From Acidaminococcus timonensis (lineage in GTDB: Bacteria; Bacillota; Negativicutes; Acidaminococcales; Acidaminococcaceae), in the NCBI RefSeq assembly GCF_900106585.1, contig NZ_FNWH01000005.1:62001-126000 (forward strand): DNA of 64,000 nt, given 5' to 3'. Below are positions 1 through 64,000 of the stretch, in pieces (positions within the stretch are counted from its first letter, which is position 1; each line of letters begins with the position of its first letter). The position numbers and the translations under genes were made by a program. Below the pieces are notes generated by a model. The model was not told where the DNA came from and did no database searches. It saw only the letters and a list, made by a program, of their open reading frames with translations.

Positions 1-265
1 GGATGATTCCGTGATAATCGGGGAACTGGCAGTACAGGGACAGGTTGGCCCCCTCCACCGGCGGCTGGTAATAGGGAAACAGGACGACCACGGCTGCCTG
101 ACAGCCGGGCAGCACCCCGGTCAGATCGTACCGTTCCGGTCCCTTCCCAGCCGCCAGGGGACAGATGTCCGGAGGCTGCTCCGGTTCCGGCAGCCGGTTG
201 GGAGCGATCCCCACAGCCGGCAGTCCCAGGCTGCGGCAGAAATCTTTGATGGGCTGGCTGTCCAT
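1..265 (-). CDS. queG: Epoxyqueuosine reductase QueG, N-terminal part (cut by window edge)
   Basis: Only the first 88 codons or so are visible; the gene runs off the left edge. The start ATG (265) has a strong AAAGGAGG ribosome-binding site just upstream. The readable protein begins MDSQPIKDFCRSLGLPAVGI and later has a hydrophobic strand (AAVVVLFPYY) followed by NLSLYCQFPDYHGII. This matches the conserved N-terminal pattern of QueG, in which a VGIA-like strand is followed by S.YA..DYH. QueG is a cobalamin- and 4Fe-4S-dependent cytosolic enzyme that reduces epoxyqueuosine to queuosine in tRNA. The Fe-S motifs lie outside the window, so the call rests on the N-terminal pattern alone. Confidence 0.72.
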   Translation of the reverse strand, partial: MDSQPIKDFCRSLGLPAVGIAPNRLPEPEQPPDICPLAAGKGPERYDLTGVLPGCQAAVVVLFPYYQPPVEGANLSLYCQFPDYHGII

Positions 266-282
266 GGCTTCCTCCTTTCTGG

Positions 283-352
283 CAGTCACTAGTCTCTAGT
301 CATTAGTCTGCAGCTTATGGAAAGGACCTGCCCCGGGAGGGACAGGTCCTTT
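283..352. repeat. Degenerate ACTAGTC-type heptamer array plus hairpin
   Basis: Bases 285-312 hold about three diverged 7-nt units (ACTAGTC, TCTAGTC, ATTAGTC), related to the TAGTGAC arrays seen at 8687, 24007 and 40631. Next to them, 321-352 form a hairpin with a 10-bp arm (AAAGGACCTG / CAGGTCCTTT). The hairpin lies just past the 3' end of the minus-strand hydrolase gene and may be its terminator, but no clear T-run follows it. Confidence 0.55.
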
Positions 353-364
353 GGATGCAAGCGA

Positions 365-1681
365 TTACAGGAACTCCTGTAAATGATGGTTGATGGTCTC
401 CCCCATGATCTTCTTCATTGTAACATCTCCATGGAGTCCGTCCAAGGCCATTTCTGTAGGAAGTTCCGTCCCCATGGCCTCGAAAGGGGCCGCCACATCG
501 ATGTGGGGCTGGCTGCGGATATATTCATTCACTTTGGCAAATGCCTCCTGCCAGTGGGGATCCGATTCTTCGTCGAAAGCCCGCTGGATGTTATCCGGAT
601 TGATGGGTGCCAGGGTCAGGAGCACCGGCGTGATCCCGTTTTCCCGGCACAGTGCCTGCAGCTTCTTCAAATCGGCGATCACTTTCTCCGGCGCGGTCCC
701 ATCCCGCAGGCTGTTGGTACCGCCCATGATCAGCAGGGTCTTCAGATGGAAGGGCAGCACGTCTTTTTCGAATCGTTCCACCATCATTTGGCTGGTATCT
801 CCGCTTTCCGAAAGATTCACGGTGGGTACCGATATATACGAGCTGTAGCTGTAGGCAAAATCTGAAGGACTGAAGGACATATGTCCGCCGCCGTGGGAAA
901 TGCTGTCTCCGTAGATACCCACCTGGATCCCCTCGTCCGGGTCCAGGCTGATTTTCTGAGGCAGGCTCCATTCACCCACGGGCAGGCCCCGCCTGTCCAG
1001 GCCCCGCACCCGCCAGTAGCAGGTACCGATCCGGGGCTGTTTGTCGTACAGGTCCGTCAATTCGGTGATTTCTGCATAGACCCGATGGGCGGAGGGCAGG
1101 ATCCCGTCCAGCTGCTGCGGCAGGTCATCCAGGACCTCCACTTCGTACTGGGCGGCACCGGGCAGGGCGGTGTAAGAATACACCGGATACAGCAGCCGGG
1201 TACCCGGACCCGGTTTGACCGTGGGCCGGGGTTCCGGAGCATAGCGGTGATTGCGCTGGAGGAATGTTCTTAATTCCCGGACGGAAGAATAGGCCCCAAT
1301 GGGGGCACCCTCCATATCCAGAGGCCGCACCCGCCAGAAAAGAGGCTGTTCCTCCTCCAGACCGGGCAGTTGTTTTTCATCCAGGAGGAGCTGGTTCCCG
1401 TAGAGTTCATCATTCCGGTAAAGGACGGTATCCACCGGGAGCCGGGGATCCAGGCTGTCCGGTACGTAGGAGAAGATTTCCAGTTCGTAGCGGACGGCCT
1501 GCAGATTTTCCGGCCACCGGAGCAGCGCCAGCTGGGGGGCCGGCTGGGAATATCGGCTCAGGAACCGGCTGATACGGTGCTGCAGGGAATTGCCGAACTG
1601 GCCGGCAAACAGCCCGGGCAGCAGGGCCATCACCAGCAGGAACCGCCACAGCCGTCCGTTTTTCAAAATGGACTGGAACAT
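365..1681 (-). CDS. Membrane-anchored SGNH/GDSL-type esterase
   Basis: This is a 438-residue protein. The ATG at 1681 is chosen over the GTG at 1687 because AAGGAGG lies at proper spacing before it. An N-terminal hydrophobic segment (about residues 14-30, FLLVMALLPGLFAG) is an uncleaved anchor or signal peptide. Residues about 40-250 contain two beta-rich, fibronectin-like stretches, each ending in a W-R-V-R-x-L-D motif. The hydrolase domain follows: GDS block (GIYGDSISHGGG, near 258), a GGTNS block typical of SGNH enzymes, and a C-terminal D-G-L-H block carrying the catalytic Asp and His. It probably deacylates a carbohydrate or lipid outside the cytoplasmic membrane. The substrate is not evident. 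The gene stands alone downstream of gatB and upstream of queG. Confidence 0.78.
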   Translation of the reverse strand: MFQSILKNGRLWRFLLVMALLPGLFAGQFGNSLQHRISRFLSRYSQPAPQLALLRWPENLQAVRYELEIFSYVPDSLDPRLPVDTVLYRNDELYGNQLLLDEKQLPGLEEEQPLFWRVRPLDMEGAPIGAYSSVRELRTFLQRNHRYAPEPRPTVKPGPGTRLLYPVYSYTALPGAAQYEVEVLDDLPQQLDGILPSAHRVYAEITELTDLYDKQPRIGTCYWRVRGLDRRGLPVGEWSLPQKISLDPDEGIQVGIYGDSISHGGGHMSFSPSDFAYSYSSYISVPTVNLSESGDTSQMMVERFEKDVLPFHLKTLLIMGGTNSLRDGTAPEKVIADLKKLQALCRENGITPVLLTLAPINPDNIQRAFDEESDPHWQEAFAKVNEYIRSQPHIDVAAPFEAMGTELPTEMALDGLHGDVTMKKIMGETINHHLQEFL

Positions 1682-1765
1682 CCCCACCCCTCCTTTCGTA
1701 ATGGCTTATTTTACCAGATTTCCACGAAAAAAAGAGGGCTTTTCTATGACATTTTCCATAACAGA

Positions 1766-1795
1766 AAAGGATCCGCCCTGCCGGGCGGATCCTTT
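1766..1795 (-). terminator. Rho-independent terminator of gatCAB
   Basis: A perfect 13-bp stem (AAAGGATCCGCCC / GGGCGGATCCTTT) with a 4-nt loop lies just past the gatB stop. Read on the minus strand it is followed by TTTTCTGTT. Confidence 0.85.
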
Positions 1796-1837
1796 CCACA
1801 GGCTCATGACACATGGTTCATGGTCGCATTTCTTTCC

Positions 1838-3286
1838 TTATTCACCTTTGATGGTCTTGATGATCAGTTTGTTGACCATGCCCGGGTTGGCTTTGCCGCG
1901 GGATTTCTTCATGATCTGGCCCACCAGGAAGCCGATGGCCTTGTCCTTGCCGGCTTTGTAATCCGCAACGGATTGCGGGTTGGCGGCAATGACTTCGTCC
2001 ACCATCTTCTGGATAGCACCTTCATCGCTGACCTGTTCCAGGCCCAGTTTCTTCACCAGGGTGGCAGGAGCTTCATCCTTTTTCAGCATTTCAGCGAAGA
2101 CCTTCTTGGCCAGCTTGCTGGACAGCACGCCCTTCTTGATCAGGGCAACCATCTGTCCCAGGTGAGCCGGGGAAACAGGGAAGTCGCCGATACCGCAGTT
2201 GTTGCTGTTCAGGTAAGCGGACACATCGCCCAGGATCCAGTTGGCCACGCCTTTGGCGTCATCGGTTTCCGCAGCGGCGGCATCGAAGTATTCGGCCATC
2301 TTCTTGTCGGCTACGATCAGTTCAGCAGAGTAGTCGTCCAGGCCTTTTTCGTTCATCAGACGGGCTTTCCGGGCATCCGGCAGTTCCGGCAGTTCGCTCT
2401 TGGCTTTTTCCACCCATTCTTTTTCAATGATGATGGGGGCCAGGTCGGGTTCCGGGAAATACCGGTAGTCGTGGGCTTCTTCCTTGCTCCGCATGGAGAA
2501 GGTCATGCCCTGGGCATCGTCCCAGGTACGGGTTTCCTGGACCACATGGCCGCCGTCTTCCAGGATTTCCTTCTGCCGTTCCACTTCGTATTCAATGGCC
2601 CGTTCCAGGGCTTTGAAAGAGTTCAGGTTCTTGATTTCAGCACGGGTGCCGAATTCCTTGGAACCCACCGGCATGATGGAAATGTTGGCATCGCAGCGCA
2701 TGGAACCTTCTTGCATCTTTCCGTCGCAGACGCCGGTGTACTGCAGATAGGCACGGAGTTTTTCCATATAGGCACGGGCTTCTGCCGCAGACCGCATATC
2801 CGGTTCGGATACGATTTCGATCAGGGGAACGCCAGCCCGGTTGTAGTCAACCGCGGAAAACTCGGACGTGCTGATGGAAGCACCGGAATGCACCAGTTTC
2901 CCGGCATCTTCTTCCATATGGATCCGGGTGATGCCGATCCGTTTGGTCTTCCCGTCCACGTTCACATCCAGATGGCCCTTCAGGGCAATAGGCTGATAGA
3001 ACTGGGAAATCTGGTAGGCTTTGGCCAGATCCGGGTAGTAGTAGTTCTTCCGATCGAATTTGCTGTAGCGCTGGATTTCGCAGTTCACAGCCAGTGCAAA
3101 GCGCAGGGCAAATTCCACCATTTGCTTGTTGATCACAGGCAGAGCCCCGGGCATACCCAGGCAGACCGGGCATACGTGGGTGTTGGGAGCACCGCCGAAT
3201 TCCGTAGAGCAGGAGCAGAAAGCCTTGGTCTTGGTTTTCAGTTCTGCATGGACTTCCAGACCGATTACGGTAGTATATTCTGTCAT
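1838..3286 (-). CDS. gatB: Asp/Glu-tRNA amidotransferase subunit B
   Basis: The 482-residue protein is full length for GatB. It opens with the GatB signature ([20 protein letters not shown]) and a zinc-site cluster (CSCS...CPVCLGMPG). The YFPEPDLAP motif and a C-terminal Yqey-type tail that binds tRNA are also present. GatB is the kinase/tRNA-binding subunit that activates Glu-tRNA(Gln) or Asp-tRNA(Asn) for transamidation in the cytosol. Its ATG overlaps the gatA stop by one base (TAATG), so translation is coupled. It is the last gene of gatC-gatA-gatB and is followed by a strong terminator. Confidence 0.97.
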
Positions 3287-4752
3287 TATTTCAACCCTCC
3301 CAGAGGTGCCACGGCTTTATGGAAATCCGTAGCCTGTTCAAAGGTGTAGGCAGCCCGCAGCAGGGTTTCTTCGCCCAGTGCTTTGCCGATGAGCTGAGCG
3401 CCCACAGGCATGTTGTCTACGAAACCGCAGGGGATGGAGATCCCGGGCAGACCGGCCATGTTCACCGGAATGGTGGTCACGTCCAGCATGTAGACCGTCA
3501 GAGGATCCATCTTGGCATCCAGCGGATAAGCCACCACAGGGGAGGTGGGGGTCAGCAGCAGGTCGCACTTCTTGAAGGCGTCTGCGAAGTCCTGACGGAT
3601 CAGGGTCCGCACCTGCATGGCTTTGTTGTAGTAGGCGTCATAGTAGCCGGAGCTCAGTACATAGGTCCCCAGCATGATCCGGCGGCGGACTTCCTTGCCG
3701 AAGCCTTCCGTACGGGTCTTGCGCATCATTTCCGGAGCGCTTTCTGCGGAAGTTTCCCGGAAGCCGTACCGTACGCCGTCGAAACGACCCAGGTTGGCGG
3801 AAGCTTCAGCCGGAGCGATGATGTAATACGTGATGACGGCATATTCCGTATGAGGCAGGGACACTTCGACCACATGGGCACCCAGTTCTTCGAACTTTTT
3901 GGCAGCCAGTTTGATCTGGGCAGCCACTTTGGGATCGGTGCCTTTCCCAAAGTATTCCTTGGGCAGGCCGATGGTCAGGTCTTTCACGTCCTGACGCAGG
4001 GCCTTGGTGTAATCAGGGACAGGAGCGTCATAGCTGGTGGAGTCATGGGCATCCAGGCCGCTGATGGTATTCAATACCAGAGCCGCATCCGTCACATCAC
4101 GGGTGATGGGCCCGATCTGATCCAGGGAGGAGGCGAAAGCCACGCAGCCATACCGGGAAACCCGGCCGTAGGTGGGTTTCAGACCGACGCAGCCGTTGAA
4201 GAAGGCCGGCTGCCGGATGGAACCGCCCGTATCGGAGCCCAGGGACCAGATGGCTTCCCCGGCTGCGATGGATGCAGCGCTGCCGCCAGAGGAACCGCCG
4301 GGTACACGGGTCAGATCCCAGGGGTTATGGGTAATCTGGAAATGGGACGTTTCCGTGGTGGACCCCATGGCGAATTCATCCATGTTGGTCTTGCCCAGGA
4401 AAATGGTTTCCTCTTTCCGCAGGTTTTCGATGACGTGGGCATCATACACCGGCGTGAAGTTTTCCAGGATCTTGGAAGCGCAGGTCATGCGCACGCCCTT
4501 CACACTGATGTTATCTTTGATGGCGCCGGGGATCCCGGCCAGGGGTTTGATGGATTCGCCGGCAGCGATCATCTTGTCCACTTTGGCAGCCTGGGCCAGC
4601 GCGTTTTCTTTATCCAACGTAATATAGGCCTTGACCTGATCTTCCACTTCGTCGATCCGGTCGCAGACCGCTTTCGTCAGTTCCACGGAGCTGATTTCTT
4701 TCTTGACCAGCTTGTCGTGGAGCTCATGTGCAGTTTCTCTATACAGTGCCAC
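3286..4752 (-). CDS. gatA: Asp/Glu-tRNA amidotransferase subunit A
   Basis: This 488-residue amidase-signature protein supplies ammonia from glutamine to the GatB-bound tRNA intermediate. The Ser-cisSer-Lys triad is visible: Lys in GAIKDNIS (near residue 79), the Ser-rich GGSSGGSAA block (near 155) and the nucleophile region [12 protein letters not shown] (near 175). Its length is normal for the family. It sits between gatC (14-bp gap) and gatB (1-bp overlap), the usual order in Firmicutes. With GatB and GatC it lets the cell make Gln-tRNA and/or Asn-tRNA indirectly. Confidence 0.97.
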
Positions 4753-4766
4753 TGTTCTGCCTCCTC

Positions 4767-5063
4767 TTATTCGATCACCCGGGGAACTTTGAAGCCGCCT
4801 TCATATTCCTCCGGTGCATTCTTCATGGCATCCTCATGGGACAGACTCTGGACCGGAACATCTTCCCGCAGCACATTGCTGATGGGGAGCACATAGGGAG
4901 AAGGTTCGATTCCCGTGGTATCCACTTTCTTTAAGATTTCAGCATAATTCAAAATCTGGTTGAACTGTTCAACGAACTTGTCCATTTCATCGTCCGGAAC
5001 ATTTAACCGGCACAGATTCGCGATATGCTTTACATCATTGACTGTAACGCTCATTTTTTTCAC
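4767..5063 (-). CDS. gatC: Asp/Glu-tRNA amidotransferase subunit C
   Basis: The 98-residue protein has the GatC pattern: [13 protein letters not shown] near the start, [21 protein letters not shown] in the middle, and a C-terminal LREDVP...NAPE segment. GatC wraps around GatA and stabilises the A-B complex. It is the first gene of the operon, and a TATAAT-like -10 lies about 60 bp upstream on the minus strand. Confidence 0.95.
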
Positions 5064-5125
5064 CGCCTATCGAAAATCTATTCCAGCAGGCCGTCATTAC
5101 CCGCTGAAACCAGTTTTACCTAAAG

Positions 5126-5131
5126 ATTATA
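5126..5131 (-). promoter_or_regulatory. Candidate -10 box for gatCAB
   Basis: A perfect TATAAT reads on the minus strand (ATTATA on plus) 63 bp before gatC. No good -35 hexamer is seen 16-18 bp upstream; TTTTCT is the nearest. Confidence 0.45.
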
Positions 5132-5197
5132 TCACAGGTCGGATAAATAGAAAACCGGTTACCGGGCTTTTCCCTGTCTCCAGGCCCTTCTCCGCCC

Positions 5198-5230
5198 TTG
5201 ACAAATGGCCCTGGGAAACAGTATTGTATA
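5198..5230 (+). promoter_or_regulatory. Promoter of the PLP-dependent Cys/Met enzyme gene
   Basis: A consensus -35 TTGACA (5198-5203) is followed 18 bp later by TATTGT, overlapping TGTATAA. A second AT-rich stretch (TATATTGGTATAGT, about 5248-5262) could hold an alternative -10 closer to the gene. Confidence 0.6.
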
Positions 5231-5300
5231 AGGGAATTGATTGTCTATTATATTGGTATAGTTTTGGTGCTGCCATGCACCTGTAAGGAGGAACCCTGTC

Positions 5301-6440
5301 ATGAAATTCACCACTGCCTGTATCCACGGGAGCGGCCCCAACGATGCCACCGGTGCCGTTTCCCCTGCGTTGTATCTCACATCCACTTTTGCCCACCCCG
5401 GCCTTGGCCAGTCCACCGGCTGGGCCTACACCCGTGAATCCAATCCCACCCATGCCCGCCTGGAAAAAGTCCTTTCCACCCTGGAAGCCGGTGTCGATGC
5501 CCTGTGCTTTTCCTCCGGCATGGCCGCCATCGACGCCGTGATGCGCCTGTTCAGATCCGGTGACCACATCGTGACCGGCTTTGATCTGTACGGCGGTTCC
5601 TTCCGGCTGTTCGAAAAGACCTATGAACCCTATGGGATGACCTTCACGGCGGTCCACACCTGCGATCTGGATGCCGTAGAAAAGGCCATCCGGCCCAACA
5701 CAAAGGCCATCTACCTGGAGACGCCCACCAACCCCACCATGGAAATCACGGACCTGGAAGCCCTCAGCGCCCTGGCCCACAAACACGGCCTGCTGGTCAT
5801 CGTGGACAACACCTTCCTGTCCCCGTATTTCCAGCAGCCCCTGACCCTGGGTGCCGATATCGTGCTCCACAGTGCCACCAAATACCTGTCCGGCCACAAC
5901 GACCTGCTGGCCGGCTGCGTGATCAGCAAAGACCCGGACGTGGCTGCCCGGCTGCGTACCATCTATAAGACCACCGGCGCCGTGCTCAGCGTGTTCGACA
6001 GCTGGCTGCTGCTGCGCAGCCTGAAGACCCTGCCCGTGCGCATGAAACAGCACCAGGAAAACGCCCTGTACCTGGCCCAGTGGCTGGAAGAACAGCCCAT
6101 CGTGGAAAAGGTGCTGTATCCCGGCCTGCCCCAGCATCCCGGCTATGCCATCCAGAAAAAACAGGCTAGCGGCTTCGGGGGCATGATTTCCTTCTACGTA
6201 AAGAAAGAAGCCTACGTAAAGACCATCCTGCAAAGCATCCGTCTGATCCAGTTTGCCGAAAGCCTGGGAGGCACCGAAAGCCTCCTGACCTATCCCATTA
6301 CCCAGACCCATGCGGACCTGACCCCGGAAGAAGCAGAGGAGAAAGGCATTACTCACACCCTGCTCCGGTTCTCCGTAGGACTGGAAGACAAAGAAGACCT
6401 GCGGGACGACCTGGCCCAGGCATTCCATCAGTGCAAATAA
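5301..6440 (+). CDS. PLP-dependent Cys/Met metabolism enzyme (cystathionine gamma-synthase/lyase family)
   Basis: The 379-residue protein has AAGGAGG at good spacing before the ATG. Family landmarks are visible: the N-terminal region with Y-T-R-x-S-N-P-T, SSGMAAI, the Y-x-G-S-F loop, ETPTNP, and the Schiff-base lysine in SATKYLSGHND. The C-terminal SLGGTESLL segment is typical of cystathionine gamma-synthase/lyase and methionine gamma-lyase. These cytosolic enzymes carry out gamma-replacement or gamma-elimination on homoserine esters, cystathionine or methionine, and the exact reaction cannot be told from sequence alone. The gene is monocistronic, with its own promoter and a bidirectional terminator directly after the stop. 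Confidence 0.88.
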   Translation: MKFTTACIHGSGPNDATGAVSPALYLTSTFAHPGLGQSTGWAYTRESNPTHARLEKVLSTLEAGVDALCFSSGMAAIDAVMRLFRSGDHIVTGFDLYGGSFRLFEKTYEPYGMTFTAVHTCDLDAVEKAIRPNTKAIYLETPTNPTMEITDLEALSALAHKHGLLVIVDNTFLSPYFQQPLTLGADIVLHSATKYLSGHNDLLAGCVISKDPDVAARLRTIYKTTGAVLSVFDSWLLLRSLKTLPVRMKQHQENALYLAQWLEEQPIVEKVLYPGLPQHPGYAIQKKQASGFGGMISFYVKKEAYVKTILQSIRLIQFAESLGGTESLLTYPITQTHADLTPEEAEEKGITHTLLRFSVGLEDKEDLRDDLAQAFHQCK

Positions 6441-6480
6441 AAACAAGGCTGCTGCATGTCCAGTGCAACAGCCTTGTTTT
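6441..6480. terminator. Bidirectional terminator
   Basis: A 16-bp stem with one mismatch (AAACAAGGCTGCTGCA / TGCAACAGCCTTGTTT) is flanked by A-rich and T-rich runs. It lies between two convergent genes and can serve both. Confidence 0.88.
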
Positions 6481-7551
6481 TTATTTCTCCAACAGCCGGA
6501 CTGCTTCGTCCCCCACTTCTTCCGTGGTGGCCGTTCCGCCCATATCCGGGGTCAGGACCTTCTTTTCCACCATCATCTCTTCGATAATATCAATCAGTTT
6601 CTTTCCCCAGTCCTTATGCCCGAAGAAATCCAGCATCTGGCTGGCGGACCAGATGGAAGCCAGGGGGTTGGCCTTGCCCTGACCGGCAATGTCCGGTGCA
6701 CTGCCATGGATGGGTTCGAACATGGAAGGATACTTCCGTTCCGGGTTCAGGTTGGCCCCGGCTGCCAGTCCCATGCCACCAGAAATGGCGGCGCCCAGGT
6801 CGGTAAGGATGTCGCCGAACAGGTTGGAACACACGATGATCCCGTACCGTTTGGGGTCTTTCACCATGAACATACTGGCCGCATCCACCAGGTAGGAATG
6901 GGTTTCCACATCAGGATATTCCTTACCCACTTCGGCAAAGATCTGATCCCAGAACACCATGGAATAGTTCAACGCATTCCCCTTGGAAATGCTGGTCAGG
7001 GATTTATGTTCCTTCCGGGCCAGCTCAAAGGCATACCGGATGATCCGTTCCGTGCCGAACCGGGAGAATACACTGTCCTGGATCACCACTTCCCGGGGGG
7101 TATCCTTATACAGCCAGGCGCCGGCCCCGGCATATTCCCCTTCGCTGTTTTCCCGGACAAAGACCATGTCGATGTCCTCCCGCTTCACGCCGGCCAGGGG
7201 ACAGGGAGCCCCTTTCAGCAACTTCACCGGCCGCAGGTTCACATACTGGTCAAAGCTCTTGCGGATCCTGATCAGGAGGCCCCGCAGAGAAATATGGTCC
7301 GGCACCCCGGGATAGCCCACGGCCCCCAGGTAAATGGCATCAAAACGGGACAGCTGTTCGATTCCGTCTTCCGGCATCATTTCCCCGTGTTCCAGATAAT
7401 ACTGGCATCCCCAGGGAAAATACGTAAAGTCAAAGGCAAAAGAACCATCCAGTTCCGCCGTCCGGTTCAGCACCTTGATGCCTTCCGCCAGCACTTCCGG
7501 CCCGATGCCGTCTCCTCCGATGACTGCAATTTTGTAGATTTTCCTTTCCAT
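6481..7551 (-). CDS. Tartrate / D-malate-type decarboxylating dehydrogenase (isopropylmalate dehydrogenase family)
   Basis: The start at 7551 (MERKIYKIAVIGGDGIGPEV) has GAAGGAGA upstream and gives 356 residues, the normal family length. The Rossmann-like GGDGIGPEV start, the RENSEGEYAG loop, an NYSMVFWDQIF segment and the C-terminal HGSAPDIAGQGKANP with DMGGTATTEEVGD mark an NAD-dependent beta-decarboxylating dehydrogenase. The GVPDHISLRGLLIRIR substrate segment is like that of tartrate dehydrogenase/decarboxylase and D-malate dehydrogenase (TtuC/DmlA) rather than LeuB. It oxidises and decarboxylates a 2-hydroxyacid in the cytosol. A divergent LysR gene 157 bp away is the likely regulator, as in dmlA-dmlR. 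Confidence 0.82.
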   Translation of the reverse strand: MERKIYKIAVIGGDGIGPEVLAEGIKVLNRTAELDGSFAFDFTYFPWGCQYYLEHGEMMPEDGIEQLSRFDAIYLGAVGYPGVPDHISLRGLLIRIRKSFDQYVNLRPVKLLKGAPCPLAGVKREDIDMVFVRENSEGEYAGAGAWLYKDTPREVVIQDSVFSRFGTERIIRYAFELARKEHKSLTSISKGNALNYSMVFWDQIFAEVGKEYPDVETHSYLVDAASMFMVKDPKRYGIIVCSNLFGDILTDLGAAISGGMGLAAGANLNPERKYPSMFEPIHGSAPDIAGQGKANPLASIWSASQMLDFFGHKDWGKKLIDIIEEMMVEKKVLTPDMGGTATTEEVGDEAVRLLEK

Positions 7552-7708
7552 TGTTTCTCCTTCTTTCTTCCAGGTTCCAAAATCCCATGGACGGTCTCGT
7601 CGTTTCATGGTATTACTATACTATAGGAGCCGTATTTTGTGAACTTTCAGTCATTCATCCAGACTAACAAAAAGTTTGGCAAACCCAAAAGAATCAGGAG
7701 GTCGCCCC
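7552..7708. promoter_or_regulatory. Divergent control region between the dehydrogenase and its LysR regulator
   Basis: This 157-bp AT-rich spacer must hold both promoters. A TATAGTATAGTAAT stretch on the minus strand (about 7610-7625) is a -10 candidate for the dehydrogenase. LysR-type sites (T-N11-A) are likely but too degenerate to place with confidence. Confidence 0.45.
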
Positions 7709-8605
7709 ATGTCCATTACTCCAGATCAAATCCGCTATTTCATCACTGCCTGCCACTACATGAATTTCACCAGGGCCGCTGAGGAGCTGCATCTCTCCCA
7801 GCCCGGCCTCAGCAAAGCCATCCGGGAGCTGGAAGCCCATTGTGGAACGCCCCTGTGGGAACGAAGGCACAATGCCCTCATCCTCACCCCCGCCGGACAG
7901 GTATTCCTGGAGCAGGCCCGGAAATTCCAGAAACAGTACGAAACCCTGGAAGAAACGGCCCGTTCCCTGGGCTCCGGGGAAACCCTGCTGCGCATCGGCC
8001 TGGTGCCCATGTGCGGCAACACCCTGTTCCCCGGTCTGCACCGGGCCTTCCTGGATGCTTTTCCCAGGATGCGGATCCAGACTACCGAAGCCACCGGCCC
8101 CATCCTCTACTCCCTTCTAGAGCAGCACGAGATCGATGTGGCCCTTTGTGTCACCACCCATCTGCCGGAAAAGCCCTATTCCTGCTACGTGGTCAAAGAC
8201 AGCCTCCTGATGCTGTTCGTCCACAAAGACCATCCCCTGGCCGGACGAAAAGCAGTGGATCTGATGGATCTGGCCCAGGAACCCCTTGTCCTGTTCAAAG
8301 ATACCTTCGGCCAGACCCGGTATCTGCGCCGGCTCTTTGCCGCCTGTCAGATCCATCCCCCTATTCTCCACCAGACTTCCCAGGTGTTCACCATCCTGGA
8401 ATACATCCGGCACCAGGCAGCGGTGGGCTTTTTGTCCGAGGAGTTCGCCCGGGATGAAAAGAACCTGGTGGCCATTCCCGTAAAGCAGATTGCCATCGGC
8501 CACGTGAATTTTGTCTGGAACCGGAATCCGGAGCAGTTCCCGGCGCTGAAGCGTTTCCTGGAATTCGTGAAGAAACGGTGGCCCCGGCAGAAGCAGCAGG
8601 TGTGA
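7709..8605 (+). CDS. LysR-family transcriptional regulator
   Basis: The ATG at 7709 follows CAGGAGG and gives 298 residues, the typical LysR size. The N-terminal winged helix-turn-helix is clear (QIRYFITACHYMNFTRAAEE, then LHLSQPGLSKAIRELE, near residues 5-45), followed by a linker and a periplasmic-binding-protein-like effector domain. It is transcribed away from the tartrate/D-malate-type dehydrogenase and probably activates it in response to the substrate. No other target is evident nearby. Confidence 0.9.
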   Translation: MSITPDQIRYFITACHYMNFTRAAEELHLSQPGLSKAIRELEAHCGTPLWERRHNALILTPAGQVFLEQARKFQKQYETLEETARSLGSGETLLRIGLVPMCGNTLFPGLHRAFLDAFPRMRIQTTEATGPILYSLLEQHEIDVALCVTTHLPEKPYSCYVVKDSLLMLFVHKDHPLAGRKAVDLMDLAQEPLVLFKDTFGQTRYLRRLFAACQIHPPILHQTSQVFTILEYIRHQAAVGFLSEEFARDEKNLVAIPVKQIAIGHVNFVWNRNPEQFPALKRFLEFVKKRWPRQKQQV

Positions 8606-8618
8606 TTGGCCGCCAAAT

Positions 8619-8752
8619 TAAAGGGCGCTGTGAAAAAATCATCCACAGCGCCTTTATTTTGCTAGCGTCAGCTAGCTTCCATCGGCTAGTGACTAGAGAC
8701 TAGTGACTAGTGACTAGTGACGGGGTGTGAAAAACCATTTTTTCACACTCCC
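8619..8752 (+). repeat. Intergenic hairpin-heptamer-hairpin module, copy 1
   Basis: Hairpin 1 (GGCGCTGTG...CACAGCGCC) is followed by GCTAGCGTCAGCTAGCTTCC, an array of five heptamers (TAGTGAC, TAGAGAC, then three TAGTGAC; 8687-8721), and hairpin 2 (GGGTGTGAAAAA / TTTTTTCACACTC). Copies with the same order occur at 23939 (four heptamers) and inverted at 40600 (four). The end hairpins probably act as terminators for the convergent genes on either side. Confidence 0.9.
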
Positions 8753-8771
8753 TTTGCCTTCTTGTCGTCCT

Positions 8772-9192
8772 TTACTTCGCCATCAGCTGTGCCACCAGCT
8801 GTTCCAGTTTGGCGATCCGCTGGTTCTGTGCCTCCAGTTCCCGGTCCTGGCTGGCCAGACGATGGATCATGGCCTGCCGGTCCATACCCGCATAGGGGCT
8901 GTTTTTCCCCAGTTTCACGCTGATCCCTGCGTTGACCATATTTTCTCCATTGCCGAAGTTCCCGGCCACACTGAACATAGTCCGATCATCCGGGCGATAG
9001 AAAGCACCCAGAGCCATGGCATTGGCATCTCGGTAATTGCCGAAGCCTACGGCGAAATCCCATTTGTCATCAGGATTGAAATCCTGGGGATGGAGTGCTG
9101 CCAGTGCCGCAGCCCCGGCCCCCACTTTGTTCAGACGGCTGTCCAGTTTGGAGACCCGGCCGTTGACCTGGTTGATGTTCCGGGTATTTTCT
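8772..9192 (-). pseudogene. Trimeric autotransporter adhesin, C-terminal fragment (YadA membrane anchor)
   Basis: The last 137 or so codons of the adhesin lie on this side of an ISL3-type insertion. The fragment reads RNINQVNGRVSKLDSRLNKV, then GAGAAALAALHP, the hallmark start of the YadA-type C-terminal anchor. It continues through beta-strands (VGFGNYRDANAMALGAFYRP, VNAGISVKLG) to a terminal coiled coil. In related proteins three chains form a 12-stranded outer-membrane barrel. An open frame continues into the IS up to 9263 and would give a 163-residue fusion peptide without a signal sequence, so it is not expected to be exported. Removing the IS and one target repeat joins this fragment in frame with the part at 10596-12591. 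Confidence 0.93.
9185..9192. repeat. 8-bp target-site duplication, left copy
   Basis: TATTTTCT directly abuts the left end of the ISL3-type element. The same 8 bp recur at 10596-10603. Confidence 0.93.
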
Positions 9193-9241
9193 GGTTCTTT
9201 GTCAAATGTTGGGGTAAGCTCCAATTCATCTACCACACACG

Positions 9242-9270
9242 GACGTGAGCGATTTTTGCTCACGTCTGTT
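9242..9270 (+). terminator. Hairpin at the left end of the ISL3-type element
   Basis: A perfect 9-bp stem (GACGTGAGC / GCTCACGTC) is followed on the plus strand by TGTTTTTATTTT. As drawn it would stop plus-strand transcripts entering the element. It lies directly past the transposase stop. Confidence 0.55.
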
Positions 9271-9271
9271 T

Positions 9272-10465
9272 TTATTTTAATTTCACCATCGAAAGCAGTA
9301 AAATCCGAGAACGGAATCGTTCAAAGTTGCGAAAACCAAATGCTACTCTCTTTAACACCTTAATCTTATTGTTCATTCCTTCCGTAAAACCATTCGAATA
9401 CGCTTGACTCAATCCTTCCAAAATCTCTGTCTTCCAATCAGTGAACGTCTTTATAACACTCTTGAATTCTTCAACCCCACTTTCTTCGACTAATGATAAC
9501 CAACGAGATAAGAATGAAGCAACAGCAGACCGTTCTTTCATAGAAAACACCTTAAAGAATGCCTCTTTTAAGGCATAGGCTCTCTGTAATTCTGAAGACT
9601 GCTTCAAGATTTCCCGAAGGCTGGCCAGTTCTTCTTCTGTCAGACGATCACCCCTCTTGTTCAAGATATGTTTGTTTCTCTTGAAATAAATTCTTTTTTC
9701 GTCGAATAACTTTTGTACATTTTTCCTAACCCGTTCAAGCGCCCAAATGACCAGTCTCTGTATGTGGAATCGGTCACCAATAATTGTTGCACCAGGAAAC
9801 ATCGCTCTGATGACCTTGCGGAAAAGTGACGAAAGGTCCATTACGACAAATTTTACTTTCAATCGCTCTGCTCTTGAAAATTGGCTAAAATAACGAATCA
9901 ATTCCAGCGCTGTCCTCTTTGGCAAAATATCGAGAGTTTCATGACGCTGAGGGTCATTCACAGCGACCTGGTATCTTTGCCCATGAGCGTTCCCACGAAA
10001 TTCGTCTAAAGAAAGAACTTCAGGCAGATGGAGAGGCCTTTTAAAAGTAAGTCCATCAAAATACCGGATTACGGTGGAAACAGAGACACCATGGCTTCTG
10101 GCAATAGCTTTAAAGCTCGCCAGTTCAGAACAGGCTTGGATGATGCTGTTCTTTACATCGTTAGAACGCCGCTGGTAATGCTCGACGCCAGGAATTTTTT
10201 CATAAAATGTCTTATGGCAGCAAGGGCAAAAAAATCTTCTTTTATGAACAATAGCAGAAACAGGATGGGTGTTCCAGTGCCCTAAGAGGACTTTTTGGTC
10301 CCGATAGTCCTTAATATGAAGAATTTTATGATGACAGTAGGGGCAACGAGAAGCTGTAGAAGTGAATTCCACGTAAAGGAGGAGGCTGGATCCCAATTTT
10401 TCAAATTCTTTTATGGAACCCTCTTCCCAATGGAAGCTTTTTTCGATAAAATGAAAGAAAGACAT
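9272..10465 (-). CDS. ISL3-family transposase
   Basis: The start at 10465 (MSFFHFIEKSF) has GAAAGGAG upstream and gives 397 residues, typical of the family. The N-terminal zinc-binding part shows CPYCHHK and CPCCHKTF. An HTH follows (FKAIARSHGVSVSTVIRYFD), then the DDE_Tnp_ISL3 core with LSLDEFRG (first Asp), VVMDLS...IIGDRFH (second Asp region) and EGMNNKIKVLKRVAFGFRNF (terminal Glu region). All core motifs are intact, so the enzyme could be active. Codon use is more AT-rich than in the neighbouring genes, consistent with recent arrival. Confidence 0.95.
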   Translation of the reverse strand: MSFFHFIEKSFHWEEGSIKEFEKLGSSLLLYVEFTSTASRCPYCHHKILHIKDYRDQKVLLGHWNTHPVSAIVHKRRFFCPCCHKTFYEKIPGVEHYQRRSNDVKNSIIQACSELASFKAIARSHGVSVSTVIRYFDGLTFKRPLHLPEVLSLDEFRGNAHGQRYQVAVNDPQRHETLDILPKRTALELIRYFSQFSRAERLKVKFVVMDLSSLFRKVIRAMFPGATIIGDRFHIQRLVIWALERVRKNVQKLFDEKRIYFKRNKHILNKRGDRLTEEELASLREILKQSSELQRAYALKEAFFKVFSMKERSAVASFLSRWLSLVEESGVEEFKSVIKTFTDWKTEILEGLSQAYSNGFTEGMNNKIKVLKRVAFGFRNFERFRSRILLLSMVKLK

Positions 10466-10595
10466 ATCTATTCTCCTTTCAGTTCTTCGTGGTGGTTGAG
10501 GTGAAATGTAGCTTAGATATGTCTTTATTTTATCGTAAGACAAGGGGTCTTGTGAACAGGAGTGTCCACAAGACCCCAACATTTATTATAGAACC

Positions 10596-10603
10596 TATTT
10601 TCT
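10596..10603. repeat. 8-bp target-site duplication, right copy
   Basis: TATTTTCT directly abuts the right end of the ISL3-type element and matches 9185-9192 exactly. Confidence 0.93.
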
Positions 10604-12591
10604 TCCACCCGGTTTTCCACGCCTTTCAGCTGTCCATAGTTCACTCCATCCGTCTCTTCCGTTCCCGCTGCCACGTTGGTGATTTTTTTACTTCCGGCAT
10701 CCAGCCCATCCTTTGTCATAGAAGGACCGCCGGCAATGGTTACCCCATCAGAGGAAAGTTTCGTTCCCCCTGCGGTTACGCTGTCCACGGCAAGGTCTTT
10801 TTTCAGATTCACGGAAAGGGTATTCCCTTCCACTTTGGTTGACAGGTTCTTCCCATCTCCTGCGACATGCAGGGTTTCCGAAGGTTTGACCGCTGCAGAC
10901 CCCTCATCTGCGGCAAATTTGGTGGCCTTGGTTTCTGCCAAGATTTCCAAGGGTTTCCCGTTCCCCGGGACTGTTTCCTGGGAATCGCCGGATCCAGAGC
11001 CCGTGCCTTCCGTCTTGGGTTCCACTTTTGTGCTGTCGGTCGCCGTTTCTCCCCCAGTCAGATTGGCACTGATGGTATAACGCTTGCCTGCAGAATCTTT
11101 TTCGATTTTAATGCCGTCCCCCGCCAGCAGTTCCAATTTGGGAGCTGCATTTTCCATGGCAGCTTTCAGCTGTGCCACGTTCACCGCATCCGTATCCGCA
11201 GAACCTGCTGCCACCCGGGTAATCTGCCGGGTATGGGTGCTGTCCCCTACGGAGACGGCTGCCCAGGAAGATTTCCATACAGGAGAATCCAAGGTGCTTG
11301 CCTGCTGCGTCCCAGGGTCCCAGCCAAAGATCCCTGCCTCCGTGTCGGCAAGGGAACCGGCACCAAGAGCCACACTGCCGTTAAAAGAGGCATTGGCGTT
11401 GAAACCCAGGATGACCGTTTCTTTATGGGAAGTCGTCAGCGGCGCCTTTTCATCAGCATTGCCGATAATCACGTTATGGGTCTGGCCTTCTGCTACGGTG
11501 CGATAATCGCCGATGACCGTATTGGAATCTGCCTCTTTGCTGATGGTGACGCTTTGTCCCAGCACCTTTACATGGCTGGCATCGGTAATGGAACTGTTGA
11601 ACCCATCCAGATAGTTGTACTGTACTTTCTTGTAAGTCGTCGATTTCATGGAGTTCCCCACGCCCATGATTTGCGAGTTCTGTGTCTTTTCAGCGCTGTT
11701 GGCACCGCCGATGACCAGGGTAGCACCGCCCGCACTTTTGGCAACACCATCCATCAAAGCTTTCTGCATATCGGCAACAGAGTCAAAGTGCGTACTGTAA
11801 GGAGAGGCATCAATGTAGCTGCTTGATTCTTTTACACTATTTCCGGCCCCCATGACAATGGCCCCGTTGCTGTTGGTCACTTTGTTGGCCATACCGGAAA
11901 TCATATTGGCGACGCCGCTGCTGCTGCTTCCTGTCATGGATTCATTGGAATTAAAGGTGCCGATAACCGTAGAAAATGCATTTTTCGTCGCATTGAATAA
12001 CGTATCCCATCCATTTTTTGCTTCATACTGATTAGTTTGTACATTATAGCTGCCAATGGTAGTAGCAAAGCCACCGCCGGTATAGGAATTGGTCCCCAGC
12101 GTGGTGGAGGCTACACCAAACTGACGCAGTTGGTCCGCCGTGGTATCCCCAATGGCGATTTGTTTTTCAGCCAACGTGTGGGCCCCGATTTCAATAGCTC
12201 CTGTGCGGGCATAAGAATTCGTCCCCACGGCGATGGCTTCCGGCAGATTCTGCTTCGCATGGTTGTTATCATGGATGTGCATGCTGCCGGACCCCTTGAC
12301 CTCTTCTCCAAACGAAAGCATGGATTCCTGGGTCCCGCCACCGATAAAGACCTTGGCATTCTTGCCGATGGCAATATTGGTCCCGTCGTTGACCGGACTG
12401 ATATCGTAAGCAATGGGCTGTGCGCCCTTGTCCACAATGTCCTTGTCTGCAGCCGCAACGGTGCCAGACATCCCTGAAACCATGAGGGCCGCTGCCGCCA
12501 GAAAAGCGGTTCTTTCTCTTAACGTCCCCCCCGTGGACATTTTGTCACAAGACAGCTCCCGCAGGATTTTTTCCTTCAATCTTCTTTCCAT
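10596..12591 (-). pseudogene. Trimeric autotransporter adhesin, N-terminal fragment, interrupted by IS
   Basis: The gene starts at 12591 with GGGGAGGA upstream. It has an extended signal region with a hydrophobic core (TAFLAAAALMVSGMSGTVAA, near residues 28-47). Degenerate 14-residue YadA-head-like repeats follow (for example AIAIGKNAKV, SNGAIVMGAGNSV, GSVALGAGSLA). There are two neck motifs (ITRVAAGSADTDAVNVAQL and ITNVAAGTEETDGVNYGQL) around a stalk. The adhesin sequence stops after V-E-E-N at the IS junction, and a read-through frame adds 23 foreign residues to 10525. About 665 residues remain here; with the 137-residue anchor the original protein was about 802 residues. Without the anchor, surface display is lost, so the adhesin is probably non-functional in this strain. 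Confidence 0.93.
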
Positions 12592-12761
12592 ATCATTTCC
12601 TCCCCTGTTTTGGGTATTTTTGCTTAATTCTGTATTATTATATGGATATGTGTCATTTTATCATCCTGCCACTTTTCTGTAAAGTACAATCATTCTATAT
12701 ATCCTGTCATACATAATGATTGCGTGCCAATCTTTTCCCAGGAGACATTGCTTCCCGCAAA

Positions 12762-12812
12762 AAAAGACTGTGAAGGTCCTGCCAACCCATGGCAGGACCT
12801 TCACAGTCTTTT
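12762..12812 (-). terminator. Terminator of glyQS
   Basis: A 22-bp perfect stem (arms 12762-12783 and 12791-12812, core GACTGTGAAGGTCCTGCC) is flanked by A and T runs. It lies past glyS. Confidence 0.9.
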
Positions 12813-12878
12813 GAGTTCCCTTCAGCAGCGGCTGTACCGCTTTCTTTCTCTGTCCGCAGGGCGGATCGGAGCGTTCTC

Positions 12879-14936
12879 TTATTTCATCACCAGTTGGCTC
12901 AGATCGGCCACCTGGTTCACCTGTTTCTTCACCTGGTTCAGCAGGGCCAGACGGTTGTTCTTCACCTTCTCGTCCTTGTCCATGACCATGACCGCATCGA
13001 AGAAGGCGTTCACCGGAGCGGCCAGTACATCATTGGCAGCCAGCAGGTCGGCGAATTTCCGTTCTTTGGCCAGGGCAGCCGTTTCCCCAGCCACCTTTTC
13101 CACCGCTTCGAACAGATCCTTTTCGGCGTCATCCTGGAACAGCGCCACGTCCACAGGGGCTTCCACCACATTATTCCTGCTGATGTTCTCCACCCGGGTA
13201 AAGGCCTGGATGCTGTCTGCGGCTTTGTCACTTTCCAGATACCGGGTGAGAGCTGCAGCCCGGTCGAAGATTTCGGCCAGATCATCCACGCTGGCACCCA
13301 GCACTGCATCCACCACATCGTAACGCACACCCTGGTCCAGCAGCATGTTCTTGGCCCGCTGGGCGAAGAAGTCCACCACTTCATCCAGCAGCTGGTCTTC
13401 CTTTTCCACTTCCACCGGCAGGTTCTTCAGGGTTTCTGCCAGCACGGCCCGGAGCGGGAAGTGCACCCCTCCATCGGCCACAATGTTCAGGATGCCCAGA
13501 GCCTGACGACGCAGGGCGTAGGGGTCCTGGGAACCGGTGGGAGCCTGACCCCGGCTGAAGGTGGCTACGATGTTGTCCAGCTTGTCGGCTACAGCCAGGA
13601 TCCGGCCTTCGTTGCTCTGGGGCAGTTCATCGCCGGCGAACCGGGGCATGTACTGTTCCCCGATGGCCTGGGCCACTTTTTCCCCTTCATTGTCCAGCAG
13701 GGCATATTCCCTGCCCATGGTGCCCTGGAGTTCGGTGAATTCAGTGACCATGCCGGTGACCAGATCCGCTTTGGACAGAAGTGCTGCCCGTTCCACAGCC
13801 TGGGCATCCACGGGGAGACCGGTGGCTTTCACCAGCTCGTCACACAGCTTCTGCAGCCGCTCGGTCTTGTCGTACATATTGCCCAGCCCATGCTGGAAAG
13901 CCACTTCGTGCAGGGCTTCCCGATGCTGTGCCAGAGACTTCTTCCGGTCGTTGTCGAAGAAGAACACCGCATCGTCCAGACGAGCCCGCAGCACCCGTTC
14001 GTTGCCGTGGGTCACGATGTCCAGATGTTCCTTGCCGCCGTTGCGGACGGTGATGAACTTGGGCATCAGCTTGCCATCTTTATCGAACATGGGGAAGTAG
14101 CGCTGATGGTCCCGCATGGGGGTGATGATGGCGCAGTCCGGCAGCCGCAGGTACTTGTCATCGATATGGCCGCACAGAGCCGTAGGCCATTCCACCAGGA
14201 AGGTGACTTCTTCCAGCAGGTCGGGAGAAATGGCCGCCCTGCCCCCTTCGGCGGCAGCCAGGTCTTCGATCTGCTTCCTGATGGTAGCCCGGCGTTTGTC
14301 CACATCCACCATGACGAAGTTGTCTTCCAGGGTCTTCACATAGGAGGCAGCGTCAGGAATGGTGATCAGGTGGTTGCTCAGGAACCGATGGCCCCGGGCC
14401 TGGTTTCCGCTCTTCACATCGTTGGCTTCCACCGGGATCACTTTGTCGTCCAGGAGAGCCACCATCCAGCGGAAGGGACGGACGAACCCGAAGTCGTAAT
14501 CCGCCCACCGCATGGTCTTGGGGAAGGTCAGGGAATGGAGGATGTCGTCCAGGATGGCCGGCAGCAGTTCTTCCGTCTTTTTGCCTGCCAGGTGTTTGAT
14601 GGCGTACACATAGCCATCTTTCTGGACCAGGTCCTTTACGTCCACACCCTGGCCCCGGGCAAAGCCCTGGGCAGCCCGGGTGGCATTGCCGTCGCCGTCG
14701 AAGGCAATTTTCAGGGACGGCCCCTTGCTTTCCACGGTGCTGTCTTCCTGTTTGTCCGCTACCTCAGAGGCCACAAAAGCCATCCGCCGGGGCGTACCAT
14801 AGACCTTCACATCTTTGAAGGGGATGCGGGCTTCCTCCAGCTTTTTGGCAGCCAGTTCCCTGTATTCCTTCAGGATGCCGGGCATGTATTGGGCCGGCAT
14901 TTCTTCCGTTCCGATTTCATATAATAAATTTGCCAT
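12879..14936 (-). CDS. glyS: Glycyl-tRNA synthetase beta subunit
   Basis: The 685-residue protein is full length for the bacterial alpha2-beta2 GlyRS beta chain. It starts ANLLYEIGTEEMPAQYMPG, the family signature, and holds the B3/B4-like and HD-like regions (FGFVRPFRWMVALLDD, then LGNMYDKTERL). The C-terminal DALR-type anticodon-binding region contains an FFDAVMVMDKDE segment. The beta subunit recognises tRNA-Gly and works with GlyQ. The gene lies 6 bp after glyQ in the same T-box-controlled transcript. Confidence 0.97.
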   Translation of the reverse strand: MANLLYEIGTEEMPAQYMPGILKEYRELAAKKLEEARIPFKDVKVYGTPRRMAFVASEVADKQEDSTVESKGPSLKIAFDGDGNATRAAQGFARGQGVDVKDLVQKDGYVYAIKHLAGKKTEELLPAILDDILHSLTFPKTMRWADYDFGFVRPFRWMVALLDDKVIPVEANDVKSGNQARGHRFLSNHLITIPDAASYVKTLEDNFVMVDVDKRRATIRKQIEDLAAAEGGRAAISPDLLEEVTFLVEWPTALCGHIDDKYLRLPDCAIITPMRDHQRYFPMFDKDGKLMPKFITVRNGGKEHLDIVTHGNERVLRARLDDAVFFFDNDRKKSLAQHREALHEVAFQHGLGNMYDKTERLQKLCDELVKATGLPVDAQAVERAALLSKADLVTGMVTEFTELQGTMGREYALLDNEGEKVAQAIGEQYMPRFAGDELPQSNEGRILAVADKLDNIVATFSRGQAPTGSQDPYALRRQALGILNIVADGGVHFPLRAVLAETLKNLPVEVEKEDQLLDEVVDFFAQRAKNMLLDQGVRYDVVDAVLGASVDDLAEIFDRAAALTRYLESDKAADSIQAFTRVENISRNNVVEAPVDVALFQDDAEKDLFEAVEKVAGETAALAKERKFADLLAANDVLAAPVNAFFDAVMVMDKDEKVKNNRLALLNQVKKQVNQVADLSQLVMK

Positions 14937-14942
14937 GATTCC

Positions 14943-15815
14943 TTACCCTCTCTTCAGCATGGGGAAACCCAGTTTTTCCCGTTGTTCCACATAGGCCGCA
15001 GCGCACAGACGAGCCAGTGCCCGCACCCGAGAGATGTAGTTGGTCCGTTCGCTGACGCTGATGGCACCCCGGGCATCCAGCAGGTTGAAGGTGTGGGAGC
15101 ATTTCAGCACATAGTCGTAGGCCGGACGGATGTTGCCGGTGAGGATGACCCGTTTGGCTTCCTTTTCGTACTTGTCGAACAGATCGAACAGCAGGTCGAT
15201 ATCGGCAATGTCGAAGCTGTACCGGGACTGTTCCACTTCGTTGGTGTGGAATACGTCACCGTAGGTCACATTCCCCACCCACTGCAGGTCGTAGACATTT
15301 TCCACGCCCTGGATGTACATGGCCAGCCGTTCCAGGCCGTAGGTGATTTCCACAGCCACCGGTTTGATGTCGATGGAGCCTACCTGCTGGAAGTAGGTGA
15401 ACTGGGTGATTTCCATCCCGTCCAGCCAGACTTCCCAGCCCATGCCCCAGGCGCCCAGGGTGGGAGATTCCCAGTTGTCTTCCACGAACCGGATATCATG
15501 TTCTTCCGGATGGATGCCCAGTTCCCGCAGGCTTTCCAGGTACAGTTCCTGGATGTTGCAGGGGGACGGCTGCATGATCACCTGGAACTGGTGATGCTGG
15601 TACAGCCGGTTGGGGTTGTCGCCGTACCGGCCGTCAGCCGGACGACGGGAAGGTTCCACATAGCACACGTTCCAGGGTTCAGGCCCCAGTACCCGCAGGA
15701 AGGTGGAAGGGTTCATGGTGCCGGCGCCCTTTTCCACGTCGTAGGGTTGTGCCATGATGCAGCCCTGGTTGGCCCAGTACTTCTGCAAGTTCAAAATGAT
15801 GGTTTGAAAATCCAT
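14943..15815 (-). CDS. glyQ: Glycyl-tRNA synthetase alpha subunit
   Basis: The 290-residue protein carries class II synthetase motifs of Gly[21 protein letters not shown] at the start, [33 protein letters not shown], and the [16 protein letters not shown] motif. GlyQ makes glycyl-adenylate and charges tRNA-Gly with GlyS in the cytosol. It has its own AGGAGGAGAG ribosome-binding site just downstream of the T-box terminator, so its expression follows uncharged tRNA-Gly. Confidence 0.97.
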
Positions 15816-15835
15816 TTTCTCTCCTCCTATACAAA

Positions 15836-15979
15836 AACTCCCGTCTCTGTAATATAGACAGGATACTCTACATTACAGGGACGGGAGGTTGTTCCGCGGT
15901 TCCACCCTGTTTGCTGCCCAAGGCAGCCTCTCTTGTGAAGCGAACGCTCCGGGATGCCAACTCCTTCATTGCGTATTAC
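15836..15979 (-). ncRNA. T-box riboswitch (glycine) of glyQS
   Basis: On the minus strand the leader contains the T-box core AGGGTGGAACCGCGG (15894-15908). It is followed by a terminator hairpin (15836-15889; arms around CTCCCGTC / GACGGGAG with a T-run) that competes with the antiterminator. Upstream is a compact stem I; a GGC triplet in AGTTGGCATCC is the likely glycine specifier. The leader is short, about 145 nt, as for glyQS T-boxes. Uncharged tRNA-Gly should stabilise antitermination and raise glyQS expression. Confidence 0.92.
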
Positions 15980-15985
15980 AGAGGA

Positions 15986-16014
15986 ACTATAACAAATCCG
16001 GCGGAACTTGTCAA
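15986..16014 (-). promoter_or_regulatory. glyQS promoter, with dyad over the -35
   Basis: On the minus strand TTGACA (16009-16014) and TATAGT (15986-15991) are separated by exactly 17 bp. The -35 sits in the middle of a perfect inverted repeat (GGCGGAACTTG-T-CAAGTTCCGCC, about 16000-16022). Confidence 0.85.
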
Positions 16015-16036
16015 GTTCCGCCGGAAGGTTCGCAGT

Positions 16037-16111
16037 TGGTGGGCCCACTTGGATTCGAACCAAGGACCAACCGGTTATGAGCCGGGGGCTCTACCGCTGA
16101 GCTATAGGCCC
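16037..16111 (-). tRNA. tRNA with CAT anticodon (Met or lysidine-modified Ile)
   Basis: The 75-nt minus-strand cloverleaf starts GGGCCTATAGCTCAGCGG and has the anticodon loop CTCATAA (anticodon CAT), GGTTCGAATCC in the T arm and an encoded CCA end. It lacks initiator-tRNA features. The loop and arm sequence resemble both elongator tRNA-Met and E. coli ileX-type tRNA-Ile(CAT), so identity is left open. Confidence 0.95.
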
Positions 16112-16120
16112 AATGCAAAA

Positions 16121-16150
16121 ATTATATAACAGGAAGCAAATCCCTGTCAA
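16121..16150 (-). promoter_or_regulatory. Promoter of the CAT-anticodon tRNA
   Basis: Minus-strand TTGACA (16145-16150) and TATAAT (16121-16126) are 18 bp apart, about 10 bp before the tRNA 5' end. The -35 touches the rpoD stop codon. Confidence 0.82.
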
Positions 16151-17926
16151 TCATTCCAGGAATTCCTTCAGCGGTTTGCTCCGTTTCGGGCTCCGCAGCT
16201 TGCGCAGGGCCTTGGCTTCGATCTGCCGGATCCGTTCCCGGGTGACCCCGAAATACTGGCCCACTTCTTCCAGGGTACGGGTCCGTCCGTCCAGCAGGCC
16301 GAACCGCAGTTCCAGCACCCGCCGTTCCCGGGCGCTCAGGTGTTCCTGCAGGACCTTGCCCAGCTGTTCCTGCAGCAGGGTATACGAAGCTGCATCAGCC
16401 GGAGACGGTGCTTCCTGGTCTTCGATGAAGTCCCCCAGATGGGAATCTTCTTCTTCGCCGATGGGTGTTTCCAGGGAAACCGGTTCCTGGGCGATCTTCT
16501 GGATTTCCCGGACCCGTTCCACAGGCACATCCATTTCTTTGGCGATTTCCTCCGGAGTGGGTTCCCGGCCCAGTTCCTGCAGCAGCTGACGGGATACCCG
16601 CACCAGCTTGTTGATGGTTTCCACCATGTGCACCGGGATCCGGATGGTCCGGGCCTGGTCAGCGATGGCACGGGTGATGGCCTGCCGGATCCACCAGGTG
16701 GCATACGTACTGAACTTGAAGCCCTTGTTGTAGTCGAACTTTTCCACGGCCTTGATTAGCCCCAGGTTCCCTTCCTGGATCAGATCCAGGAACAGCATCC
16801 CCCGGCCCACATATCGTTTGGCAATGCTGACTACCAGACGCAGGTTGGCTTCGGACAGGCATTTCTTGGCATTGTCCCCGCAGAATTCCATGCGGTGGAG
16901 CAGCCGGTTGAACTTTTTCCGGGCTTCCTCGATCTGTTTCTGCAGGTCTTCATCCACCTTCTGGTGGGCAGCCTTGTCCTCGATCACTGTGAACAGTTCC
17001 TGCAGGGTCCCCAGATAGCTTTTGTCAGCTTCTTCCCCTTTGGGGAGGTCCACCGTTTTCACGTCATGCATTACTTTGTACTTATTTTCCGTGAGCAGCC
17101 GGTTCAACCGCTTTTTTTCGTCCATGGTGAAAGCGGTAATCAGATCCTGGTACTGATCATGATCCAGTACATGATCGGTGTTGGCCAGCATCTGGGCCCT
17201 CTTGTAAGCCAGGGAAACGCTCCGGTTGTCCACCCATACGCTTTCCCGGGTCAGCAGGTCATTGGCCTGTTCCAGCAATTTGCCCACGGACAGGCGCTTG
17301 TTCACCGGTTCGAATTCTCCGTCGGGTTGTTCCCCCTTCAGGATGGCCTTGGCCTGGTTGCCCTTATCGGCCCGTTTGGCCAGTTTGATCTCATCATCCC
17401 CGGCCAGCAGGGGTACCCGGCCGATTTCCTTCAGGTACATGCGGACCGGATCATCGACGATGACCCCTTCCGGAACGGACAGGTTGGCCAGTTCCGATTC
17501 ATCCACCTTCAGTTCATCTTCATCGATTGTATCCGGTTCTTCGTCTTCGGAACCGTCATCGACCACTTCAATGTTCTTTTCAGCCAGTTTGGAATAGATG
17601 GCATCCATTTGATCAACAGACACATCATCTACGTTCTGCATCCGGTCCTGAATCTCTTTATAGGTGAGAACGCCATGATTCTTTTTGGCCAGCGCTTCAA
17701 ACTCGGCTAAATACTCCGCCGCGGTCTTGGGCTTATCTTTTTTGCTCGTCCTGCTCTTGCTTTTCGTTGCTGAACCCGCCTTTCCCGTGGTTTTTGCCGC
17801 CTTCTTCTTTTTTGGAACAGCCTTGGCTTTCCCCGCCGTAGTGGTTTTCGCCTCACTCTGTCTTTCTTTCGATGTCACGCTCTGAGACACCTGCGGCTCC
17901 AATTCTTTCTTTTCTTTTTCAGTCAT
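16151..17926 (-). CDS. rpoD: Primary sigma factor RpoD (sigma-70)
   Basis: The 591-residue protein has a long Lys/Ala-rich N-terminal extension (to about residue 85), region 1.1, then region 1.2 ([17 protein letters not shown]). Region 2 is intact ([57 protein letters not shown]), as is region 4 ([34 protein letters not shown]). It directs RNA polymerase to housekeeping promoters of the TTGACA/TATAAT kind seen throughout the window. It follows dnaG by 48 bp, the common dnaG-rpoD arrangement, with its own AAAGGAGG site. Confidence 0.98.
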
Positions 17927-17974
17927 TGGGGCGTTCCCTCCTTTCTACCAAATGAGAAAAACAGACAGTTCCGG

Positions 17975-19795
17975 TCACTGGACCGGATTTGCCAATTTCC
18001 CTATCTCCATTTTTATTCGCCGACATTCCTCTAATTCCTGCAAAAATTTTTCATTTCCCTCTTTTTCATACTTTTCCGCCAGCTGACTGTGTTTTTCATA
18101 TTCTTTATCAAGGGCTGCCACCTGCAGCCGGTTCAGGCAGTCCGTCAGGATGGAAGGAAGGGTTTCCGTCTGCACATTCAAGCTCAGGATCCGGGTCAGT
18201 TCTGTCTGGGCCTCCTGGCCAAGGCTGGCAAACAGATCCCGGGGATCCTGCAGCGTTCCCTGCTGGACTGCCTGGAGAAAGGCCCGGAAGATTTCCTGCC
18301 GGGCCGGAGTGGTAAAGGTGGCCAGGCTGGCGATTCCTTCCTGCCCGGGCTGGGGCGGAATGCCCTCCAGGAACGCCCGCAACACCAGACGCTCGGCCTG
18401 TTCCGTAGGGTTGGTCAGCTTCACCTGCTTCTGGGTCAGCCATTCCGGATTGAACGGCTTTTGCTTCCCATCCTGGTGGGTCAGCTTCCGGTATTCGCTC
18501 TGGATCAGCCCTTCATCGATGGACAGCCGCCGGGCCAGGTCCCGGATCCGCTCCCCCACTTCCACGTCGCTGGTGCAGTCCAGAAAAAAGGGTAGCACCC
18601 GGGCCACCGCTTCCACTTTGCCCCCCAGGGTCTCCGTGTCGCAGGCCGCCAGGGTGGAATCCACCTGATAGTCCATACCGGGTTTGGCGTTCTTCAGCAA
18701 TTCTTCGAACGCCGTCCGGCCCTCCTTTCGGATGAACTCATCCGGGTCCTTTCCATCGGTCACGTGCATCACCCGGCATTTCAGCCCGGCCCGCAGCGCC
18801 AGGGGAATGGCCCGCATGGCTGCTGCCCGGCCGGCCCGGTCACTGTCGAAGCAGAATACCACTTCCGGGGTCAGCCGTTTGAGGAGCGCCGCCTGATGCT
18901 CTGTGAAGGCCGTTCCCATGGAGGCCACGGCCCAGTCGATACCGGCGGCATGGAGGCTGATGGCATCCATATGGCCTTCCACGATCAGGGCCTGCTGCCG
19001 TTTCCGGATGGCGGGAGCCGCCCGGTCCAGGCCGAACAGCAGGTTTCCTTTGTGGAACCAGGCCGTTTCCCCGGTATTCATGTATTTGGCCGGAGAGGCC
19101 TCCTTGTTCAGGATCCGTCCTGTAAACCCCACCACCCGGCTCCGGGGATCCCGGATGGGAATCATGACCCGCTCCCGGAATTTGTCGTATACTCCGCGTG
19201 TCTGCCGCCGGTTCACCAGCCCGGCCTTCAGCAGCACCTCTTCCTTTACGCCCCGTCCTTCCAGGGCACGGGCCAGGGTGGTGAAGTCCGGCGGGGCCAT
19301 GCCCAGGCCGAAGGAATCGATGATATCCCGTCCAATGCCCCGGCCGGCCAGATACTGGATGCCCAGCTGCCCGTAGTGGGTGTTCACCAGACAGGAATGA
19401 AAGAACCGGGCCGCCAGGTCGTTGGCCTCCAGCACCTCCCGGGTTTCCTTTTCCCGGGCGATCTCCCGGGCAGTCTTGGCCCGCTCCGGCACCGGGATGC
19501 CGTACTTGCCCGCCAGCTGCTTCAAGGCCTCGGGAAAGGTCAGGTTGTCCCGTTTCATCACATAGGAGAACACATCGCCTCCGGCCCCGCAGCCGAAGCA
19601 GTGGAACAGCCCCTTGGCCGGATCCACCGTAAACGAGGGGGTCTTTTCCCCATGGAACGGGCAGCAGCCCCAATACCGGCTGCCCTTCCGCTTCAGAGCC
19701 ACCGTCTCTGAAACGATGCTCACCAGATCGGCTGCCTGACGCACCTGCTCTTTGAAATTGGCGAATTTCTCTTTCATGTCATCCATGGAACTCAT
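17975..19795 (-). CDS. dnaG: DNA primase
   Basis: The 606-residue protein has the N-terminal CHC2 zinc finger (CCPFHGEKTPSFTV...FHCFGCGAGGD, near residues 40-70). The catalytic core (YDKFRERVMIPIRD, GFTGRIL), the TOPRIM fold (LIVEGHMDAISLHAAG; FCFDSDRAGRAAAMRA) and a C-terminal helicase-binding region follow. It makes RNA primers on the lagging strand. A second ATG at 19786 is an alternative start, and the upstream Shine-Dalgarno sequence is weak for both. It lies upstream of rpoD in the same direction. Confidence 0.97.
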   Translation of the reverse strand: MSSMDDMKEKFANFKEQVRQAADLVSIVSETVALKRKGSRYWGCCPFHGEKTPSFTVDPAKGLFHCFGCGAGGDVFSYVMKRDNLTFPEALKQLAGKYGIPVPERAKTAREIAREKETREVLEANDLAARFFHSCLVNTHYGQLGIQYLAGRGIGRDIIDSFGLGMAPPDFTTLARALEGRGVKEEVLLKAGLVNRRQTRGVYDKFRERVMIPIRDPRSRVVGFTGRILNKEASPAKYMNTGETAWFHKGNLLFGLDRAAPAIRKRQQALIVEGHMDAISLHAAGIDWAVASMGTAFTEHQAALLKRLTPEVVFCFDSDRAGRAAAMRAIPLALRAGLKCRVMHVTDGKDPDEFIRKEGRTAFEELLKNAKPGMDYQVDSTLAACDTETLGGKVEAVARVLPFFLDCTSDVEVGERIRDLARRLSIDEGLIQSEYRKLTHQDGKQKPFNPEWLTQKQVKLTNPTEQAERLVLRAFLEGIPPQPGQEGIASLATFTTPARQEIFRAFLQAVQQGTLQDPRDLFASLGQEAQTELTRILSLNVQTETLPSILTDCLNRLQVAALDKEYEKHSQLAEKYEKEGNEKFLQELEECRRIKMEIGKLANPVQ

Positions 19796-19831
19796 CCTGT
19801 TCTTTCTGCAATAGTATTCTTATTCGACGAA

Positions 19832-19868
19832 AAAGAGGAAATTCCTGCTTTTGCAGGGATTTCCTCTT
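19832..19868 (-). terminator. Terminator after ppsR
   Basis: A stem of about 16 bp with one mismatch (AAGAGGAAATTCCTGC / CAGGGATTTCCTCTT) is followed on the minus strand by CTTTTTCG. It separates ppsR from dnaG. Confidence 0.85.
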
Positions 19869-19890
19869 GACAAGGCAAAAAGCGCTGTTT

Positions 19891-20712
19891 TCAGGATTCG
19901 TAATCGAACCGTTTCCGCAGGTATTCCAGGATCAGGCTGGCGGTTTCCTCGATGGCCCGGTTGGACACGTTGATGATCATGCAATGGAGCTGCTGCATGA
20001 TGGCCCGGGCATATTCCAGTTCCTCCTGGATCCGGTGGATATCGGCATAGTTGGCCCCGTCGGTGAGGCCCATGGCCTTGAGCCGGGCACAGCGGATCTC
20101 GTTCAGCTTGAAGGGGTCGATCAAAAGACCGATGATCCGGCTGGAAGGCACTTTGAACAGTTCCTCCGGCGGCGGGATCTCCGGTACCAGCGGTACGTTG
20201 GCCACCTTCAGCTGTTTGTTGGCCAGGTACATGGAAAGGGGCGTCTTGGAAGTCCTGGACACCCCGATGATCACCAGGTCGGCCTTGGCCAGGCCCCAGG
20301 GGTTCTTTCCGTCATCGTACTTGATGGCGAATTCCACCGCTGCCACCCGTTTGAAGTATTCATGGTCCAGGGCGTGGATCAGACCGGGCTGGTTCTTGGG
20401 CAGCAGGCCGGAGGTCTTTTCGATGGCCTTCAGCACAGGACCCAGGATGTCCACCACTTCCACATCCAGTTCGATGGCCTTCTGGGCCACCGCTTTCCGC
20501 ATTTCCGGAGAAACGATGGTATAGCACACAATGGCATTCTGTTCCCTGGCTTCCGTCAGGATCTTGTTGATCTGCTCCACGCTCTTCACATAGGGCACCC
20601 GGATGATATCGAATTTCTCCTGGACGAACTGGCTGGTGGTGGCCTTCACCACCGATTCCGAGGTTTCGCCGATGGAGTCTGAAATGGCATAGATGATCGG
20701 TGCTTTAGCTAT
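19891..20712 (-). CDS. ppsR: PEP synthase regulatory protein (DUF299 kinase/pyrophosphorylase), apparent ATA start
   Basis: From 20712 the frame gives 273 residues, the usual length for this family, beginning (ATA)AKAPIIYAISDSIGETSES. The SDSIGET motif and the nucleotide-binding loop GVSRTSKTPLSMYLA (near residue 150-165) are diagnostic. PpsR/PDRP proteins inactivate PEP synthase (or PPDK) by ADP-dependent phosphorylation of a Thr next to the catalytic His, and reactivate it by phosphorolysis. No ATG, GTG or TTG gives a full-length protein; the first GTG lies 19-20 codons downstream and would remove SDSIGET. A GGGAGGA site sits 7 nt before the ATA. The start overlaps the 3' end of the ccpN-like gene by 8 bp, so translation may be coupled. 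ppsA, its expected target, lies two genes upstream. Confidence 0.9.
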   Translation of the reverse strand: MAKAPIIYAISDSIGETSESVVKATTSQFVQEKFDIIRVPYVKSVEQINKILTEAREQNAIVCYTIVSPEMRKAVAQKAIELDVEVVDILGPVLKAIEKTSGLLPKNQPGLIHALDHEYFKRVAAVEFAIKYDDGKNPWGLAKADLVIIGVSRTSKTPLSMYLANKQLKVANVPLVPEIPPPEELFKVPSSRIIGLLIDPFKLNEIRCARLKAMGLTDGANYADIHRIQEELEYARAIMQQLHCMIINVSNRAIEETASLILEYLRKRFDYES

Positions 20713-21370
20713 GATAGGTTCCTCCCTTCCCTTCTGCCAGCTCTACCAGAAGACGGGTAAAGTTGGTCTTGGTCACCCGGCCCACCAGCTGCAGCTTGCG
20801 GGGGTCATCCCCCACCTGGCGCACCACAGGCAGGCAGTCGATTTCGCTGTCCATGAGCCGCCGGGCTGCCGAGGCCGCCGGTTCTTCCGGCGCGGCTGTG
20901 ACGATTTTGCTGAGCGGGGTCATCACCATGGCCACAGGCAGCTGGTGCAGGTCCGAGCCGGGGGTGATGGCTGCCTTCAGCAGGTCTTTTCGGGAAACCA
21001 CCCCATGGAGCAGCCCTTCCGGCCCTTCCACCACGAATACCGTTCCCACATCTTCCAGGAACATGGTGATGGCGGCATCATAGGCACTTTTGTCGCTGCT
21101 GACCACAATGGGGACGCTTTTGATGTCCTCCACCGTAATGGAGGACAGTTCCTCCTGAAGCAGTCCCAGGGTATTCTTTCCGGTGTAGAAATACCCTACC
21201 CGGGGCCGGGCATCCAGGATACCGCTCATGGTCAGGATGGCCAGATCGGACCGGAGAGCGGCCCGGCTGAGCCCCAGTTCCCGGGCGATGGCTTCCCCCG
21301 CCACAGGACCTTCCTGGCGCACGATTTCGGCGATTTTCCGTTGTCTTTCACTCAGAGGAATGGGGCTCAT
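20705..21370 (-). CDS. ccpN: CcpN-like transcriptional repressor (HTH + two CBS domains)
   Basis: Starting at 21370 (MSPIPLSERQRKIAEIV) the protein has 221 residues. It has an N-terminal winged HTH (GEAIARELGLSRAALRSDLA, near residues 20-45), then two CBS domains (DIKSVPIVVSSDKSAYDAAI...FVVEGPEGLLHGVVSRKDLL and VMTPLSKIVTAAP...LPVV). This is the CcpN architecture; B. subtilis CcpN represses gluconeogenic genes and is encoded next to the DUF299 gene yqfL, exactly as here. An upstream ATG (at 21400) overlaps the promoter -10 and is unlikely to be used. Confidence 0.88.
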   Translation of the reverse strand: MSPIPLSERQRKIAEIVRQEGPVAGEAIARELGLSRAALRSDLAILTMSGILDARPRVGYFYTGKNTLGLLQEELSSITVEDIKSVPIVVSSDKSAYDAAITMFLEDVGTVFVVEGPEGLLHGVVSRKDLLKAAITPGSDLHQLPVAMVMTPLSKIVTAAPEEPAASAARRLMDSEIDCLPVVRQVGDDPRKLQLVGRVTKTNFTRLLVELAEGKGGTYHS

Positions 21371-21395
21371 CTCCCTTCCAAAGGATTCTGATTCC

Positions 21396-21424
21396 ATTAT
21401 AAGAGAAAAGGGGCCTCCGTGCAA
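21396..21424 (-). promoter_or_regulatory. Promoter of ccpN-ppsR
   Basis: Minus-strand TTGCAC (21419-21424) and TATAAT (21396-21401) are 17 bp apart. The promoter is superimposed on the terminator hairpin of ppsA. Confidence 0.78.
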
Positions 21425-21435
21425 GGAGCCCCTTT
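21407..21435 (-). terminator. Terminator of ppsA
   Basis: Stem AAAGGGGC(C)TCC / GGAGCCCCTTT with one bulge lies just past the ppsA stop and is followed by CTTTTCTCTTAT on the minus strand. Confidence 0.7.
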
Positions 21436-21445
21436 GGGTTACTGC

Positions 21446-23839
21446 TTACCAGGCCAGTTCTTCATCGTGCAGGTTCCGGCCCCGTCCGGTGAGTTTGTCC
21501 AGGATCAGCCGCTGTTCCACCTGGGCAACCATCTTTTTGGTGAACTTCACCGCATCCGGGTTCACGGACATGCTGTCGATGCCACTTTGCACCAGGAAGG
21601 CAGCAAAATCCGGGTACACGCTGGCAGCCTGGCCGCAGAGAGAAACGGTCTTTCCATCCCTGTGGGCCACTTCGATCAGGTGACGGATGGCCCTGCGTAC
21701 GGCCAGATTCCGTTCGTCGAACAGATGGGCAATGCCATCGTTGTTCCGGTCGCAGCCCAGGATCAGCATGGTCAGGTCATTGGAACCGATGGAATACCCA
21801 TCCACGAACTGGTTGAACTGATCCGCCAGGATGATGTTGGCCGGGATTTCCGCCATGAGCCATACCTTGAAATCAGGCCCTCTGTGCAGCCCTTCTTCAG
21901 CCATGATTTCCACCACTTTCTGGGCTTCGTCCACGGTACGGCAGAAGGGGATCATCACGTTCAGGTTCTTCAGACCGTATTCCTCCCGCACTTTCCGCAC
22001 GGCTTTGCATTCCAGCCGGAAAGCTTCCGTGTATTTGGGGTCGTAGTACCGGGAAGCGCCTCTCCAGCCCAGCAGGTCACTGGGTTCGTGAGGTTCGAAT
22101 GCTTCCCCGCCCTTCAGGTCCCGATATTCCGTAGACTTGAAATCGCTGAACCGCAGGGTCACCGGCCGGGGTGCCATGGCAGCACATACCTTGCGGAACC
22201 CTTCTGCCAGCATATCCACCACTTTTTCCGGATGACCGGTCTTGATCAGATACAGGGGATGTTCGTGGATATAGGTGGTCCAGATGAATTCTTCCCGCAT
22301 CAGGCCGATTCCGTCGCAGGGCAGCTGGCTGTATTTCTCGGCCAGGTCCGGATCCCCCAGGTTCATGTAGATCCGGGTCCCGGTCACAGGGAAGGTTTCC
22401 TGGGCCACTACGGTGGCCGCCTGGGGTGCTGCGGCTGCTTCTGCTTTCTTCACCTGCAGGTTGCCGGCAAACACCACGCCGTTACTGGCATCCACCGTGA
22501 TTTCTTCCCCGTTCTTCAAGACGGAGGTGGCCGCCTGGCCCCGGCTCTTGGTACCTACAATGCAGGGAATGCCCAGTTCCCGGCTGACGATGGAAGCGTG
22601 GCAGGTCATGCCGCCGCTGTCGGTAACGATGGCCTGGGCCTTCTTCATGGCCGGAACCCAGTCAGGGGCGGTCATTTCGGTGACCAGGATTTCGCCGTCC
22701 TGGAATTCATCGATGTCCTTGGGGTCTGCAATCACATGGACCTTGCCGTAGCCCATGCCCGGGCTGGCCGGCAGGCCTTTCAGAAGGACCTTTGCATTGG
22801 CTGCGCTCTGGGGTTCCTTCTCCGTTTTCCCCTTCTTCTCCTTATTTCTCCGGGACCATACGGTTTCCGGACGGGCCTGAAGGATCCAGATCTTCCCATC
22901 CCGTTCATCGATGCCCCACTCCATATCCATGTAGCAGCCGTAATGGGCTTCGATTTTCCTGGCATACCCGGCCAGTTCCAGGATCTGCTGGTTGGTCAGG
23001 GTCTGGCGTTTTCTGTCCGCTTCCGGCACCGGCACTTCTTCCGTGTCGCCGCCCTGTTTGCGGACCAGCATCACGTCCTGTTCATTCACCGTGGCGGACA
23101 GAATCTTCATATCCTCCTTGGACACAATGTAGGTATCCGGCGTCACCACACCGCCGACCACATATTCGCCCAGGCCCCAGGCACCTTCGATCATGATGTT
23201 CCGGTCATCACCGTTGGCCACGTTCACGGTGAACATGACCCCGGCAGCTTTGGAGAACACCATCATCTGCACCACCGCGGACAGCGCCAGGGACAGATGG
23301 TCATAGCCCTGTTTTTCCCGGTAGTACACGGCCCGGTCCGTAAAGCAGGAAGCATAGCATTCCTTCACCTTGGCGATGACCTGGTCAGCGCCCTGTACGT
23401 TCAGGTAGGTATCCTGCTGGCCGGCGAAGCTGGCATCCGGCAGGTCTTCCGCCGTGGCGCTGGAACGGACAGCCACGTAAGGGGCTTTTTCCCCCATTTT
23501 ATCGGCCAGTTCCGCATATGCCCTGCGGATCGCATCCTGGAGATCCTGGGGCATTTCCTGTTCCATGATGGCAGCCCGCAGCTGGCTGCATACGCTGCTC
23601 AGCTGGTCGTTGTCATCCACATCGGTGAGGCTGGCCAGCAGGGTGCGCATCCGCTCCTCCAGGCCGGTTTCCTTGATGAAGTACCGGTAGGCATAGGCCG
23701 TGGTGGCGAACCCATAGGGAACGGGCACATCCGTCTTGGAAGTCATTTCCCCCAGAGAAGAGGATTTCCCCCCTACGATATCCACGTCTTTCCGTTCCAG
23801 CTGTTCGAACCACAACAAATATGCTTTGGACTTATCCAT
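21446..23839 (-). CDS. ppsA: Phosphoenolpyruvate synthase (pyruvate, water dikinase)
   Basis: The 797-residue protein has the PpsA length (PPDK is near 880). The N-terminal ATP-grasp half starts near GGKSSSLGEMTSKTDVPVPYG and includes AVRSSATAEDLPDASFAGQQ. The central phosphohistidine domain reads GGMTCHASIVSRELGIPCIVGT; the His here is phosphorylated and the preceding Thr is the expected PpsR target. The C-terminal PEP/pyruvate-binding barrel has LMREEFIW, MIPFCRTVDEA, SIGSNDLTML and SLCGQAAS. It converts pyruvate, ATP and water to PEP, AMP and Pi for gluconeogenesis. Its regulator ppsR and a CcpN homologue lie directly downstream. Confidence 0.95.
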   Translation of the reverse strand: MDKSKAYLLWFEQLERKDVDIVGGKSSSLGEMTSKTDVPVPYGFATTAYAYRYFIKETGLEERMRTLLASLTDVDDNDQLSSVCSQLRAAIMEQEMPQDLQDAIRRAYAELADKMGEKAPYVAVRSSATAEDLPDASFAGQQDTYLNVQGADQVIAKVKECYASCFTDRAVYYREKQGYDHLSLALSAVVQMMVFSKAAGVMFTVNVANGDDRNIMIEGAWGLGEYVVGGVVTPDTYIVSKEDMKILSATVNEQDVMLVRKQGGDTEEVPVPEADRKRQTLTNQQILELAGYARKIEAHYGCYMDMEWGIDERDGKIWILQARPETVWSRRNKEKKGKTEKEPQSAANAKVLLKGLPASPGMGYGKVHVIADPKDIDEFQDGEILVTEMTAPDWVPAMKKAQAIVTDSGGMTCHASIVSRELGIPCIVGTKSRGQAATSVLKNGEEITVDASNGVVFAGNLQVKKAEAAAAPQAATVVAQETFPVTGTRIYMNLGDPDLAEKYSQLPCDGIGLMREEFIWTTYIHEHPLYLIKTGHPEKVVDMLAEGFRKVCAAMAPRPVTLRFSDFKSTEYRDLKGGEAFEPHEPSDLLGWRGASRYYDPKYTEAFRLECKAVRKVREEYGLKNLNVMIPFCRTVDEAQKVVEIMAEEGLHRGPDFKVWLMAEIPANIILADQFNQFVDGYSIGSNDLTMLILGCDRNNDGIAHLFDERNLAVRRAIRHLIEVAHRDGKTVSLCGQAASVYPDFAAFLVQSGIDSMSVNPDAVKFTKKMVAQVEQRLILDKLTGRGRNLHDEELAW

Positions 23840-23884
23840 GGTATACGCTCCTTTGCTCTACGCTATTGGCGGTTATTTCTTTAA

Positions 23885-23923
23885 TATAGTGTATACTATA
23901 TCACTATATGGTGCATTATTCAA
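23885..23923 (-). promoter_or_regulatory. ppsA promoter with overlapping AT-rich dyads
   Basis: On the minus strand TTGAAT (23918-23923) and TATAGT (23895-23900) are 17 bp apart. TATAGT-GTAT-ACTATA (23885-23900) is an inverted repeat over the -10, and a further ACTATA lies in the spacer (23903-23908). This is a plausible operator for the CcpN-like repressor, although it does not match the B. subtilis CcpN box exactly. Confidence 0.65.
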
Positions 23924-23938
23924 GGAGTATACCCAAAA

Positions 23939-24066
23939 ATAAAGGCGCTGTGAAAAAATCATCCACAGCGCCTTTATTTCGCTAGCGTCAGCTGGCTTCC
24001 ATCGGCTAGTGACTAGTGACTAGTGACTAGTGACGGGGTGTGAAAAAGCATTTTTTCACACCCCGT
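23939..24066 (+). repeat. Intergenic hairpin-heptamer-hairpin module, copy 2
   Basis: The order and sequence match copy 1 at 8619 closely: GGCGCTGTGAAAAAATCATC hairpin, GCTAGCGTCAGCTGGCTTCC, four TAGTGAC heptamers (24007-24034), and the GGGGTGTGAAAAA / TTTTTTCACACCCC hairpin. It lies between ppsA's promoter and the 3' end of the flavin-reductase-like gene. Confidence 0.92.
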
Positions 24067-24115
24067 CGATTTTTACCAGCACAGCTGATTGCCACCAGCT
24101 GGAGGTTTTTACAAC

Positions 24116-24679
24116 TTATTCTTTTCCCGGCGCTTCCGGATGGGCAAAGGCCTTGCCCACCGTCCTGGTGGCCACCAGGTAGGTATGGTTCATGGCATCG
24201 AACACCAGGGGACGCAGCTTGGCCGGATCCACCTTTCCCTCGGTGAGTACGCTTTCATCAGCGCTTACATTCACGATTTCACCCACCAGCCGTTCGTTTT
24301 CTTCATCATAGCTCTTCACCCTGCATTCCAGCACCATGGGCAGCTCTGTGATGATGGGGGCATCCACCCGGCTGGATTTTTCCACATGGAACCCGGCCCT
24401 GGCCACTTTGTCCGGCACCTTGTTGCCGGATACCATGCCCACATAATCACAGGCGGCCAGCTGGGCCTCCGTAGCCATGCTGACCGTAAAAGCCCCGGTT
24501 TTCTTCAGGTTGGCTACGGTTTTGTGGGTCCGGGCCAGGCAGAAGGAAATCTCCGTATCATTGCTGATGCCGCCCCAGGCTGCATTCATCACATCCGGTA
24601 CCCCGTTTTCATCATAGGTCCCGATCATATACACCGGCTGAGGATAGGTCACCGGTCTGGCGCCAAAATCTTTCCGCAT
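24116..24679 (-). CDS. Flavin reductase-like FMN-binding protein
   Basis: Starting at 24679 (MRKDFGARPVTYPQPVYMIG) the protein has 187 residues. The pattern P.P.Y.IGTYDENG.P..M..AW...SND, then CLARTHKTVANLKKTGAFTV and a YVG..SG.K.PDK segment, is that of the flavin-reductase-like/DIM6 family, which binds FMN and often serves as a NAD(P)H:flavin oxidoreductase. The role is unknown. The gene follows the FecCD permease by 50 bp and may share its transcript, but a functional link is not evident. Confidence 0.82.
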   Translation of the reverse strand: MRKDFGARPVTYPQPVYMIGTYDENGVPDVMNAAWGGISNDTEISFCLARTHKTVANLKKTGAFTVSMATEAQLAACDYVGMVSGNKVPDKVARAGFHVEKSSRVDAPIITELPMVLECRVKSYDEENERLVGEIVNVSADESVLTEGKVDPAKLRPLVFDAMNHTYLVATRTVGKAFAHPEAPGKE

Positions 24680-24729
24680 TGCTATCACGCTCCTTACAGG
24701 TTCTTCTATTTCCATTATACGAAAAGCTG

Positions 24730-25701
24730 TCAACCCCGACGGCGCAGCAGCCACAGGAAATAGGGGGCCCCGAACAGGGCCGTGACGATTCCCACCCGGA
24801 TTTCACCCCCGGGCAGCAGGGCCCGGCCCAGGCTGTCGCACAGCACCAGGAACAGAGCCCCGCCCAGGGCGCTGAGAGGCAGCAGGCTCCGGTGATCGGG
24901 TCCCGTCAGGAGCCGCAGCATATGGGGAATGATCAGGCCCACGAAGCCAATATTCCCGCCGGCACATACGGCCAGTCCCATGAGCAGGGAGACCCAGCCC
25001 AGCACCTGTTTCCGCCACCGGGGCGCATCCAGGCCCAGAGCCAGGGCCTGTTCCTCCCCCAGGCTCAGCAAGTTCAGCGGACGTCCCCACAGGCAGAGGA
25101 CCAGGAGCACAACCAGCAGCAGGGGCAGCAGCACCGCCGCCTGCTGCCAGGTTCCCACCCCCAGGTTCCCCAGGGTCCAGAAAAAGTACTGGCGCATGAT
25201 GGCGTCCGGAGCAAAACTCAAAAGACCTGCCGTCAGGGCTCCGCAGAACAGGCTGACAGCCACCCCGGCCAGGAGCAGCCTGACCGGTTCCCTGTCGTTC
25301 TCACTCCGGCCCAGGATCCCCACCAGCAGGGAAGCCAGCGCCGCCCCGGCAAAAGCCCCTAGAGGCAGGAACAGGTACTGCCGGGCCGGCAGCCCGGTGA
25401 GCAGCAGGATCACCGCTCCCAGGGAAGCCCCGCCGGACACCCCCAGGATGCCCGGATCCGCCAGGGGATTGCCGAAAAGCCCCTGGAGAGCTGCCCCGGA
25501 AGCCGCCAGGGCCGCTCCCGTGCCCAGGCCCAGCAGCAGCCGGGGCAGGCGCAGGTTCCATACCACATTCTGCTCCAGGGGCGTCAGGCCGCCGGTCAGG
25601 AGATGGGGCAGGGACACTGGCACCTGACCGGTGACCAGGGCCATCAGGCAGACGGGAACCAGGGCCACCAGCAGGATGCCCAGCAGTTTTCCCTTTCTCA
25701 T
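24730..25701 (-). CDS. FecCD/BtuC-family ABC transporter permease (orphan)
   Basis: The 323-residue protein has about 9-10 hydrophobic segments and the permease motifs RLPRLLLGLGTGAALAASGA, LQGLFGNPLADPGILGVSGG and GFVGLIIPHMLRLLTGPDHR. Such permeases import iron-siderophore, heme or cobalamin complexes with an ATPase and a binding protein. Neither partner is encoded nearby. The upstream side is occupied by an IS200-type element whose right end lies only about 65 bp before the start, so the element may have separated this gene from its operon. It has its own AAGGAGG site. Confidence 0.9.
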   Translation of the reverse strand: MRKGKLLGILLVALVPVCLMALVTGQVPVSLPHLLTGGLTPLEQNVVWNLRLPRLLLGLGTGAALAASGAALQGLFGNPLADPGILGVSGGASLGAVILLLTGLPARQYLFLPLGAFAGAALASLLVGILGRSENDREPVRLLLAGVAVSLFCGALTAGLLSFAPDAIMRQYFFWTLGNLGVGTWQQAAVLLPLLLVVLLVLCLWGRPLNLLSLGEEQALALGLDAPRWRKQVLGWVSLLMGLAVCAGGNIGFVGLIIPHMLRLLTGPDHRSLLPLSALGGALFLVLCDSLGRALLPGGEIRVGIVTALFGAPYFLWLLRRRG

Positions 25702-25764
25702 CAGCAGTTCCTCCTTTTTCTGTCCAGCCAGCCGGGACAGGACGAGACCGGCTGTTTACCAAAT

Positions 25765-26470
25765 AATCATCCACCCGCATAGCGGGTGGTTTTTCCTTTT
25801 CGGGCATAGCCCTAATACTACTGGCAACGTACAAGTACGTTAAAAAATTGGCCTGTCAGCCACGCACAGGATTACTTGCTACCCGTAAACGGGTCCCTGG
25901 GGTCGAAGATACTTAACTGATCCGCTACCCTATCCTGCTTCAGCTGATTGGCAATATAATTTTTAATTGCCACAGTATTTTTGCCGACAGTATCGACATA
26001 GTATCCCTTGCACCAAAATTCGCGATTTCGGTAAGCAAATTTCATATTTCCAAACTTCTGGAAAATCATGAGACTGCTTTTGCCTTTCAGGTATCCCATG
26101 AATCCCGAAACGCTAATTTTGGGCGGGATACTTACTAACAGATGCACATGGTCAGGACAGATTTCTCCTTCGATAATCTCTACCCCTTTCCATGAGCAAA
26201 GTTGTCGTAAGATTTCTCTGATCGCCAACCTTTTTTCTTCATAGAAAACTTTTCTCCGATACTTTGGAGCAAACACAATATGATACTTACAATTCCATCT
26301 TGTGTGTGCTAAGCTATAGTTAACATTACTTTGCCCACTTGGCATTGTAGTGCACCTCCTAATGTTTTACTTTGCATGACTGACAGGTCAATTGCATCGT
26401 ACTACATTGGGAGTTTTTTTCATAGCTATAAGCTTTCCGGAACCACGCCACTATGGCGTGGTTTTCAAAA
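25765..26470 (-). mobile_element. IS200-type element (IS200/IS605 family), approximate ends
   Basis: About 0.7 kb holds a single tyrosine HUH transposase and no accessory tnpB. Short hairpins lie near both ends, as these elements use for single-strand recognition: AACCACGCCA-CTA-TGGCGTGGTT (26441-26463) on the tnpA-upstream side and CCACCCGC-ATA-GCGGGTGG (25771-25789) on the other. Such elements make no target duplication, so exact ends are uncertain by about 10-20 bp. Confidence 0.85.
25872..26345 (-). CDS. tnpA: IS200-type transposase TnpA (Y1 HUH)
   Basis: The 157-residue protein begins with an AGGAGG site before the ATG. It shows the TnpA pattern YHIVFAPKYRRKVF, the HUH motif in CPDHVHLLVSIPP (near residue 65) and the catalytic tyrosine region WCKGYYVDTVGKN (near 115). 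It cuts and rejoins single-stranded DNA at the element's hairpin ends. All key residues are present, so the protein may be active. Confidence 0.95.
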   Translation of the reverse strand: MPSGQSNVNYSLAHTRWNCKYHIVFAPKYRRKVFYEEKRLAIREILRQLCSWKGVEIIEGEICPDHVHLLVSIPPKISVSGFMGYLKGKSSLMIFQKFGNMKFAYRNREFWCKGYYVDTVGKNTVAIKNYIANQLKQDRVADQLSIFDPRDPFTGSK

Positions 26471-26476
26471 GAACAC

Positions 26477-26510
26477 AAAAAAGGGCTGCCGCACAAGCGA
26501 CAGCCCTTTC
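26477..26510 (-). terminator. Terminator of the tRNA-Gln/tRNA-Glu transcript
   Basis: Stem AAAGGGCTG...CAGCCCTTT is followed on the minus strand by CTTTTTTGTG, downstream of the two tRNA genes. Confidence 0.82.
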
Positions 26511-26573
26511 CTATATGATGCAGTATCTTCCTCACGAGTATATGGCCCGCAGGGGACTCCTACGTATAAACCT

Positions 26574-26648
26574 TGGTAGCGCCAACGAGAATCGAACTCG
26601 TGATTTCGCCTTGAGAGGGCGACGTCTTAGCCGCTTGACCATGGCGCC
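26574..26648 (-). tRNA. tRNA-Glu (CTC)
   Basis: The 75-nt minus-strand cloverleaf starts GGCGCCATGGTCAAGCGG. The anticodon stem-loop TCGCC-CTCTCAA-GGCGA gives anticodon CTC; the T arm has GAGTTCGATTCTC and CCA is encoded. Confidence 0.95.
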
Positions 26649-26660
26649 AAGATAAAAAAA

Positions 26661-26734
26661 TGGCTCCGGGACTAGGGCTCGAACCCAGACTAGAAGATCC
26701 AGAATCTCCTGTGCTACCATTACACCATCCCGGA
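26661..26734 (-). tRNA. tRNA-Gln (CTG)
   Basis: The 74-nt minus-strand cloverleaf starts TCCGGGATGGTGTAATGG. The anticodon loop TTCTGGA gives anticodon CTG; the T arm has GGGTTCGAGCCC and CCA is encoded. It lies 12 bp upstream of tRNA-Glu in one transcript. Confidence 0.94.
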
Positions 26735-26788
26735 GTAATCTCTCTCGATTGCTTTTTTGTTTCTTGCTTCTCTCGAGAGCACTTCTAT

Positions 26789-26817
26789 AGTATAACCGGG
26801 AATCCCATAAATTGCAA
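26789..26817 (-). promoter_or_regulatory. Promoter of the tRNA-Gln/tRNA-Glu operon
   Basis: Minus-strand TTGCAA (26812-26817) and TATACT (26789-26794) are exactly 17 bp apart. Confidence 0.82.
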
Positions 26818-26846
26818 CCCCTTTTTCAAAAAAAGTTGAAATTTTT

Positions 26847-27593
26847 TCAGTCCAGGATTTTCTGGGGCACGAAATCCACATAATCCCCTGATACCAGCCG
26901 GTAGTACACTCCATTGTACTCCCCTCTGTAACTGTCATCAAAGGTATTCTCTCCATGGCAGTGGGCATAGATCACCTGCCGGGCCCCATACTGCTCTGCC
27001 ATGCGGGTGAAGACGCTGTCTTCCTCCAGGATGCTGGTGGGCGGATAGTGGAGGAACATGATGAATTTCCTGTACCCGGCCGCTTTGGCTTTTTCAAAGG
27101 ATTCTTCCAGCCGCCGGGCTTCCCGATTCACCAGTTTCCGGGCATGTTTCTCCGCCTCTTCGTCCCAGCTGAGGACCTCGCCGGTGAACCGGTTGATCAA
27201 AAACGGTCCCTCGAAGGTGAAACCCTTGGTCCCCACCAGGGCGTAGTCCCCATAGGTGGCAAAATTGTTCTGCAGGAAGAACAGTTTCCCGGCATACCGT
27301 TCGTTCAAGGCCTCCGTCTTCTGGGCCTCCCAGAACATATCATGGTTGCCCCGCAGGAGGATCTTCCGGCCGGGCAGGGCAGCGATGAACTCCAGGTCTT
27401 TCTGACACTGAGGCAGCTTCCGGCCCCAGGAGTGGTCCCCCAGGAGCACCAGGGTATCCTCCGGTTTAACCAGTTCCTGGCAGTTTTTCCAGACTTTTTC
27501 TTCGTGGCGGACCCAGACGGGCCCCATGGCGTCCATGCTCTTGTCGGGCCGCTGAAAGGCCAGATGGAGATCTCCCAACGCATAAAGTGCCAT
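26847..27593 (-). CDS. Calcineurin-like metallophosphoesterase
   Basis: Starting at 27593 (MALYALGDLHLAFQR) the protein has 248 residues. The metal-binding motifs appear in order: GDLH, LLGDHSWG (the usual GD..D is GDHSW here), LLRGNHDMFW, and FLHYPPTS...YAHCHG. It is a cytosolic dinuclear-metal phosphoesterase of the bacterial YkuE/predicted-phosphohydrolase type; the substrate is unknown. It ends a minus-strand series (walJ-htrA-rlmH-DUF362-this gene). Confidence 0.88.
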   Translation of the reverse strand: MALYALGDLHLAFQRPDKSMDAMGPVWVRHEEKVWKNCQELVKPEDTLVLLGDHSWGRKLPQCQKDLEFIAALPGRKILLRGNHDMFWEAQKTEALNERYAGKLFFLQNNFATYGDYALVGTKGFTFEGPFLINRFTGEVLSWDEEAEKHARKLVNREARRLEESFEKAKAAGYRKFIMFLHYPPTSILEEDSVFTRMAEQYGARQVIYAHCHGENTFDDSYRGEYNGVYYRLVSGDYVDFVPQKILD

Positions 27594-27653
27594 CTGTTCC
27601 ACCCCCTTTGGTGCTATCATCCAGTGACCAGGCTGCTGCGCCTCCGTTATCCG

Positions 27654-28778
27654 TTATTTCAAAGTAACCAATTCATACTCTCTTGTCCCGATCCCGATCT
27701 TTTCCCCGTGTACCAGGGTGGTTTCCCAGTCCACCCGGGGATTGCTGTCCAGGAAATGGTCGTGGTGGCACTGCCAGCCCTTTTCCGCCAGATGGTCGGA
27801 CAACTGGCTGTTGGGCAGGGGCTGGGCTTTCTGGCAGGCATCGGCACAGGCCTGATCCAGGGCCACCGGGTCAAAGGAGTCAAACATACCGATATTGGGC
27901 AGGATGGGCGCATCGTTTTCTCCGTGACAGTCACAATTGGGAGAAATGTCCATGACCATATTGATGTGGAAACTGGGCCGGCCATGGATCACAGCCAGGG
28001 CATATTCCGCCATTTTCCTGTCCAGCAGCTCGTTGGCATCCCACTGTACCGTCTCGATGGCATCAAAAGCACAGGCCCCGATGCAGCGGCCGCAGCCGGC
28101 GCATTTTTCCTCATCGATATGGGCCTTGTGGTTCTGGTAATAGATGGCATCAGAGCCACATTCGGAGGCACAGCGCTGGCAGCCCCGGCACAGTTCCTCA
28201 TTCACTTTTGGCTTGCCGGAGGAATGCTGTTCCATCTTGCCTGCCCGGCTGCCACAGCCCATGCCGATATTTTTCAGGGCACCGCCGAAACCGGTGGCTT
28301 CATGGCCCTTGAAATGGGCCAGGCTGATGAACACGTCGGCATCCATCACCGCCCGTCCGATTTTTGCGTTCTTGATATATTCTCCGTTCGGCACCGGAAC
28401 TTCCACTTCATCGGTCCCCTTCAACCCGTCGCCGATGAGGATCTGGCAGCCAGTGGTGGTGGGATTGTACCCGTTCAGGGCCGCACATTCCAGGTGGTCC
28501 AGAGCGTTCTTCCGGCTGCCCGGATACAGGGTATTGCAATCTGTCAGGAAGGGCTTCCCGCCCCTGGCCTTGATCAGGTCTGCCAGGGCTTTCACATACT
28601 GGGGCCGGATGGTGGCCAGATTGCCCAATTCCCCGAAATGCATCTTGATGGCCACATATTTGCCTTCCAGTTCCATGCTTTCCAGTCCGGCCCGTTTGCA
28701 CAGCCGTTTGAATTTATCCAGCAGGCTGGTCCCCACCGGACACCGGAAATCCGTAAAATATACCTTTGCTTTTTCCAT
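27654..28778 (-). CDS. DUF362 domain protein with two 4Fe-4S clusters
   Basis: Starting at 28778 (MEKAKVYFTDFRCPVGTSLL) with GGGGGAG upstream, the protein has 374 residues. The N-terminal two-thirds is the DUF362 fold (KMHFGELGNLATIRPQYVKA, FISLAHFKGHEATGFGGALK, NIGMGCGSRAGK). Two ferredoxin motifs follow (CRGCQRCASECGSDAI and CAGCGRCIGACAFDAI, near residues 190-240). A Cys-rich SPNCDCHGENDAP segment lies further on. It is probably a cytosolic iron-sulfur oxidoreductase; the reaction is unknown. Confidence 0.88.
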   Translation of the reverse strand: MEKAKVYFTDFRCPVGTSLLDKFKRLCKRAGLESMELEGKYVAIKMHFGELGNLATIRPQYVKALADLIKARGGKPFLTDCNTLYPGSRKNALDHLECAALNGYNPTTTGCQILIGDGLKGTDEVEVPVPNGEYIKNAKIGRAVMDADVFISLAHFKGHEATGFGGALKNIGMGCGSRAGKMEQHSSGKPKVNEELCRGCQRCASECGSDAIYYQNHKAHIDEEKCAGCGRCIGACAFDAIETVQWDANELLDRKMAEYALAVIHGRPSFHINMVMDISPNCDCHGENDAPILPNIGMFDSFDPVALDQACADACQKAQPLPNSQLSDHLAEKGWQCHHDHFLDSNPRVDWETTLVHGEKIGIGTREYELVTLK

Positions 28779-28848
28779 GATTTTCTCCCCCTTGCAGGCC
28801 GCATGCGCGACCCAGTCTCTACTCACTACCCACTAACCACGTATCCCC

Positions 28849-29331
28849 TCAATGATGATACTTCTCTTTCCGCAGGATCTTGACCCCCCGATAGATCTGC
28901 TCCAGCAGCAGGATCCGGATCATCTGGTGGGTAAATGTCAGCGGTGAGAATTTCCAGCGGAAGTCCGCACGCTTCCGCAGGTCATCCGTATATCCGAAAG
29001 GACCACCGATCACAAAGGTCAGGTGGCTCACTCCCTCCACCATCCACTGGCCCAGTTTCCCGGCCAGTTCCGGGGAAGAGATTTCCTTTCCCTTCAGATC
29101 CAGCAGCACCACATAGCTGTGTTCCGGGATCAGCTTCAGCACCCGTTCCGTTTCCCGGGCCAGGATCTGGTTCTCCTCTGCCGGTGAAGCATTGTCGGGC
29201 ATCTTCTCCTCATTGATGCACCGGGTCTCCAGCTGGCAGTAAGCCCCCAGTCTCTTGGTAAATTCCGCTTCCGCGTCCCGCAGGTATTTTTCCTTCAGTT
29301 TGCCCACGCAGGCAATGGTGATCCTAATCAT
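28849..29331 (-). CDS. rlmH: 23S rRNA (pseudouridine1915-N3)-methyltransferase RlmH
   Basis: The 160-residue SPOUT methyltransferase has the RlmH landmarks MIRITIACVGKLKEKYL, LLDLKGKEISSPELA, TFVIGGPFGY (usually GGSDG/GGSLG) and the C-terminal LTFTHQMIRILLLEQIYR with the KYHH end. It methylates pseudouridine 1915 of 23S rRNA in the assembled ribosome. Its ATG overlaps the htrA stop (ATGA), so the two are translationally coupled, matching the htrA-rlmH order in Firmicutes. Confidence 0.96.
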   Translation of the reverse strand: MIRITIACVGKLKEKYLRDAEAEFTKRLGAYCQLETRCINEEKMPDNASPAEENQILARETERVLKLIPEHSYVVLLDLKGKEISSPELAGKLGQWMVEGVSHLTFVIGGPFGYTDDLRKRADFRWKFSPLTFTHQMIRILLLEQIYRGVKILRKEKYHH

Positions 29332-30461
29332 TGCTGGCTGCTCTGCTGAGGCATCTCGGTCAGCGTCACCGTTTTGGTCACTTCTTCGTCCCCTCTCAGG
29401 ATGGTCACAGGAACCTGTTCACCCACCTGGCACTTGCCCAGTGCATCCCGCAGGTCGGCTACAGAATCCACCGCAGTACCGTTGAACTTAACGATAATAT
29501 CGTTTGGACGGATTCCACCACGATATGCAGGGCCGTTTTGAAACAACTTTACAACAAACAGCCCTCCTCTCAGATCCAGGTCAAAGCCCAGCCGCTGGGC
29601 CAGGTTCTTGTCCAGCAGGCTCACCCCCAGATACGGACGGACCACCCGGCCTTTGGTGGCCAGTTCCTGCAGGATGGGTTTCGCTTCGTTGATGGGGATG
29701 GCAAAGCCGATGCCTTCCACCCCGGAGGCAGCGATCTTGGCACTGTTGATGCCGATGACCTGACCATCTGCATTGACCAGGGCACCGCCGGAATTCCCGG
29801 GGTTGATGGCCGCATCGGTCTGGATCAGCTTGAATCGCCGTTCGCCCATATCCAGGCTCCGATTCAGAGCACTGATCACGCCCGCCGTCACACTGCCCCG
29901 GAATTCCATCCCCAGGGGGTTGCCGATGGCAATGGCCGGTTCGCCCACCATCAGGGAATCGGAATCTCCGAATTCAGCCACAGGCAGATCTTCATTGGCC
30001 TCGATTTTCACCACAGCCAGATCCGTGGTGGGATCCGTACCCAGCACTTTCCCATTGTAGGTCTTGCCGTCCGGCAGGCTCACCACGATTTCCTGGGCCC
30101 CGGCCACCACATGGTTGTTGGTGGCAATCAGGCCATCCTTGCTGTAAATCACCCCAGAGCCGCTGCCCTGTTCCACCAGCTGGGTCCGGTTGAAATAATC
30201 CCGTACCAGCGCTTTGTTGGTGATACCGACCACGGCAGGCCCCACCTTCTTGGCGGCCTGGACAATGGGAGTATTGCGGGCGGAACTGAGTTTGGCTTCC
30301 TTCTGCTTGATCTGTTCCGCCTGGTTTACGGCCGGTTTGGTCTCCGCCTTGTTGGCAGCACTCTTGCTGCCGGCGGCACCGCAGCCCGCGGCCAGGATGC
30401 TGGTGCTTACAGACAGGGCCAGCAGGATTCCTGCTGTTTTCTTCTTGATATCGTATCTCAT
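29328..30461 (-). CDS. htrA: HtrA/DegP-type serine protease, probable lipoprotein
   Basis: The ATG at 30461 (MRYDIKKKTAGILLALSVST) follows AAAAGGAG and gives 377 residues. A lipobox-like LAAGC near residue 23 suggests a lipid-anchored exported protein. The trypsin-like triad is visible: His in ATNNHVV, Asp in TDLAVVKI, Ser in INPGNSGGALV. One PDZ domain follows (YLGVSLLDKNLAQRLGFDLD to the C terminus). It degrades or refolds misfolded envelope proteins. The gene lies between walJ and rlmH, the same order as yycJ-htrC-rlmH in Bacillus. Confidence 0.94.
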   Translation of the reverse strand: MRYDIKKKTAGILLALSVSTSILAAGCGAAGSKSAANKAETKPAVNQAEQIKQKEAKLSSARNTPIVQAAKKVGPAVVGITNKALVRDYFNRTQLVEQGSGSGVIYSKDGLIATNNHVVAGAQEIVVSLPDGKTYNGKVLGTDPTTDLAVVKIEANEDLPVAEFGDSDSLMVGEPAIAIGNPLGMEFRGSVTAGVISALNRSLDMGERRFKLIQTDAAINPGNSGGALVNADGQVIGINSAKIAASGVEGIGFAIPINEAKPILQELATKGRVVRPYLGVSLLDKNLAQRLGFDLDLRGGLFVVKLFQNGPAYRGGIRPNDIIVKFNGTAVDSVADLRDALGKCQVGEQVPVTILRGDEEVTKTVTLTEMPQQSSQQ

Positions 30462-30475
30462 GATGGTTCTCCTTT

Positions 30476-31261
30476 TTACCACACGTTGCTGACCAGCGTC
30501 TGCTGGCTGGCCACATAGAGTTGAATCTTCCGGATCCTGGAAGCCCCCTCCAGGGCATCCTTCACGGTCTGATAGGCCCGATCCGGCGTATTGTTCTTTT
30601 CACTGAGATGGGCCAGGAACACTTCCCGTGGGGGCGACTCCAGAGAAGCCAGGAACTGACCGGCTGTCTTGTTGGACAGATGCCCGTCCTCTCCCATGAT
30701 CCGCCGCTGGAGGGCGATGGGATAGGGTCCGTTCCGCAGCATGGTCTCATCGTGATTGGCTTCCAGGACCATTACATCAGCCCCTTCCGCCGCCTGCTCC
30801 ACTGTTTTGGTGATGGTCCCGCAGTCTGTCAGGTAGGTACACTTCTCATCCCCGCTGAAGATCTCGTAGCCCACCGGATCCGCTGCATCATGGGGGATCC
30901 GGAAGGACTTGATTTGCAGGCTGCCCAGGGTACAGCTCCGGGGAATCACCCGCACCTGGGTACGGGGCAGCCGCCGCCGTACCGGAAGCTGGGCCCAGGT
31001 CCGTTCATTGGCAAAGATGGGGATCTGGCTGTAGTGTCTGGCAAACACATCCAGACCGGCCACATGGTCCTTGTGTTCATGGGTCAGGAAAATCCCGCTG
31101 AGGGCTTCCGGCTCCAGGCCGCAGGCCCGGAGTCCCTGGACGATCCGCCGACAGGAAATCCCCGCATCGATCAATATAGCGGTCTGTCCGCATTGGATCA
31201 GGGTAGAATTGCCCCGGCTTCCGCTGGCCAGTACCGCAACAGCAAAATTCGTCAAAGTCAT
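30476..31261 (-). CDS. walJ: Metallo-beta-lactamase fold hydrolase, WalJ/YycJ type
   Basis: The 261-residue protein shows the MBL signature FLTHEHKDHVAGLDVFARHY and the N-terminal VAVLASGSRGNSTLI typical of YycJ. The metal-ligand YLTDCGTI and a C-terminal HLS motif (VFLAHLSEKNNTPDRA) are present. YycJ-type enzymes are cytosolic nucleases/phosphodiesterases linked to the WalRK region and to mismatch repair in Bacillus. No walRK genes lie beside it here. It starts the walJ-htrA-rlmH block. Confidence 0.88.
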   Translation of the reverse strand: MTLTNFAVAVLASGSRGNSTLIQCGQTAILIDAGISCRRIVQGLRACGLEPEALSGIFLTHEHKDHVAGLDVFARHYSQIPIFANERTWAQLPVRRRLPRTQVRVIPRSCTLGSLQIKSFRIPHDAADPVGYEIFSGDEKCTYLTDCGTITKTVEQAAEGADVMVLEANHDETMLRNGPYPIALQRRIMGEDGHLSNKTAGQFLASLESPPREVFLAHLSEKNNTPDRAYQTVKDALEGASRIRKIQLYVASQQTLVSNVW

Positions 31262-31355
31262 ACAAACACCGTTCTATACAAAAATGTCGGGGCAATCCTT
31301 CTCCCCGCTATTATACTTATCATTATAGCAAAAACAAGGAAAGAAATGTAAAAAA

Positions 31356-31384
31356 ATACCGAACTCTTGCGAGTCCGGCATTTT
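31356..31384 (-). terminator. Terminator of the Fur/PerR-family gene
   Basis: Hairpin CCGAACTC-TTGC-GAGTCCGG with flanking A- and T-runs; on the minus strand it is followed by TATTTTTTT. Confidence 0.8.
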
Positions 31385-31393
31385 GTTTCGGCT

Positions 31394-31831
31394 TCAGTTT
31401 TTTTTGGGCTGACAATCCGGGCACAGACCATAGAAATAGAACTGATGGCCCTGGACAGTGAACCCGGTTTCCGCTGCCACCAGGCTTTCGATGGCTTTGG
31501 CATCCAGATGGGGTACATCGCACACCTTGCCGCATTTCATGCAGCGGATGTGAGGATGCTCCATCACATTGGCGTCATAGCGAAAACTGTCTTCCCCGGT
31601 GTTCAGCACCTGGATGATGTGCAGCTTGCTGAAGATTTCCACGGATTTGTACACCGTAGCGAAACTCATGGTGGGGTATTTCTCCTTCACCTTGTTATAG
31701 ATCATTTCTGCGGTGGGATGTTCCGTGGTATGGGCCAGCATATCGTATACGGCCAGTCTCTGGGGTGTAACCTTACAGCCATTGTCCCGGAGCAGTTGGG
31801 CCAATTCTCCTGCAGTTAACGTATCCAACAC
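31394..31831 (-). CDS. Fur/PerR-family metal-responsive regulator
   Basis: The 145-residue protein has the winged helix (RDNGCKVTPQRLAVYDMLAH, FATVYKSVEIF) and the dimerisation domain with HPHIRCMKCGKV and GLCPDCQPK, the two CxxC structural zinc sites. The metal-sensing segment DANVMEHPHI is consistent with PerR or Fur. The start is non-ATG: GTG at 31831 touches the AAGGAGG site and TTG at 31828 is an alternative. A PerR-like box overlaps its promoter, so autoregulation by metal or peroxide is likely. Confidence 0.88.
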   Translation of the reverse strand: MLDTLTAGELAQLLRDNGCKVTPQRLAVYDMLAHTTEHPTAEMIYNKVKEKYPTMSFATVYKSVEIFSKLHIIQVLNTGEDSFRYDANVMEHPHIRCMKCGKVCDVPHLDAKAIESLVAAETGFTVQGHQFYFYGLCPDCQPKKN

Positions 31832-31864
31832 CTCCTTCTTATCTTTTTTGTGGATATGTCTTTT

Positions 31865-31913
31865 TAATAATAATTACTATATTTAATATACAGGTTTGTA
31901 TTTATTTTGTCAA
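31865..31913 (-). promoter_or_regulatory. Promoter and PerR-like box of the Fur-family gene
   Basis: On the minus strand TTGACA (31908-31913) and TATATT (31885-31890) are 17 bp apart. Just downstream, TAGTAATTATTATTA (31865-31879) matches the PerR box TTATAATTATTATAA at 12 of 15 positions. Confidence 0.75.
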
Positions 31914-31992
31914 CTCTTTTTATGTTAAAAAAGCTTGATATGACGCTGATTTTTGTGTTTTCTGGAATGATTATTACAAAGCGTATTTGGTA

Positions 31993-32706
31993 TCAGTCCT
32001 GAATGGTCACAGGCATGCCTATATAAGCAACTTGTTTCAATTGCTGCAGATTTGTATTATCCAGACGGACACATCCTTCCGAGGCATCGGTGCCGATGGA
32101 AGCCGGATCATGGGTGCCGTGGATTCCAATGCCGTCCCAGTTGCCCTGACTCAGTTCTTCCGTATCCAAGCTCAGGAACCAGGGGCCATAGGCTCCCTGA
32201 ATCTCGCCGTTGCCGTCACCGAAATCATGGCTCCATCCGGAGGCATCATCGATTTCATCAATGGTAAAGGTCCCGGTGGGGGTCATATTATCACCCCGGC
32301 GTTCCTTCTGGCCCAGGCCTCCTTTTCCGATGGCGCAGCCCCAGGTTCGTACCACCGCATCCCCGTCTTTCAGATACAGTTTGTGCTCACTCTTATCCAC
32401 CAGGATGGAATACTTCTTCCCGGGCTCCAGGGGCTGCTGCGCAGCCGGCTGGGCCGTCTCTTTCTGGTCTTCTTTAGGCTGCTGCAGGCTTTCCACCGGT
32501 GACTGCTGTTTTTCCGGGGGTGTCTGCGGCTCTTTCGGTGCCTCTGTCTTCACCGGCACGGTAGGTCCCGGAGCTCCCACTCCATGGTACCCCAGGGCAA
32601 AACAACCGGTGAGCAGCACGCCCAGGAACACCAGGACACACACCATCAGCAGCAGGCCGTACTTTTTATGGTTCTTTGAGGAGTTTCTCCCCTGATCCTT
32701 CTCCAT
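31993..32706 (-). CDS. L,D-transpeptidase (YkuD domain), membrane anchored
   Basis: The 237-residue protein has an N-terminal hydrophobic anchor (YGLLLMVCVLVFLGVLLTGC, near residues 16-35, with a possible lipobox at LLTGC). A Pro/Gln/Glu-rich linker (residues about 45-95) leads to the YkuD catalytic domain (SILVDKSEHKLYL, GDNMTPTGTFTI). The active-site motif reads IHGTHDPASIGTDASEGCVR, with the catalytic Cys in S.GC.R. Such enzymes form 3-3 cross-links in peptidoglycan or attach proteins to it. The gene has AGAAGG upstream and no operon partner. Confidence 0.92.
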   Translation of the reverse strand: MEKDQGRNSSKNHKKYGLLLMVCVLVFLGVLLTGCFALGYHGVGAPGPTVPVKTEAPKEPQTPPEKQQSPVESLQQPKEDQKETAQPAAQQPLEPGKKYSILVDKSEHKLYLKDGDAVVRTWGCAIGKGGLGQKERRGDNMTPTGTFTIDEIDDASGWSHDFGDGNGEIQGAYGPWFLSLDTEELSQGNWDGIGIHGTHDPASIGTDASEGCVRLDNTNLQQLKQVAYIGMPVTIQD

Positions 32707-32804
32707 TACTTTCTGCCTTCTTTCATTTCAGTAAAGAATATCATACCATTTTCCCGTAAGAGGCTGCAACGGGGACCCTGTAAAAATTTTTAATAAAATA
32801 ATAC
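32707..32804. other. AT-rich spacer between divergent genes
   Basis: This stretch joins the upstream ends of the L,D-transpeptidase and cysE transcription units. No further gene or structured element is seen. Confidence 0.5.
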
Positions 32805-32833
32805 TTGACAAGTGTATTCGAAAATAATACAAT
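32805..32833 (+). promoter_or_regulatory. cysE promoter
   Basis: TTGACA (32805-32810), 17 bp, TACAAT (32828-32833). Transcription would start near 32840, at the beginning of the T-box leader. Confidence 0.87.
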
Positions 32834-32839
32834 ACAGCC

Positions 32840-33088
32840 ATATTCAAAACGAAAATGCAATGACCAAAACAAGTACCCTTCAAAAAGTGGCACAGAGAGC
32901 GCGAATCACCGGCTGAAAGTTTGCGCTGAAGCTTGAGAAGCGGGAATGCCTTTGGGAGCAGAAAGTCCGAACCTGAAGTAGGGCTTTACGGGTAGCCGCC
33001 GTTACCGGTATGAGTGGCAGCAGAAGTTTTGCTGCAATCAGAGTGGAACCGCGAGAGATCGCCTCTGTCAGGAGGCGGTCTTTTTTTG
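32840..33088 (+). ncRNA. T-box riboswitch (probably cysteine) of cysE
   Basis: The leader has a stem I with an AGAGA-type element near 32892. A TGC triplet in GGGAATGCCTTTGG (about 32941-32954) is the likely cysteine specifier. The T-box core AGAGTGGAACCGCGAG (33040-33055) and a terminator (GATCGCCTC-TGTCA-GGAGGCGGTC plus seven T, 33057-33087) follow. Uncharged tRNA-Cys should promote read-through into cysE, which makes the cysteine precursor O-acetylserine. Confidence 0.9.
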
Positions 33089-33113
33089 TATCCAAAAAGG
33101 GAGGAGATAGGCT

Positions 33114-33812
33114 ATGTTCGCATCCATGCGCAATGACATCCGGGTCATCAAACAACGGGATCCAGCAGTGAAAAACACACTGGAAGTGCTCCTGTGTTAC
33201 TCCGGTCTCCATGCCATCTGGGCCTACCGGCTTTCCCATTTCTTCTATGAAAAGTCCTGGTTCGTGACGGCCCGGCTCATTTCCACAGTGTCCAGATTCT
33301 TCACCGGTATCGAGATCCATCCCGGTGCCCAAATCGGCGAAGGACTGTTCATCGACCACGGCACGGGCATCGTCATCGGCGAGACCACCATCATCGGCAA
33401 CAACGTGACCCTTTACCAGGGTGTGACCCTGGGCGGTACCGGCAAGGAAAAAGGCAAGCGCCATCCCACCATCGGTGATTATGTGGTGGTGGCCTGCGGT
33501 GCCAAGGTTCTGGGATCCTTCACCGTAGGAGAAGGGGCCAAGATCGGCTCCGGCAGTGTGGTGCTGAAAGAGGTCCCTCCCTACTCCACCGTGGTGGGCA
33601 TCCCCGGCCATGTGGTGGCCCGCAAGGGCATCCGGGTGGCACCGGCCCACAGTGAACGGGATGTGGATCTGAACCACAACCGGCTGCCCGACCCCATTGA
33701 AGATCAGATTACGGCCCTGGAAAAACAGGTGGCCATTTTAAAACGGCAGGTCAATGACCTGCGCGCCCAGCAGACAGCAGTCCCGCTGAAACGGGCTGTG
33801 AATTTCCGATAA
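33114..33812 (+). CDS. cysE: Serine O-acetyltransferase
   Basis: The 232-residue protein has an N-terminal helical domain ([20 protein letters not shown], then [17 protein letters not shown]). A left-handed beta-helix of hexapeptide repeats follows ([60 protein letters not shown]). A coiled-coil-like C-terminus ends the protein. It transfers acetyl from acetyl-CoA to L-serine, the first step of cysteine synthesis. GGGAGGAG precedes the start. It lies behind a cysteine T-box and upstream of cysK. Confidence 0.96.
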
Positions 33813-33830
33813 CCAGGAGGAGGCTTCCTT

Positions 33831-33875
33831 ATGCAGACAGAATGGTGGAACGGGCCCCTCGGTCCGCGATGTTGA
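33831..33875 (+). CDS. Putative 14-codon leader peptide upstream of cysK, ending Cys-stop
   Basis: A short frame with a good AGGAGGAGG site encodes MQTEWWNGPLGPRC and then stops (TGT TGA). It lies 18 bp after cysE and about 60 bp before cysK. The GATGTTG at its end can pair with CAACATC 30 bp downstream. A Cys codon next to the stop would suit a cysteine-sensing attenuator. An alternative reading is that AATGGTGGAAC is a decayed T-box core. I do not recognise the peptide. Confidence 0.4.
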   Translation: MQTEWWNGPLGPRC

Positions 33876-33937
33876 CTCTCTTTTGATTTGCCTGCAACCA
33901 TCCAACAACATCATCTGTGAATATCAAAGGAGAGAAT

Positions 33938-34882
33938 ATGATGTCTAAAGTATATACGAGTGTCCTGGATCTGATTGGCCATACCCCCCTGCTGGAACCG
34001 AAAAAGTTTGCTGCAGACAAGAACCTGGCAGCCCGCCTGCTGGTGAAACTGGAAAGCTTCAACCCGGCTGGTTCTGCCAAAGACCGGATTGCCAAGGCCA
34101 TGATTGAAGATGCGGAAAAACGGGGCACCCTGAAACCCGGCGGCACCATCATCGAACCCACCAGCGGCAACACGGGCATCGGCCTGGCTGCGGTAGCTGC
34201 CATGAAAGGCTATCGGGCCATCATGGTGATGCCGGAAACCATGTCCATCGAACGGCGGAACATGATTGCCGCCTACGGTGCGGAAGTGGTGCTGACGGAA
34301 GCCGCAAAGGGCATCGCCGGTTCCGTGGAAAAAGCCAAGGAACTGGCAGCCGCCATCCCCGGCAGCTTCATTCCGGAACAGTTCGACAACCCGGCCAACC
34401 CGGCGGCCCACAAAGCCACCACGGGCCCGGAAATCTATGAAGACACCAACGGCGAAGTGGACATCTTCGTAGCCGGCGTGGGCACCGGCGGTACCCTGAC
34501 CGGTGTAGGTGAATATCTGAAGGAAAAGAAACCTTCCGTACAGGTCATCGCTCTGGAACCGGCGGATTCTCCCCTGCTGAGCAAGGGCAAACCCGGTCCT
34601 CATAAAATCCAGGGCATCGGCACCAACTTCCTGCCCAAGACCCTGGATACCAAGATCTACGATGAAGTGCTGACGGCCACCACCGACCAAGCCTACTCCA
34701 CCGCCCGGGACTTCATCCACAAGGAAGGGTTCCTGATCGGGATTTCCGGTGGTGCTGCCCTTTCTGCGGCTGTACAAGTAGCCCAGCGTCCGGAAAACAA
34801 AGGTAAGGCCCTGGTGGTTCTGCTGCCGGATAACGGCGACCGGTATCTGACCACGCCGGGATTTTTGAAAAAAGATAAGTAA
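33938..34882 (+). CDS. cysK: Cysteine synthase A (O-acetylserine sulfhydrylase)
   Basis: The ATG at 33938 follows AAAGGAGA and gives 314 residues. The PLP lysine lies in the NPAGSAKDRIAKAMI motif (near residue 45; the more usual form is S.KDR). PTSGNTGIGLA is the substrate-binding loop, and GVGTGGTLTGVGEYLKE binds the PLP phosphate. A GISGGAAL motif near the C terminus is standard. It condenses O-acetylserine and sulfide to cysteine. It follows cysE, which supplies its substrate, and ends at a strong terminator. Confidence 0.96.
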   Translation: MMSKVYTSVLDLIGHTPLLEPKKFAADKNLAARLLVKLESFNPAGSAKDRIAKAMIEDAEKRGTLKPGGTIIEPTSGNTGIGLAAVAAMKGYRAIMVMPETMSIERRNMIAAYGAEVVLTEAAKGIAGSVEKAKELAAAIPGSFIPEQFDNPANPAAHKATTGPEIYEDTNGEVDIFVAGVGTGGTLTGVGEYLKEKKPSVQVIALEPADSPLLSKGKPGPHKIQGIGTNFLPKTLDTKIYDEVLTATTDQAYSTARDFIHKEGFLIGISGGAALSAAVQVAQRPENKGKALVVLLPDNGDRYLTTPGFLKKDK

Positions 34883-34922
34883 AAAATAGGGGCTGTGACA
34901 AAAGTCACAGTCCCTATTTTTT
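34881..34922 (+). terminator. Terminator of cysK
   Basis: A stem of about 19 bp (AAAAAATAGGGGCTGTGAC / GTCACAGTCCCTATTTTTT, one G-T pair) with a 4-nt loop. Confidence 0.9.
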
Positions 34923-35075
34923 GTGGTTAGTGGCTAGTGATTCGTGGTTGGTGAAGGAAAAAATTTGCTATGCAAATTTTAATGACAAAACCTTCAGACC
35001 TGGGAACGGGCTCCCCTGACGGGTAGCCCCTACGAACGGATCGCACTCACACTAATCACTACCCAATAATCACTA
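34923..35075. repeat. Degenerate TAGTGA-type repeats and GGGCTCCCC hairpin, copy 1
   Basis: Bases 34925-34950 (GGTTAGTGGCTAGTGATTCG) and 35049-35075 (CACTAATCACTACCCAATAA) are diverged, oppositely oriented relatives of the TAGTGAC heptamer array. Between them, 35008-35034 hold the first copy of a hairpin repeat (GGGCTCCCC-TGAC-GGGTAGCCC then CTACG) that recurs at 36022 and 36071. No gene is seen here. Confidence 0.7.
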
Positions 35076-35077
35076 AT

Positions 35078-35986
35078 TCACGGATTCTGCTTCAGATACT
35101 CCGTCCACGTTCCCGTAATGGTACCCTGCTGCAGCCCTTTTACATAGGTATAGAACTGCTTCAGGCGATAGACTTTGTTGTCGTCGATGGTCTGGCGCCA
35201 GGCTTCCTTATGGGTCATGTGGAGCACATCCTGGCCGCCCAGGGCATGCTGCCGGTCACAGATGGTCTCCAGGCTGTCCTTCTGCCCGTTCAGCCAGATG
35301 TCCCGCATGATCATGTAAGCCGTGGTCCGGCCCTTGCCCGCCTGGCAGTGGAAATGCAGCCAGGCGTCTTCCGGCAGCGTCTTCTGCCAGGCCAGGAACG
35401 CATCCACTTCCTCCGGTTCCGGCCAGATATGGTCCGTACTGGCAAACCGGGCATATCCCAGACCAAAGGACGCAGCCGCCTGCTGCTCCGTCAGGGCTGC
35501 CACCACATTTTCTTTTCCTTTGAAATGGGGTTTCTTATTCTTGTCCAGTTTGTAATAGGAAGTCTCTGTATCCAGGGTCTTCTCCAGCCGGCGGTTTTCG
35601 TCCTTCTGGATGGCATCGCCGGTCCTGCCCACATTGGCCCAGTTGTTGTCCCCGTACCAGCTGACAGCCTGGCCGTTCACGAACCCGTGGGATTCCTGCC
35701 GCAGGTCTACCAGGATGATCTGTTTGGGCTTTACCCCTTGCTGGGCCAGCTCCTGGACCAGAGAGGACAGCCCCAAAATGGAAGGCTGAGCACTGCCGCT
35801 CATGCGGTTTTCCACGTCTGCCCGGTAATTCCGGGGCAGTTGCAGTTTGTTCTTCGTATCCAGCCGCCATACGTACCCTTTGGAAGGTTTCACAATGGCT
35901 GCAATGGAAGGGGCATCGGCCCAGGCCAGCCCCAGGGAGAGCTGGCTCATCAGCAGGATCCCCGTTGTAATTTTCCAAACCTTCAT
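35078..35986 (-). CDS. PTP-like inositol polyphosphatase (phytase-like), exported
   Basis: Starting at 35986 (MKVWKITTGILLMSQLSLGL) the protein has 302 residues with a clear signal peptide ending near AWADAP. The active site is FHCQAGKGRTTAY: the CX5R cysteine phosphatase loop in the HC.AG.GRTT form typical of protein-tyrosine-phosphatase-like phytases such as Selenomonas ruminantium PhyA. An upstream WANVGRTGDA...LRQESHGF region and a WPEPEEVDAF acid loop fit. It probably removes phosphates from inositol phosphates in the periplasm. It is monocistronic and bracketed by copies of a 28-nt hairpin repeat. Confidence 0.88.
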   Translation of the reverse strand: MKVWKITTGILLMSQLSLGLAWADAPSIAAIVKPSKGYVWRLDTKNKLQLPRNYRADVENRMSGSAQPSILGLSSLVQELAQQGVKPKQIILVDLRQESHGFVNGQAVSWYGDNNWANVGRTGDAIQKDENRRLEKTLDTETSYYKLDKNKKPHFKGKENVVAALTEQQAAASFGLGYARFASTDHIWPEPEEVDAFLAWQKTLPEDAWLHFHCQAGKGRTTAYMIMRDIWLNGQKDSLETICDRQHALGGQDVLHMTHKEAWRQTIDDNKVYRLKQFYTYVKGLQQGTITGTWTEYLKQNP

Positions 35987-36021
35987 CTCATTGCCTCTTT
36001 TCTCTGCACTCTTCACTTTGC

Positions 36022-36050
36022 GGGCTCCCCTGACGGGTAGCCCCTACGGA
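36022..36050 (+). repeat. GGGCTCCCC hairpin repeat, copy 2
   Basis: Reads GGGCTCCCCTGACGGGTAGC then CCCTACGGA; the arms pair with one mismatch around TGAC. Identical in its core to 35008 and 36071. The spacing between copies 2 and 3 is only 20 bp. Confidence 0.85.
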
Positions 36051-36070
36051 AAGGAAGGTAATTGTTAGTC

Positions 36071-36099
36071 GGGCTCCCCTGACGGGTAGCCCCTACGGA
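36071..36099 (+). repeat. GGGCTCCCC hairpin repeat, copy 3
   Basis: Same 28-nt sequence as 36022, immediately past the 3' end of the minus-strand HAD gene. It may act as a stem-loop 3' end for that transcript. Confidence 0.85.
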
Positions 36100-36109
36100 G
36101 GGGGAGTGT

Positions 36110-36877
36110 TTACTTCGTGATCCACCCGAACTTCCGGCAGGCGTTCAGGATGCCTCCCTTATCGTTGTCATCCGTCACGTAATCAGCCCGCTCCTTGATC
36201 ACCGGTCGGGCGTTGCCCATGGCCACGCCGAAGAAGGGCTTCCGGAACATGGTGATGTCGTTGAGTCCATCCCCGAACACAACGGCGTCGTGGGGATCGG
36301 CTCCCAGCCGGTGCATCAGCTTTTCGATGCCGGCGCCCTTGTCCACCGGCTCCACCAGCCAGGTGTCATCGATGAAAGGCAGATGGGGCAGACCCTGCCG
36401 ATCCGGTTCCCTCTCCCCGTTTTTTCCCCGGACATACATGATCTTATAGATGGCCGGCAGGTCGTCGATGGGCAGCGGCTGTACTTTGGTTTCCATATAA
36501 TTGTGAGGGTCCTCCCGGGGATAGTCCTCATACGGGGTGTACCGGTCCAGGGTGTTGTCCAGCACCACGGACCAGGGCCGTTTCCAGTCTTCCAGCTGAC
36601 GGAGCAGGGCCTTGGCCGGAGCCAGGGGCAGTCCCTCCATCTCCAGGATTTTTCCGTCCACCGTAAGGCTGTTGCCTCCGTCCGCCACCAGAGAATGGAT
36701 GCCGTGCTTTTCCGCAAAAGCCGCCGCATCACACTGGATCCGTCCGGTAGCCAGGGCTACGAAATGGCCTTCCCTCTGGAGTTCATCGATACAATACTGG
36801 GTATCGGGCGGCACCTGCCGGGTGATGCCCAAGCCCAGGGTCTGGTCGATATCAAAAAAGAAGTATTTTTTCCGCAT
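36110..36877 (-). CDS. HAD-superfamily hydrolase, Cof type
   Basis: Starting at 36877 (MRKKYFFFDIDQTLG) the protein has 255 residues. Motif I is FDIDQTLG (the nucleophile Asp with the second Asp two residues later), motif II lies in VALATGR, the Lys in VDKGAGIEKLM and motif IV in VVFGDGLNDITMFR. The cap is of the C2B/Cof type. Such enzymes dephosphorylate small sugar phosphates or pyridoxal phosphate in the cytosol; the substrate is not evident. It is a single gene. Confidence 0.9.
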   Translation of the reverse strand: MRKKYFFFDIDQTLGLGITRQVPPDTQYCIDELQREGHFVALATGRIQCDAAAFAEKHGIHSLVADGGNSLTVDGKILEMEGLPLAPAKALLRQLEDWKRPWSVVLDNTLDRYTPYEDYPREDPHNYMETKVQPLPIDDLPAIYKIMYVRGKNGEREPDRQGLPHLPFIDDTWLVEPVDKGAGIEKLMHRLGADPHDAVVFGDGLNDITMFRKPFFGVAMGNARPVIKERADYVTDDNDKGGILNACRKFGWITK

Positions 36878-36956
36878 GGGTTTCCTGCCCTTTCTTTTCA
36901 AGACAAAATCAATTCAATGCTTTCCTATTATATCACAGAGCTTTCATCCCTGCCGA

Positions 36957-36985
36957 TTGTAATTTTGTCGGGAGAAGGATACAAT
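36957..36985 (+). promoter_or_regulatory. Promoter of the Gln/Pro-rich membrane protein gene
   Basis: TTGTAA (36957-36962), 17 bp, TACAAT (36980-36985). Confidence 0.75.
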
Positions 36986-37029
36986 AGGCTCAGACTCTTG
37001 ATTTCTGTATATGAGAAAGGATGTACGAT

Positions 37030-37449
37030 ATGCTGAAGAAAATCCAACAATTCCTGTTGGAAGGATTCCGAAAAAAAGACGGGGATAGCGGCCCCCGCTC
37101 TCCTCTCCACCAGATCTTGGCTCTGGTGGTCCTGGCAGTGCTGTGCCTGGGACTGTTTTTCTGGCACCAGCATTCCACGAAACAGGCCGCCAAAAAAGCC
37201 GCCCAGGAACGGCAGCAGCGGATGGAGCAGGAAGCCCTCCGCCGGGCCCAGCAGAACCGTCCCCAGAAGGAAATGCCGTCCCAAAAGGCCCATCAGCCCC
37301 AGGGACAGCACCTGGACAGGAACAGACAACAGGGCCAGATGATGCAGCAGCAGAACCCCCAGAACCAGCCCATGCCCCAGGCACCCATGCCCACCGGCCC
37401 CAAGGTACAGGCCCAGACCCCGCCCATGATCCAGCCAAAAGTCCGTTAA
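37030..37449 (+). CDS. Hypothetical single-pass membrane protein with Gln/Pro/Met-rich tail
   Basis: The ATG at 37030 (MLKKIQQFLLEGFRKKD) has AAAGGA 8 nt upstream and is preferred to the ATG at 37021. The 139-residue protein has a charged N-terminus and one transmembrane segment (QILALVVLAVLCLGLFFW, near residues 28-46). A Lys/Gln/Arg helical stretch follows, then a low-complexity tail of Q, P and M (residues 75-139). The topology suggests a membrane-anchored periplasmic or cytosolic tail. No family is recognised. It precedes the first NSS symporter but has a separate promoter. Confidence 0.7.
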   Translation: MLKKIQQFLLEGFRKKDGDSGPRSPLHQILALVVLAVLCLGLFFWHQHSTKQAAKKAAQERQQRMEQEALRRAQQNRPQKEMPSQKAHQPQGQHLDRNRQQGQMMQQQNPQNQPMPQAPMPTGPKVQAQTPPMIQPKVR

Positions 37450-37457
37450 AAGTCCTG

Positions 37458-37486
37458 TTGCAACTTTTTACACACTATAATACAAT
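37458..37486 (+). promoter_or_regulatory. Promoter of NSS symporter gene 1
   Basis: TTGCAA (37458-37463), 17 bp, TACAAT (37481-37486). Confidence 0.82.
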
Positions 37487-37527
37487 AGAAGTCACAGATT
37501 TGTTACATTTTGAAATGAGGTGTTTTT

Positions 37528-39009
37528 TTGACTGAGAAAGCTGTTTCCACGGAATCCTTCAGCTCCCGGCTGGGCTTCATCCTGGTCAGTGCCGGCTGCG
37601 CCATCGGCATCGGGAACGTCTGGAAATTCCCGTACCTGTGCGGCCAATTCGGCGGAGCCGCCTTCATCCTGATTTATCTGATTTTCCTGCTGATCATGGG
37701 CATCCCGGTGATGGTATGTGAATTTGCCATCGGCCGGGGCAGCCGCTGCAGCGCTGCCCGAAGCTTCGAAGTCCTGGAACCTCCGGGCACCCGCTGGCAC
37801 CGGTTCAAGGGCATCAGCATCGTGGGCTGCTACATGCTGATGATGTATTACACCACGGTCACCGGCTGGATGCTCTACTACTGCTGGCTCCACATCAAGG
37901 GCACATTCGTAGGGGCTTCCACCCAGTTCATCGGAGCCACGTTCGGCGCCATGCTGAAGGACCCGGCCACGCTGCTGTTCTGGATGGTGGTCACCTGCCT
38001 GCTGGGCTTTGCCGTATGTTACCTGGGTATCCAGAACGGTGTGGAACGGATCACCAAATGGATGATGACCGCCCTGCTGCTGCTCATGATTGTCCTGGCT
38101 GCCCATTCCCTGTTCCTGGACGGAGCGGAAAAGGGCATCGAATTCTACCTGGTGCCCAACTGGGGAACCATGAACAAACTGGGCTGGGGCAACGTAATTT
38201 ACGCCGCCATGAGCCAGGCTTTCTTCACGCTGTCCATCGGCATCGGCGCCATGCTGATCTTCGGGGCCTACCTGCCCCACGGCCGCAGCCTGTTCGGCGA
38301 AGCGTCCACCATCACGGCCCTGGATACCTTTGTGGCCCTCATGGCCGGGTTCATCATCATCCCCGCCTGCTTCGCCTACGGCATCAAACCGGATGCGGGT
38401 CCGTCCTTGATCTTCCTGACCATCCCCAACCTGTTCACCCTCATGCCCGGCGGCCGGTTCTGGGGCATGCTGTTCTTCATCTTCCTGTCCTTTGCGGCCC
38501 TGTCCACGGTCATCGCCGTGTTCGAGAACATCATCGCCTTCGGCATGAACCTGTACGGCTGGGAGCGAAAGAAAAGCGTGTGCATCAACGGGGTGCTGAT
38601 CATCCTGCTGAGCGTGCCTTGCGTGCTGGGTTTCAACCTGTGGAGCGGCTTCCAGCCCCTGGGCCCTGGCTCCTCCGTGCTGGATCTGGAAGATTTCATC
38701 GTTTCCAACAACCTGCTGCCCCTGGGCAGCCTGGCCTTCGTGTTGTTCTGCACCAAGAAGAACGGCTGGGGCTGGCAGAACTTCCTGGCCGAAGCCAATG
38801 ATGGAGAAGGCCGCAACCTGCCCGCCTCTCTGCGGAATTACCTGCTGTACGTACTGCCTATTTTGATCATCACTATCTACATCAAAGGCTACTACGACAT
38901 GTTCGTAAAGCAGGGGCCCCAGGTCCTGGCTTTCTGGCTGTGCGTAGCCGCCCTGTTCCTGGGCTTCATCTTCTATACAGCGGCAGGGAAAAAGAAGGAA
39001 GAGCTGTGA
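37528..39009 (+). CDS. Neurotransmitter:sodium symporter-family transporter 1 (TTG start)
   Basis: The 493-residue inner-membrane protein has about 12 hydrophobic helices. It contains the NSS TM1 motif GCAIGIGNVWKFPYLCGQFG and TM6-TM8 features (AAMSQAFFTLSIGIGAMLIF, LDTFVALMAGFIIIPACFAY). The start is TTG: the frame (T/M)TEKAVSTESFSSRLGF aligns with the ATG-started paralogue MTEPSSQRDSFQSRLGF at 39134. NSS/SNF transporters use Na+ to import amino acids or amines (LeuT, MhsT, TnaT types); the substrate here is unknown. It has its own promoter and terminator. Confidence 0.93.
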   Translation: MTEKAVSTESFSSRLGFILVSAGCAIGIGNVWKFPYLCGQFGGAAFILIYLIFLLIMGIPVMVCEFAIGRGSRCSAARSFEVLEPPGTRWHRFKGISIVGCYMLMMYYTTVTGWMLYYCWLHIKGTFVGASTQFIGATFGAMLKDPATLLFWMVVTCLLGFAVCYLGIQNGVERITKWMMTALLLLMIVLAAHSLFLDGAEKGIEFYLVPNWGTMNKLGWGNVIYAAMSQAFFTLSIGIGAMLIFGAYLPHGRSLFGEASTITALDTFVALMAGFIIIPACFAYGIKPDAGPSLIFLTIPNLFTLMPGGRFWGMLFFIFLSFAALSTVIAVFENIIAFGMNLYGWERKKSVCINGVLIILLSVPCVLGFNLWSGFQPLGPGSSVLDLEDFIVSNNLLPLGSLAFVLFCTKKNGWGWQNFLAEANDGEGRNLPASLRNYLLYVLPILIITIYIKGYYDMFVKQGPQVLAFWLCVAALFLGFIFYTAAGKKKEEL

Positions 39010-39036
39010 ATGTTTTTTCACAGCTCTTCTTTTTTA
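38997..39036 (+). terminator. Terminator between the two NSS genes
   Basis: Stem GAAGAGCTGTGAA / TTCACAGCTCTTC with a T-run. It overlaps the last codons of the first symporter gene. Confidence 0.87.
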
Positions 39037-39044
39037 TGTTCCAT

Positions 39045-39073
39045 TTGCAAGATATGCGAATATATTGTAAAAT
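39045..39073 (+). promoter_or_regulatory. Promoter of NSS symporter gene 2
   Basis: TTGCAA (39045-39050), 17 bp, TAAAAT (39068-39073). The -35 is identical to that of the first NSS gene. Confidence 0.75.
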
Positions 39074-39133
39074 CGTATCGTATGTAACCATAATTGTATA
39101 TGTATTTGTAGCAAAGAAGCGAGGTAGAACTTT

Positions 39134-40609
39134 ATGACAGAACCATCTTCCCAACGTGACTCCTTTCAATCCCGGCTGGGCTTCATCCTGGTCAGCGCTG
39201 GCTGTGCCATCGGCATCGGCAATGTGTGGAAATTCCCCTATCTGTGCGGCCAGTACGGCGGGGCGGCTTTCATCCTGCTGTATCTGCTGTTCCTGCTGAT
39301 CCTGGGCATCCCGGTGCTGTTGTGCGAATTCGCCATGGGCCGGGGCGGCCGCCGCAGCGTGGCCCGATGCTTCGATGTGCTGGCTCCCAAAGGCAGCCGC
39401 TGGCCCCATCTGAAATACATCGGGATTGCCGGGGTCCTCATCCTGATGCTGTACTACACCACCGTCACCGGCTGGATGCTGGAATACTGCTGGTTGCACC
39501 TGAAAGGCACCTTCGTGGGCCAGTCCCCGGCCTTCATCCAGACCACGTTCAAGCAGATGCTGGCCCAGCCCCTTACCATGGGCTTCTGGACGTTCCTGTC
39601 CTGCCTCATCGGCTTCGTAGTCTGCTACATGGGCCTGGAAAAGGGCATCGAACGGATCACCAAGGTCATGATGAGTGCCCTGCTGCTGCTCATGATGGTG
39701 CTGGCCGTCCATTCCGTGTTCCTGCCCGGCGCGGAAAAGGGCATCGAGTTCTACCTGGTTCCCAACTTCCCTTCTCTTGAAAAGATTGGCTGGGGCAATG
39801 TGATCTACGCCGCCATGAGCCAGGCCTTCTTCACCCTGAGTGCCGGCAACGGAGCCATGATGATCTTTGCCTCCTATATGGACAAGAAACGGAGCCTGCC
39901 CGGGGAAGCTATAACCATCACCGCCCTGGATACGTTCGTAGCCCTCATGAGCGGGTTCATCATCATCCCCGCCTGCTTTGCCTACGGCATCCAGCCCGAC
40001 GCCGGTCCGTCCCTGATCTTCCTGACCATCCCCAACCTGTTCACCCTGATGCCCGGCGGCCGGATCTGGGGCAGCCTGTTCTTCATCTTCCTGTCCTTCG
40101 CCGCCCTGTCCACGGTCATTGCCGTCATGGAAAGCATCATCGCCTGCTTCCGGGAACTGTTCGACTGGGAGCGGCCCAAGGCTGCCTGGATTGTGTTTGT
40201 TCTCATTGCTGTGGGCAGTATCCCCTGCGTGCTGGGCTTCAACGTGTGGAGCGGCTTCCAGCCCCTGGGTCCCGGCACCGGTGTGCTGGACCTGGAAGAC
40301 TTCATCGTCAGTAACAACCTGCTGCCCCTGGGCGGCCTGACTTTCGTGCTGTTCTGCACCCGCAAGAACGGCTGGGGCTGGAACAATTTCCTGGCGGAGG
40401 TGAACGCCGGCCAGGGCCGGAACCTGCCCGGTTTCTGGAAGCCCTATTTGACCCATGGCCTGCCCCTGCTTCTGCTGGGTGTGTATCTCAAAGGCTACGA
40501 GGATATGTTCATCAAACAGGGTCCTGCCACCCTGGCCCACTGGCTGGGCATTGCGGCAGTGTTCCTGGTATGGATCTGGTATTGTGTGAAAGGGAAAAAG
40601 GGGGTGTGA
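39134..40609 (+). CDS. Neurotransmitter:sodium symporter-family transporter 2
   Basis: The 491-residue protein is clearly a tandem paralogue of the gene before it. It shares the TM1 motif GCAIGIGNVWKFPYLCGQYG, the LDTFVALMSGFIIIPACFAY segment and the C-terminal VLDLEDFIVSNNLLPLGGLT. Differences cluster in loops and in the TM6 region (SAGNGAMMIFASYMD against SIGIGAMLIFGAYLP). That pattern fits duplication followed by change of substrate. The stop codon lies at the edge of the third hairpin-heptamer module. Confidence 0.93.
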   Translation: MTEPSSQRDSFQSRLGFILVSAGCAIGIGNVWKFPYLCGQYGGAAFILLYLLFLLILGIPVLLCEFAMGRGGRRSVARCFDVLAPKGSRWPHLKYIGIAGVLILMLYYTTVTGWMLEYCWLHLKGTFVGQSPAFIQTTFKQMLAQPLTMGFWTFLSCLIGFVVCYMGLEKGIERITKVMMSALLLLMMVLAVHSVFLPGAEKGIEFYLVPNFPSLEKIGWGNVIYAAMSQAFFTLSAGNGAMMIFASYMDKKRSLPGEAITITALDTFVALMSGFIIIPACFAYGIQPDAGPSLIFLTIPNLFTLMPGGRIWGSLFFIFLSFAALSTVIAVMESIIACFRELFDWERPKAAWIVFVLIAVGSIPCVLGFNVWSGFQPLGPGTGVLDLEDFIVSNNLLPLGGLTFVLFCTRKNGWGWNNFLAEVNAGQGRNLPGFWKPYLTHGLPLLLLGVYLKGYEDMFIKQGPATLAHWLGIAAVFLVWIWYCVKGKKGV

Positions 40610-40728
40610 AAAAATGCTCTTTCACACCCCGTCACTAGTCACTGGTCACTAGTCACTAGCCGATGGAAGCCAGCTTACGCTGGCGAATTTAAGGAGCTGT
40701 GAAGTATTATTTCACAGCCCCTTTTTTT
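40600..40728 (-). repeat. Intergenic hairpin-heptamer-hairpin module, copy 3 (inverted)
   Basis: Read on the minus strand the order matches copies 1 and 2: a hairpin (GGGGCTGTGAAATA / TTCACAGCTCCTT; a variant sequence), GCCAGCGTAAGCTGGCTTCC, heptamers, and the GGGGTGTGAAAGAGCATTTT hairpin. On plus the array is GTCACTA, GTCACTG, GTCACTA, GTCACTA (40631-40658). It lies between the convergent NSS2 and HD genes and supplies a T-run terminator to the latter. Confidence 0.9.
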
Positions 40729-41314
40729 ATGGCAGCAAGTTCCCTTTTTCCACGTTTCTATCGATGATGGCCTGGACGGCTTTCCCGATTTTTTCGCTGC
40801 CCTCGTGGGTACGGGCATTGCGTTTTTCCACCTGCTGCCGATGCACCTGATGGGCCCGCCAGTCTTTGCCGTCATTGGCATCGTTCAGCAGGATGGGCTG
40901 GAAGTTGTCCAGGGCGTGGGCGTACCGGGCTTCCGGCGTATCTCCCCTGTCGAATTCCTCAAAAAGGGCCCGGAATTCCCTGGCCTGGTCCTCGGGCAGC
41001 AGGCCGAAAATCCGGTCCGCCGCCTTTTCTTCCCGCTGCCGCTGGCTCTTCACCGCTTCCGCATCATAGGCATACGTATCCCCAGCGTCGATTTCCACCA
41101 CATCGTGGAGCAAGATCATGAGCAGGGTCTTGGCCAGGTCAAAGGGCTCGTTGGCATATTCCTTCAAAAGGCACGCCATCACCGCCATGTGCCAGGCGTG
41201 TTCCGCATCGTCTTCCTGCCGTTTGTACCCGGTGAGATGAGTCTGCCGCAATATGGTCTTTTCCTTGTCCAGCTCCAGGATGAACCGCAGCTGTTTCGCA
41301 AAGCGTTCGTCCAT
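40727..41314 (-). CDS. HD-domain hydrolase (YfbR/HDDC2-like)
   Basis: The 195-residue protein has the HD pattern: H in EDDAEHAWHMAVMACLL, the HD pair in LLHDVVEIDAGDTYAYD and the downstream Asp in HALDNFQPILLND. It belongs to the family that includes 5'-deoxynucleotidases (YfbR) and HDDC2. It is cytosolic and metal dependent; the substrate is unknown. It follows the EFR1-type gene by 4 bp and is probably co-transcribed. Confidence 0.87.
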   Translation of the reverse strand: MDERFAKQLRFILELDKEKTILRQTHLTGYKRQEDDAEHAWHMAVMACLLKEYANEPFDLAKTLLMILLHDVVEIDAGDTYAYDAEAVKSQRQREEKAADRIFGLLPEDQAREFRALFEEFDRGDTPEARYAHALDNFQPILLNDANDGKDWRAHQVHRQQVEKRNARTHEGSEKIGKAVQAIIDRNVEKGNLLP

Positions 41315-41318
41315 TCTT

Positions 41319-42080
41319 TTATCGCGCCTCCCGTTCCAGTTCCTGCACCGTCACTCTCGGGTGACGCCACTGGTCTTCCTTGAGTACCACCCGGCCCCGC
41401 ACGGTGATGGCCTGGTACGGGCAGCCGTGGAGGCAGGCCAGGCACTGGATGCAGTCCTTCCCCATGACGGCCGCTTTCTCTCCCATCGTGATGTTCTGCT
41501 GCGGGCACGGCCGCACACATTCGCCGCATTTTTTGCACCGGTCCGGATCCACCTGGATGCGCATGTACCAGTCGCCGATGGCGTGGCCGATGGGATTGTC
41601 GAACAGGCTGGCCATGAGGGACCCGGTTTCCAGGCTGTGATCTTCTTTCCGGTTCCGGATGGCTTCGACCGCTTCCTTCACTACTTCCGGTTCCTTGTCC
41701 AGCTTGTGCAGATCGTAGCCGATGTGGGACCTGCCGCAGATGGTGCTGTTGGCGATGAGAGGCACGGCCCGGCTCCAGGAAAGCCTGCAGCCCTGCGCCT
41801 GCAGCAGGTTCTGCAGGGTCCGGAACGTGCGACCCCAGGAACTGCCGCAGGTGGCCAGGGCATAGATATAGGCGTCTTTGGGAAACTCATGGGTACGGAC
41901 GAATTCTGCCACGTTCACCGGTACATCCCCATAGAACACCGGGAACACCAGCCCGATGGTTTCGCCCTGCAGAGCTTTCTCGCTAACCCGGGTGATGGAC
42001 TGGAAGGAATCCTCCAGAGCCTCGCCCAGCTGCTTTGCCATGGCCAGGGAATTCCCCGTGGCCGAAAAATAATAGATCAT
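41319..42080 (-). CDS. EFR1-family flavodoxin-ferredoxin fusion protein
   Basis: The 253-residue protein joins an N-terminal flavodoxin-like domain (YYFSATGNSLAMAKQLGEAL, FPVFYGDVPVNVAEFVR) to a C-terminal 2[4Fe-4S] ferredoxin (CKKCGECVRPCPQQNI and CIQCLACLHGCPYQAI, near residues 185-235). It probably shuttles electrons between low-potential carriers in the cytosol. GGGGAG precedes the start. It is transcribed with the HD hydrolase gene. Confidence 0.9.
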   Translation of the reverse strand: MIYYFSATGNSLAMAKQLGEALEDSFQSITRVSEKALQGETIGLVFPVFYGDVPVNVAEFVRTHEFPKDAYIYALATCGSSWGRTFRTLQNLLQAQGCRLSWSRAVPLIANSTICGRSHIGYDLHKLDKEPEVVKEAVEAIRNRKEDHSLETGSLMASLFDNPIGHAIGDWYMRIQVDPDRCKKCGECVRPCPQQNITMGEKAAVMGKDCIQCLACLHGCPYQAITVRGRVVLKEDQWRHPRVTVQELEREAR

Positions 42081-42146
42081 ATGTGTGACTCCCCTTTAGC
42101 AACGATTGGTTCTTCCTATTGTACCGCATTTTTGTCCAAAGAAAAA

Positions 42147-42177
42147 AGGAGACTGTGAAAACTCTTCACAGTCTCCT
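42147..42177 (-). terminator. Terminator of the MerR-controlled exported-enzyme operon
   Basis: Stem AGGAGACTGTGAA / TTCACAGTCTCCT followed on the minus strand by TTTTTTC. It lies just past the double-CMD gene. Confidence 0.9.
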
Positions 42178-42183
42178 GTTCCT

Positions 42184-43044
42184 TTATTTCTCCGCAAACA
42201 CTGTATTGGCGTTCTTCAGACAGTTCAGGGTCCGCGGGAATCCAATATAGGGATTCATCACGGTGATCACCCCGATGACCTCTTCTTTGGAGGCCCCGGC
42301 GGCCAGCAGACCCCGTACATGGGAAATGAACTGGGGCTCACCGGTCCCCAGGGTCCCGATGGCAGCCACTGTGATCATTTCCCGGGTCTTCAGATCCAGT
42401 GTCTTCCGGGTATAGATATCCCCGAAACAGAAGGCAGACAGATCATCCTGCAGGTGCTTCTGTTCTTCCGGGGTGTTGGCCCGCATCTGGTTGATCCGTT
42501 CCCCATAGGTCCCCACCTGGAAGGCCAGACCTTTGTCGAACCGGTCTTCATCCGTGGTGGTTCCGTCCGCCGGCAGAGGCAGGGCCACTCCATTTTTGCG
42601 GAATACGCCATTCACAGTCGTCATGGCGTCCGCCACCCGGCCGAAACCGATATAGGGTGCCAGCTGATACACAGTTTCCCGGATTTCCAGGGGACTGACC
42701 CCATCCTGCAGGGCTCCCTGCACATTTTTATCGAGAAGACTCTGGTTCTGCTGGGTCACCAACACCGCCAGGGTAAGCAGATGCTGTTCCCGGCTGGGCA
42801 GTTTGGCCTGCCGGGCAATATCGCCATAGATATATTCCTTCAGCATGGCATCCAGTTCCGGATCGGTCTTTTCCAATCCGGTTGTCTGTCGTCCCATCAT
42901 CTTTTCATAGGTTTTCCGGGCAGCAGCCGCCCGGTCGTATCCACTCAAGGTACTTTCTGCTGCCAGTGCCATTCCACTGCCTCCCAACATGCCCACAAGA
43001 GTCAGGCCTACGGCCAGTCTTTTCCATAAAGTTGTCTTTTTCAC
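42184..43044 (-). CDS. Exported protein with two carboxymuconolactone decarboxylase domains
   Basis: A GTG start at 43044 follows AAGGAG at 8 nt and gives 286 residues. A signal peptide is clear (LAVGLTLVGMLGGSGMALAA, cut near residue 29). Two CMD/AhpD-like domains follow: the first around LPSREQHLLTLAVLVTQQNQ...ETVYQLAPYIGFGRVADAM, the second around LDLKTREMITVAAIGTLGTG...ITVMNPYIGFPR. The AhpD CxxC is not present, so it is not an obvious peroxidase. The export signal is unusual, since most CMD proteins are cytosolic. It is the last gene of the MerR-controlled series and lies 12 bp from the alpha/beta hydrolase. Confidence 0.85.
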   Translation of the reverse strand: MKKTTLWKRLAVGLTLVGMLGGSGMALAAESTLSGYDRAAAARKTYEKMMGRQTTGLEKTDPELDAMLKEYIYGDIARQAKLPSREQHLLTLAVLVTQQNQSLLDKNVQGALQDGVSPLEIRETVYQLAPYIGFGRVADAMTTVNGVFRKNGVALPLPADGTTTDEDRFDKGLAFQVGTYGERINQMRANTPEEQKHLQDDLSAFCFGDIYTRKTLDLKTREMITVAAIGTLGTGEPQFISHVRGLLAAGASKEEVIGVITVMNPYIGFPRTLNCLKNANTVFAEK

Positions 43045-43056
43045 AGGACCTTCTCC

Positions 43057-44196
43057 TTATTTGGCCAGGCCTTTCTGCTCCAGCCACTTTTCCATCTGCT
43101 CCGCCACCTGCTGGTTGTTCAGGTCACTCATCAGGAAATGGGTATTCCCCTTGATCCCGATATCCGGCAGATGGACCAGCGTGGCATCGCCGCCGTGGCG
43201 GTTCACCGCTGCCACGAATTTCTTTGCCATATCCATTTCACTGCGCCATTTATCCGGTCCCACTTCCGTCGTAGGTTTGTCCGCAATGTTATCTCCATAG
43301 AACAGGATCATAGGAACCCGGGTCAGTTTCAGGAAATCTTCCAGAGGCACACCCTTGGCCGTAGCCTGGACCGGTGCATAGACGGGGATTTCTGCCTTCG
43401 GCACTTCCCCTTCCGGGAACAGGAACGGACTGCCGCCCGGTTCGAAGGCCACGATGGCCTTTACCTTATCCGTACGGAACGGGGTTCTCCAGCCCACCGT
43501 ACCGCCCATGGAATGGGTCACCAGGATGGCCGGCCCCGTTTTCTCGAACAGAGCCGCCAGGGCATCTGCACTCACATCATCATCCAGCTGGCCGGTATAA
43601 GGCGTCCAGGTCCGCTGGAACTGGTTCACGCTTTCCGCATCTTTGGGGAACGCCGAATTGGCAAAAGCCACCGGCTTGCCATCCTTGAACGTCCCCAGCC
43701 GGCAGAGCATATACATGGTATGATCGGCATACATGGGATTGGCCGCATAGGGGTTCTTACCGTTATCGGCCTGCAGGGCCAGTCCGGCTTCCCCGATTCG
43801 GGGCTGATCCAGGATATAGGTAGTATACCCCTTCCGCAGGAAAATGGTCTGGAAGCCTTCCCGTCCATCCGGTGTGGTTTCCCAGGTCCGTTTGGTCTGG
43901 GCACCCCCATGCTGGAAAATCAGAGGGTATTTCCGGGGATGGACCGGTTTCTGGTATTCCACATAGGCATGGTCCCCATAAGCCGTCTGACCCTGGGGTT
44001 CCAGGAAATGTTCCGGAGAGAAGGTACAGTCATGGGCCAGTGTCTTTCCGCCCACTGTAAAACTTCCCTGTTCCGCGATGACAAGGGGAGCCTGGGGCTT
44101 TGCTGCCGCAGCTGCGAACCCGGACGGGACACAGGTCGCCAGGCTCATGGTCAGAGCCAGGGCCGCCATTGTTTTCTGCATCACTTGTTTTTTCAT
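43057..44196 (-). CDS. Exported alpha/beta hydrolase (esterase-like) 2
   Basis: The 379-residue protein has a Sec signal peptide (TMAALALTMSLATCVPSGFA, cut near residue 30). The alpha/beta-hydrolase nucleophile elbow is LVTHSMGGTVGW (near residue 225). An oxyanion region reads LIFQHGGAQTKRTWETTPDG, and the C-terminal LVHLPDIGIKGNTHFLMSDL carries the probable catalytic His. Its neighbour at 44209 is a paralogue with the same landmarks. It probably hydrolyses an ester or lactone in the periplasm. AAGGAAAG precedes the ATG. Confidence 0.87.
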   Translation of the reverse strand: MKKQVMQKTMAALALTMSLATCVPSGFAAAAAKPQAPLVIAEQGSFTVGGKTLAHDCTFSPEHFLEPQGQTAYGDHAYVEYQKPVHPRKYPLIFQHGGAQTKRTWETTPDGREGFQTIFLRKGYTTYILDQPRIGEAGLALQADNGKNPYAANPMYADHTMYMLCRLGTFKDGKPVAFANSAFPKDAESVNQFQRTWTPYTGQLDDDVSADALAALFEKTGPAILVTHSMGGTVGWRTPFRTDKVKAIVAFEPGGSPFLFPEGEVPKAEIPVYAPVQATAKGVPLEDFLKLTRVPMILFYGDNIADKPTTEVGPDKWRSEMDMAKKFVAAVNRHGGDATLVHLPDIGIKGNTHFLMSDLNNQQVAEQMEKWLEQKGLAK

Positions 44197-44208
44197 GGTT
44201 CTCTTTCC

Positions 44209-45285
44209 TTACTTTGTCAGGCCTTTTTCCTTCATCCACCGTTCCATTTCATTGGCCACCTGCCCGTTGTTCAGATCGCTCATCAGGAAGTGGGTATTGC
44301 CCTTGATGCCTTTTTCCGGAAGCAGGATCACCTGGGCGTCTCCGCCGTATTTCTTCATGACCGCTTCCCATTTCCGAGCCAGGTTCAGACGGACACGCCA
44401 GTTATCGAATCCCCAGTTCGCCAACGGTTTATCCCCGCCGGTAATGTTATCACCGAAATAGACCACCATGGGGATCTTCAGCAGCTTCTGGAACTGTTCT
44501 TTGCTGACAGCCATCCCTTTGGCTGGCCAGGGACTGGTGGTTTCCTCCACAGCCGGAACTTCGCCTTCCGGGAAGGGGAATGTCCCCGGTTCCAGGGCGA
44601 TGACACCCTTTACATGAGGAGACTGAGCAGCCACCAGCCAGCCCGGACCACCGCCGGCAGAATGGGTAATCAGTACCCCGTCTCCGGCTTTTTCAAAGAC
44701 GGCCGTCACCCCGTCTGCCACCAGTTTCCCGTCAAAGGACCCGGTATCCGGCGTCATGGTGCGGAAGAATTGGTCCAGGTATTCCTGGGTATGAGGGATG
44801 GCTGCATTGGGATAGATTTCCGGCCATTGGCCCATCCGAAAATTGTCGAACCAGAGCTGGTCATCCGGGGTTGCCGAAATGGTCGTCGGTACCGTGGACC
44901 GACCTGCCTTCCCTCTTCTGGGTTCATCCACCAGATAGGTCTTATACCCTTTTTCCAGGAAGATATTCTGGAAACCGCCCCGTCCATCCGGCGTAGTTTC
45001 CCAGGTTTTGGCACTCTGGCCATACCCGTGGAGGAACACCAGGGCATTCTTGTGGGCATGCTGGGGGACCTGATAGAACGCATAGGCGTGATCCCCGTGG
45101 AGCGTCTGCCCGCCCATGGCTTTGGGATCCGCATTCACGTTGAATTTTCCAGGCGCGGTAACGACTTTTCCGCCAGCCGCAAAGCTGCCCTGGTCCACGA
45201 TCGTCACCGGTTTCATGGCAAAGGCCGGTGCCGCCTGGAGCAGTCCCAGGAGGATGGCTCCGGTTACCCATCTGTTGATTTTCAT
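44209..45285 (-). CDS. Exported alpha/beta hydrolase (esterase-like) 1
   Basis: The 358-residue paralogue of the 43057 gene shares ALVFLHGYGQSAKTWETTPD, the nucleophile elbow LITHSAGGGPGW and the His region LLPEKGIKGNTHFLMSDLNN. Its signal peptide (TGAILLGLLQAAPAFA) is cut near residue 23. It is the first gene after the internal MerR-type promoter, so this gene, its paralogue and the CMD gene form a separately inducible sub-operon. Confidence 0.88.
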   Translation of the reverse strand: MKINRWVTGAILLGLLQAAPAFAMKPVTIVDQGSFAAGGKVVTAPGKFNVNADPKAMGGQTLHGDHAYAFYQVPQHAHKNALVFLHGYGQSAKTWETTPDGRGGFQNIFLEKGYKTYLVDEPRRGKAGRSTVPTTISATPDDQLWFDNFRMGQWPEIYPNAAIPHTQEYLDQFFRTMTPDTGSFDGKLVADGVTAVFEKAGDGVLITHSAGGGPGWLVAAQSPHVKGVIALEPGTFPFPEGEVPAVEETTSPWPAKGMAVSKEQFQKLLKIPMVVYFGDNITGGDKPLANWGFDNWRVRLNLARKWEAVMKKYGGDAQVILLPEKGIKGNTHFLMSDLNNGQVANEMERWMKEKGLTK

Positions 45286-45346
45286 ACTAGCCCTTCCTTT
45301 CTTTACAAAGCAATTGGATTTACTGTTATTTTTTCTTCTATTTTAC

Positions 45347-45377
45347 AGGATAGCACCCGGTAGTAACTACCGGTCAA
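45347..45377 (-). promoter_or_regulatory. MerR-type promoter of the hydrolase sub-operon
   Basis: On the minus strand TTGACC (45372-45377) and TATCCT (45347-45352) are 19 bp apart, the long spacing typical of MerR-activated promoters. The spacer and -35 form a near-perfect dyad, CCGGTAGT-T-ACTACCGG. The -35 overlaps the carboxylesterase codons I-D-R-stop. Confidence 0.88.
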
Positions 45378-47103
45378 TTGGTGGCAACGAATCTTGATAC
45401 CCAGGATCCACCAATTTCAGCAGAGCATAGTCCGGTGCATCAGCCAGCCGGACCTGGTCGTCAAAGATCATGACATTTTCCTGCTTCCGTGTAAACGGTT
45501 TCCATTCCGGGCCTCCCGGCACCGCCGGTTTTCCGGTCCGGGCAAAAGCAATCCAGGCATCGCTCATCTGATCCTGCAGTTTCCGGGCATCCGCCCCGTC
45601 TCCGATACGGGCTTCCAGTTTATCAATATTATGGAAGACAAAGGGAATCTCTGCCGTATGATAGGACATATAGGAGCCACCCATTACCGGAGAATCCCAG
45701 GTGAACAGATAGTTGTAGACAGGGGCCCCATCCTGGGCCACTTTGTGCCGGGCCACTTTCAGGATGGGCTGACGGATCATGGTGTCGATATACAGCGCAT
45801 CGGCTCGGGTCTTGTTGGGATAGGCTTTCAGGAACTCGCGCACCACGGCTTCTTTTTGTTCTCCATATTTTTTATCCAGAGCCGCTTCGATCTGCTGCTG
45901 ATTCCAGGAATAGATATTATCCGACTGGCTGTGCTGCAGGTCCAAAAGCAGCGTGAAATTGCTCCATTCGGTCCGGTTGCTCCCAATCAGCAGGGGGATG
46001 TCACGCCCTGCCTCCGCAAAGCCCTGGTCCGTGGCCGGGTTGGTGGGCAGGAAACTGCCATCGATGATCGGTTCCCAGCTGAGTCCGTACCCGCTGTGAT
46101 CCCACAGGGGTACATCGAATTCTTTGCCGGCCTGAGCCAGGGCTGCATCAGAAGCCTGGGCCAGCTTGTCATAGGGAATGGTTTCCAGCTGGTCCACCTG
46201 CGCCGGTGCCAGCCCCAGGTTCTGCAGGGTCAGCTGGGCAATCCGCCGGCTCTGCTGCCGGGGCATGAAGTACGGTCCCATGGATTCCACGGCACCGCTT
46301 TCCACGATGCCCTTCCGGAACAGCCCCTTGGCTTCCGGAGTGGTCATCAGAGCCAGGACTTTGGCTCCCCCGCCGGATTCCCCGAACAGGGTCACATTCC
46401 GGGGATCTCCTCCGAATTCTGCAATGTTATCCTGGACCCAGTGCAATGCATCCACCAGATCGGTGATGCCCACATTGGCCGAATCTTTGTATTTGGCTCC
46501 GTACTGGGAAAGATCCAGATGACCCAGCACATTCAACCGATGGTTGACGGAAACCACCACCACATCGCCCCGGCGGCTCAGGTTCTCCCCATCATAGGCA
46601 GGGGATTCTGCCGACGAACCGTTGGAAAAACCACCGCCGTGGAGCCAGACCATCACAGGCCGTTTCTTTCCATCATGGATTCCCGGCGTCCACACGTTCA
46701 AGTTCTGGCTGTTGTTGCTCATGGCGAAATCCCGTCCGGGTTCCACCCAGTTGCTGGTGGGGAAGCTTCCTTTTTCCTGCTGGGCAATGGGACCATACTC
46801 CACAGCCAGCCGAATCCCTTGCCAGGGTTTCACCGGTTTGGCCCGCTGGAACCGTTCCTCAGCCTCCGCATAGGGGATTCCATGGTATGTATAGATGCCC
46901 TGCCGTTTGTAACCCTGTACCAATCCTGCACGGGTCCTGGCCACCGCAATCCCGGGACCTGCCTGGAAGGGAACCTGCTGGATCCGTTTTGCAGGCTGTG
47001 AAGCAGCCCCTGCGGCCCAGACCGGAACAGGCGCCAGGATGCCACTAGAAAAAGCCAGCACACTGGCCAATATGCCCAAAGTTGCTTTTTCTCTGATTTT
47101 CAT
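45367..47103 (-). CDS. Exported type-B carboxylesterase
   Basis: The 578-residue protein has a signal peptide (LGILASVLAFSSGILAPVPV, cut near WAAGA). It shows type-B carboxylesterase hallmarks: LNVWTPG, the oxyanion VMVWLHGGGFSNGSSAES, the nucleophile elbow LFGESGGGAKV (G.S.G with Gly for the usual Ala) and a C-terminal FVFHNI region. A terminal YMSYHTAEIPF segment likely carries the His. It hydrolyses carboxylic esters in the periplasm. Its start lies 4 bp after the AEC carrier gene, so the two are co-transcribed. Confidence 0.92.
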   Translation of the reverse strand: MKIREKATLGILASVLAFSSGILAPVPVWAAGAASQPAKRIQQVPFQAGPGIAVARTRAGLVQGYKRQGIYTYHGIPYAEAEERFQRAKPVKPWQGIRLAVEYGPIAQQEKGSFPTSNWVEPGRDFAMSNNSQNLNVWTPGIHDGKKRPVMVWLHGGGFSNGSSAESPAYDGENLSRRGDVVVVSVNHRLNVLGHLDLSQYGAKYKDSANVGITDLVDALHWVQDNIAEFGGDPRNVTLFGESGGGAKVLALMTTPEAKGLFRKGIVESGAVESMGPYFMPRQQSRRIAQLTLQNLGLAPAQVDQLETIPYDKLAQASDAALAQAGKEFDVPLWDHSGYGLSWEPIIDGSFLPTNPATDQGFAEAGRDIPLLIGSNRTEWSNFTLLLDLQHSQSDNIYSWNQQQIEAALDKKYGEQKEAVVREFLKAYPNKTRADALYIDTMIRQPILKVARHKVAQDGAPVYNYLFTWDSPVMGGSYMSYHTAEIPFVFHNIDKLEARIGDGADARKLQDQMSDAWIAFARTGKPAVPGGPEWKPFTRKQENVMIFDDQVRLADAPDYALLKLVDPGYQDSLPPIDR

Positions 47104-47107
47104 GCTT

Positions 47108-48028
47108 TCACCCCAATCCCACAGCCAGTGCCACCAGCGGCATGGTCACCACAGCCGCACCCGTAGTCAGTGCCACACACTGGACGGAAACCGGATAGGC
47201 TTCTTTATTATACAGAGCTGCCAGGAGCGGCAGTACATTGCCCGAAGGGGTAGCCAGCGTAGCCATACAGGTGGCCAGCAGGTACGTATTGTCCACAAAA
47301 GCTTTCAGGGCCAGCGTCCCCACAATGGGCAACACCAGCATCTTGATTCCAGTATAAACCAGGATCCGCCGGTTCACCATGGTTTTCCAATCCGTTTCCA
47401 GAAGGGCCGCCCCCAGCAGCATCATGGCCAGAGGGCCCGTCATGCTTCCCAGCATCCGGATGGAAGCCGTCAGTACATAGGGCAGCTTGATCTGCCCCAG
47501 ATAAATGATCAGGGCCAGTACACAGGAAATCATCCCCGGATTCAGGAGATTCTTCAGCCGGAAGGGTTCAGCCTGTGCACCTCCGCCCTTGATCGTCTGG
47601 ATTACATAGGAAAAGAAGAGCAGATTGAAAGGAATCAGCAGCAGCGTCATATAGATCAGGGCATCTTTTCCGTAAATCCCGTCGATCATGGGAACGCCCA
47701 TAAAACCGATGTTGGTGAAGACCGTCATTACATTGACCATCCCCTTCTCAGCTTTGGGGAAGCCCAGCAGTCGGGGCAGTACCCGGGCCACCACCAGCAG
47801 GACCGCCAGCATCCCCAGGATCACGCCCCCTGCCTGGAGCAGTTCAGGGCCAGCGATATGCGGTCCTTCTCCGGTAACTCCGGACAGGATGATGGCCGGA
47901 TAGGCGATATTCAGCACCAGCTGAGTAATCTGGGCCTGGTTTTCCTCAGTGAGGATCTGCTTTTTCCGTGCCCAGGCTCCCACCAACATCAACAATACAA
48001 AAATAATCATTTGCTGCAATACAAGCAT
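47108..48028 (-). CDS. AEC-family (auxin efflux carrier) transporter
   Basis: The 306-residue inner-membrane protein has about ten hydrophobic helices. The N-terminal MIIFVLLMLVGAWARKKQIL, a central conserved region with NIGFMGVPMIDGIYGKDALI and C-terminal ATLATPSGNVLPLLAALYNK are typical of AEC/bacterial malate-type carriers. It could export or import an organic acid made or used by the exported esterases. AGGAGG precedes the start. It sits between the cupin and the carboxylesterase genes. Confidence 0.9.
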   Translation of the reverse strand: MLVLQQMIIFVLLMLVGAWARKKQILTEENQAQITQLVLNIAYPAIILSGVTGEGPHIAGPELLQAGGVILGMLAVLLVVARVLPRLLGFPKAEKGMVNVMTVFTNIGFMGVPMIDGIYGKDALIYMTLLLIPFNLLFFSYVIQTIKGGGAQAEPFRLKNLLNPGMISCVLALIIYLGQIKLPYVLTASIRMLGSMTGPLAMMLLGAALLETDWKTMVNRRILVYTGIKMLVLPIVGTLALKAFVDNTYLLATCMATLATPSGNVLPLLAALYNKEAYPVSVQCVALTTGAAVVTMPLVALAVGLG

Positions 48029-48064
48029 CGTTCCAAATCCTCCTGCATTCTGTTTCTGTGATTT

Positions 48065-48604
48065 CTAATTTGCCAGCGCTTCGTATGTTTTTTCATCTAC
48101 AGGTTCCAGCCACTGGGTGGTGTGGAAACCGGGTTCCATAACGACCACATGCTGAAAATTCTGTCCCGGTGCCGCGCCATGCCAATGTTTCACACCTTCC
48201 GGTATGGTTACGGTCTGTCCCGGTTCCAGTTTCTGGGGCTTCTGTCCCCAAATCTGGTAATACCCATGACCGGAAGTTCCCACCAGGATCTGGCAGGTCC
48301 CAAAATGACGATGCCAGTAGGTGTGGGATCCCCGGTAAAAGGTCACATTCACCACCGGGACTTTCTTCCCATCCGTCAGGGCAGCCGCATAACTGTAGCC
48401 GGTAAAATGGGCCGCATTCCCTGCGTTATACATCCCCACCGGAAAAATGGCACCTTTGGAATGTCTCAGTTCTTTTTCCACCTGAGCAATGGCCGGAGGG
48501 GCAGCCAGCGCCCTTGCTTCCGCTGCCGCACTTCCCAACCGTACCCCCAGGACCGTCATCACACTGAGGACCACCGCCATCCCCGCCATCTGCCGCATCA
48601 TCAT
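48065..48604 (-). CDS. Exported cupin-domain protein
   Basis: The 179-residue protein (three adjacent ATG codons, first at 48604) has a signal peptide (VVLSVMTVLGVRLGSAAAEA). A single cupin barrel follows: motif 1 includes GSHTYWHRHFGTCQILVGTS with metal-binding His and motif 2 includes IPEGVKHWHGAAP. Similar cupins occur next to CMD proteins and oxidoreductases in other bacteria, often as (S)-like small-molecule enzymes or sensors. The substrate is unknown. It is the first gene after merR. Confidence 0.86.
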   Translation of the reverse strand: MMMRQMAGMAVVLSVMTVLGVRLGSAAAEARALAAPPAIAQVEKELRHSKGAIFPVGMYNAGNAAHFTGYSYAAALTDGKKVPVVNVTFYRGSHTYWHRHFGTCQILVGTSGHGYYQIWGQKPQKLEPGQTVTIPEGVKHWHGAAPGQNFQHVVVMEPGFHTTQWLEPVDEKTYEALAN

Positions 48605-48657
48605 TCCCTTTTTTCTCTTTCCTTTCCTTCAGCCCGGGAGCTTTGTTCCCTTCAGTC

Positions 48658-49068
48658 TCATTCCTGCCCTTCGTCCTCTTCCGGCAGAAGATTGCTTGTG
48701 TATTTGATTTTTCCCGTCTGGACGTCCTGATAGAATTTCTCTTTTTTCTCGATATATTTGATGGACTGTTCCACCTGCCGGATCTGGGCTTTTAAATCCT
48801 CCTTCTTTTTCTGGAGCATCGTCATCCGTTCCGGGATGGATTTTTTCCCTTCCAGGCACATGACCATATAATCCCGCATCTCCTTGATACCCATCCCGCA
48901 ACCTTTCAGGCATTTCAGGCTCTTGATCCAGCCTACAGCCCGATCATCGAAGATCCGCCGGTTCAGCCGATCCCGTTTCAAATTGGGGACCAGTCCTTCG
49001 TTGCAATAGAATTTCAATGTTTCATAAGGTAATCCGGATGCCTCGCATGCCTGTTTCATGGTGTACAT
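48658..49068 (-). CDS. MerR-family regulator (AdhR/NmlR-like)
   Basis: The ATG at 49068 (MYTMKQACEASGLPYETLKF) follows AAAAGGAG and gives 136 residues. The N-terminal winged HTH reads YTMKQACEASGLPYETLKFY...RIFDDRAVGWIKSL, then a long coiled-coil dimerisation helix (MTMLQKKKEDLKAQIRQVEQ) and a short C-terminus. Small MerR proteins of this AdhR type respond to aldehydes or electrophiles in Bacillus and control alcohol dehydrogenases and CMD proteins. Three 19-bp-spaced promoters in this locus are its probable targets, including its own. Confidence 0.9.
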   Translation of the reverse strand: MYTMKQACEASGLPYETLKFYCNEGLVPNLKRDRLNRRIFDDRAVGWIKSLKCLKGCGMGIKEMRDYMVMCLEGKKSIPERMTMLQKKKEDLKAQIRQVEQSIKYIEKKEKFYQDVQTGKIKYTSNLLPEEDEGQE

Positions 49069-49102
49069 TACCGCCATCTCCTTTTGTTATTAATTAATTT
49101 TT

Positions 49103-49133
49103 ACTTTAGCATCCGGTGCGAACAACCGGTCAA
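49103..49133 (-). promoter_or_regulatory. MerR-type promoter of merR-cupin-AEC-carboxylesterase
   Basis: On the minus strand TTGACC (49128-49133) and TAAAGT (49103-49108) are 19 bp apart with the dyad ACCGGTTGTTCGCACCGG between and over the -35. Confidence 0.87.
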
Positions 49134-49304
49134 GGGGCTTTTCAAGGCCCCATGCCGATTCATCAGTACCAAACATCGGGAAAGTGGAGAGTCCTTCGCC
49201 CCGATGCATCTTCTATTATAAAGAAATCCTTCTCATACAGAAGATTCCCCTGATTAACAGGCACGAACCTTCAGGTTTCTACTGAAGGTTTCACAAAAAA
49301 AATC
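49134..49304. other. Spacer between divergent MerR-controlled promoters
   Basis: Apart from a perfect 9-bp hairpin (AACCTTCAG-GTTTCTA-CTGAAGGTT, 49266-49290) nothing gene-like is seen. The hairpin has no T-run; it lies 15 bp before the alcohol dehydrogenase -35. Confidence 0.5.
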
Positions 49305-49335
49305 TTGACCGGTAGCGACTCCCGGGTACTACAGT
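49305..49335 (+). promoter_or_regulatory. MerR-type promoter of the Fe-alcohol dehydrogenase
   Basis: TTGACC (49305-49310), 19 bp, TACAGT (49330-49335). The spacer dyad reads CCGGTAGCGACTCCCGGGT. Confidence 0.87.
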
Positions 49336-49386
49336 GATAACAGCGAAAGCAAAACCACACAGACTTTACAGAAAGGAACATCCATC

Positions 49387-50547
49387 ATGAATCCATTTAC
49401 GTATGCGTATCCTGTCAAGACTTATTTCGGGAAAGGCGCTGCTGCCCAATCCCTGCCCGGTGAGCTGGCCAAGGTCGGACCCAATGTACTGCTGGCTTAC
49501 GGAGGCGGTTCCATCAAGCGGAATGGTGTCTATACCCAATTGACCCAGCTGCTGGAAGCCGCCGGAAAGACAATCGTGGATTTTTCCGGAATCATGTCCA
49601 ACCCCACCTACGAAAAAGTCCAGGAAGGCGCCCGCCTGGCCCGGGAAAAGAAAATCGACTTCATTCTGGCTGTGGGCGGTGGTTCCGTCATCGACTGCTG
49701 CAAAATCGTCTCTGCCCAGGCCCTCCTGGACGAGGATATCTGGGACTATGAATACAGCAAGAAACAGGTTCCCAGCCAATTTATCCCCATGGGAGCCGTG
49801 GTCACGGCCTTCGGAACCGGAGCCGAAATGAACAACGGGGCCGTCATCACCCACGAAGCCAAAAAGAGCAAGTCTCCCCTGACCGGTTCCTACTATCGGT
49901 TCGCCATCCTGGATCCGGCCTATACGCTGACCATGCCGCTGGAACAGGTGATTTCCGGTGCTTTCGACTCTCTGAGCCACTGTATGGAAACCTACCTGGG
50001 CAATCCTCGTACGGTCAATCTTTCGGATGAAATCAACGAAGCCTGCCAGCGGAATATCATCCGCAATATCCGTCAAACCCTGAAGGATCCCCAGGATATC
50101 GAAGCCCGCAGCGAACTGGTATGGGCCGCCGCCATGGCTGAAAATGGCATCCTGAAGATCGGGAAACAGGGCGATTTCCAGTGCCATATGCTGGAACACC
50201 AGCTGGGAGCCTACACCAACTGTAATCACGGCAGAGGCCTGGCCGTACTGCATCCGGTACTGTACCGGCATTATCTGCCGTCTGCTGCGGCGCAATTCGC
50301 CCGTCTAGCAACGAATGTATGGCAGATCCCTGCCGAAGGCAAGAACCAGGAAGCCCTGGCAGAAGCCTTCCTGGAAAAGCTGGCCGCCTTCATCAAAGAA
50401 ATCGGCCTGCCCACCAATTTCCGGGAGCTGGGCATCCCTGCGAACACCGATCTGAAAGCGGTAGCTGATACCACCATCCTGACCGGTGGATGCTGCAAAG
50501 CCTTCAGCCGGGAAGAACTGCTGCAGGTACTGGAAGAATGTAAATAA
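49387..50547 (+). CDS. Iron-containing alcohol dehydrogenase (YqhD/BDH type)
   Basis: The 386-residue protein has AGAAAGGAACATC before the ATG. The N-terminal Rossmann part contains LLAYGGGSIKRNGVY and AVGGGSVIDCCKIV. Metal ligands are visible in DSLSHCMETYLG and HMLEHQLGAYTNCNHGRGLA (His-x3-His with a later His). It is of the NADPH-dependent YqhD/butanol-dehydrogenase kind, which reduces many short aldehydes in the cytosol. Its promoter has the MerR 19-bp spacing, linking it to the divergent operon. Confidence 0.93.
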   Translation: MNPFTYAYPVKTYFGKGAAAQSLPGELAKVGPNVLLAYGGGSIKRNGVYTQLTQLLEAAGKTIVDFSGIMSNPTYEKVQEGARLAREKKIDFILAVGGGSVIDCCKIVSAQALLDEDIWDYEYSKKQVPSQFIPMGAVVTAFGTGAEMNNGAVITHEAKKSKSPLTGSYYRFAILDPAYTLTMPLEQVISGAFDSLSHCMETYLGNPRTVNLSDEINEACQRNIIRNIRQTLKDPQDIEARSELVWAAAMAENGILKIGKQGDFQCHMLEHQLGAYTNCNHGRGLAVLHPVLYRHYLPSAAAQFARLATNVWQIPAEGKNQEALAEAFLEKLAAFIKEIGLPTNFRELGIPANTDLKAVADTTILTGGCCKAFSREELLQVLEECK

Positions 50548-50550
50548 GTA

Positions 50551-50578
50551 CATAAAAAATAAGGAGTTGTGAATGATT
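50551..50578 (+). terminator. Left half of a terminator split by the IS3-family element
   Basis: AAAAAATAAGGAGTTGTGAATGAT pairs with ATCATTCCACAGCTCCTTAT past the right end of the element (52114-52139), allowing two mismatches or bulges. Together they resemble the other terminators in the window; the IS sits in the loop. Confidence 0.8.
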
Positions 50579-50584
50579 TCTGAG

Positions 50585-50635
50585 CTGACCCCCAATTGTT
50601 AGACCAAAAATCTAACAATTGGGGGTCAGTTTTTT
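50585..50635 (+). terminator. Hairpin plus T-run at the left end of the IS3-family element
   Basis: A perfect 19-bp stem (CTGACCCCCAATTGTTAGA / TCTAACAATTGGGGGTCAG) with a CCAAAAA loop is followed by six T and then directly by the orfA ATG. The only Shine-Dalgarno-like G-run (50621-50625) is inside the stem. Confidence 0.85.
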
Positions 50636-51214
50636 ATGGCAAAATACAGCTATGAATTTAAGAAAAAAATAGTACTGGAATACTTGAACAGTGACGAAGG
50701 GTGTATTTCTATTTCACGTAAATATGGGATGACAAGCAGCAGCCAGCTGCTAAAGTGGGTTTCTGCTTACAAGGCATTTGGAGATAATGGACTGAAGAGA
50801 TCCCGCTCTCAAAAAATATACTCTTTCAAAGAAAAACTTTCTGTGGTAGAGTCTTACTTAACAAATGAAATCTCATATCAGGAACTGGCAATTCAAGTAG
50901 GGATCAATAATCCATCCATGATTGCCAGATGGGTCAACGAATTCAAGATTGCGGGGCCGGAAGCGTTACGGTCACATAAAAAAGGCAGGAAGAGAACTTT
51001 GAACAAATCTCAAACCAAAAAAACAGATACCCAGGTTCAGCAGCCGATGGTCGACATCAGTGTGGAACATGTCCAGGAGTTAGAGGATGAAAATCTTAAA
51101 CTCCGTATAGAGAATGCTTTTTTAAAAGAACTGAGGAGACTGCGTTTAGAGGACGAAGCAAAAATGAGAGAGTTGCGAAAATCATCTCCAGTCTCCGAAG
51201 ATCATTCAAATTGA
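50636..51214 (+). CDS. IS3-family OrfA (IS150-like)
   Basis: The 192-residue protein has two N-terminal helix-turn-helix units (KYSYEFKKKIVLEYLNSDEG with ISISRKYGMTSSSQLLKWVS, and SFKEKLSVVESYLTN with YQELAIQVGINNPSMIARWV). A Lys-rich linker and a coiled-coil C-terminus follow. It binds the element ends. Runs of A near 51160-51180 (GCAAAAATG, GCGAAAATC) are candidate sites for the -1 frameshift that would make the OrfAB transposase. Confidence 0.93.
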   Translation: MAKYSYEFKKKIVLEYLNSDEGCISISRKYGMTSSSQLLKWVSAYKAFGDNGLKRSRSQKIYSFKEKLSVVESYLTNEISYQELAIQVGINNPSMIARWVNEFKIAGPEALRSHKKGRKRTLNKSQTKKTDTQVQQPMVDISVEHVQELEDENLKLRIENAFLKELRRLRLEDEAKMRELRKSSPVSEDHSN

Positions 51215-52056
51215 AAGACCTTCTCTCCTATACTCAAATGCCCAAAGCGACCTATATGTACTGGCAGAAACGGTTTGACCGCGTGAATCCAGACCAGGAA
51301 GTAGAGGATAAAATACAGGAAATCCGCAGCCAGCATAAAGATTATGGATATCGGTGCATGACCGGTGAGCTGAAGAATCAAGGGATTTGCGTGAACAAGA
51401 AGAAAGTTCAACGTATCATGCAGAAACTGAGCCTTCAGGTAACATCCTTTACCCGGAAAAGCCGTAAATACAGTTCCTATAAGGGTAAGGTAGGGACCAT
51501 TGCTCCGAATAGAATACATCGTCGTTTTGAGACGAATATCCCACATCAGAAGATTACGACCGATACTTCAGAATTCAAATATTATGAAGTAGATACACAG
51601 GGACATCTGACCCTGCACAAGCTTTATCTGGATCCTTTCCTGGACATGTTCGATGATGAAATCATCAGCTATGGAATAGCCAAACGTCCTTCGGCTGAAA
51701 GCATACTGAAAGCTCAAGCTGAAGCAATCGAAATTACTGCTGATTGTCCATATCGAAGAACGTTTCACTCCGATCAGGGCTGGGCATACCAAATGAAGGC
51801 CTATACCAGGAAACTAAAAAAAGAACGAATTTTTCAGAGCATGTCTCGAAAGGGTAACTGTCATGATAACGCTGTAATGGAAAACTTTTTCGGCTTAATG
51901 AAACAGGAAATGTATTATGGAGTGATCTACTACAGCTACGAAGAACTAAAAGCCGCTATCGAACGATACATCAAATACTATAACGAGCAAAGGATCAAGG
52001 AAAAACTGGGCTGGAAAAGTCCTGTTCAATACAGGCTTTCTTTGCTGGCAGCATAA
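51160..52056 (+). CDS. IS3-family OrfB transposase (rve/DDE integrase core)
   Basis: The frame is open back to 51160 or beyond (K-N-E-R-V-A-K-I-I-S-S-L-R-R-S-F-K-L-K-D), so it is likely made as an OrfA-OrfB fusion by -1 frameshifting; a TTG at 51211 is the first independent start. The region has an HTH_21 segment (YGYRCMTGELKNQGICVNKK) and the DDE core: TDTSEFKYY, FHSDQGWAYQM and NCHDNAVMENFFGLMKQEM, in which the third acidic residue lies. All motifs are intact. Confidence 0.93.
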   Translation, partial: KNERVAKIISSLRRSFKLKDLLSYTQMPKATYMYWQKRFDRVNPDQEVEDKIQEIRSQHKDYGYRCMTGELKNQGICVNKKKVQRIMQKLSLQVTSFTRKSRKYSSYKGKVGTIAPNRIHRRFETNIPHQKITTDTSEFKYYEVDTQGHLTLHKLYLDPFLDMFDDEIISYGIAKRPSAESILKAQAEAIEITADCPYRRTFHSDQGWAYQMKAYTRKLKKERIFQSMSRKGNCHDNAVMENFFGLMKQEMYYGVIYYSYEELKAAIERYIKYYNEQRIKEKLGWKSPVQYRLSLLAA

Positions 52057-52113
52057 AAAAGTAACGAGACAGTAAAAACCATCTCGTTACTAAGGTCTAA
52101 CTTTTTGGGGTCA

Positions 52114-52139
52114 CATCATTCCACAGCTCCTTATTTTTT
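52114..52139 (-). terminator. Right half of the terminator split by the IS3-family element
   Basis: See 50551-50578. Its T-run remains attached to the 3' end of the LysR gene, but the matching arm is now 1.5 kb away, so termination of both flanking genes may be weakened. Confidence 0.75.
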
Positions 52140-53060
52140 ATCCTTTTTCTGTCCGATGCCCAGCACCGTACGCAGGGCTTTCAGGAAATGCTTGACCGCT
52201 TCCGACGGCTGGGGGTTATACAGGATGCCATAGGGCATTTTATACTCCCAGTCCACAGTGCGGCTGGTCAGCAGGGGATGCGTGTTTTCCCACATGGGAA
52301 AGCCCACCAGCAGTTCTCCCTGGTTCACGCAGTTATTAAAGATTTCCAGGCTGTAAAAGGGGAAATTCCGCACTTTGATTCCCGGATGGTTCACCGTGAT
52401 ATCCCCCCGCAGTTTGTCCATCTGGCTGCTCCAGCCGGGCTGGATCATACACAGGGTCTGTCCCTCCAGATCCTCCCAGTGGAGCAGGGATTTCTTCGTC
52501 AGCGGGTGCATCACCGACATATAGATTTCCATGGGCTGATCCTGCAGGGGAAAGCCGGTGCAATAACTGTGTACATGGAACATGCCTTCATCATATACCC
52601 CTGCCACAACATCGATGTTCTGCCCCAGATTTTTCAGGATTTCCCGGGCATTGGCCGGTGTATTGTCATAGGGCACCAGATGGAACTGGATATCCGGACT
52701 CACTTCCTGGAGACTGGGCCACAGGTCCAGCAGGAAATCCACAGGTGTCATGGGACTGGCCCCCAGGCGGATCACCTGATGTTCCTTTTCCCGGGCTGCC
52801 TGAGCCCGCTGAATGGAATCATCGCAGTACTGTACCAGATATTTGGCATCCTGGAGCAGAGATTCCCCGGCCGTAGTCAGGGAAAGGCCTCTGTGAGACC
52901 GGTTAAACAACCGCAGATCCAGGGTATTTTCCAGCAGGTTGATCTGCTTGATGACCGCCGGAGGAGAGATGAACAGCTCCTCGGCCGCTTTATTGAAACT
53001 TCCCGCTTCTGCTACTTTGAGAAACGTCAGGAGCTGGGGATTGTACAAGGGGTTTGCCAT
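52131..53060 (-). CDS. LysR-family transcriptional regulator
   Basis: The 309-residue protein has the LysR HTH (LLTFLKVAEAGSFNKAAEE, then LFISPPAVIKQINLLE) and a typical effector domain (VIRLGASPMTPVDFLLDLWP, VGFPMWENTHPLLTS). It is encoded downstream of two aldo/keto reductase and flavodoxin gene pairs and may regulate them. A promoter-less copy of the MerR-type dyad lies about 45 bp upstream of its start, suggesting a link to the MerR regulon. Confidence 0.92.
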   Translation of the reverse strand: MANPLYNPQLLTFLKVAEAGSFNKAAEELFISPPAVIKQINLLENTLDLRLFNRSHRGLSLTTAGESLLQDAKYLVQYCDDSIQRAQAAREKEHQVIRLGASPMTPVDFLLDLWPSLQEVSPDIQFHLVPYDNTPANAREILKNLGQNIDVVAGVYDEGMFHVHSYCTGFPLQDQPMEIYMSVMHPLTKKSLLHWEDLEGQTLCMIQPGWSSQMDKLRGDITVNHPGIKVRNFPFYSLEIFNNCVNQGELLVGFPMWENTHPLLTSRTVDWEYKMPYGILYNPQPSEAVKHFLKALRTVLGIGQKKDKK

Positions 53061-53103
53061 ATTGTTTCATCCTTTCTAAGATCCTCTATACTCCTTATTC
53101 TCT

Positions 53104-53120
53104 CCGGTAGTAACTACTTC
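53104..53120 (-). promoter_or_regulatory. MerR-box-like dyad upstream of the LysR gene
   Basis: Plus-strand CCGGTAGTAACTACTTCC shares the 13-nt core CGGTAGTAACTAC with the MerR-type promoter at 45353-45371. Here TTGACC is replaced by AAGGAA, so it has the operator core but no recognisable -35. Confidence 0.6.
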
Positions 53121-53128
53121 CTTCTTTT

Positions 53129-53233
53129 TCAGCAGAATTTTCCGGTGGAAACGGTCAGAATCAGAATCATCCCGAATATGACCTTGAAGGTATATCCCTG
53201 CACTTCCATTCGGAAGCGATTCATAAAGCACAT
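53129..53233 (-). CDS. Putative 34-residue hydrophobic small protein
   Basis: A short frame starting at 53233 with an excellent AGAAAGGAG site encodes MCFMNRFRMEVQGYTFKV, then IFGMILILTVSTGKFC. The C-terminal half is one short transmembrane-like segment. It lies just downstream of the terminator that follows the aldo/keto reductase gene, and upstream of the LysR gene. It could be a small membrane protein or a translated leader. No homologue is recognised. Confidence 0.4.
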   Translation of the reverse strand: MCFMNRFRMEVQGYTFKVIFGMILILTVSTGKFC

Positions 53234-53255
53234 GATTTTCTCCTTTCTGTTATGA

Positions 53256-53283
53256 AAAAGGCTGCCTGCTAGGCAGCTTTTTT
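53256..53283 (-). terminator. Terminator after the aldo/keto reductase gene
   Basis: GCTGCCT-GCT-AGGCAGC stem with flanking A- and T-runs; it overlaps the stop codon region of the reductase gene. Confidence 0.82.
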
Positions 53284-54133
53284 ACGCGTGGATTTTCCAG
53301 TAATGCAGGTTCCGGATGAAAGTGGGATTGCTGACATCCACGATTTCACTGTGTCCAAGATCCAGAGAGCCTACCTGGGCCATTTCCTCTTCCGTCAGCT
53401 GGAAATTCCAGATATCCAAATTCTGTTTCATATATTGGCAATGGGTGGTTTTCGGGATAACGGAAATCCCCCGCTGCACATTCCAGCGCAGAGCCACCTG
53501 TGCCGGTGACTTGCCATACCGTCTCCCGATTTCCGCCAGCAGCGGATGGGAGAAAATGCCGAAATTTCCTTCTGCCAGGGGTGCCCAGGCCTGGGGCTGG
53601 ACCCCATATTCATTCATGGTGGTCAGAGCCATTTCCTGGGTAAGGAACGGATGGATTTCCACCTGGTCCACAGCCGGACGCAGCGTGACGCTTTCACAGA
53701 AATCGGTTAGCTGGGCCGGCGAAAAATTAGCTACACCGATGGCCCGGACTTTCCCTTCCTGATAGGCATCCTCCAGGGCTCTCCAGGCACCCATGGTATC
53801 TCCCAGAGGCTGGTGCAGCAGATACAGATCCACATATTCCTGGTCCAATTTTTCCAGAGATGTCTCAAGGCCTTTCTGGGCATTCTCATACCCATAATCC
53901 TGCAGCCACAATTTGGAAATGAGAAAGATTTCCTCCCGGGGAATCCCGCTTTTCCGGATGGCCCGGCCCACAGCTTCTTCATTGCCGTAGGCCGCTGCCG
54001 TATCGATCATCCGATAGCCGGCCTTCAGTGCCCCCCAGGTGGCTTCTTCACATTCCTGTGGATCCGTAATCTGGAAAACACCGAAGCCTTCCAGCGGCAT
54101 GGTGATTCCATTGTTCAAGGTTACTTCTTCCAT
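53282..54133 (-). CDS. Aldo/keto reductase (AKR5-like)
   Basis: Starting at 54133 (MEEVTLNNGITMPLEGFGVF) with TAAGGAG upstream, the protein has 283 residues. The tetrad is visible: Asp and Tyr in MIDTAAAYGNEEAVG, Lys in LISKLWLQDYGYE, His in YLLHQPLG. The C-terminal RWNVQRGISVIPKTT binds NADPH. It reduces aldehydes or ketones in the cytosol. It follows the 54145 flavodoxin-like gene by 11 bp, so the two form a pair. Confidence 0.92.
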   Translation of the reverse strand: MEEVTLNNGITMPLEGFGVFQITDPQECEEATWGALKAGYRMIDTAAAYGNEEAVGRAIRKSGIPREEIFLISKLWLQDYGYENAQKGLETSLEKLDQEYVDLYLLHQPLGDTMGAWRALEDAYQEGKVRAIGVANFSPAQLTDFCESVTLRPAVDQVEIHPFLTQEMALTTMNEYGVQPQAWAPLAEGNFGIFSHPLLAEIGRRYGKSPAQVALRWNVQRGISVIPKTTHCQYMKQNLDIWNFQLTEEEMAQVGSLDLGHSEIVDVSNPTFIRNLHYWKIHA

Positions 54134-54144
54134 ACTGTGTCTCC

Positions 54145-54594
54145 TTACCGGATTTTGGCCGCCAGTGCCTTTGCCTCTTTCTGATTGGTGGCCATCCCTT
54201 CGTAGGTCAAACCATACAACCGGGCAAAACGATCCATGGTATAATCTCCCGCTTCCAGCATCCATTTTTCCGGTGCAGCTCCCTGGAACAGGAAGAACAG
54301 TTTCCCTTTCAGGCTGCCTTCTTCCACAGGGCCATAAAACCGATCCAGCAGCGTACGGACGGATCCGCAGATATTATGCCAGTATACCGGAGAACCAATG
54401 ACCAGCACATCTGCTTCCCGGATCCGGTCCAGGACTTCTTCGAACTGATCTCCCGGCAGTTTCTGCCCAAACACATTGATCCGATACTCCACCAGATTCA
54501 GGGTCTTGTACTCATATTCTTTCAGTAGCGTCTGTGCCAGGGCTGCCGTGTTTCCATTGGCTTCCGGACTTCCATTGATAAATAAGATGTTCAT
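54145..54594 (-). CDS. Flavodoxin-like NAD(P)H-dependent FMN reductase
   Basis: The 149-residue protein starts MNILFINGSPEANGNTAALA, the FMN-phosphate loop. It continues with VLVIGSPVYWHNICGSVRTL and FFLFQGAAPEKWML, typical of the flavodoxin_2/NADPH-dependent FMN reductase group. It probably passes electrons to quinones, azo or nitro compounds. It is paired with the aldo/keto reductase at 53282. Confidence 0.87.
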   Translation of the reverse strand: MNILFINGSPEANGNTAALAQTLLKEYEYKTLNLVEYRINVFGQKLPGDQFEEVLDRIREADVLVIGSPVYWHNICGSVRTLLDRFYGPVEEGSLKGKLFFLFQGAAPEKWMLEAGDYTMDRFARLYGLTYEGMATNQKEAKALAAKIR

Positions 54595-54647
54595 ATCTAC
54601 TCCAACCTTTCTTGCTTGTTTTTCTGTGTTGCTTCGATTATAAAAGA

Positions 54648-54688
54648 AAACAGGCTGCTGCAGAAGTTTCTCTCCGGCAACAGCCTGT
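54648..54688 (-). terminator. Terminator of the 54734-55729 aldo/keto reductase gene
   Basis: Arms ACAGGCTG / CAGCCTGT with further imperfect pairing inside. On the minus strand a TTTTCTTTTAT run follows. Confidence 0.75.
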
Positions 54689-54733
54689 AACGTACAGGTT
54701 ATCAGTGTCTAGTACGCTGTCGATACTTCCTGT

Positions 54734-55729
54734 TCATTTGGAAACGAGCTTGCTGCCTCCGAACACCGGCAGTTCCATCCGGTTCAGTGCCCGGTCGATC
54801 CGGCTGATTTCCTCCGGAGAAAGGACCACCCGGGCCGCTTCGAAGTTCTCTTTCAGGCGGGAAACTTTCCGGGAGCCGGGGATGGGAATGATATACGGTT
54901 TCTTGCAGAGCATCCAGGCCAGGGACAATTGCCCCATGGAAACCTTTTTCTGGTTTGCCAGTTCTTGGAGCAGCTCCAGGAGCTGTTTTCCTTTTTCCTC
55001 TCCTTCTGCCGTAAACTGCGGCATCTTGGAACGGTAATCCTTCTTATCCGTAAACTGACCGGCCTTCGTGTATTTTCCTGTCAGGAAGCCGTTGGCCATG
55101 GGAGAAAAGGCCACAAAAGAAGCTCCCAGTTCTTCACATACCGAGAACAGGTTTTCATGCCAGCGAGCCATCATGGAGTACCGGTTCTGGATGGCTGCCA
55201 CCGGACAGACCGCATTGGCCCGACGCAGATAGTCCTCATTGGCTTCTGAAATTCCCCAGGCCCGGATCTTGCCTTCTTTTATCAGCCGGGCCATGGTATC
55301 CGCCACCACTTCCGGTTCCACAACAGGGTCGATCCGGTGCTGGTAATACACATCCACATAATCCGTGCCCAGCCGTTTCAGGCTGCCTTCCAAGCTTTTC
55401 CGGATGGCTTCCGGCCGGGCATCGGTGCTCAGAGATTGATCCGGATTGATCCGGATCCCCATCTTGGTGGCGATGACCACCTGCTGGCGTACCGGCGCCA
55501 GGGCCTTGCCCACCACTTCTTCGTTCCAGGATAGTCGCCCGTCAGCCAACGTCCCTTTATAGACTTCAGCCGTATCAAAGAAGTCGTATCCCATTTCCTG
55601 GGCCTGGCGCAAAACCGTGATGGTTTCCTGTTCATCCATGGCATAACCGTAGGCATGGCTGAAACCCATACAGCCCAGCCCCACCGGATTCACCCAGATA
55701 CCGCTTTTTCCTATCATTCTTTTTTGCAT
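54734..55729 (-). CDS. Aldo/keto reductase (AKR13-like)
   Basis: Starting at 55729 (MQKRMIGKSGIWVNPVGLGC) with AAGAGGTG upstream, the protein has 331 residues. Tetrad residues lie in FFDTAEVYKGTLADG (Asp, Tyr), VIATKMGI (Lys) and VYYQHRIDPVV (His). The GCMGFSHAYG and FVAFSPMANGFLTGKYTKAG segments are typical of the AKR13/YakC branch. It reduces carbonyls with NADPH. It is co-transcribed with the flavodoxin-family gene at 55744 (14-bp gap), so this second pair mirrors the first. Confidence 0.92.
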   Translation of the reverse strand: MQKRMIGKSGIWVNPVGLGCMGFSHAYGYAMDEQETITVLRQAQEMGYDFFDTAEVYKGTLADGRLSWNEEVVGKALAPVRQQVVIATKMGIRINPDQSLSTDARPEAIRKSLEGSLKRLGTDYVDVYYQHRIDPVVEPEVVADTMARLIKEGKIRAWGISEANEDYLRRANAVCPVAAIQNRYSMMARWHENLFSVCEELGASFVAFSPMANGFLTGKYTKAGQFTDKKDYRSKMPQFTAEGEEKGKQLLELLQELANQKKVSMGQLSLAWMLCKKPYIIPIPGSRKVSRLKENFEAARVVLSPEEISRIDRALNRMELPVFGGSKLVSK

Positions 55730-55743
55730 ATTGGACACCTCTT

Positions 55744-56361
55744 CTAGCGAACAAAATTGGTAAAATGGGGGACTTCTTTTTTCGGCAGACCATATTTTTC
55801 CTTCCCCAGGGCAATGCTCTTCATCAGGAAACTCATATTCCGGGCCAGCGTCCGCATGGTCTGGAGTCCTTCCGGATCCTGCAGGGCCTCTCCGGGCATC
55901 TGCCCATGGACACTGTTCCAGTACTGACTGGAAGCCAGTGGCATGCCGCATAAGGTAAAGAACTTATTGAGCTCATCAAAGGTGGCTGACAAACCGCCGC
56001 GACGGGCTACCACCACACTGGCTCCCACCTTCATGGTCTTGTCAAAATGGGTGCTGTAGAACAGCCGGGTCAGGAACGCTACTAGCGTGGCATTGGCCTG
56101 GGCAAAATAGACTGGGCTTCCTACCACTACACCATCAGCTTCTTCCAGAAGGCCGGCCGCCCGATTCACCAGATCGTCAATGATACATTTCCCGGTCCGA
56201 TAGCAGACCCGGCAGCCCAGACAGCCTCGGATGGGCTGATTCCCCACCTGGAGCCATTCCACCTGGATATTTTCCTGATCGAAGATTTTCCGCATCTCAT
56301 CCAAAGCAAGGAACGTATTCCCTTTATTATGAGGAGAACCGTTGATCAATAAAATTTTCAT
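55744..56361 (-). CDS. Flavodoxin-family NAD(P)H-dependent oxidoreductase (iron-sulfur flavoprotein-like)
   Basis: The 205-residue protein starts MKILLINGSPHNKGNTFLAL. It has a CLGCRVCYRTGKC cluster (near residues 47-59) like that of iron-sulfur flavoproteins, and VVVGSPVYFAQANATLVAFL. It probably uses FMN to reduce quinones or nitro compounds. GGAGATCGGTACTAC precedes the start. It leads the two-gene unit with the aldo/keto reductase at 54734. Confidence 0.88.
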   Translation of the reverse strand: MKILLINGSPHNKGNTFLALDEMRKIFDQENIQVEWLQVGNQPIRGCLGCRVCYRTGKCIIDDLVNRAAGLLEEADGVVVGSPVYFAQANATLVAFLTRLFYSTHFDKTMKVGASVVVARRGGLSATFDELNKFFTLCGMPLASSQYWNSVHGQMPGEALQDPEGLQTMRTLARNMSFLMKSIALGKEKYGLPKKEVPHFTNFVR

Positions 56362-56483
56362 GTAGTACCGATCTCCTTTATTCCAGTATAGATAAGATTT
56401 TGCTTTGCTTTTACACTATACCGGAAAATGGTCGGAACCAGAAGTTTCCATTGCCTAGAGGGATGAAACCTGGAGGTTAATAG

Positions 56484-56519
56484 AAACAAGGAGCTGTGAT
56501 TGATCACAGCTCCTTGTTT
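56484..56519 (-). terminator. Terminator of the thioesterase-SGNH-M20 operon
   Basis: A perfect 17-bp stem (AAACAAGGAGCTGTGAT / ATCACAGCTCCTTGTTT) with a 2-nt TG loop; it overlaps the thioesterase stop codon. Confidence 0.92.
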
Positions 56520-56904
56520 ACAGCGTCCGCTCTATTTTTTTCGGTTTTCCTTTTTCATCCAGAGAGACATACACAAACAGGGCATCCGCTGCCCGAATGA
56601 GTTCCTGGTCTTCCTGTTCCGGCTCCAGCCAGGCTGTCACTGCCACATCCAGAGAGGTATGCCCCACCCGGACCACACGTCCCTCCAGCTGAAGGACCGT
56701 GCCATAGGGGATGGGCACGTAAAAATTCATGGCCTTCACCGCAGCCGTAGTCACCCTTGTCCAGGTAAACCGGTGGGCTGCAATGCCGCTCACTTCATCC
56801 ATCCAGCCCATCAAGGTGCCTCCGAAGAGATTCCCGGCAGAGTTGGCCATTTTCAGCATCACCGACCGGGTCATGATCACCGGTGCCTTGGGATCCCGGG
56901 TCAT
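56518..56904 (-). CDS. Acyl-CoA thioesterase (hotdog fold)
   Basis: The 128-residue protein has the YciA/BACH-type pattern: ANSAGNLFGGTLMGWMDEVS (Asn and the catalytic Asp region), IAAHRFTWTRVTTAAVKAMNF and GRVVRVGHTSLDVAVTAWLE. It hydrolyses acyl-CoA thioesters in the cytosol. Its ATG overlaps the stop of the SGNH gene by 4 bp (ATGA), so translation is coupled. Confidence 0.9.
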   Translation of the reverse strand: MTRDPKAPVIMTRSVMLKMANSAGNLFGGTLMGWMDEVSGIAAHRFTWTRVTTAAVKAMNFYVPIPYGTVLQLEGRVVRVGHTSLDVAVTAWLEPEQEDQELIRAADALFVYVSLDEKGKPKKIERTL

Positions 56905-57494
56905 GCCTTGTCCTTTTGGGTCTCATCCAGCAGAGCCACAAAGGCATCGGCAATGGCCCGGTACCCTTCCGGTGTGGGATGGAGCCCGTCTTCGAACACA
57001 GAGTGGCCAGCGGCCTTTTCCGCGTCGCTGAGCACCTGTTCATAATCCAGGGTGGGCAGGTTCCGGCGGGCTGCTTCTTCCTTCAGCCACTGCCGGTATT
57101 CCTTCAGCACGGCGTTGTGCTTTTCGAATTCGCTGGGCAGCTGCCAGCCCTTTTCCGTGCTCTCGATGCGGGTAAGGGGCGGCAGCCCGATGAAGATCGG
57201 ATCCAGTCCCGCCTTTTCCGCCTTGTCGAAGGTACCTGCCATGTTTTCCTTCACCTTGCTCAGGGGATCATCCAGCAGGATATCGTTCATGCCACAGCAG
57301 ATGAATACGCCGTCCGCCTTTTCATCCACCACGTCCATGTTGAACATCCCCCACATGACCAGGGTCAGCTTGCCCCCGGCAGCGTTATTCACCACCTCGA
57401 AGCCTCGCTTCCTGGAAGCGATGTCATACCAGGTATCGGACAGTGTCACGTTGGTACAGCTCACCAGGCTGTCACCGATAAATGCCAGTTTCAT
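56901..57494 (-). CDS. SGNH/GDSL hydrolase (lysophospholipase L1-like)
   Basis: Starting at 57494 (MKLAFIGDSLVSCTNVTLSD) with AAAAGGAG upstream, the protein has 197 residues. Block I is GDSL, a block II Gly (AAGGKLT), block III GMND and block V FEDGLHPTPEGYRAIADAF with Asp and His. It lacks a signal peptide, so the esterase is cytosolic. It sits between the M20 amidohydrolase and the thioesterase genes in one operon, suggesting a shared role in removing acyl groups. Confidence 0.9.
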   Translation of the reverse strand: MKLAFIGDSLVSCTNVTLSDTWYDIASRKRGFEVVNNAAGGKLTLVMWGMFNMDVVDEKADGVFICCGMNDILLDDPLSKVKENMAGTFDKAEKAGLDPIFIGLPPLTRIESTEKGWQLPSEFEKHNAVLKEYRQWLKEEAARRNLPTLDYEQVLSDAEKAAGHSVFEDGLHPTPEGYRAIADAFVALLDETQKDKA

Positions 57495-57507
57495 TGAAAT
57501 TCTCCTT

Positions 57508-58716
57508 TTAGTCCTTTTGGGTAAAATCCACGCCCTTCTGCAACGCATCCAGGGCATTGATCACCACCTGGCTCATGAGCTTGGAGCCCACCACCAGGGC
57601 ATTTTCATTGGGGCACATCTTGGCGTTGTGCAGGCCGTGGACGGGCTGGCCTTCCGTGCCGCACCCCAGCCACAGGAAGGAACCGGGGATATCCTGCAGA
57701 TAGAAGCCGAAATCTTCGGCCGTCAGGTCCGGTACCACATGGGCTGCCAGCCCGTTTTCGCCCAGGACCTGCCGGGCCGTATCCGCCACCAGTTTCGCCG
57801 GTACCGGCCAGTTGTCCAGCACCGGATAGCCATAATAATAATTGAATTCATACTCCACCCCGGCAGATTTCTTCAGTCCATCCAGGATGCCCTGGATGAA
57901 CTCAGGGATGTTCTTCCGGTTGGTTTCGTCCAGGGTGCGGATGGTGCCTTCCAGGGTCACTTCATCGGGCACCACATTGTACCGGGACCCCCCGTGGATG
58001 GTGCCGATGTTGATGGTGGCCGTGGCCAGGGGGCTCACCCGCCGGCTGACGATATGGCTTACCTGTTCCAGGAAATCAGCCGCTGCCATAATGGCATCGA
58101 TGCCTTCCTGGGGATGACCAGCATGGGAGGTCTTCCCTTTGATCACCACTTTGATCCGGTCGGAACCAGCCATCATGGCACCGGGTTTCACGCCGATCTG
58201 GCCGCACACGTAGTTGGGCCAAACATGGAGACCGAACACGGCCTTCACATCCTTCAGGAACCCATCCTTAATCATATATCGAGCACCGCCGGTGGGAGCC
58301 AGTTCTTCCGAAGGCTGGAACAGGATCCGCACACTGCCCTGGATCTCGTCCCTCCGGCGCAGCAGCCGCAGGATGGTTTCCAGCAGGGTGGTCATATGGA
58401 TATCATGGCCGCAGGCATGCATCACACCAGGATTCTGGGATGCATAGGGCAACCCGGTATCTTCCTTGACGGAAAGAGCATCCATATCCGCCCGCAGCGC
58501 CACCATAGGACCCGGTTTTCCGCCTTTGAGGGTGGCAGCCACTCCATAATGGCCCTGTCCCCGGACCGGATCCAGGCCCAGTTCCTCCAGGATCGAAAAG
58601 ATTTTCTCCGAAGTATGCTGTTCTTTCGTGCTCACTTCCGGATGTTCATGGAACCACCGGCGCCACTCCACACATTGCGCTTCCAGTTCATCTTCCGTCA
58701 TAGCCAATACGTCCAT
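57508..58716 (-). CDS. M20-family amidohydrolase
   Basis: The 402-residue protein has the metal-binding motifs FHEHPEVSTKE, LRADMDALSVKEDTG, VMHACGHDIHMTTLL and the PSEELAPTGGARYMI segment. It ends with a HNAKMCPNENALVVG region. It is of the IAA-amino-acid/hippurate hydrolase kind and cleaves N-acyl amino acids. It leads the operon with the SGNH hydrolase and thioesterase, and AGGAGGGG precedes the start. Confidence 0.93.
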   Translation of the reverse strand: MDVLAMTEDELEAQCVEWRRWFHEHPEVSTKEQHTSEKIFSILEELGLDPVRGQGHYGVAATLKGGKPGPMVALRADMDALSVKEDTGLPYASQNPGVMHACGHDIHMTTLLETILRLLRRRDEIQGSVRILFQPSEELAPTGGARYMIKDGFLKDVKAVFGLHVWPNYVCGQIGVKPGAMMAGSDRIKVVIKGKTSHAGHPQEGIDAIMAAADFLEQVSHIVSRRVSPLATATINIGTIHGGSRYNVVPDEVTLEGTIRTLDETNRKNIPEFIQGILDGLKKSAGVEYEFNYYYGYPVLDNWPVPAKLVADTARQVLGENGLAAHVVPDLTAEDFGFYLQDIPGSFLWLGCGTEGQPVHGLHNAKMCPNENALVVGSKLMSQVVINALDALQKGVDFTQKD

Positions 58717-58892
58717 CCAAATCCCCTCCTATATTGATACAACATCAGAAAAAATGATCCAAAATCAACAAGCCCATTGTACCATTTTCCCCAACATTTG
58801 AAAACAAAAAAGAAGGATTGTTTACACTTGGTTGAAAATTGGCAGACAGGAAATTCTTCCGTCAACACTTCCCCCTGATCATGGACAAAACA

Positions 58893-58919
58893 AGGGGGTG
58901 TGATTTTTTCACACCCCCT
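58893..58919 (-). terminator. Terminator of nrdDG
   Basis: Stem AGGGGGTGTGA / TCACACCCCCT with a T-rich loop; followed by TTGTTTTGTCC on the minus strand. Confidence 0.87.
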
Positions 58920-58924
58920 GGCAT

Positions 58925-59458
58925 TCATGCGTATTCCTCTCCGTCCCACAAAACGATGCTGCCCGTTTCCAGAGACCTGGGTACGTTGATGATCCGCTGG
59001 TTTTCGCTGCCCTTGAACCGCAGGTTCAGGTTCTTTTTGCTTTCCACGAATTCCCCGTCCACCAGCACATCCAAGTACCCCAGCATCTCCCGGGTAATGG
59101 CTGGATCGCCCAGTTTCCCGGCCAGCATGTCATGGTCGAACAGATAGCCGCTGTAACACCAGATGGTCTTTTTCGGATAGCGCTCCCGGATATGACGGAG
59201 CACGCCCACCAGTACCTCCTGGTTGGCCGGTTCGAAAGGTTCCCCTCCCAGCAGGGAGAAGCCCCGGATGTAGTCCGGTTCCAGGTCTTCCAGGATCTCT
59301 TTCAACTGGTCCTGGGTAAAGGGCTTGCCATATGCGAAGTCCCAGGTTTCCTGGTTGAAACATCCTTTGCAATGGTGGGTACAGCCGCTGACGTACAGGG
59401 AAACCCGTACGCCTGGGCCATTGGCCACATCCACTTTCTTGATGGTCGCGTAATTCAC
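58925..59458 (-). CDS. nrdG: Anaerobic ribonucleotide reductase activating protein
   Basis: The 177-residue radical-SAM protein has the CTHHCKGCFN cluster motif (C-x3-C-x2-C, near residue 26-34) and the glycine-rich FSLLGGEPFEPANQEVL motif. It uses SAM and a 4Fe-4S cluster to place the glycyl radical on NrdD under anaerobic conditions. It is the second gene of nrdD-nrdG with a 12-bp gap. Confidence 0.96.
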   Translation of the reverse strand: MNYATIKKVDVANGPGVRVSLYVSGCTHHCKGCFNQETWDFAYGKPFTQDQLKEILEDLEPDYIRGFSLLGGEPFEPANQEVLVGVLRHIRERYPKKTIWCYSGYLFDHDMLAGKLGDPAITREMLGYLDVLVDGEFVESKKNLNLRFKGSENQRIINVPRSLETGSIVLWDGEEYA

Positions 59459-59470
59459 GAAAAAGCCTCC

Positions 59471-61597
59471 TTACAGATGCAGAACCCTTGATTTGATTTC
59501 TTTGGTCTTGCCCACGTTCCAGAAGTTTTCACCCAGGTAGCCGCAGGTCCGCCGGGTCACGTTCATCTTGGACTGATCCTTGTTGTGGCATTGCGGGCAT
59601 TCCCATTCCAGATTGTCGTTGATCTGGATTTCCCCGTCGAAACCACATACCTGGCAGTAGTCGGATTTCGTATTGAATTCGGCGTACTGGATGTTGTCGT
59701 AGATGAACCGGACCACGTCTTCGATGGCAGTGGGGTTCTTCTTCATGTTGGGGATTTCCACATAGGAGATGCAGCCGCCGGAGGAAATGGGCTGGAACTG
59801 GGATTCAAACTTGAACTTGCTGAATGCATCGATGGGTTCCCGTACATCCACATGATAGGAATTGGTATAGTAGCCCTTGTCGGTGATGTCTTTGATGGTA
59901 CCGAACCGTTCCTTGTCGATCCGGGCGAATCGATAGCACAGAGATTCTGCCGGAGTCCCATACAGAGCGAAGCCCAGGCCGGTCTTGGCTTTCCAGTCAT
60001 CACAGGCCTTGCGCAGCCGTTTCATCACCCGCATGGCAAATTCTTCACCCTCAGGAGTGGTGTGGCTGACGCCCTTCATGGCCTTTGTGCATTCGTACAG
60101 GCCAATGTAACCCAGGCTCAGGGTGGAATAGCCGCCTTCCAGCAGCTTGTCGATGGTCTCGCCCTTCTTCAGCCGGGCAATGGCACCGTTCTGCCAGTGG
60201 ATGGGGCTCACATCGCTGCGGATCCCCTTCAGGGCATTATGGCGCACCATCAGGGCATCGTAGCACAGATCCAGCCGTTCATCCAGCAGTTTCCAGAACT
60301 TGTCTTCGTCGCCATTGGCAATGATGCCGATCTGGGGCAGGTTCAGGGAAACCACGCCCTGGTTGAACCGGCCTTCGAACTTGTAGTTGCCATCCTTGTC
60401 CTTCCAGGGAGACAGGAAGGAACGGCAGCCCATGGGAGAGAACACATTGCCCTGGTAGATTTCCCGCATCTTCTTGGCAGAAATATAGTCCGGGTACATC
60501 CGTTTGATGGAGCACTTCACAGCCAGTTTGGTCAGGTAATCGTACTTGCCGCCCTTCAGGCAGTTGAATTCATCCAGCACGTACACCAGTTTCGGGAAGG
60601 CCGGGGTCACATAGACACCCACTTCGTTTTTGATGCCCTCCAGACGCTGCCGCAGGATTTCTTCAATGATCTGGGCGTTTTCCTCGATGTACTCATCCTT
60701 GGGATCCAGGTGCAGGAACAGGGTTACGAAAGGAGACTGTCCGTTGGTGGTCATCAGGGTGTTGATCTGGTATTGGATGGTCTGTACACCGCTGGCCAGC
60801 TCGTCCTTCATCCGGCTGTCCAGGATGGCTTCCATCTCGTCTTCCGGCAGATCCCCATGGGTGGTCTCGATCAGGCGTTTCTTGAATTTTTCCCGGCTGC
60901 GCCGCAGGTATTTGCCCAGGTGGGACACATCCACGGACTGGCCGCCGTACTGGGCGGATGCCACGGAGGCAATGATCTGGGTCATGACGGTACAGGCCAC
61001 CTGGAAGCTCTTGGGGCTTTCGATCAGTTTGCCGTGCATCACCGTACCGTTATCCAGCATGTCACCCAGGTTCACCAGGCAGCAGTTGAACATGGGCTGG
61101 ATGAAGTAATCCGCATCGTGAAAATGGATGACCCCTTCGTCATGGGCCCGGGAAATCTTTTCCGGCAGTACCACCCGGCGGGTCAGGTCGCGGGAAACTT
61201 CCCCGGCAATCAGGTCCCGCTGGGTGGAGACCATGACGGCGTTCTTGTTGGAGTTTTCCTCCATCACGTCCTTGTTCTTGTTGCTGATCAGGCTCAGGAT
61301 GGAATCATCCGTGGTATTGGCCTTGCGGACCAGGGCCCGGTTATACCGGTAGATGATATAGGCCTTGGCCAGTTCATACCGGCCCCGGATCATGATCTGT
61401 TTTTCCACCATATCCTGGATATCTTCCACCAGGAGTCTTTTCTTGTTCTTATGCTCTACGAAAGATGCAATCTCTTCGATATCTTCCTGCGGAAGCCGTT
61501 CCTTTTCCTCCACAGCCTTGTTGGCTTTCGATATGGCTTTGACGATTTTGCTCCGGTCGAAAGAAACCGTAGAGCCGTCTCTTTTGATAACCTTCAT
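59471..61597 (-). CDS. nrdD: Anaerobic (class III) ribonucleoside-triphosphate reductase
   Basis: Starting at 61597 (MKVIKRDGSTVSFDRSKIVK) with AAAGGGGAG upstream, the protein has 708 residues. It begins with an ATP-cone allosteric domain (residues about 3-95), then the 10-stranded barrel (FHDADYFIQPMFNCCLVNLG, SPMGCRSFLSPWKDKDGN). The C-terminal zinc site (CQVCGFDG...CPQCHN) and the glycyl-radical motif RRTCGYLGENF are intact. It makes dNTPs without oxygen, which fits an anaerobe. NrdR-like boxes precede the gene. Confidence 0.97.
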   Translation of the reverse strand: MKVIKRDGSTVSFDRSKIVKAISKANKAVEEKERLPQEDIEEIASFVEHKNKKRLLVEDIQDMVEKQIMIRGRYELAKAYIIYRYNRALVRKANTTDDSILSLISNKNKDVMEENSNKNAVMVSTQRDLIAGEVSRDLTRRVVLPEKISRAHDEGVIHFHDADYFIQPMFNCCLVNLGDMLDNGTVMHGKLIESPKSFQVACTVMTQIIASVASAQYGGQSVDVSHLGKYLRRSREKFKKRLIETTHGDLPEDEMEAILDSRMKDELASGVQTIQYQINTLMTTNGQSPFVTLFLHLDPKDEYIEENAQIIEEILRQRLEGIKNEVGVYVTPAFPKLVYVLDEFNCLKGGKYDYLTKLAVKCSIKRMYPDYISAKKMREIYQGNVFSPMGCRSFLSPWKDKDGNYKFEGRFNQGVVSLNLPQIGIIANGDEDKFWKLLDERLDLCYDALMVRHNALKGIRSDVSPIHWQNGAIARLKKGETIDKLLEGGYSTLSLGYIGLYECTKAMKGVSHTTPEGEEFAMRVMKRLRKACDDWKAKTGLGFALYGTPAESLCYRFARIDKERFGTIKDITDKGYYTNSYHVDVREPIDAFSKFKFESQFQPISSGGCISYVEIPNMKKNPTAIEDVVRFIYDNIQYAEFNTKSDYCQVCGFDGEIQINDNLEWECPQCHNKDQSKMNVTRRTCGYLGENFWNVGKTKEIKSRVLHL

Positions 61598-61694
61598 AGC
61601 CGCTCCCCTTTCCTGCAATCCCTTGTTTTCTCTAATCGATAATGACTATTTTATTAAAGCCGTTTTCAAAATGGCTTCGAAAAATCTTTTATTA

Positions 61695-61787
61695 TCATAC
61701 AATACTTTCCCGTTTTCCGCAAGGGAAATTACTACATATTGTGTTTTTCCATTCAATTTAAACGACAAATACACAATAGACAGTATG
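61695..61787 (-). promoter_or_regulatory. nrdDG promoter with two NrdR-like boxes
   Basis: On the minus strand TTGCGG (61718-61723) and TATGAT (61695-61700) are 17 bp apart. Just upstream, ACACAATATGTAGTAA (61730-61745) matches the NrdR consensus ACACWATATNTWGTGT at 14 of 16 positions. A second box, ACACAATAGACAGTAT on plus (61772-61787), matches about 12 of 16. Their centres are 42 bp apart, four helical turns. Confidence 0.8.
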
Positions 61788-61870
61788 TGTATTCTCATAA
61801 GACATCTGTTACAGTTTTCGGTTTCCCATCCATTTCCAGACTTTTCCTACTGGATCCAATCCTGAAAAAA
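61788..61870. other. Spacer upstream of the nrdDG control region
   Basis: This AT-rich DNA lies between the NrdR-like boxes and the terminator of the second M20 gene. No gene is seen. Confidence 0.5.
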
Positions 61871-61897
61871 AGACGGAAGAAAGGGCTTCTTCCGTCT
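61871..61897 (-). terminator. Terminator of the 61922-63112 M20 amidohydrolase gene
   Basis: Stem AGACGGAAGAA / TTCTTCCGTCT, followed by TTTTTTTCAGG on the minus strand. Confidence 0.87.
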
Positions 61898-61921
61898 AAT
61901 CGATAATTTTTCTTGTTTACA

Positions 61922-63112
61922 TTATTTCTGTTCTTCCGCCAGACGTTCCTTAAATTCCTGTTGGATGGCCTGAAGTTCTTCTGGCTGGTGAACCAGTTCC
62001 AATACCGTGGATGCCAGGATTTTCGCCCCATAGACAATGGCTTTATGGGCATCCGTTGTCTTCCCCGCATCAAGGAATTCCTGGGAATGGGCCGTTGCTC
62101 CTTTCTCAACGAATGCCACCCGGATGCAGGACCCCGGCACCCGGTGCATGACATTGGCAAAGTCCGTGGAACCGGTCTTCTTGCGAGGGGGCTGGCAGTT
62201 GGGGGCTCCCAGGATCCGGGCATATTTCATCAGCAGATCATTCAAATGGAGATTGGGAATCTTGTTATCCAACACTTTCGTTACCTTAATTTCGGCTTTT
62301 GTCTCCGTCATCATAGCAGCGCCCTGAAAGATTTTTTCCAACCGGACCATCAGAGCCCGTACGGCACTGACTTTATCTGCCCGGACCAGGATTTCTGCCC
62401 GGGTCAGGCTGGGAACTACATTGGCCGGAGTCCCGCCGGTATCGAGGATATTATAGTGCAGCCGCACATCGTCAGCCACATGTTCCCGCAGACATTCCAT
62501 ACCATGGAAGGCCAGGCACATGGCATCCAGGCTGCTGCGTCCGGACTCCGGTTGCAGAGCCGCGTGTGCTGCGATTCCGTGATAGGCCAGATTGTACTTG
62601 GCAATGGCCAGGCATTTGATATCGGTCTGGGTAGCAGGTCCCCCATGCATCATCAGCGCTGCATCCAGTTCCTCGAACGTACAGCCATTCTGAATCATCA
62701 GGTATTTGCCGCTCAGATTTTCTTCAGCCGGTGTCCCATATACGGTCAGGGTGAAAGGTTTGGCCCCGGCAGCCTTCTGGATGGCTACAGCCGCTCCCAG
62801 GATACACGGTCCCTGCATGTGGTGACCGCATCCATGACCCATCCCTGGCAGAGCATCATATTCGCACAGAAGACCCAGATTGGGTCCTCCCTCCCCGTTC
62901 TTCCAGATGGCTCGGAAAGCAGTAGGAAGTCCACCCACTCCTTGTTCCACCTGAAATCCGTGGGCTGTCAGATAATCGGTCAGCAGACGGACGGCAAAGA
63001 ATTCATTGGGCCCGATTTCCGGATGATCGAAGATGGTATCTGCCATTTTCGTCAGGACCGGTTTCTGCTCATCCACACAGGCATTTGCCTGGTCAATTTG
63101 CTGTTCCAGCAT
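61922..63112 (-). CDS. M20-family amidohydrolase (AbgB-like)
   Basis: The ATG at 63112 (MLEQQIDQANACVDEQKPVL) follows AAAAGGAG and gives 396 residues; the longer frame upstream would run to the edge of the transporter gene and lacks a ribosome-binding site. The motifs LLCEYDALPGMGHGCGHHMQ and TPAEENLSGKYLMIQNG resemble p-aminobenzoyl-glutamate hydrolase subunit B and other M20D enzymes. It cleaves an amide with a carboxylate side in the cytosol. The DcuC/YfcC-type transporter gene just upstream probably supplies the substrate. Confidence 0.92.
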   Translation of the reverse strand: MLEQQIDQANACVDEQKPVLTKMADTIFDHPEIGPNEFFAVRLLTDYLTAHGFQVEQGVGGLPTAFRAIWKNGEGGPNLGLLCEYDALPGMGHGCGHHMQGPCILGAAVAIQKAAGAKPFTLTVYGTPAEENLSGKYLMIQNGCTFEELDAALMMHGGPATQTDIKCLAIAKYNLAYHGIAAHAALQPESGRSSLDAMCLAFHGMECLREHVADDVRLHYNILDTGGTPANVVPSLTRAEILVRADKVSAVRALMVRLEKIFQGAAMMTETKAEIKVTKVLDNKIPNLHLNDLLMKYARILGAPNCQPPRKKTGSTDFANVMHRVPGSCIRVAFVEKGATAHSQEFLDAGKTTDAHKAIVYGAKILASTVLELVHQPEELQAIQQEFKERLAEEQK

Positions 63113-63153
63113 GTTCTCTTCTCCTTTTACACTTGTGACTCTGTACAGCTCCA

Positions 63154-64000
63154 TCACAGGGGCCCCAAATGGATCAGTTGGGCCACAGAAGCCAGGACGC
63201 ACCCCATCAGCAGCCAGATCAGGAACAGTTTCCACATAAACCGCATCCACCGGTCATAGGGAATGTTGGTCACCCCCAGTGTCCCCATAAGGGCCGTGGA
63301 CGTGGGCAGTACGTAATTGCAGAAGCCATCGCCAAAATTAAAAGCCAGTACGGCTGTCTGCCGGGTCACGCCTAAAACATCGGACAGAGGGATCATAATG
63401 GGCATCACAGCCACCGCCTGGCCGCTACCGCTGGTCAGGAACACATTGATCAGCGTATTGGCCAACACCATACCGGGTGCGATGATTCCCGCCGGCAGTC
63501 CGTCCAGCAGGACAGCCATAGCATGGACGATGGTATAGGTGATTTTCCCGTCGTTCATGATGGTGCTGATGGCCGTGGCCATACCGATGATGTAGGCGGC
63601 TCCCAGCATCTGTTTGCTGCCGGCAATGATATCCTTGCACATTTCATTGGGACTGGCACCGCTCAATAAGTCAGCTACCACCGCATACACCAGAAAACCG
63701 GCAGACATTTCTGCCATGCCCCAGCGCAAAGCAATGGCTCCGTAGATGATCACTCCAAAGGTCAGGACCAGCAAGGCAAGAGGAATCGCTTTCTGACGGG
63801 TCATTTTCCCCGTTTCTTCCAGATCCATTCCTCCAGTGGTAGCCCGGGTCTCCTGATCCAGATCATACATGGGACTCTGTTTGGGATCAGCCTTGATTTT
63901 CCGTGCATACCGAATCAGGTAGATATTGGTGATCACATAATATATTGCGAAACAGATGGCCCGATACCACAGTCCGGAATACAGGGGCAGATCTGCTATA
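63154..64000 (-). CDS. DcuC/YfcC-family anaerobic C4-dicarboxylate/peptide-type transporter (C-terminal part, cut by window edge)
   Basis: About 282 C-terminal residues are visible and the frame stays open to the right edge. There are at least seven hydrophobic segments (for example FGVIIYGAIALRWGMAEMSA, VVADLLSGASPNEM, IIAGSKQMLGAAYIIGMATA) and an FLTSGSGQAVAVMPIMIPLS motif typical of the YfcC/DcuC family. A GDGFCNYVLPTSTALMGTLG segment is also present. It sits 41 bp before the AbgB-like amidohydrolase, so the two likely import and cleave an amide-linked acid. The start codon is outside the window. Confidence 0.88.
   Translation of the reverse strand, partial: IADLPLYSGLWYRAICFAIYYVITNIYLIRYARKIKADPKQSPMYDLDQETRATTGGMDLEETGKMTRQKAIPLALLVLTFGVIIYGAIALRWGMAEMSAGFLVYAVVADLLSGASPNEMCKDIIAGSKQMLGAAYIIGMATAISTIMNDGKITYTIVHAMAVLLDGLPAGIIAPGMVLANTLINVFLTSGSGQAVAVMPIMIPLSDVLGVTRQTAVLAFNFGDGFCNYVLPTSTALMGTLGVTNIPYDRWMRFMWKLFLIWLLMGCVLASVAQLIHLGPL

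Follow-up and report, generated by a model that had tools for sequence, protein, structure and literature searches.

Within a window of 64,000 nucleotides from Acidaminococcus timonensis, which is the whole stretch of DNA analysed here, we found a gene for a MerR-type regulator together with three 31-bp sites, each composed of TTGACC, 19 bp and TANNNT with a CCGGT...CCGG dyad inside (Table 1). The hexamer-to-hexamer distance was exactly 19 bp in all three sites, and the dyad, 17 bp long and odd-centred, lay inside the promoter spacer. An earlier note on this DNA had described three TTGACC-19 bp-(-10) promoters at these places, with a CCGGT...ACCGG-type dyad in each spacer. Its positions and spacing were exact and a dyad is present in all three, but only the one at 45347 is perfect (8/8 pairs), since those at 49103 and 49305 form 5/8 and 6/8 pairs, respectively. 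The site at 45347 also contains the carboxylesterase stop codon.

Table 1. Genes, operator/promoter sites and terminator of the MerR locus (positions in the window).
Feature	Position	Strand	Evidence and remarks
Terminator-like hairpin, end of hydrolase unit	42147..42177	-	14-pair stem, then T run
CMD-family protein, signal-like N-terminus	42184..43044	-	Pfam CMD 109.4 bits
hyd2, alpha/beta hydrolase, signal-like N-terminus	43057..44196	-	Pfam Abhydrolase_6 34.9 bits
hyd1, alpha/beta hydrolase, signal-like N-terminus	44209..45285	-	PDB 4q34 E 8.7e-88; 8gol, 7y0l, 1qlw
Operator/promoter 3	45347-45377	-	TTGACCGGTAGTTACTACCGGGTGCTATCCT; TTGACC-19-TATCCT; hyd1-hyd2-CMD downstream; matrix score 41.6
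Carboxylesterase (type B), signal-like N-terminus	45367..47103	-	Pfam COesterase 307.6 bits; solved carboxylesterases
AEC-type membrane transporter	47108..48028	-	Pfam Mem_trans 109 bits
Cupin protein, signal-like N-terminus	48065..48604	-	Pfam Cupin_2 28.8 bits
merR, five-cysteine MerR regulator	48658..49077	-	Pfam MerR_1 47.5 bits, cut-off 21.6
Operator/promoter 1	49103-49133	-	TTGACCGGTTGTTCGCACCGGATGCTAAAGT; TTGACC-19-TAAAGT; merR-cupin-AEC-carboxylesterase downstream; matrix score 23.5
Operator/promoter 2	49305-49335	+	TTGACCGGTAGCGACTCCCGGGTACTACAGT; TTGACC-19-TACAGT; Fe-ADH downstream; matrix score 36.6
Iron-containing alcohol dehydrogenase (Fe-ADH), 386 aa	49387..50547	+	Pfam Fe-ADH 137 bits

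The best NCBIfam model for the Fe-ADH was PRK15138, at 238 bits under its cut-off of 645; the cupin protein likewise scored under the cut-off of the mandelonitrile-lyase model, and Hyd1 slightly under that of Pfam Abhydrolase_6. For merR, a start at 49068 instead of 49077, giving a protein of 136 aa, is more likely because of the Shine-Dalgarno-like AAAGGAG at 49078-49084. The EFR1 ferredoxin gene at 41319-42080 was excluded from the regulon because the hairpin at 42147-42177 intervenes. An outer membrane is likely in this bacterium since Omp85 was found; LptD, a weak marker detected in only 2 of 14 control genomes, was not.

The MerR protein exhibited the winged-helix N-terminus followed by a dimerisation helix that characterizes the family (Pfam, structure model and fold matches), and the dyad within a 19-20 bp promoter spacer is another family trait. 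Its structure model (pLDDT 94), in which the last helix is long (residues 77-121), had MerR proteins as best fold matches, the nearest structure by both sequence and fold being NmlR of Haemophilus influenzae (HiNmlR, HI_0186; PDB 5d8c, 5d90, 5e01), also a short MerR without sensor domain. Five cysteines (C11, C25, C56, C60 and C74) were conserved, the full set being present in 81/88 sequences, and C56 was found in 83/88 as well as in the window protein. C56 aligns with the conserved cysteine of NmlR and AdhR (Cys54 of HiNmlR, Cys52 of AdhR), whereas HiNmlR has no counterparts of C11, C25, C60 and C74. In the NmlR clade, this cysteine is required for the formaldehyde response (excerpt of PMC4776306).

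The regulator had been called AdhR-like, which is correct for the fold and for one common cysteine but not for its clade or its operator. It scored 69.3 bits against the NCBIfam NmlR model, not reaching the cut-off of 175. In the phylogenetic tree, the 102 five-cysteine proteins were cleanly separated (support 0.994) from the 31 others, among them HiNmlR, these 31 outsiders being a small sample in which AdhR itself does not figure. The operator is of the odd-centred CCGGTAGT type (17 bp), compared with an even-centred CTTAGAGT-like type (18 bp) in 14/28 control loci, a contrast drawn from NmlR-like control loci. The model score, the tree and the operator type rule out AdhR/NmlR proper as the identity of this protein. 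On these sequence comparisons, we place it in a separate five-cysteine clade with its own operator, AdhR-like in fold and one cysteine only.

The regulons can also be compared. As described in PMC4776306, AdhR (YraB) of Bacillus subtilis controls the alcohol dehydrogenase gene adhA and the CMD-type yraC in response to carbonyls, and NmlR of H. influenzae governs the Zn-type adhC-estD pair. Fe-ADH and CMD are present here too, as an ADH with partners, but the ADH family differs and there are many further enzymes; the described regulon of AdhR, which we liken by description only, has no Fe-ADH, exported hydrolases, cupin or AEC carrier. In CueR and CadR sites, which belong to the 19-bp promoter class, the centre of the dyad is placed 7 bp from the -35 box (excerpt of PMC5045206), a geometry equal to that of the window sites, although the window MerR lacks the C-terminal cysteine loop of these metal regulators and the targets here are not metal pumps. 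Open-licence PMC papers yielded no description of the five-cysteine subfamily and one match to the operator core, in a paper on a Shewanella fatty-acid pathway that looks unrelated.

The 19-bp spacing by itself is within chance, as the loose pattern TTGACC-N17-21-TANNNT gave 4 matches in the window against 1.47 expected, a number reached by 6/100 shuffles. The claim thus rests on the dyad and on the comparison with relatives, and the argument of the earlier note that three matches make chance unlikely is valid if the dyad is counted but not from the spacing alone. With up to 3 mismatches, the 31-bp pattern, which was derived from the three sites themselves, was found only at these sites in the genome of 2,297,059 bases, the backwards-pattern control giving 1 match. 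This genome-wide search agrees with the view of a self-contained regulon, no fourth site being recovered. A candidate on contig C6 (1423977-1423999) with 2 mismatches was rejected, having no in-register TANNNT and a matrix score of 6.8. Identity among the three sites was 68-77% inside and 20-33% over 60 bp on either side; flanks that do not align argue against a recent duplication. Sigma-70 patterns with a 16-18 bp spacer showed no excess between 41900 and 50700 (4 seen, 5.6 expected). Neither of the genome's only two aldo/keto reductase (AKR) genes, AKR being the commonest target type elsewhere, was preceded by an operator. In Escherichia coli, a YqhD-type Fe-ADH and an aldo/keto reductase are paired as aldehyde defence in the YqhC regulon; YqhC is an AraC-type regulator with no long-spacer mechanism, unlike what is proposed for the MerR studied here.

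We then scored loci of relatives with a weight matrix, the whole-genome operator scan covering the window's own genome. The operator was recovered in 83/88 sequences with this MerR (window included), as 122 non-overlapping sites, compared with 3 matches in 1.34 Mb of reversed DNA, the matrix having been trained on the very loci that gave most of these counts. Among 16 held-out loci, outside the training set, 14 exhibited the operator just upstream of merR, two of them scoring merely 12.9 and 13.0, and it was found at none of the 28 loci of other MerR proteins (0/28). These counts support, on computational grounds, the proposal that one MerR governs three 19-bp dyad promoters; conservation of merR with loss of the dyad promoters, named beforehand as the finding that would speak against it, is not the pattern of the relatives. 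A site was located at most 350 bp from merR in 79/88 loci. No site reached 12 bits in five of the 88 sequences, two of which have a variant of the dyad in the same frame, and both loci examined in one genus (L126 and L146) had no operator.

In the 87 relative loci, 173 spacers were of 19 bp and 112 of 17 bp, with 32-63 at eleven other lengths. A weak peak at 19 was also observed in the held-out loci after loosening the -35 box (22 vs 4-19 at ten other lengths). Mean information was 1.12 bits within the 31-bp site and 0.19 and 0.17 bits in the flanks, conservation ending at the edges. Sister genomes of the same genus have operators before Fe-ADH, hyd1, hyd2, CMD and AEC, with Fe-ADH, hyd1 and CMD each having its own, and the regulator is absent from 3/8 same-genus relatives. 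The first genes behind the sites belong to unrelated families (AKR, Fe-ADH, flavodoxin, FMN reductase, CMD and esterases). A second, cruder set of gene labels, home-made like the signal-peptide rule, includes flavodoxin genes in its AKR cluster.

We consider it very probable that a single MerR regulator controls the three promoters, each through the long-spacer mechanism. The sites, their uniqueness, their co-occurrence with the MerR clade, the conserved cysteines and the target types come directly from the computation; binding, DNA kinking and activation are proposed from MerR biology. In each of the three promoters, a MerR dimer would bind within the 19-bp spacer, at the 17-bp dyad with the consensus CCGGTAGTWACTACCGG; in the resting state, the promoters would be weak due to the over-long spacer. 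Modification of the cysteines by a thiol-reactive signal, such as reactive carbonyls or quinones, would then lead MerR to kink the DNA, bringing both hexamers in register for RNA polymerase. Induction would increase merR, cupin, transporter and carboxylesterase expression from promoter 1, Fe-ADH from promoter 2, and the two exported hydrolases and the CMD protein from promoter 3. Electrophile sensing by this protein seems somewhat probable, and a carbonyl or electrophile as inducer is a suggestion drawn solely from the types of target enzyme and the analogy with AdhR/NmlR. We more tentatively put forward a wider scenario, in which a separate MerR branch would sense electrophiles or bound metal with five cysteines, all of them in the N-terminal half that binds DNA and one at the end of the recognition helix, thereby merging sensing and DNA reading in a single domain; the near-invariant operator of this branch would drive a carbonyl/quinone defence regulon, shifted to exported hydrolases in some lineages.

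Several other explanations should be considered. Chance resemblance between the three promoters would fit the loose 19-bp pattern, which alone is within expectation, but the comparative data have in effect disproved it, namely the genome uniqueness, the matrix counts against the reversed control, the held-out and other-MerR loci and the flank contrast. The operators could be real and belong to another regulator, such as the LysR protein encoded close by at 52131-53060. This is very improbable: the operator co-occurs with this MerR clade across many genera, in contrast to the other MerR loci, and a dyad inside a 19-bp spacer corresponds to the MerR geometry (excerpt of PMC9909328).

The same regulator and operators might respond to a nutritional signal (plant phenolic esters or their products), the regulon being catabolic rather than defensive. 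Exported esterases would cut the esters, the AEC carrier would move an acid, and CMD and Fe-ADH would process the products. We regard this as unlikely; five controlled products have signal-like N-termini, three of them of esterase/hydrolase types, and hydrolases make up most of the first genes in Synergistota and in loci of the same class (crude labels), but reductases prevail behind the same operator outside these loci, and five fixed cysteines indicate thiol chemistry. The cysteines could alternatively hold a metal ion or an Fe-S cluster, MerR being a new type of metal/redox sensor and the enzymes secondary responses. Their near-invariance is in line with this idea, as are the weak matches of all 81 scanned orthologues to Zn, Cd/Pb and Cu regulator models. 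However, the labelled first genes included no metal efflux or storage family, and cysteines are absent from the window protein beyond residue 74, in the region of the MerR metal loops; the protein thus lacks the C-terminal cysteine loop of SoxR and metal-sensing MerR proteins, and the metal-loop type was rejected for want of C-terminal cysteines. A metal or Fe-S sensor is in our opinion quite unlikely.

The proposed stress circuit, with mis-spaced promoters for aldehyde-reducing and exported hydrolase enzymes, has apparently not been described so far. With its five fixed cysteines, the DNA-binding half of the protein raises the question of a redox switch, an electrophile trap or a metal site. 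The near-zero background of the 31-bp motif in reversed DNA allows the direct prediction of regulon members, and its promoters are ready-made sensor promoters. Regulator clade, operator and target list are defined together here, in groups with little-studied stress regulation; the five-cysteine branch was observed in records titled Bacillota, Synergistota and Eggerthellaceae.

The three promoters that the earlier note had attributed to one MerR protein, as a local regulon, were found at the coordinates claimed, each with TTGACC, a spacer of exactly 19 bp and TANNNT (see the table). Each contains a 17-bp dyad that starts at the final two bases of the -35 hexamer and whose centre lies 7 bp from the 3' end of this hexamer, the same distance as reported for CueR and CadR-PbrR sites (PMC5045206, in part). 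The claim that chance was unlikely did not hold for the loose promoter pattern without the dyad (4 matches in the window versus 1.47 expected, 4 being reached in 6 of 100 shuffles), but it stood once the dyad was counted. In the motif search across the genome (2,297,059 bases), the 31-bp pattern with up to three mismatches matched at only three places, the promoters themselves, with one match in the backwards control. The 23-bp pattern gave 33 matches at up to three mismatches versus 24 for its control, those with 0 or 1 mismatch being confined to the three promoters. Identity among the three sites was 68-77% over 31 bp and 20-33% in the flanks, and ordinary sigma-70 patterns showed no excess over chance across the region (4 observed versus 5.6 expected). 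The three-promoter arrangement is real and not a product of chance.

Features of the MerR locus and its surroundings (window coordinates)
Feature	Position	Strand	Description
Promoter 1	49103-49133	-	5/8 dyad pairs matching; reads into merR, cupin, AEC transporter and carboxylesterase genes
Promoter 2	49305-49335	+	6/8 dyad pairs; reads into the iron-containing alcohol dehydrogenase (Fe-ADH) gene, opposite to promoters 1 and 3
Promoter 3	45347-45377	-	8/8 dyad pairs; reads into two alpha/beta hydrolase genes (hyd1, hyd2) and the CMD-family gene, up to the hairpin
merR	48658-49077	-	five-cysteine MerR regulator
Carboxylesterase stop codon	45367-45369	-	inside left half-site of promoter 3
Carboxylesterase gene end	45367-45378	-	last codons and stop (ATT GAC CGG TAG) also serve promoter 3 as its -35 hexamer and left operator half
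Hairpin	42147-42177		terminator-like, 14-pair stem
Transposase-like gene pair	50552-52141		IS3 type by eye; 20-nt inverted ends 95% complementary; directly downstream of Fe-ADH
LysR/AKR genes	52131-56361	-	LysR-type gene (by eye), two aldo/keto reductases (AKRs), and a gene whose product resembles FMN_red targets of other loci

Promoter 3 begins while the carboxylesterase gene is still being closed, overlapping its last codons. Signal-like N-termini, judged by eye, were present on five products (the cupin, the carboxylesterase, both hydrolases and the CMD protein); Omp85-type proteins are encoded in the genome, and no match to LptD was found in it.

MerR relatives were gathered from 61 genomes around that of the window and from GTDB contigs (80 of 170 relatives taken), with seven close loci, L122-L128, including their flanks. 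The regulator was present in five of eight same-genus relatives and absent from the other three. Over 87 loci (shorter versions of L010-L016 being used), TTGAC-N-TANNNT occurred 173 times with a 19-bp spacer, 112 times with 17 bp, and 32-63 times with each of eleven other lengths. The consensus of the 19-bp matches was TTGACCGGTAGTWACTACCGG, and their best symmetry was at an odd centre, with 0.52 of pairs complementary versus at most 0.39 at the other centres tried. A weight matrix built from 94 seed sites and then re-estimated gave, at a threshold of 12 bits, about 151 (151-152) matches and three in the same 1.34 Mb reversed (best 15.2); non-overlapping sites numbered 122. Conservation of merR without the dyad promoter had been named in the earlier note as evidence against the regulon; instead, 83 of the 88 sequences, window included, have the operator. 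Among the five without a site at 12 bits, L097 and L115 have variant dyads within the same 19-bp frame, and the 400 bp preceding merR showed nothing of the kind in L126, L098 and L116. A site lies within 350 bp upstream of merR in 79 of the 88; since only 7 of 90 such sites read into merR and 83 away from it, promoter 1 of the window has the rarer orientation. Two operators of L124 (5902-5932 and 8730-8760) are identical, with 60-bp downstream flanks 95% identical, the mark of a promoter segment that was duplicated recently.

The operator was also recovered within 350 bp upstream of merR in 14 of 16 new loci kept out of training, drawn from 252 genomes of the class; the 16 are not mutually independent, several being of one genus, and some are near training genomes. 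Two of the 14 scored only 12.9 and 13.0. L146 had no operator upstream of merR, and the upstream stretch of L149 is only 93 bp long. In L126 and L146, which belong to one genus and have a five-cysteine MerR protein with no operator found, merR lies directly 3' of a gene apparently in the same direction, so that control may be exerted from another site or through an altered operator.

The clade operator was found in none of the 28 loci of other MerR proteins, scanned over the whole available stretch (L021 and L153 denote a single place), but 14 of them had a 19-bp promoter with a different dyad, always even-centred, 13 at one common centre and often TTGACTTAGAGTNNACTCTAAG. The 19-bp geometry is therefore common to other MerR proteins, and the CCGGTAGT half-site and the dyad shorter by one base are specific to the five-cysteine clade. 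For 12 of the 14 promoters the distance to merR, calculated by hand, is about 120 bp or less. Such 19-bp promoters with even-centred, often CTTAGAGT-like dyads stand beside merR in L018, L019, L020, L022, L027, L029, L031, L032 and L034-L037, which offer a contrast for studying how the operator evolved.

In the regulators themselves, C11 and C25 were kept in 88/88 orthologues, C56 in 83, C60 and C74 in 87 each, and all five together in 81. In the 31 proteins used for comparison, from 28 loci plus three solved chains, cysteine was found at C56 in 24, C74 in 10, C60 in four, and at C11 and C25 in none. Within the recognition helix, Arg22 of all 31 is replaced by Lys in 87/88 orthologues, and their Asp, Glu or Thr25 by Cys in the five-cysteine clade. 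In the tree, the 102 five-cysteine proteins and the other 31 fell into two groups without any mixing, divided by a branch of length 0.82 with a support of 0.994. Scores were bimodal (E <=1e-30, 252 genomes), with 23 at 203-231 bits, 11 at 108-123 and one partial gene at 141; the top-scoring named model, NmlR, reached 69 bits, under its cut-off of 175. These sequences point to a separate MerR clade, one that has an operator and a target set of its own, and the finding is more general than could be seen from the window. We found no description of it in open-licence PMC papers; one may exist in subscription papers or regulon databases.

In sister loci the operator tracks genes rather than map order. 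In L123, hyd1, hyd2-AEC and CMD-cupin are each preceded by a single site, and one more stands beside merR; in both L127 and L128, hyd1 and CMD have sites in front of them, as does AEC in L127; and in L122 the stretch between Fe-ADH and merR contains two, one per direction, as in the window. A candidate first gene was chosen heuristically for 116 of the 122 sites and labelled by similarity to seeds (representatives by Pfam): AKR 25, Fe-ADH 12, DLH-type hydrolase 12, flavodoxin-like 8, hyd1-type 7, merR 7, FMN reductase 6, EFR1 6, CMD 5, Hydrolase_4 type 4, AEC 3, cupin 3, carboxylesterase 2, hyd2 1, flavin reductase 1 and unlabelled 14. A Pfam scan of ten first genes identified, among eight previously unlabelled, a Zn-ADH, an AKR with a ferredoxin domain, an FMN/FAD oxidoreductase, a flavin reductase, an alpha/beta hydrolase, a SnoaL/DUF4440 protein, one without match, and an M16 peptidase that may be a wrong pick. 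On a separate set of crude labels, with groups assigned by us from record titles and kinship, hydrolases were the commonest first genes in Synergistota and same-class loci, and reductases elsewhere.

MerR proteins idle on or repress promoters with 19-20 bp spacers and activate them by kinking the DNA (PMC9909328, in part). NmlR and AdhR are reported to respond to formaldehyde and other carbonyls through a required conserved cysteine, the AdhR regulon comprising adhA, the CMD-type yraC and yraA (PMC4776306, in part). HiNmlR, the NmlR of Haemophilus influenzae, is the structure nearest to the window protein by sequence and by fold, and its conserved cysteine aligns with C56. In the confidently predicted model (pLDDT 94), helices 1 and 3 carry C11 and C56, and C60 falls in the loop that follows helix 3; C25 is near the end of helix 2 and C74 at that of helix 4. 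By analogy, the window protein would most likely respond to a thiol-reactive signal such as reactive carbonyls or quinones. The main alternative is a nutritional role with phenolic esters as the signal, which is suggested by the exported esterases, as judged from their signal-like N-termini; next to it comes a metal or cluster site in the MerR protein.

Across the genome, no AKRs were found other than the two beyond Fe-ADH, and no operator was found at these LysR/AKR genes although AKRs are the commonest operator targets in other loci. The transposase-like pair stands between them and the MerR regulon.
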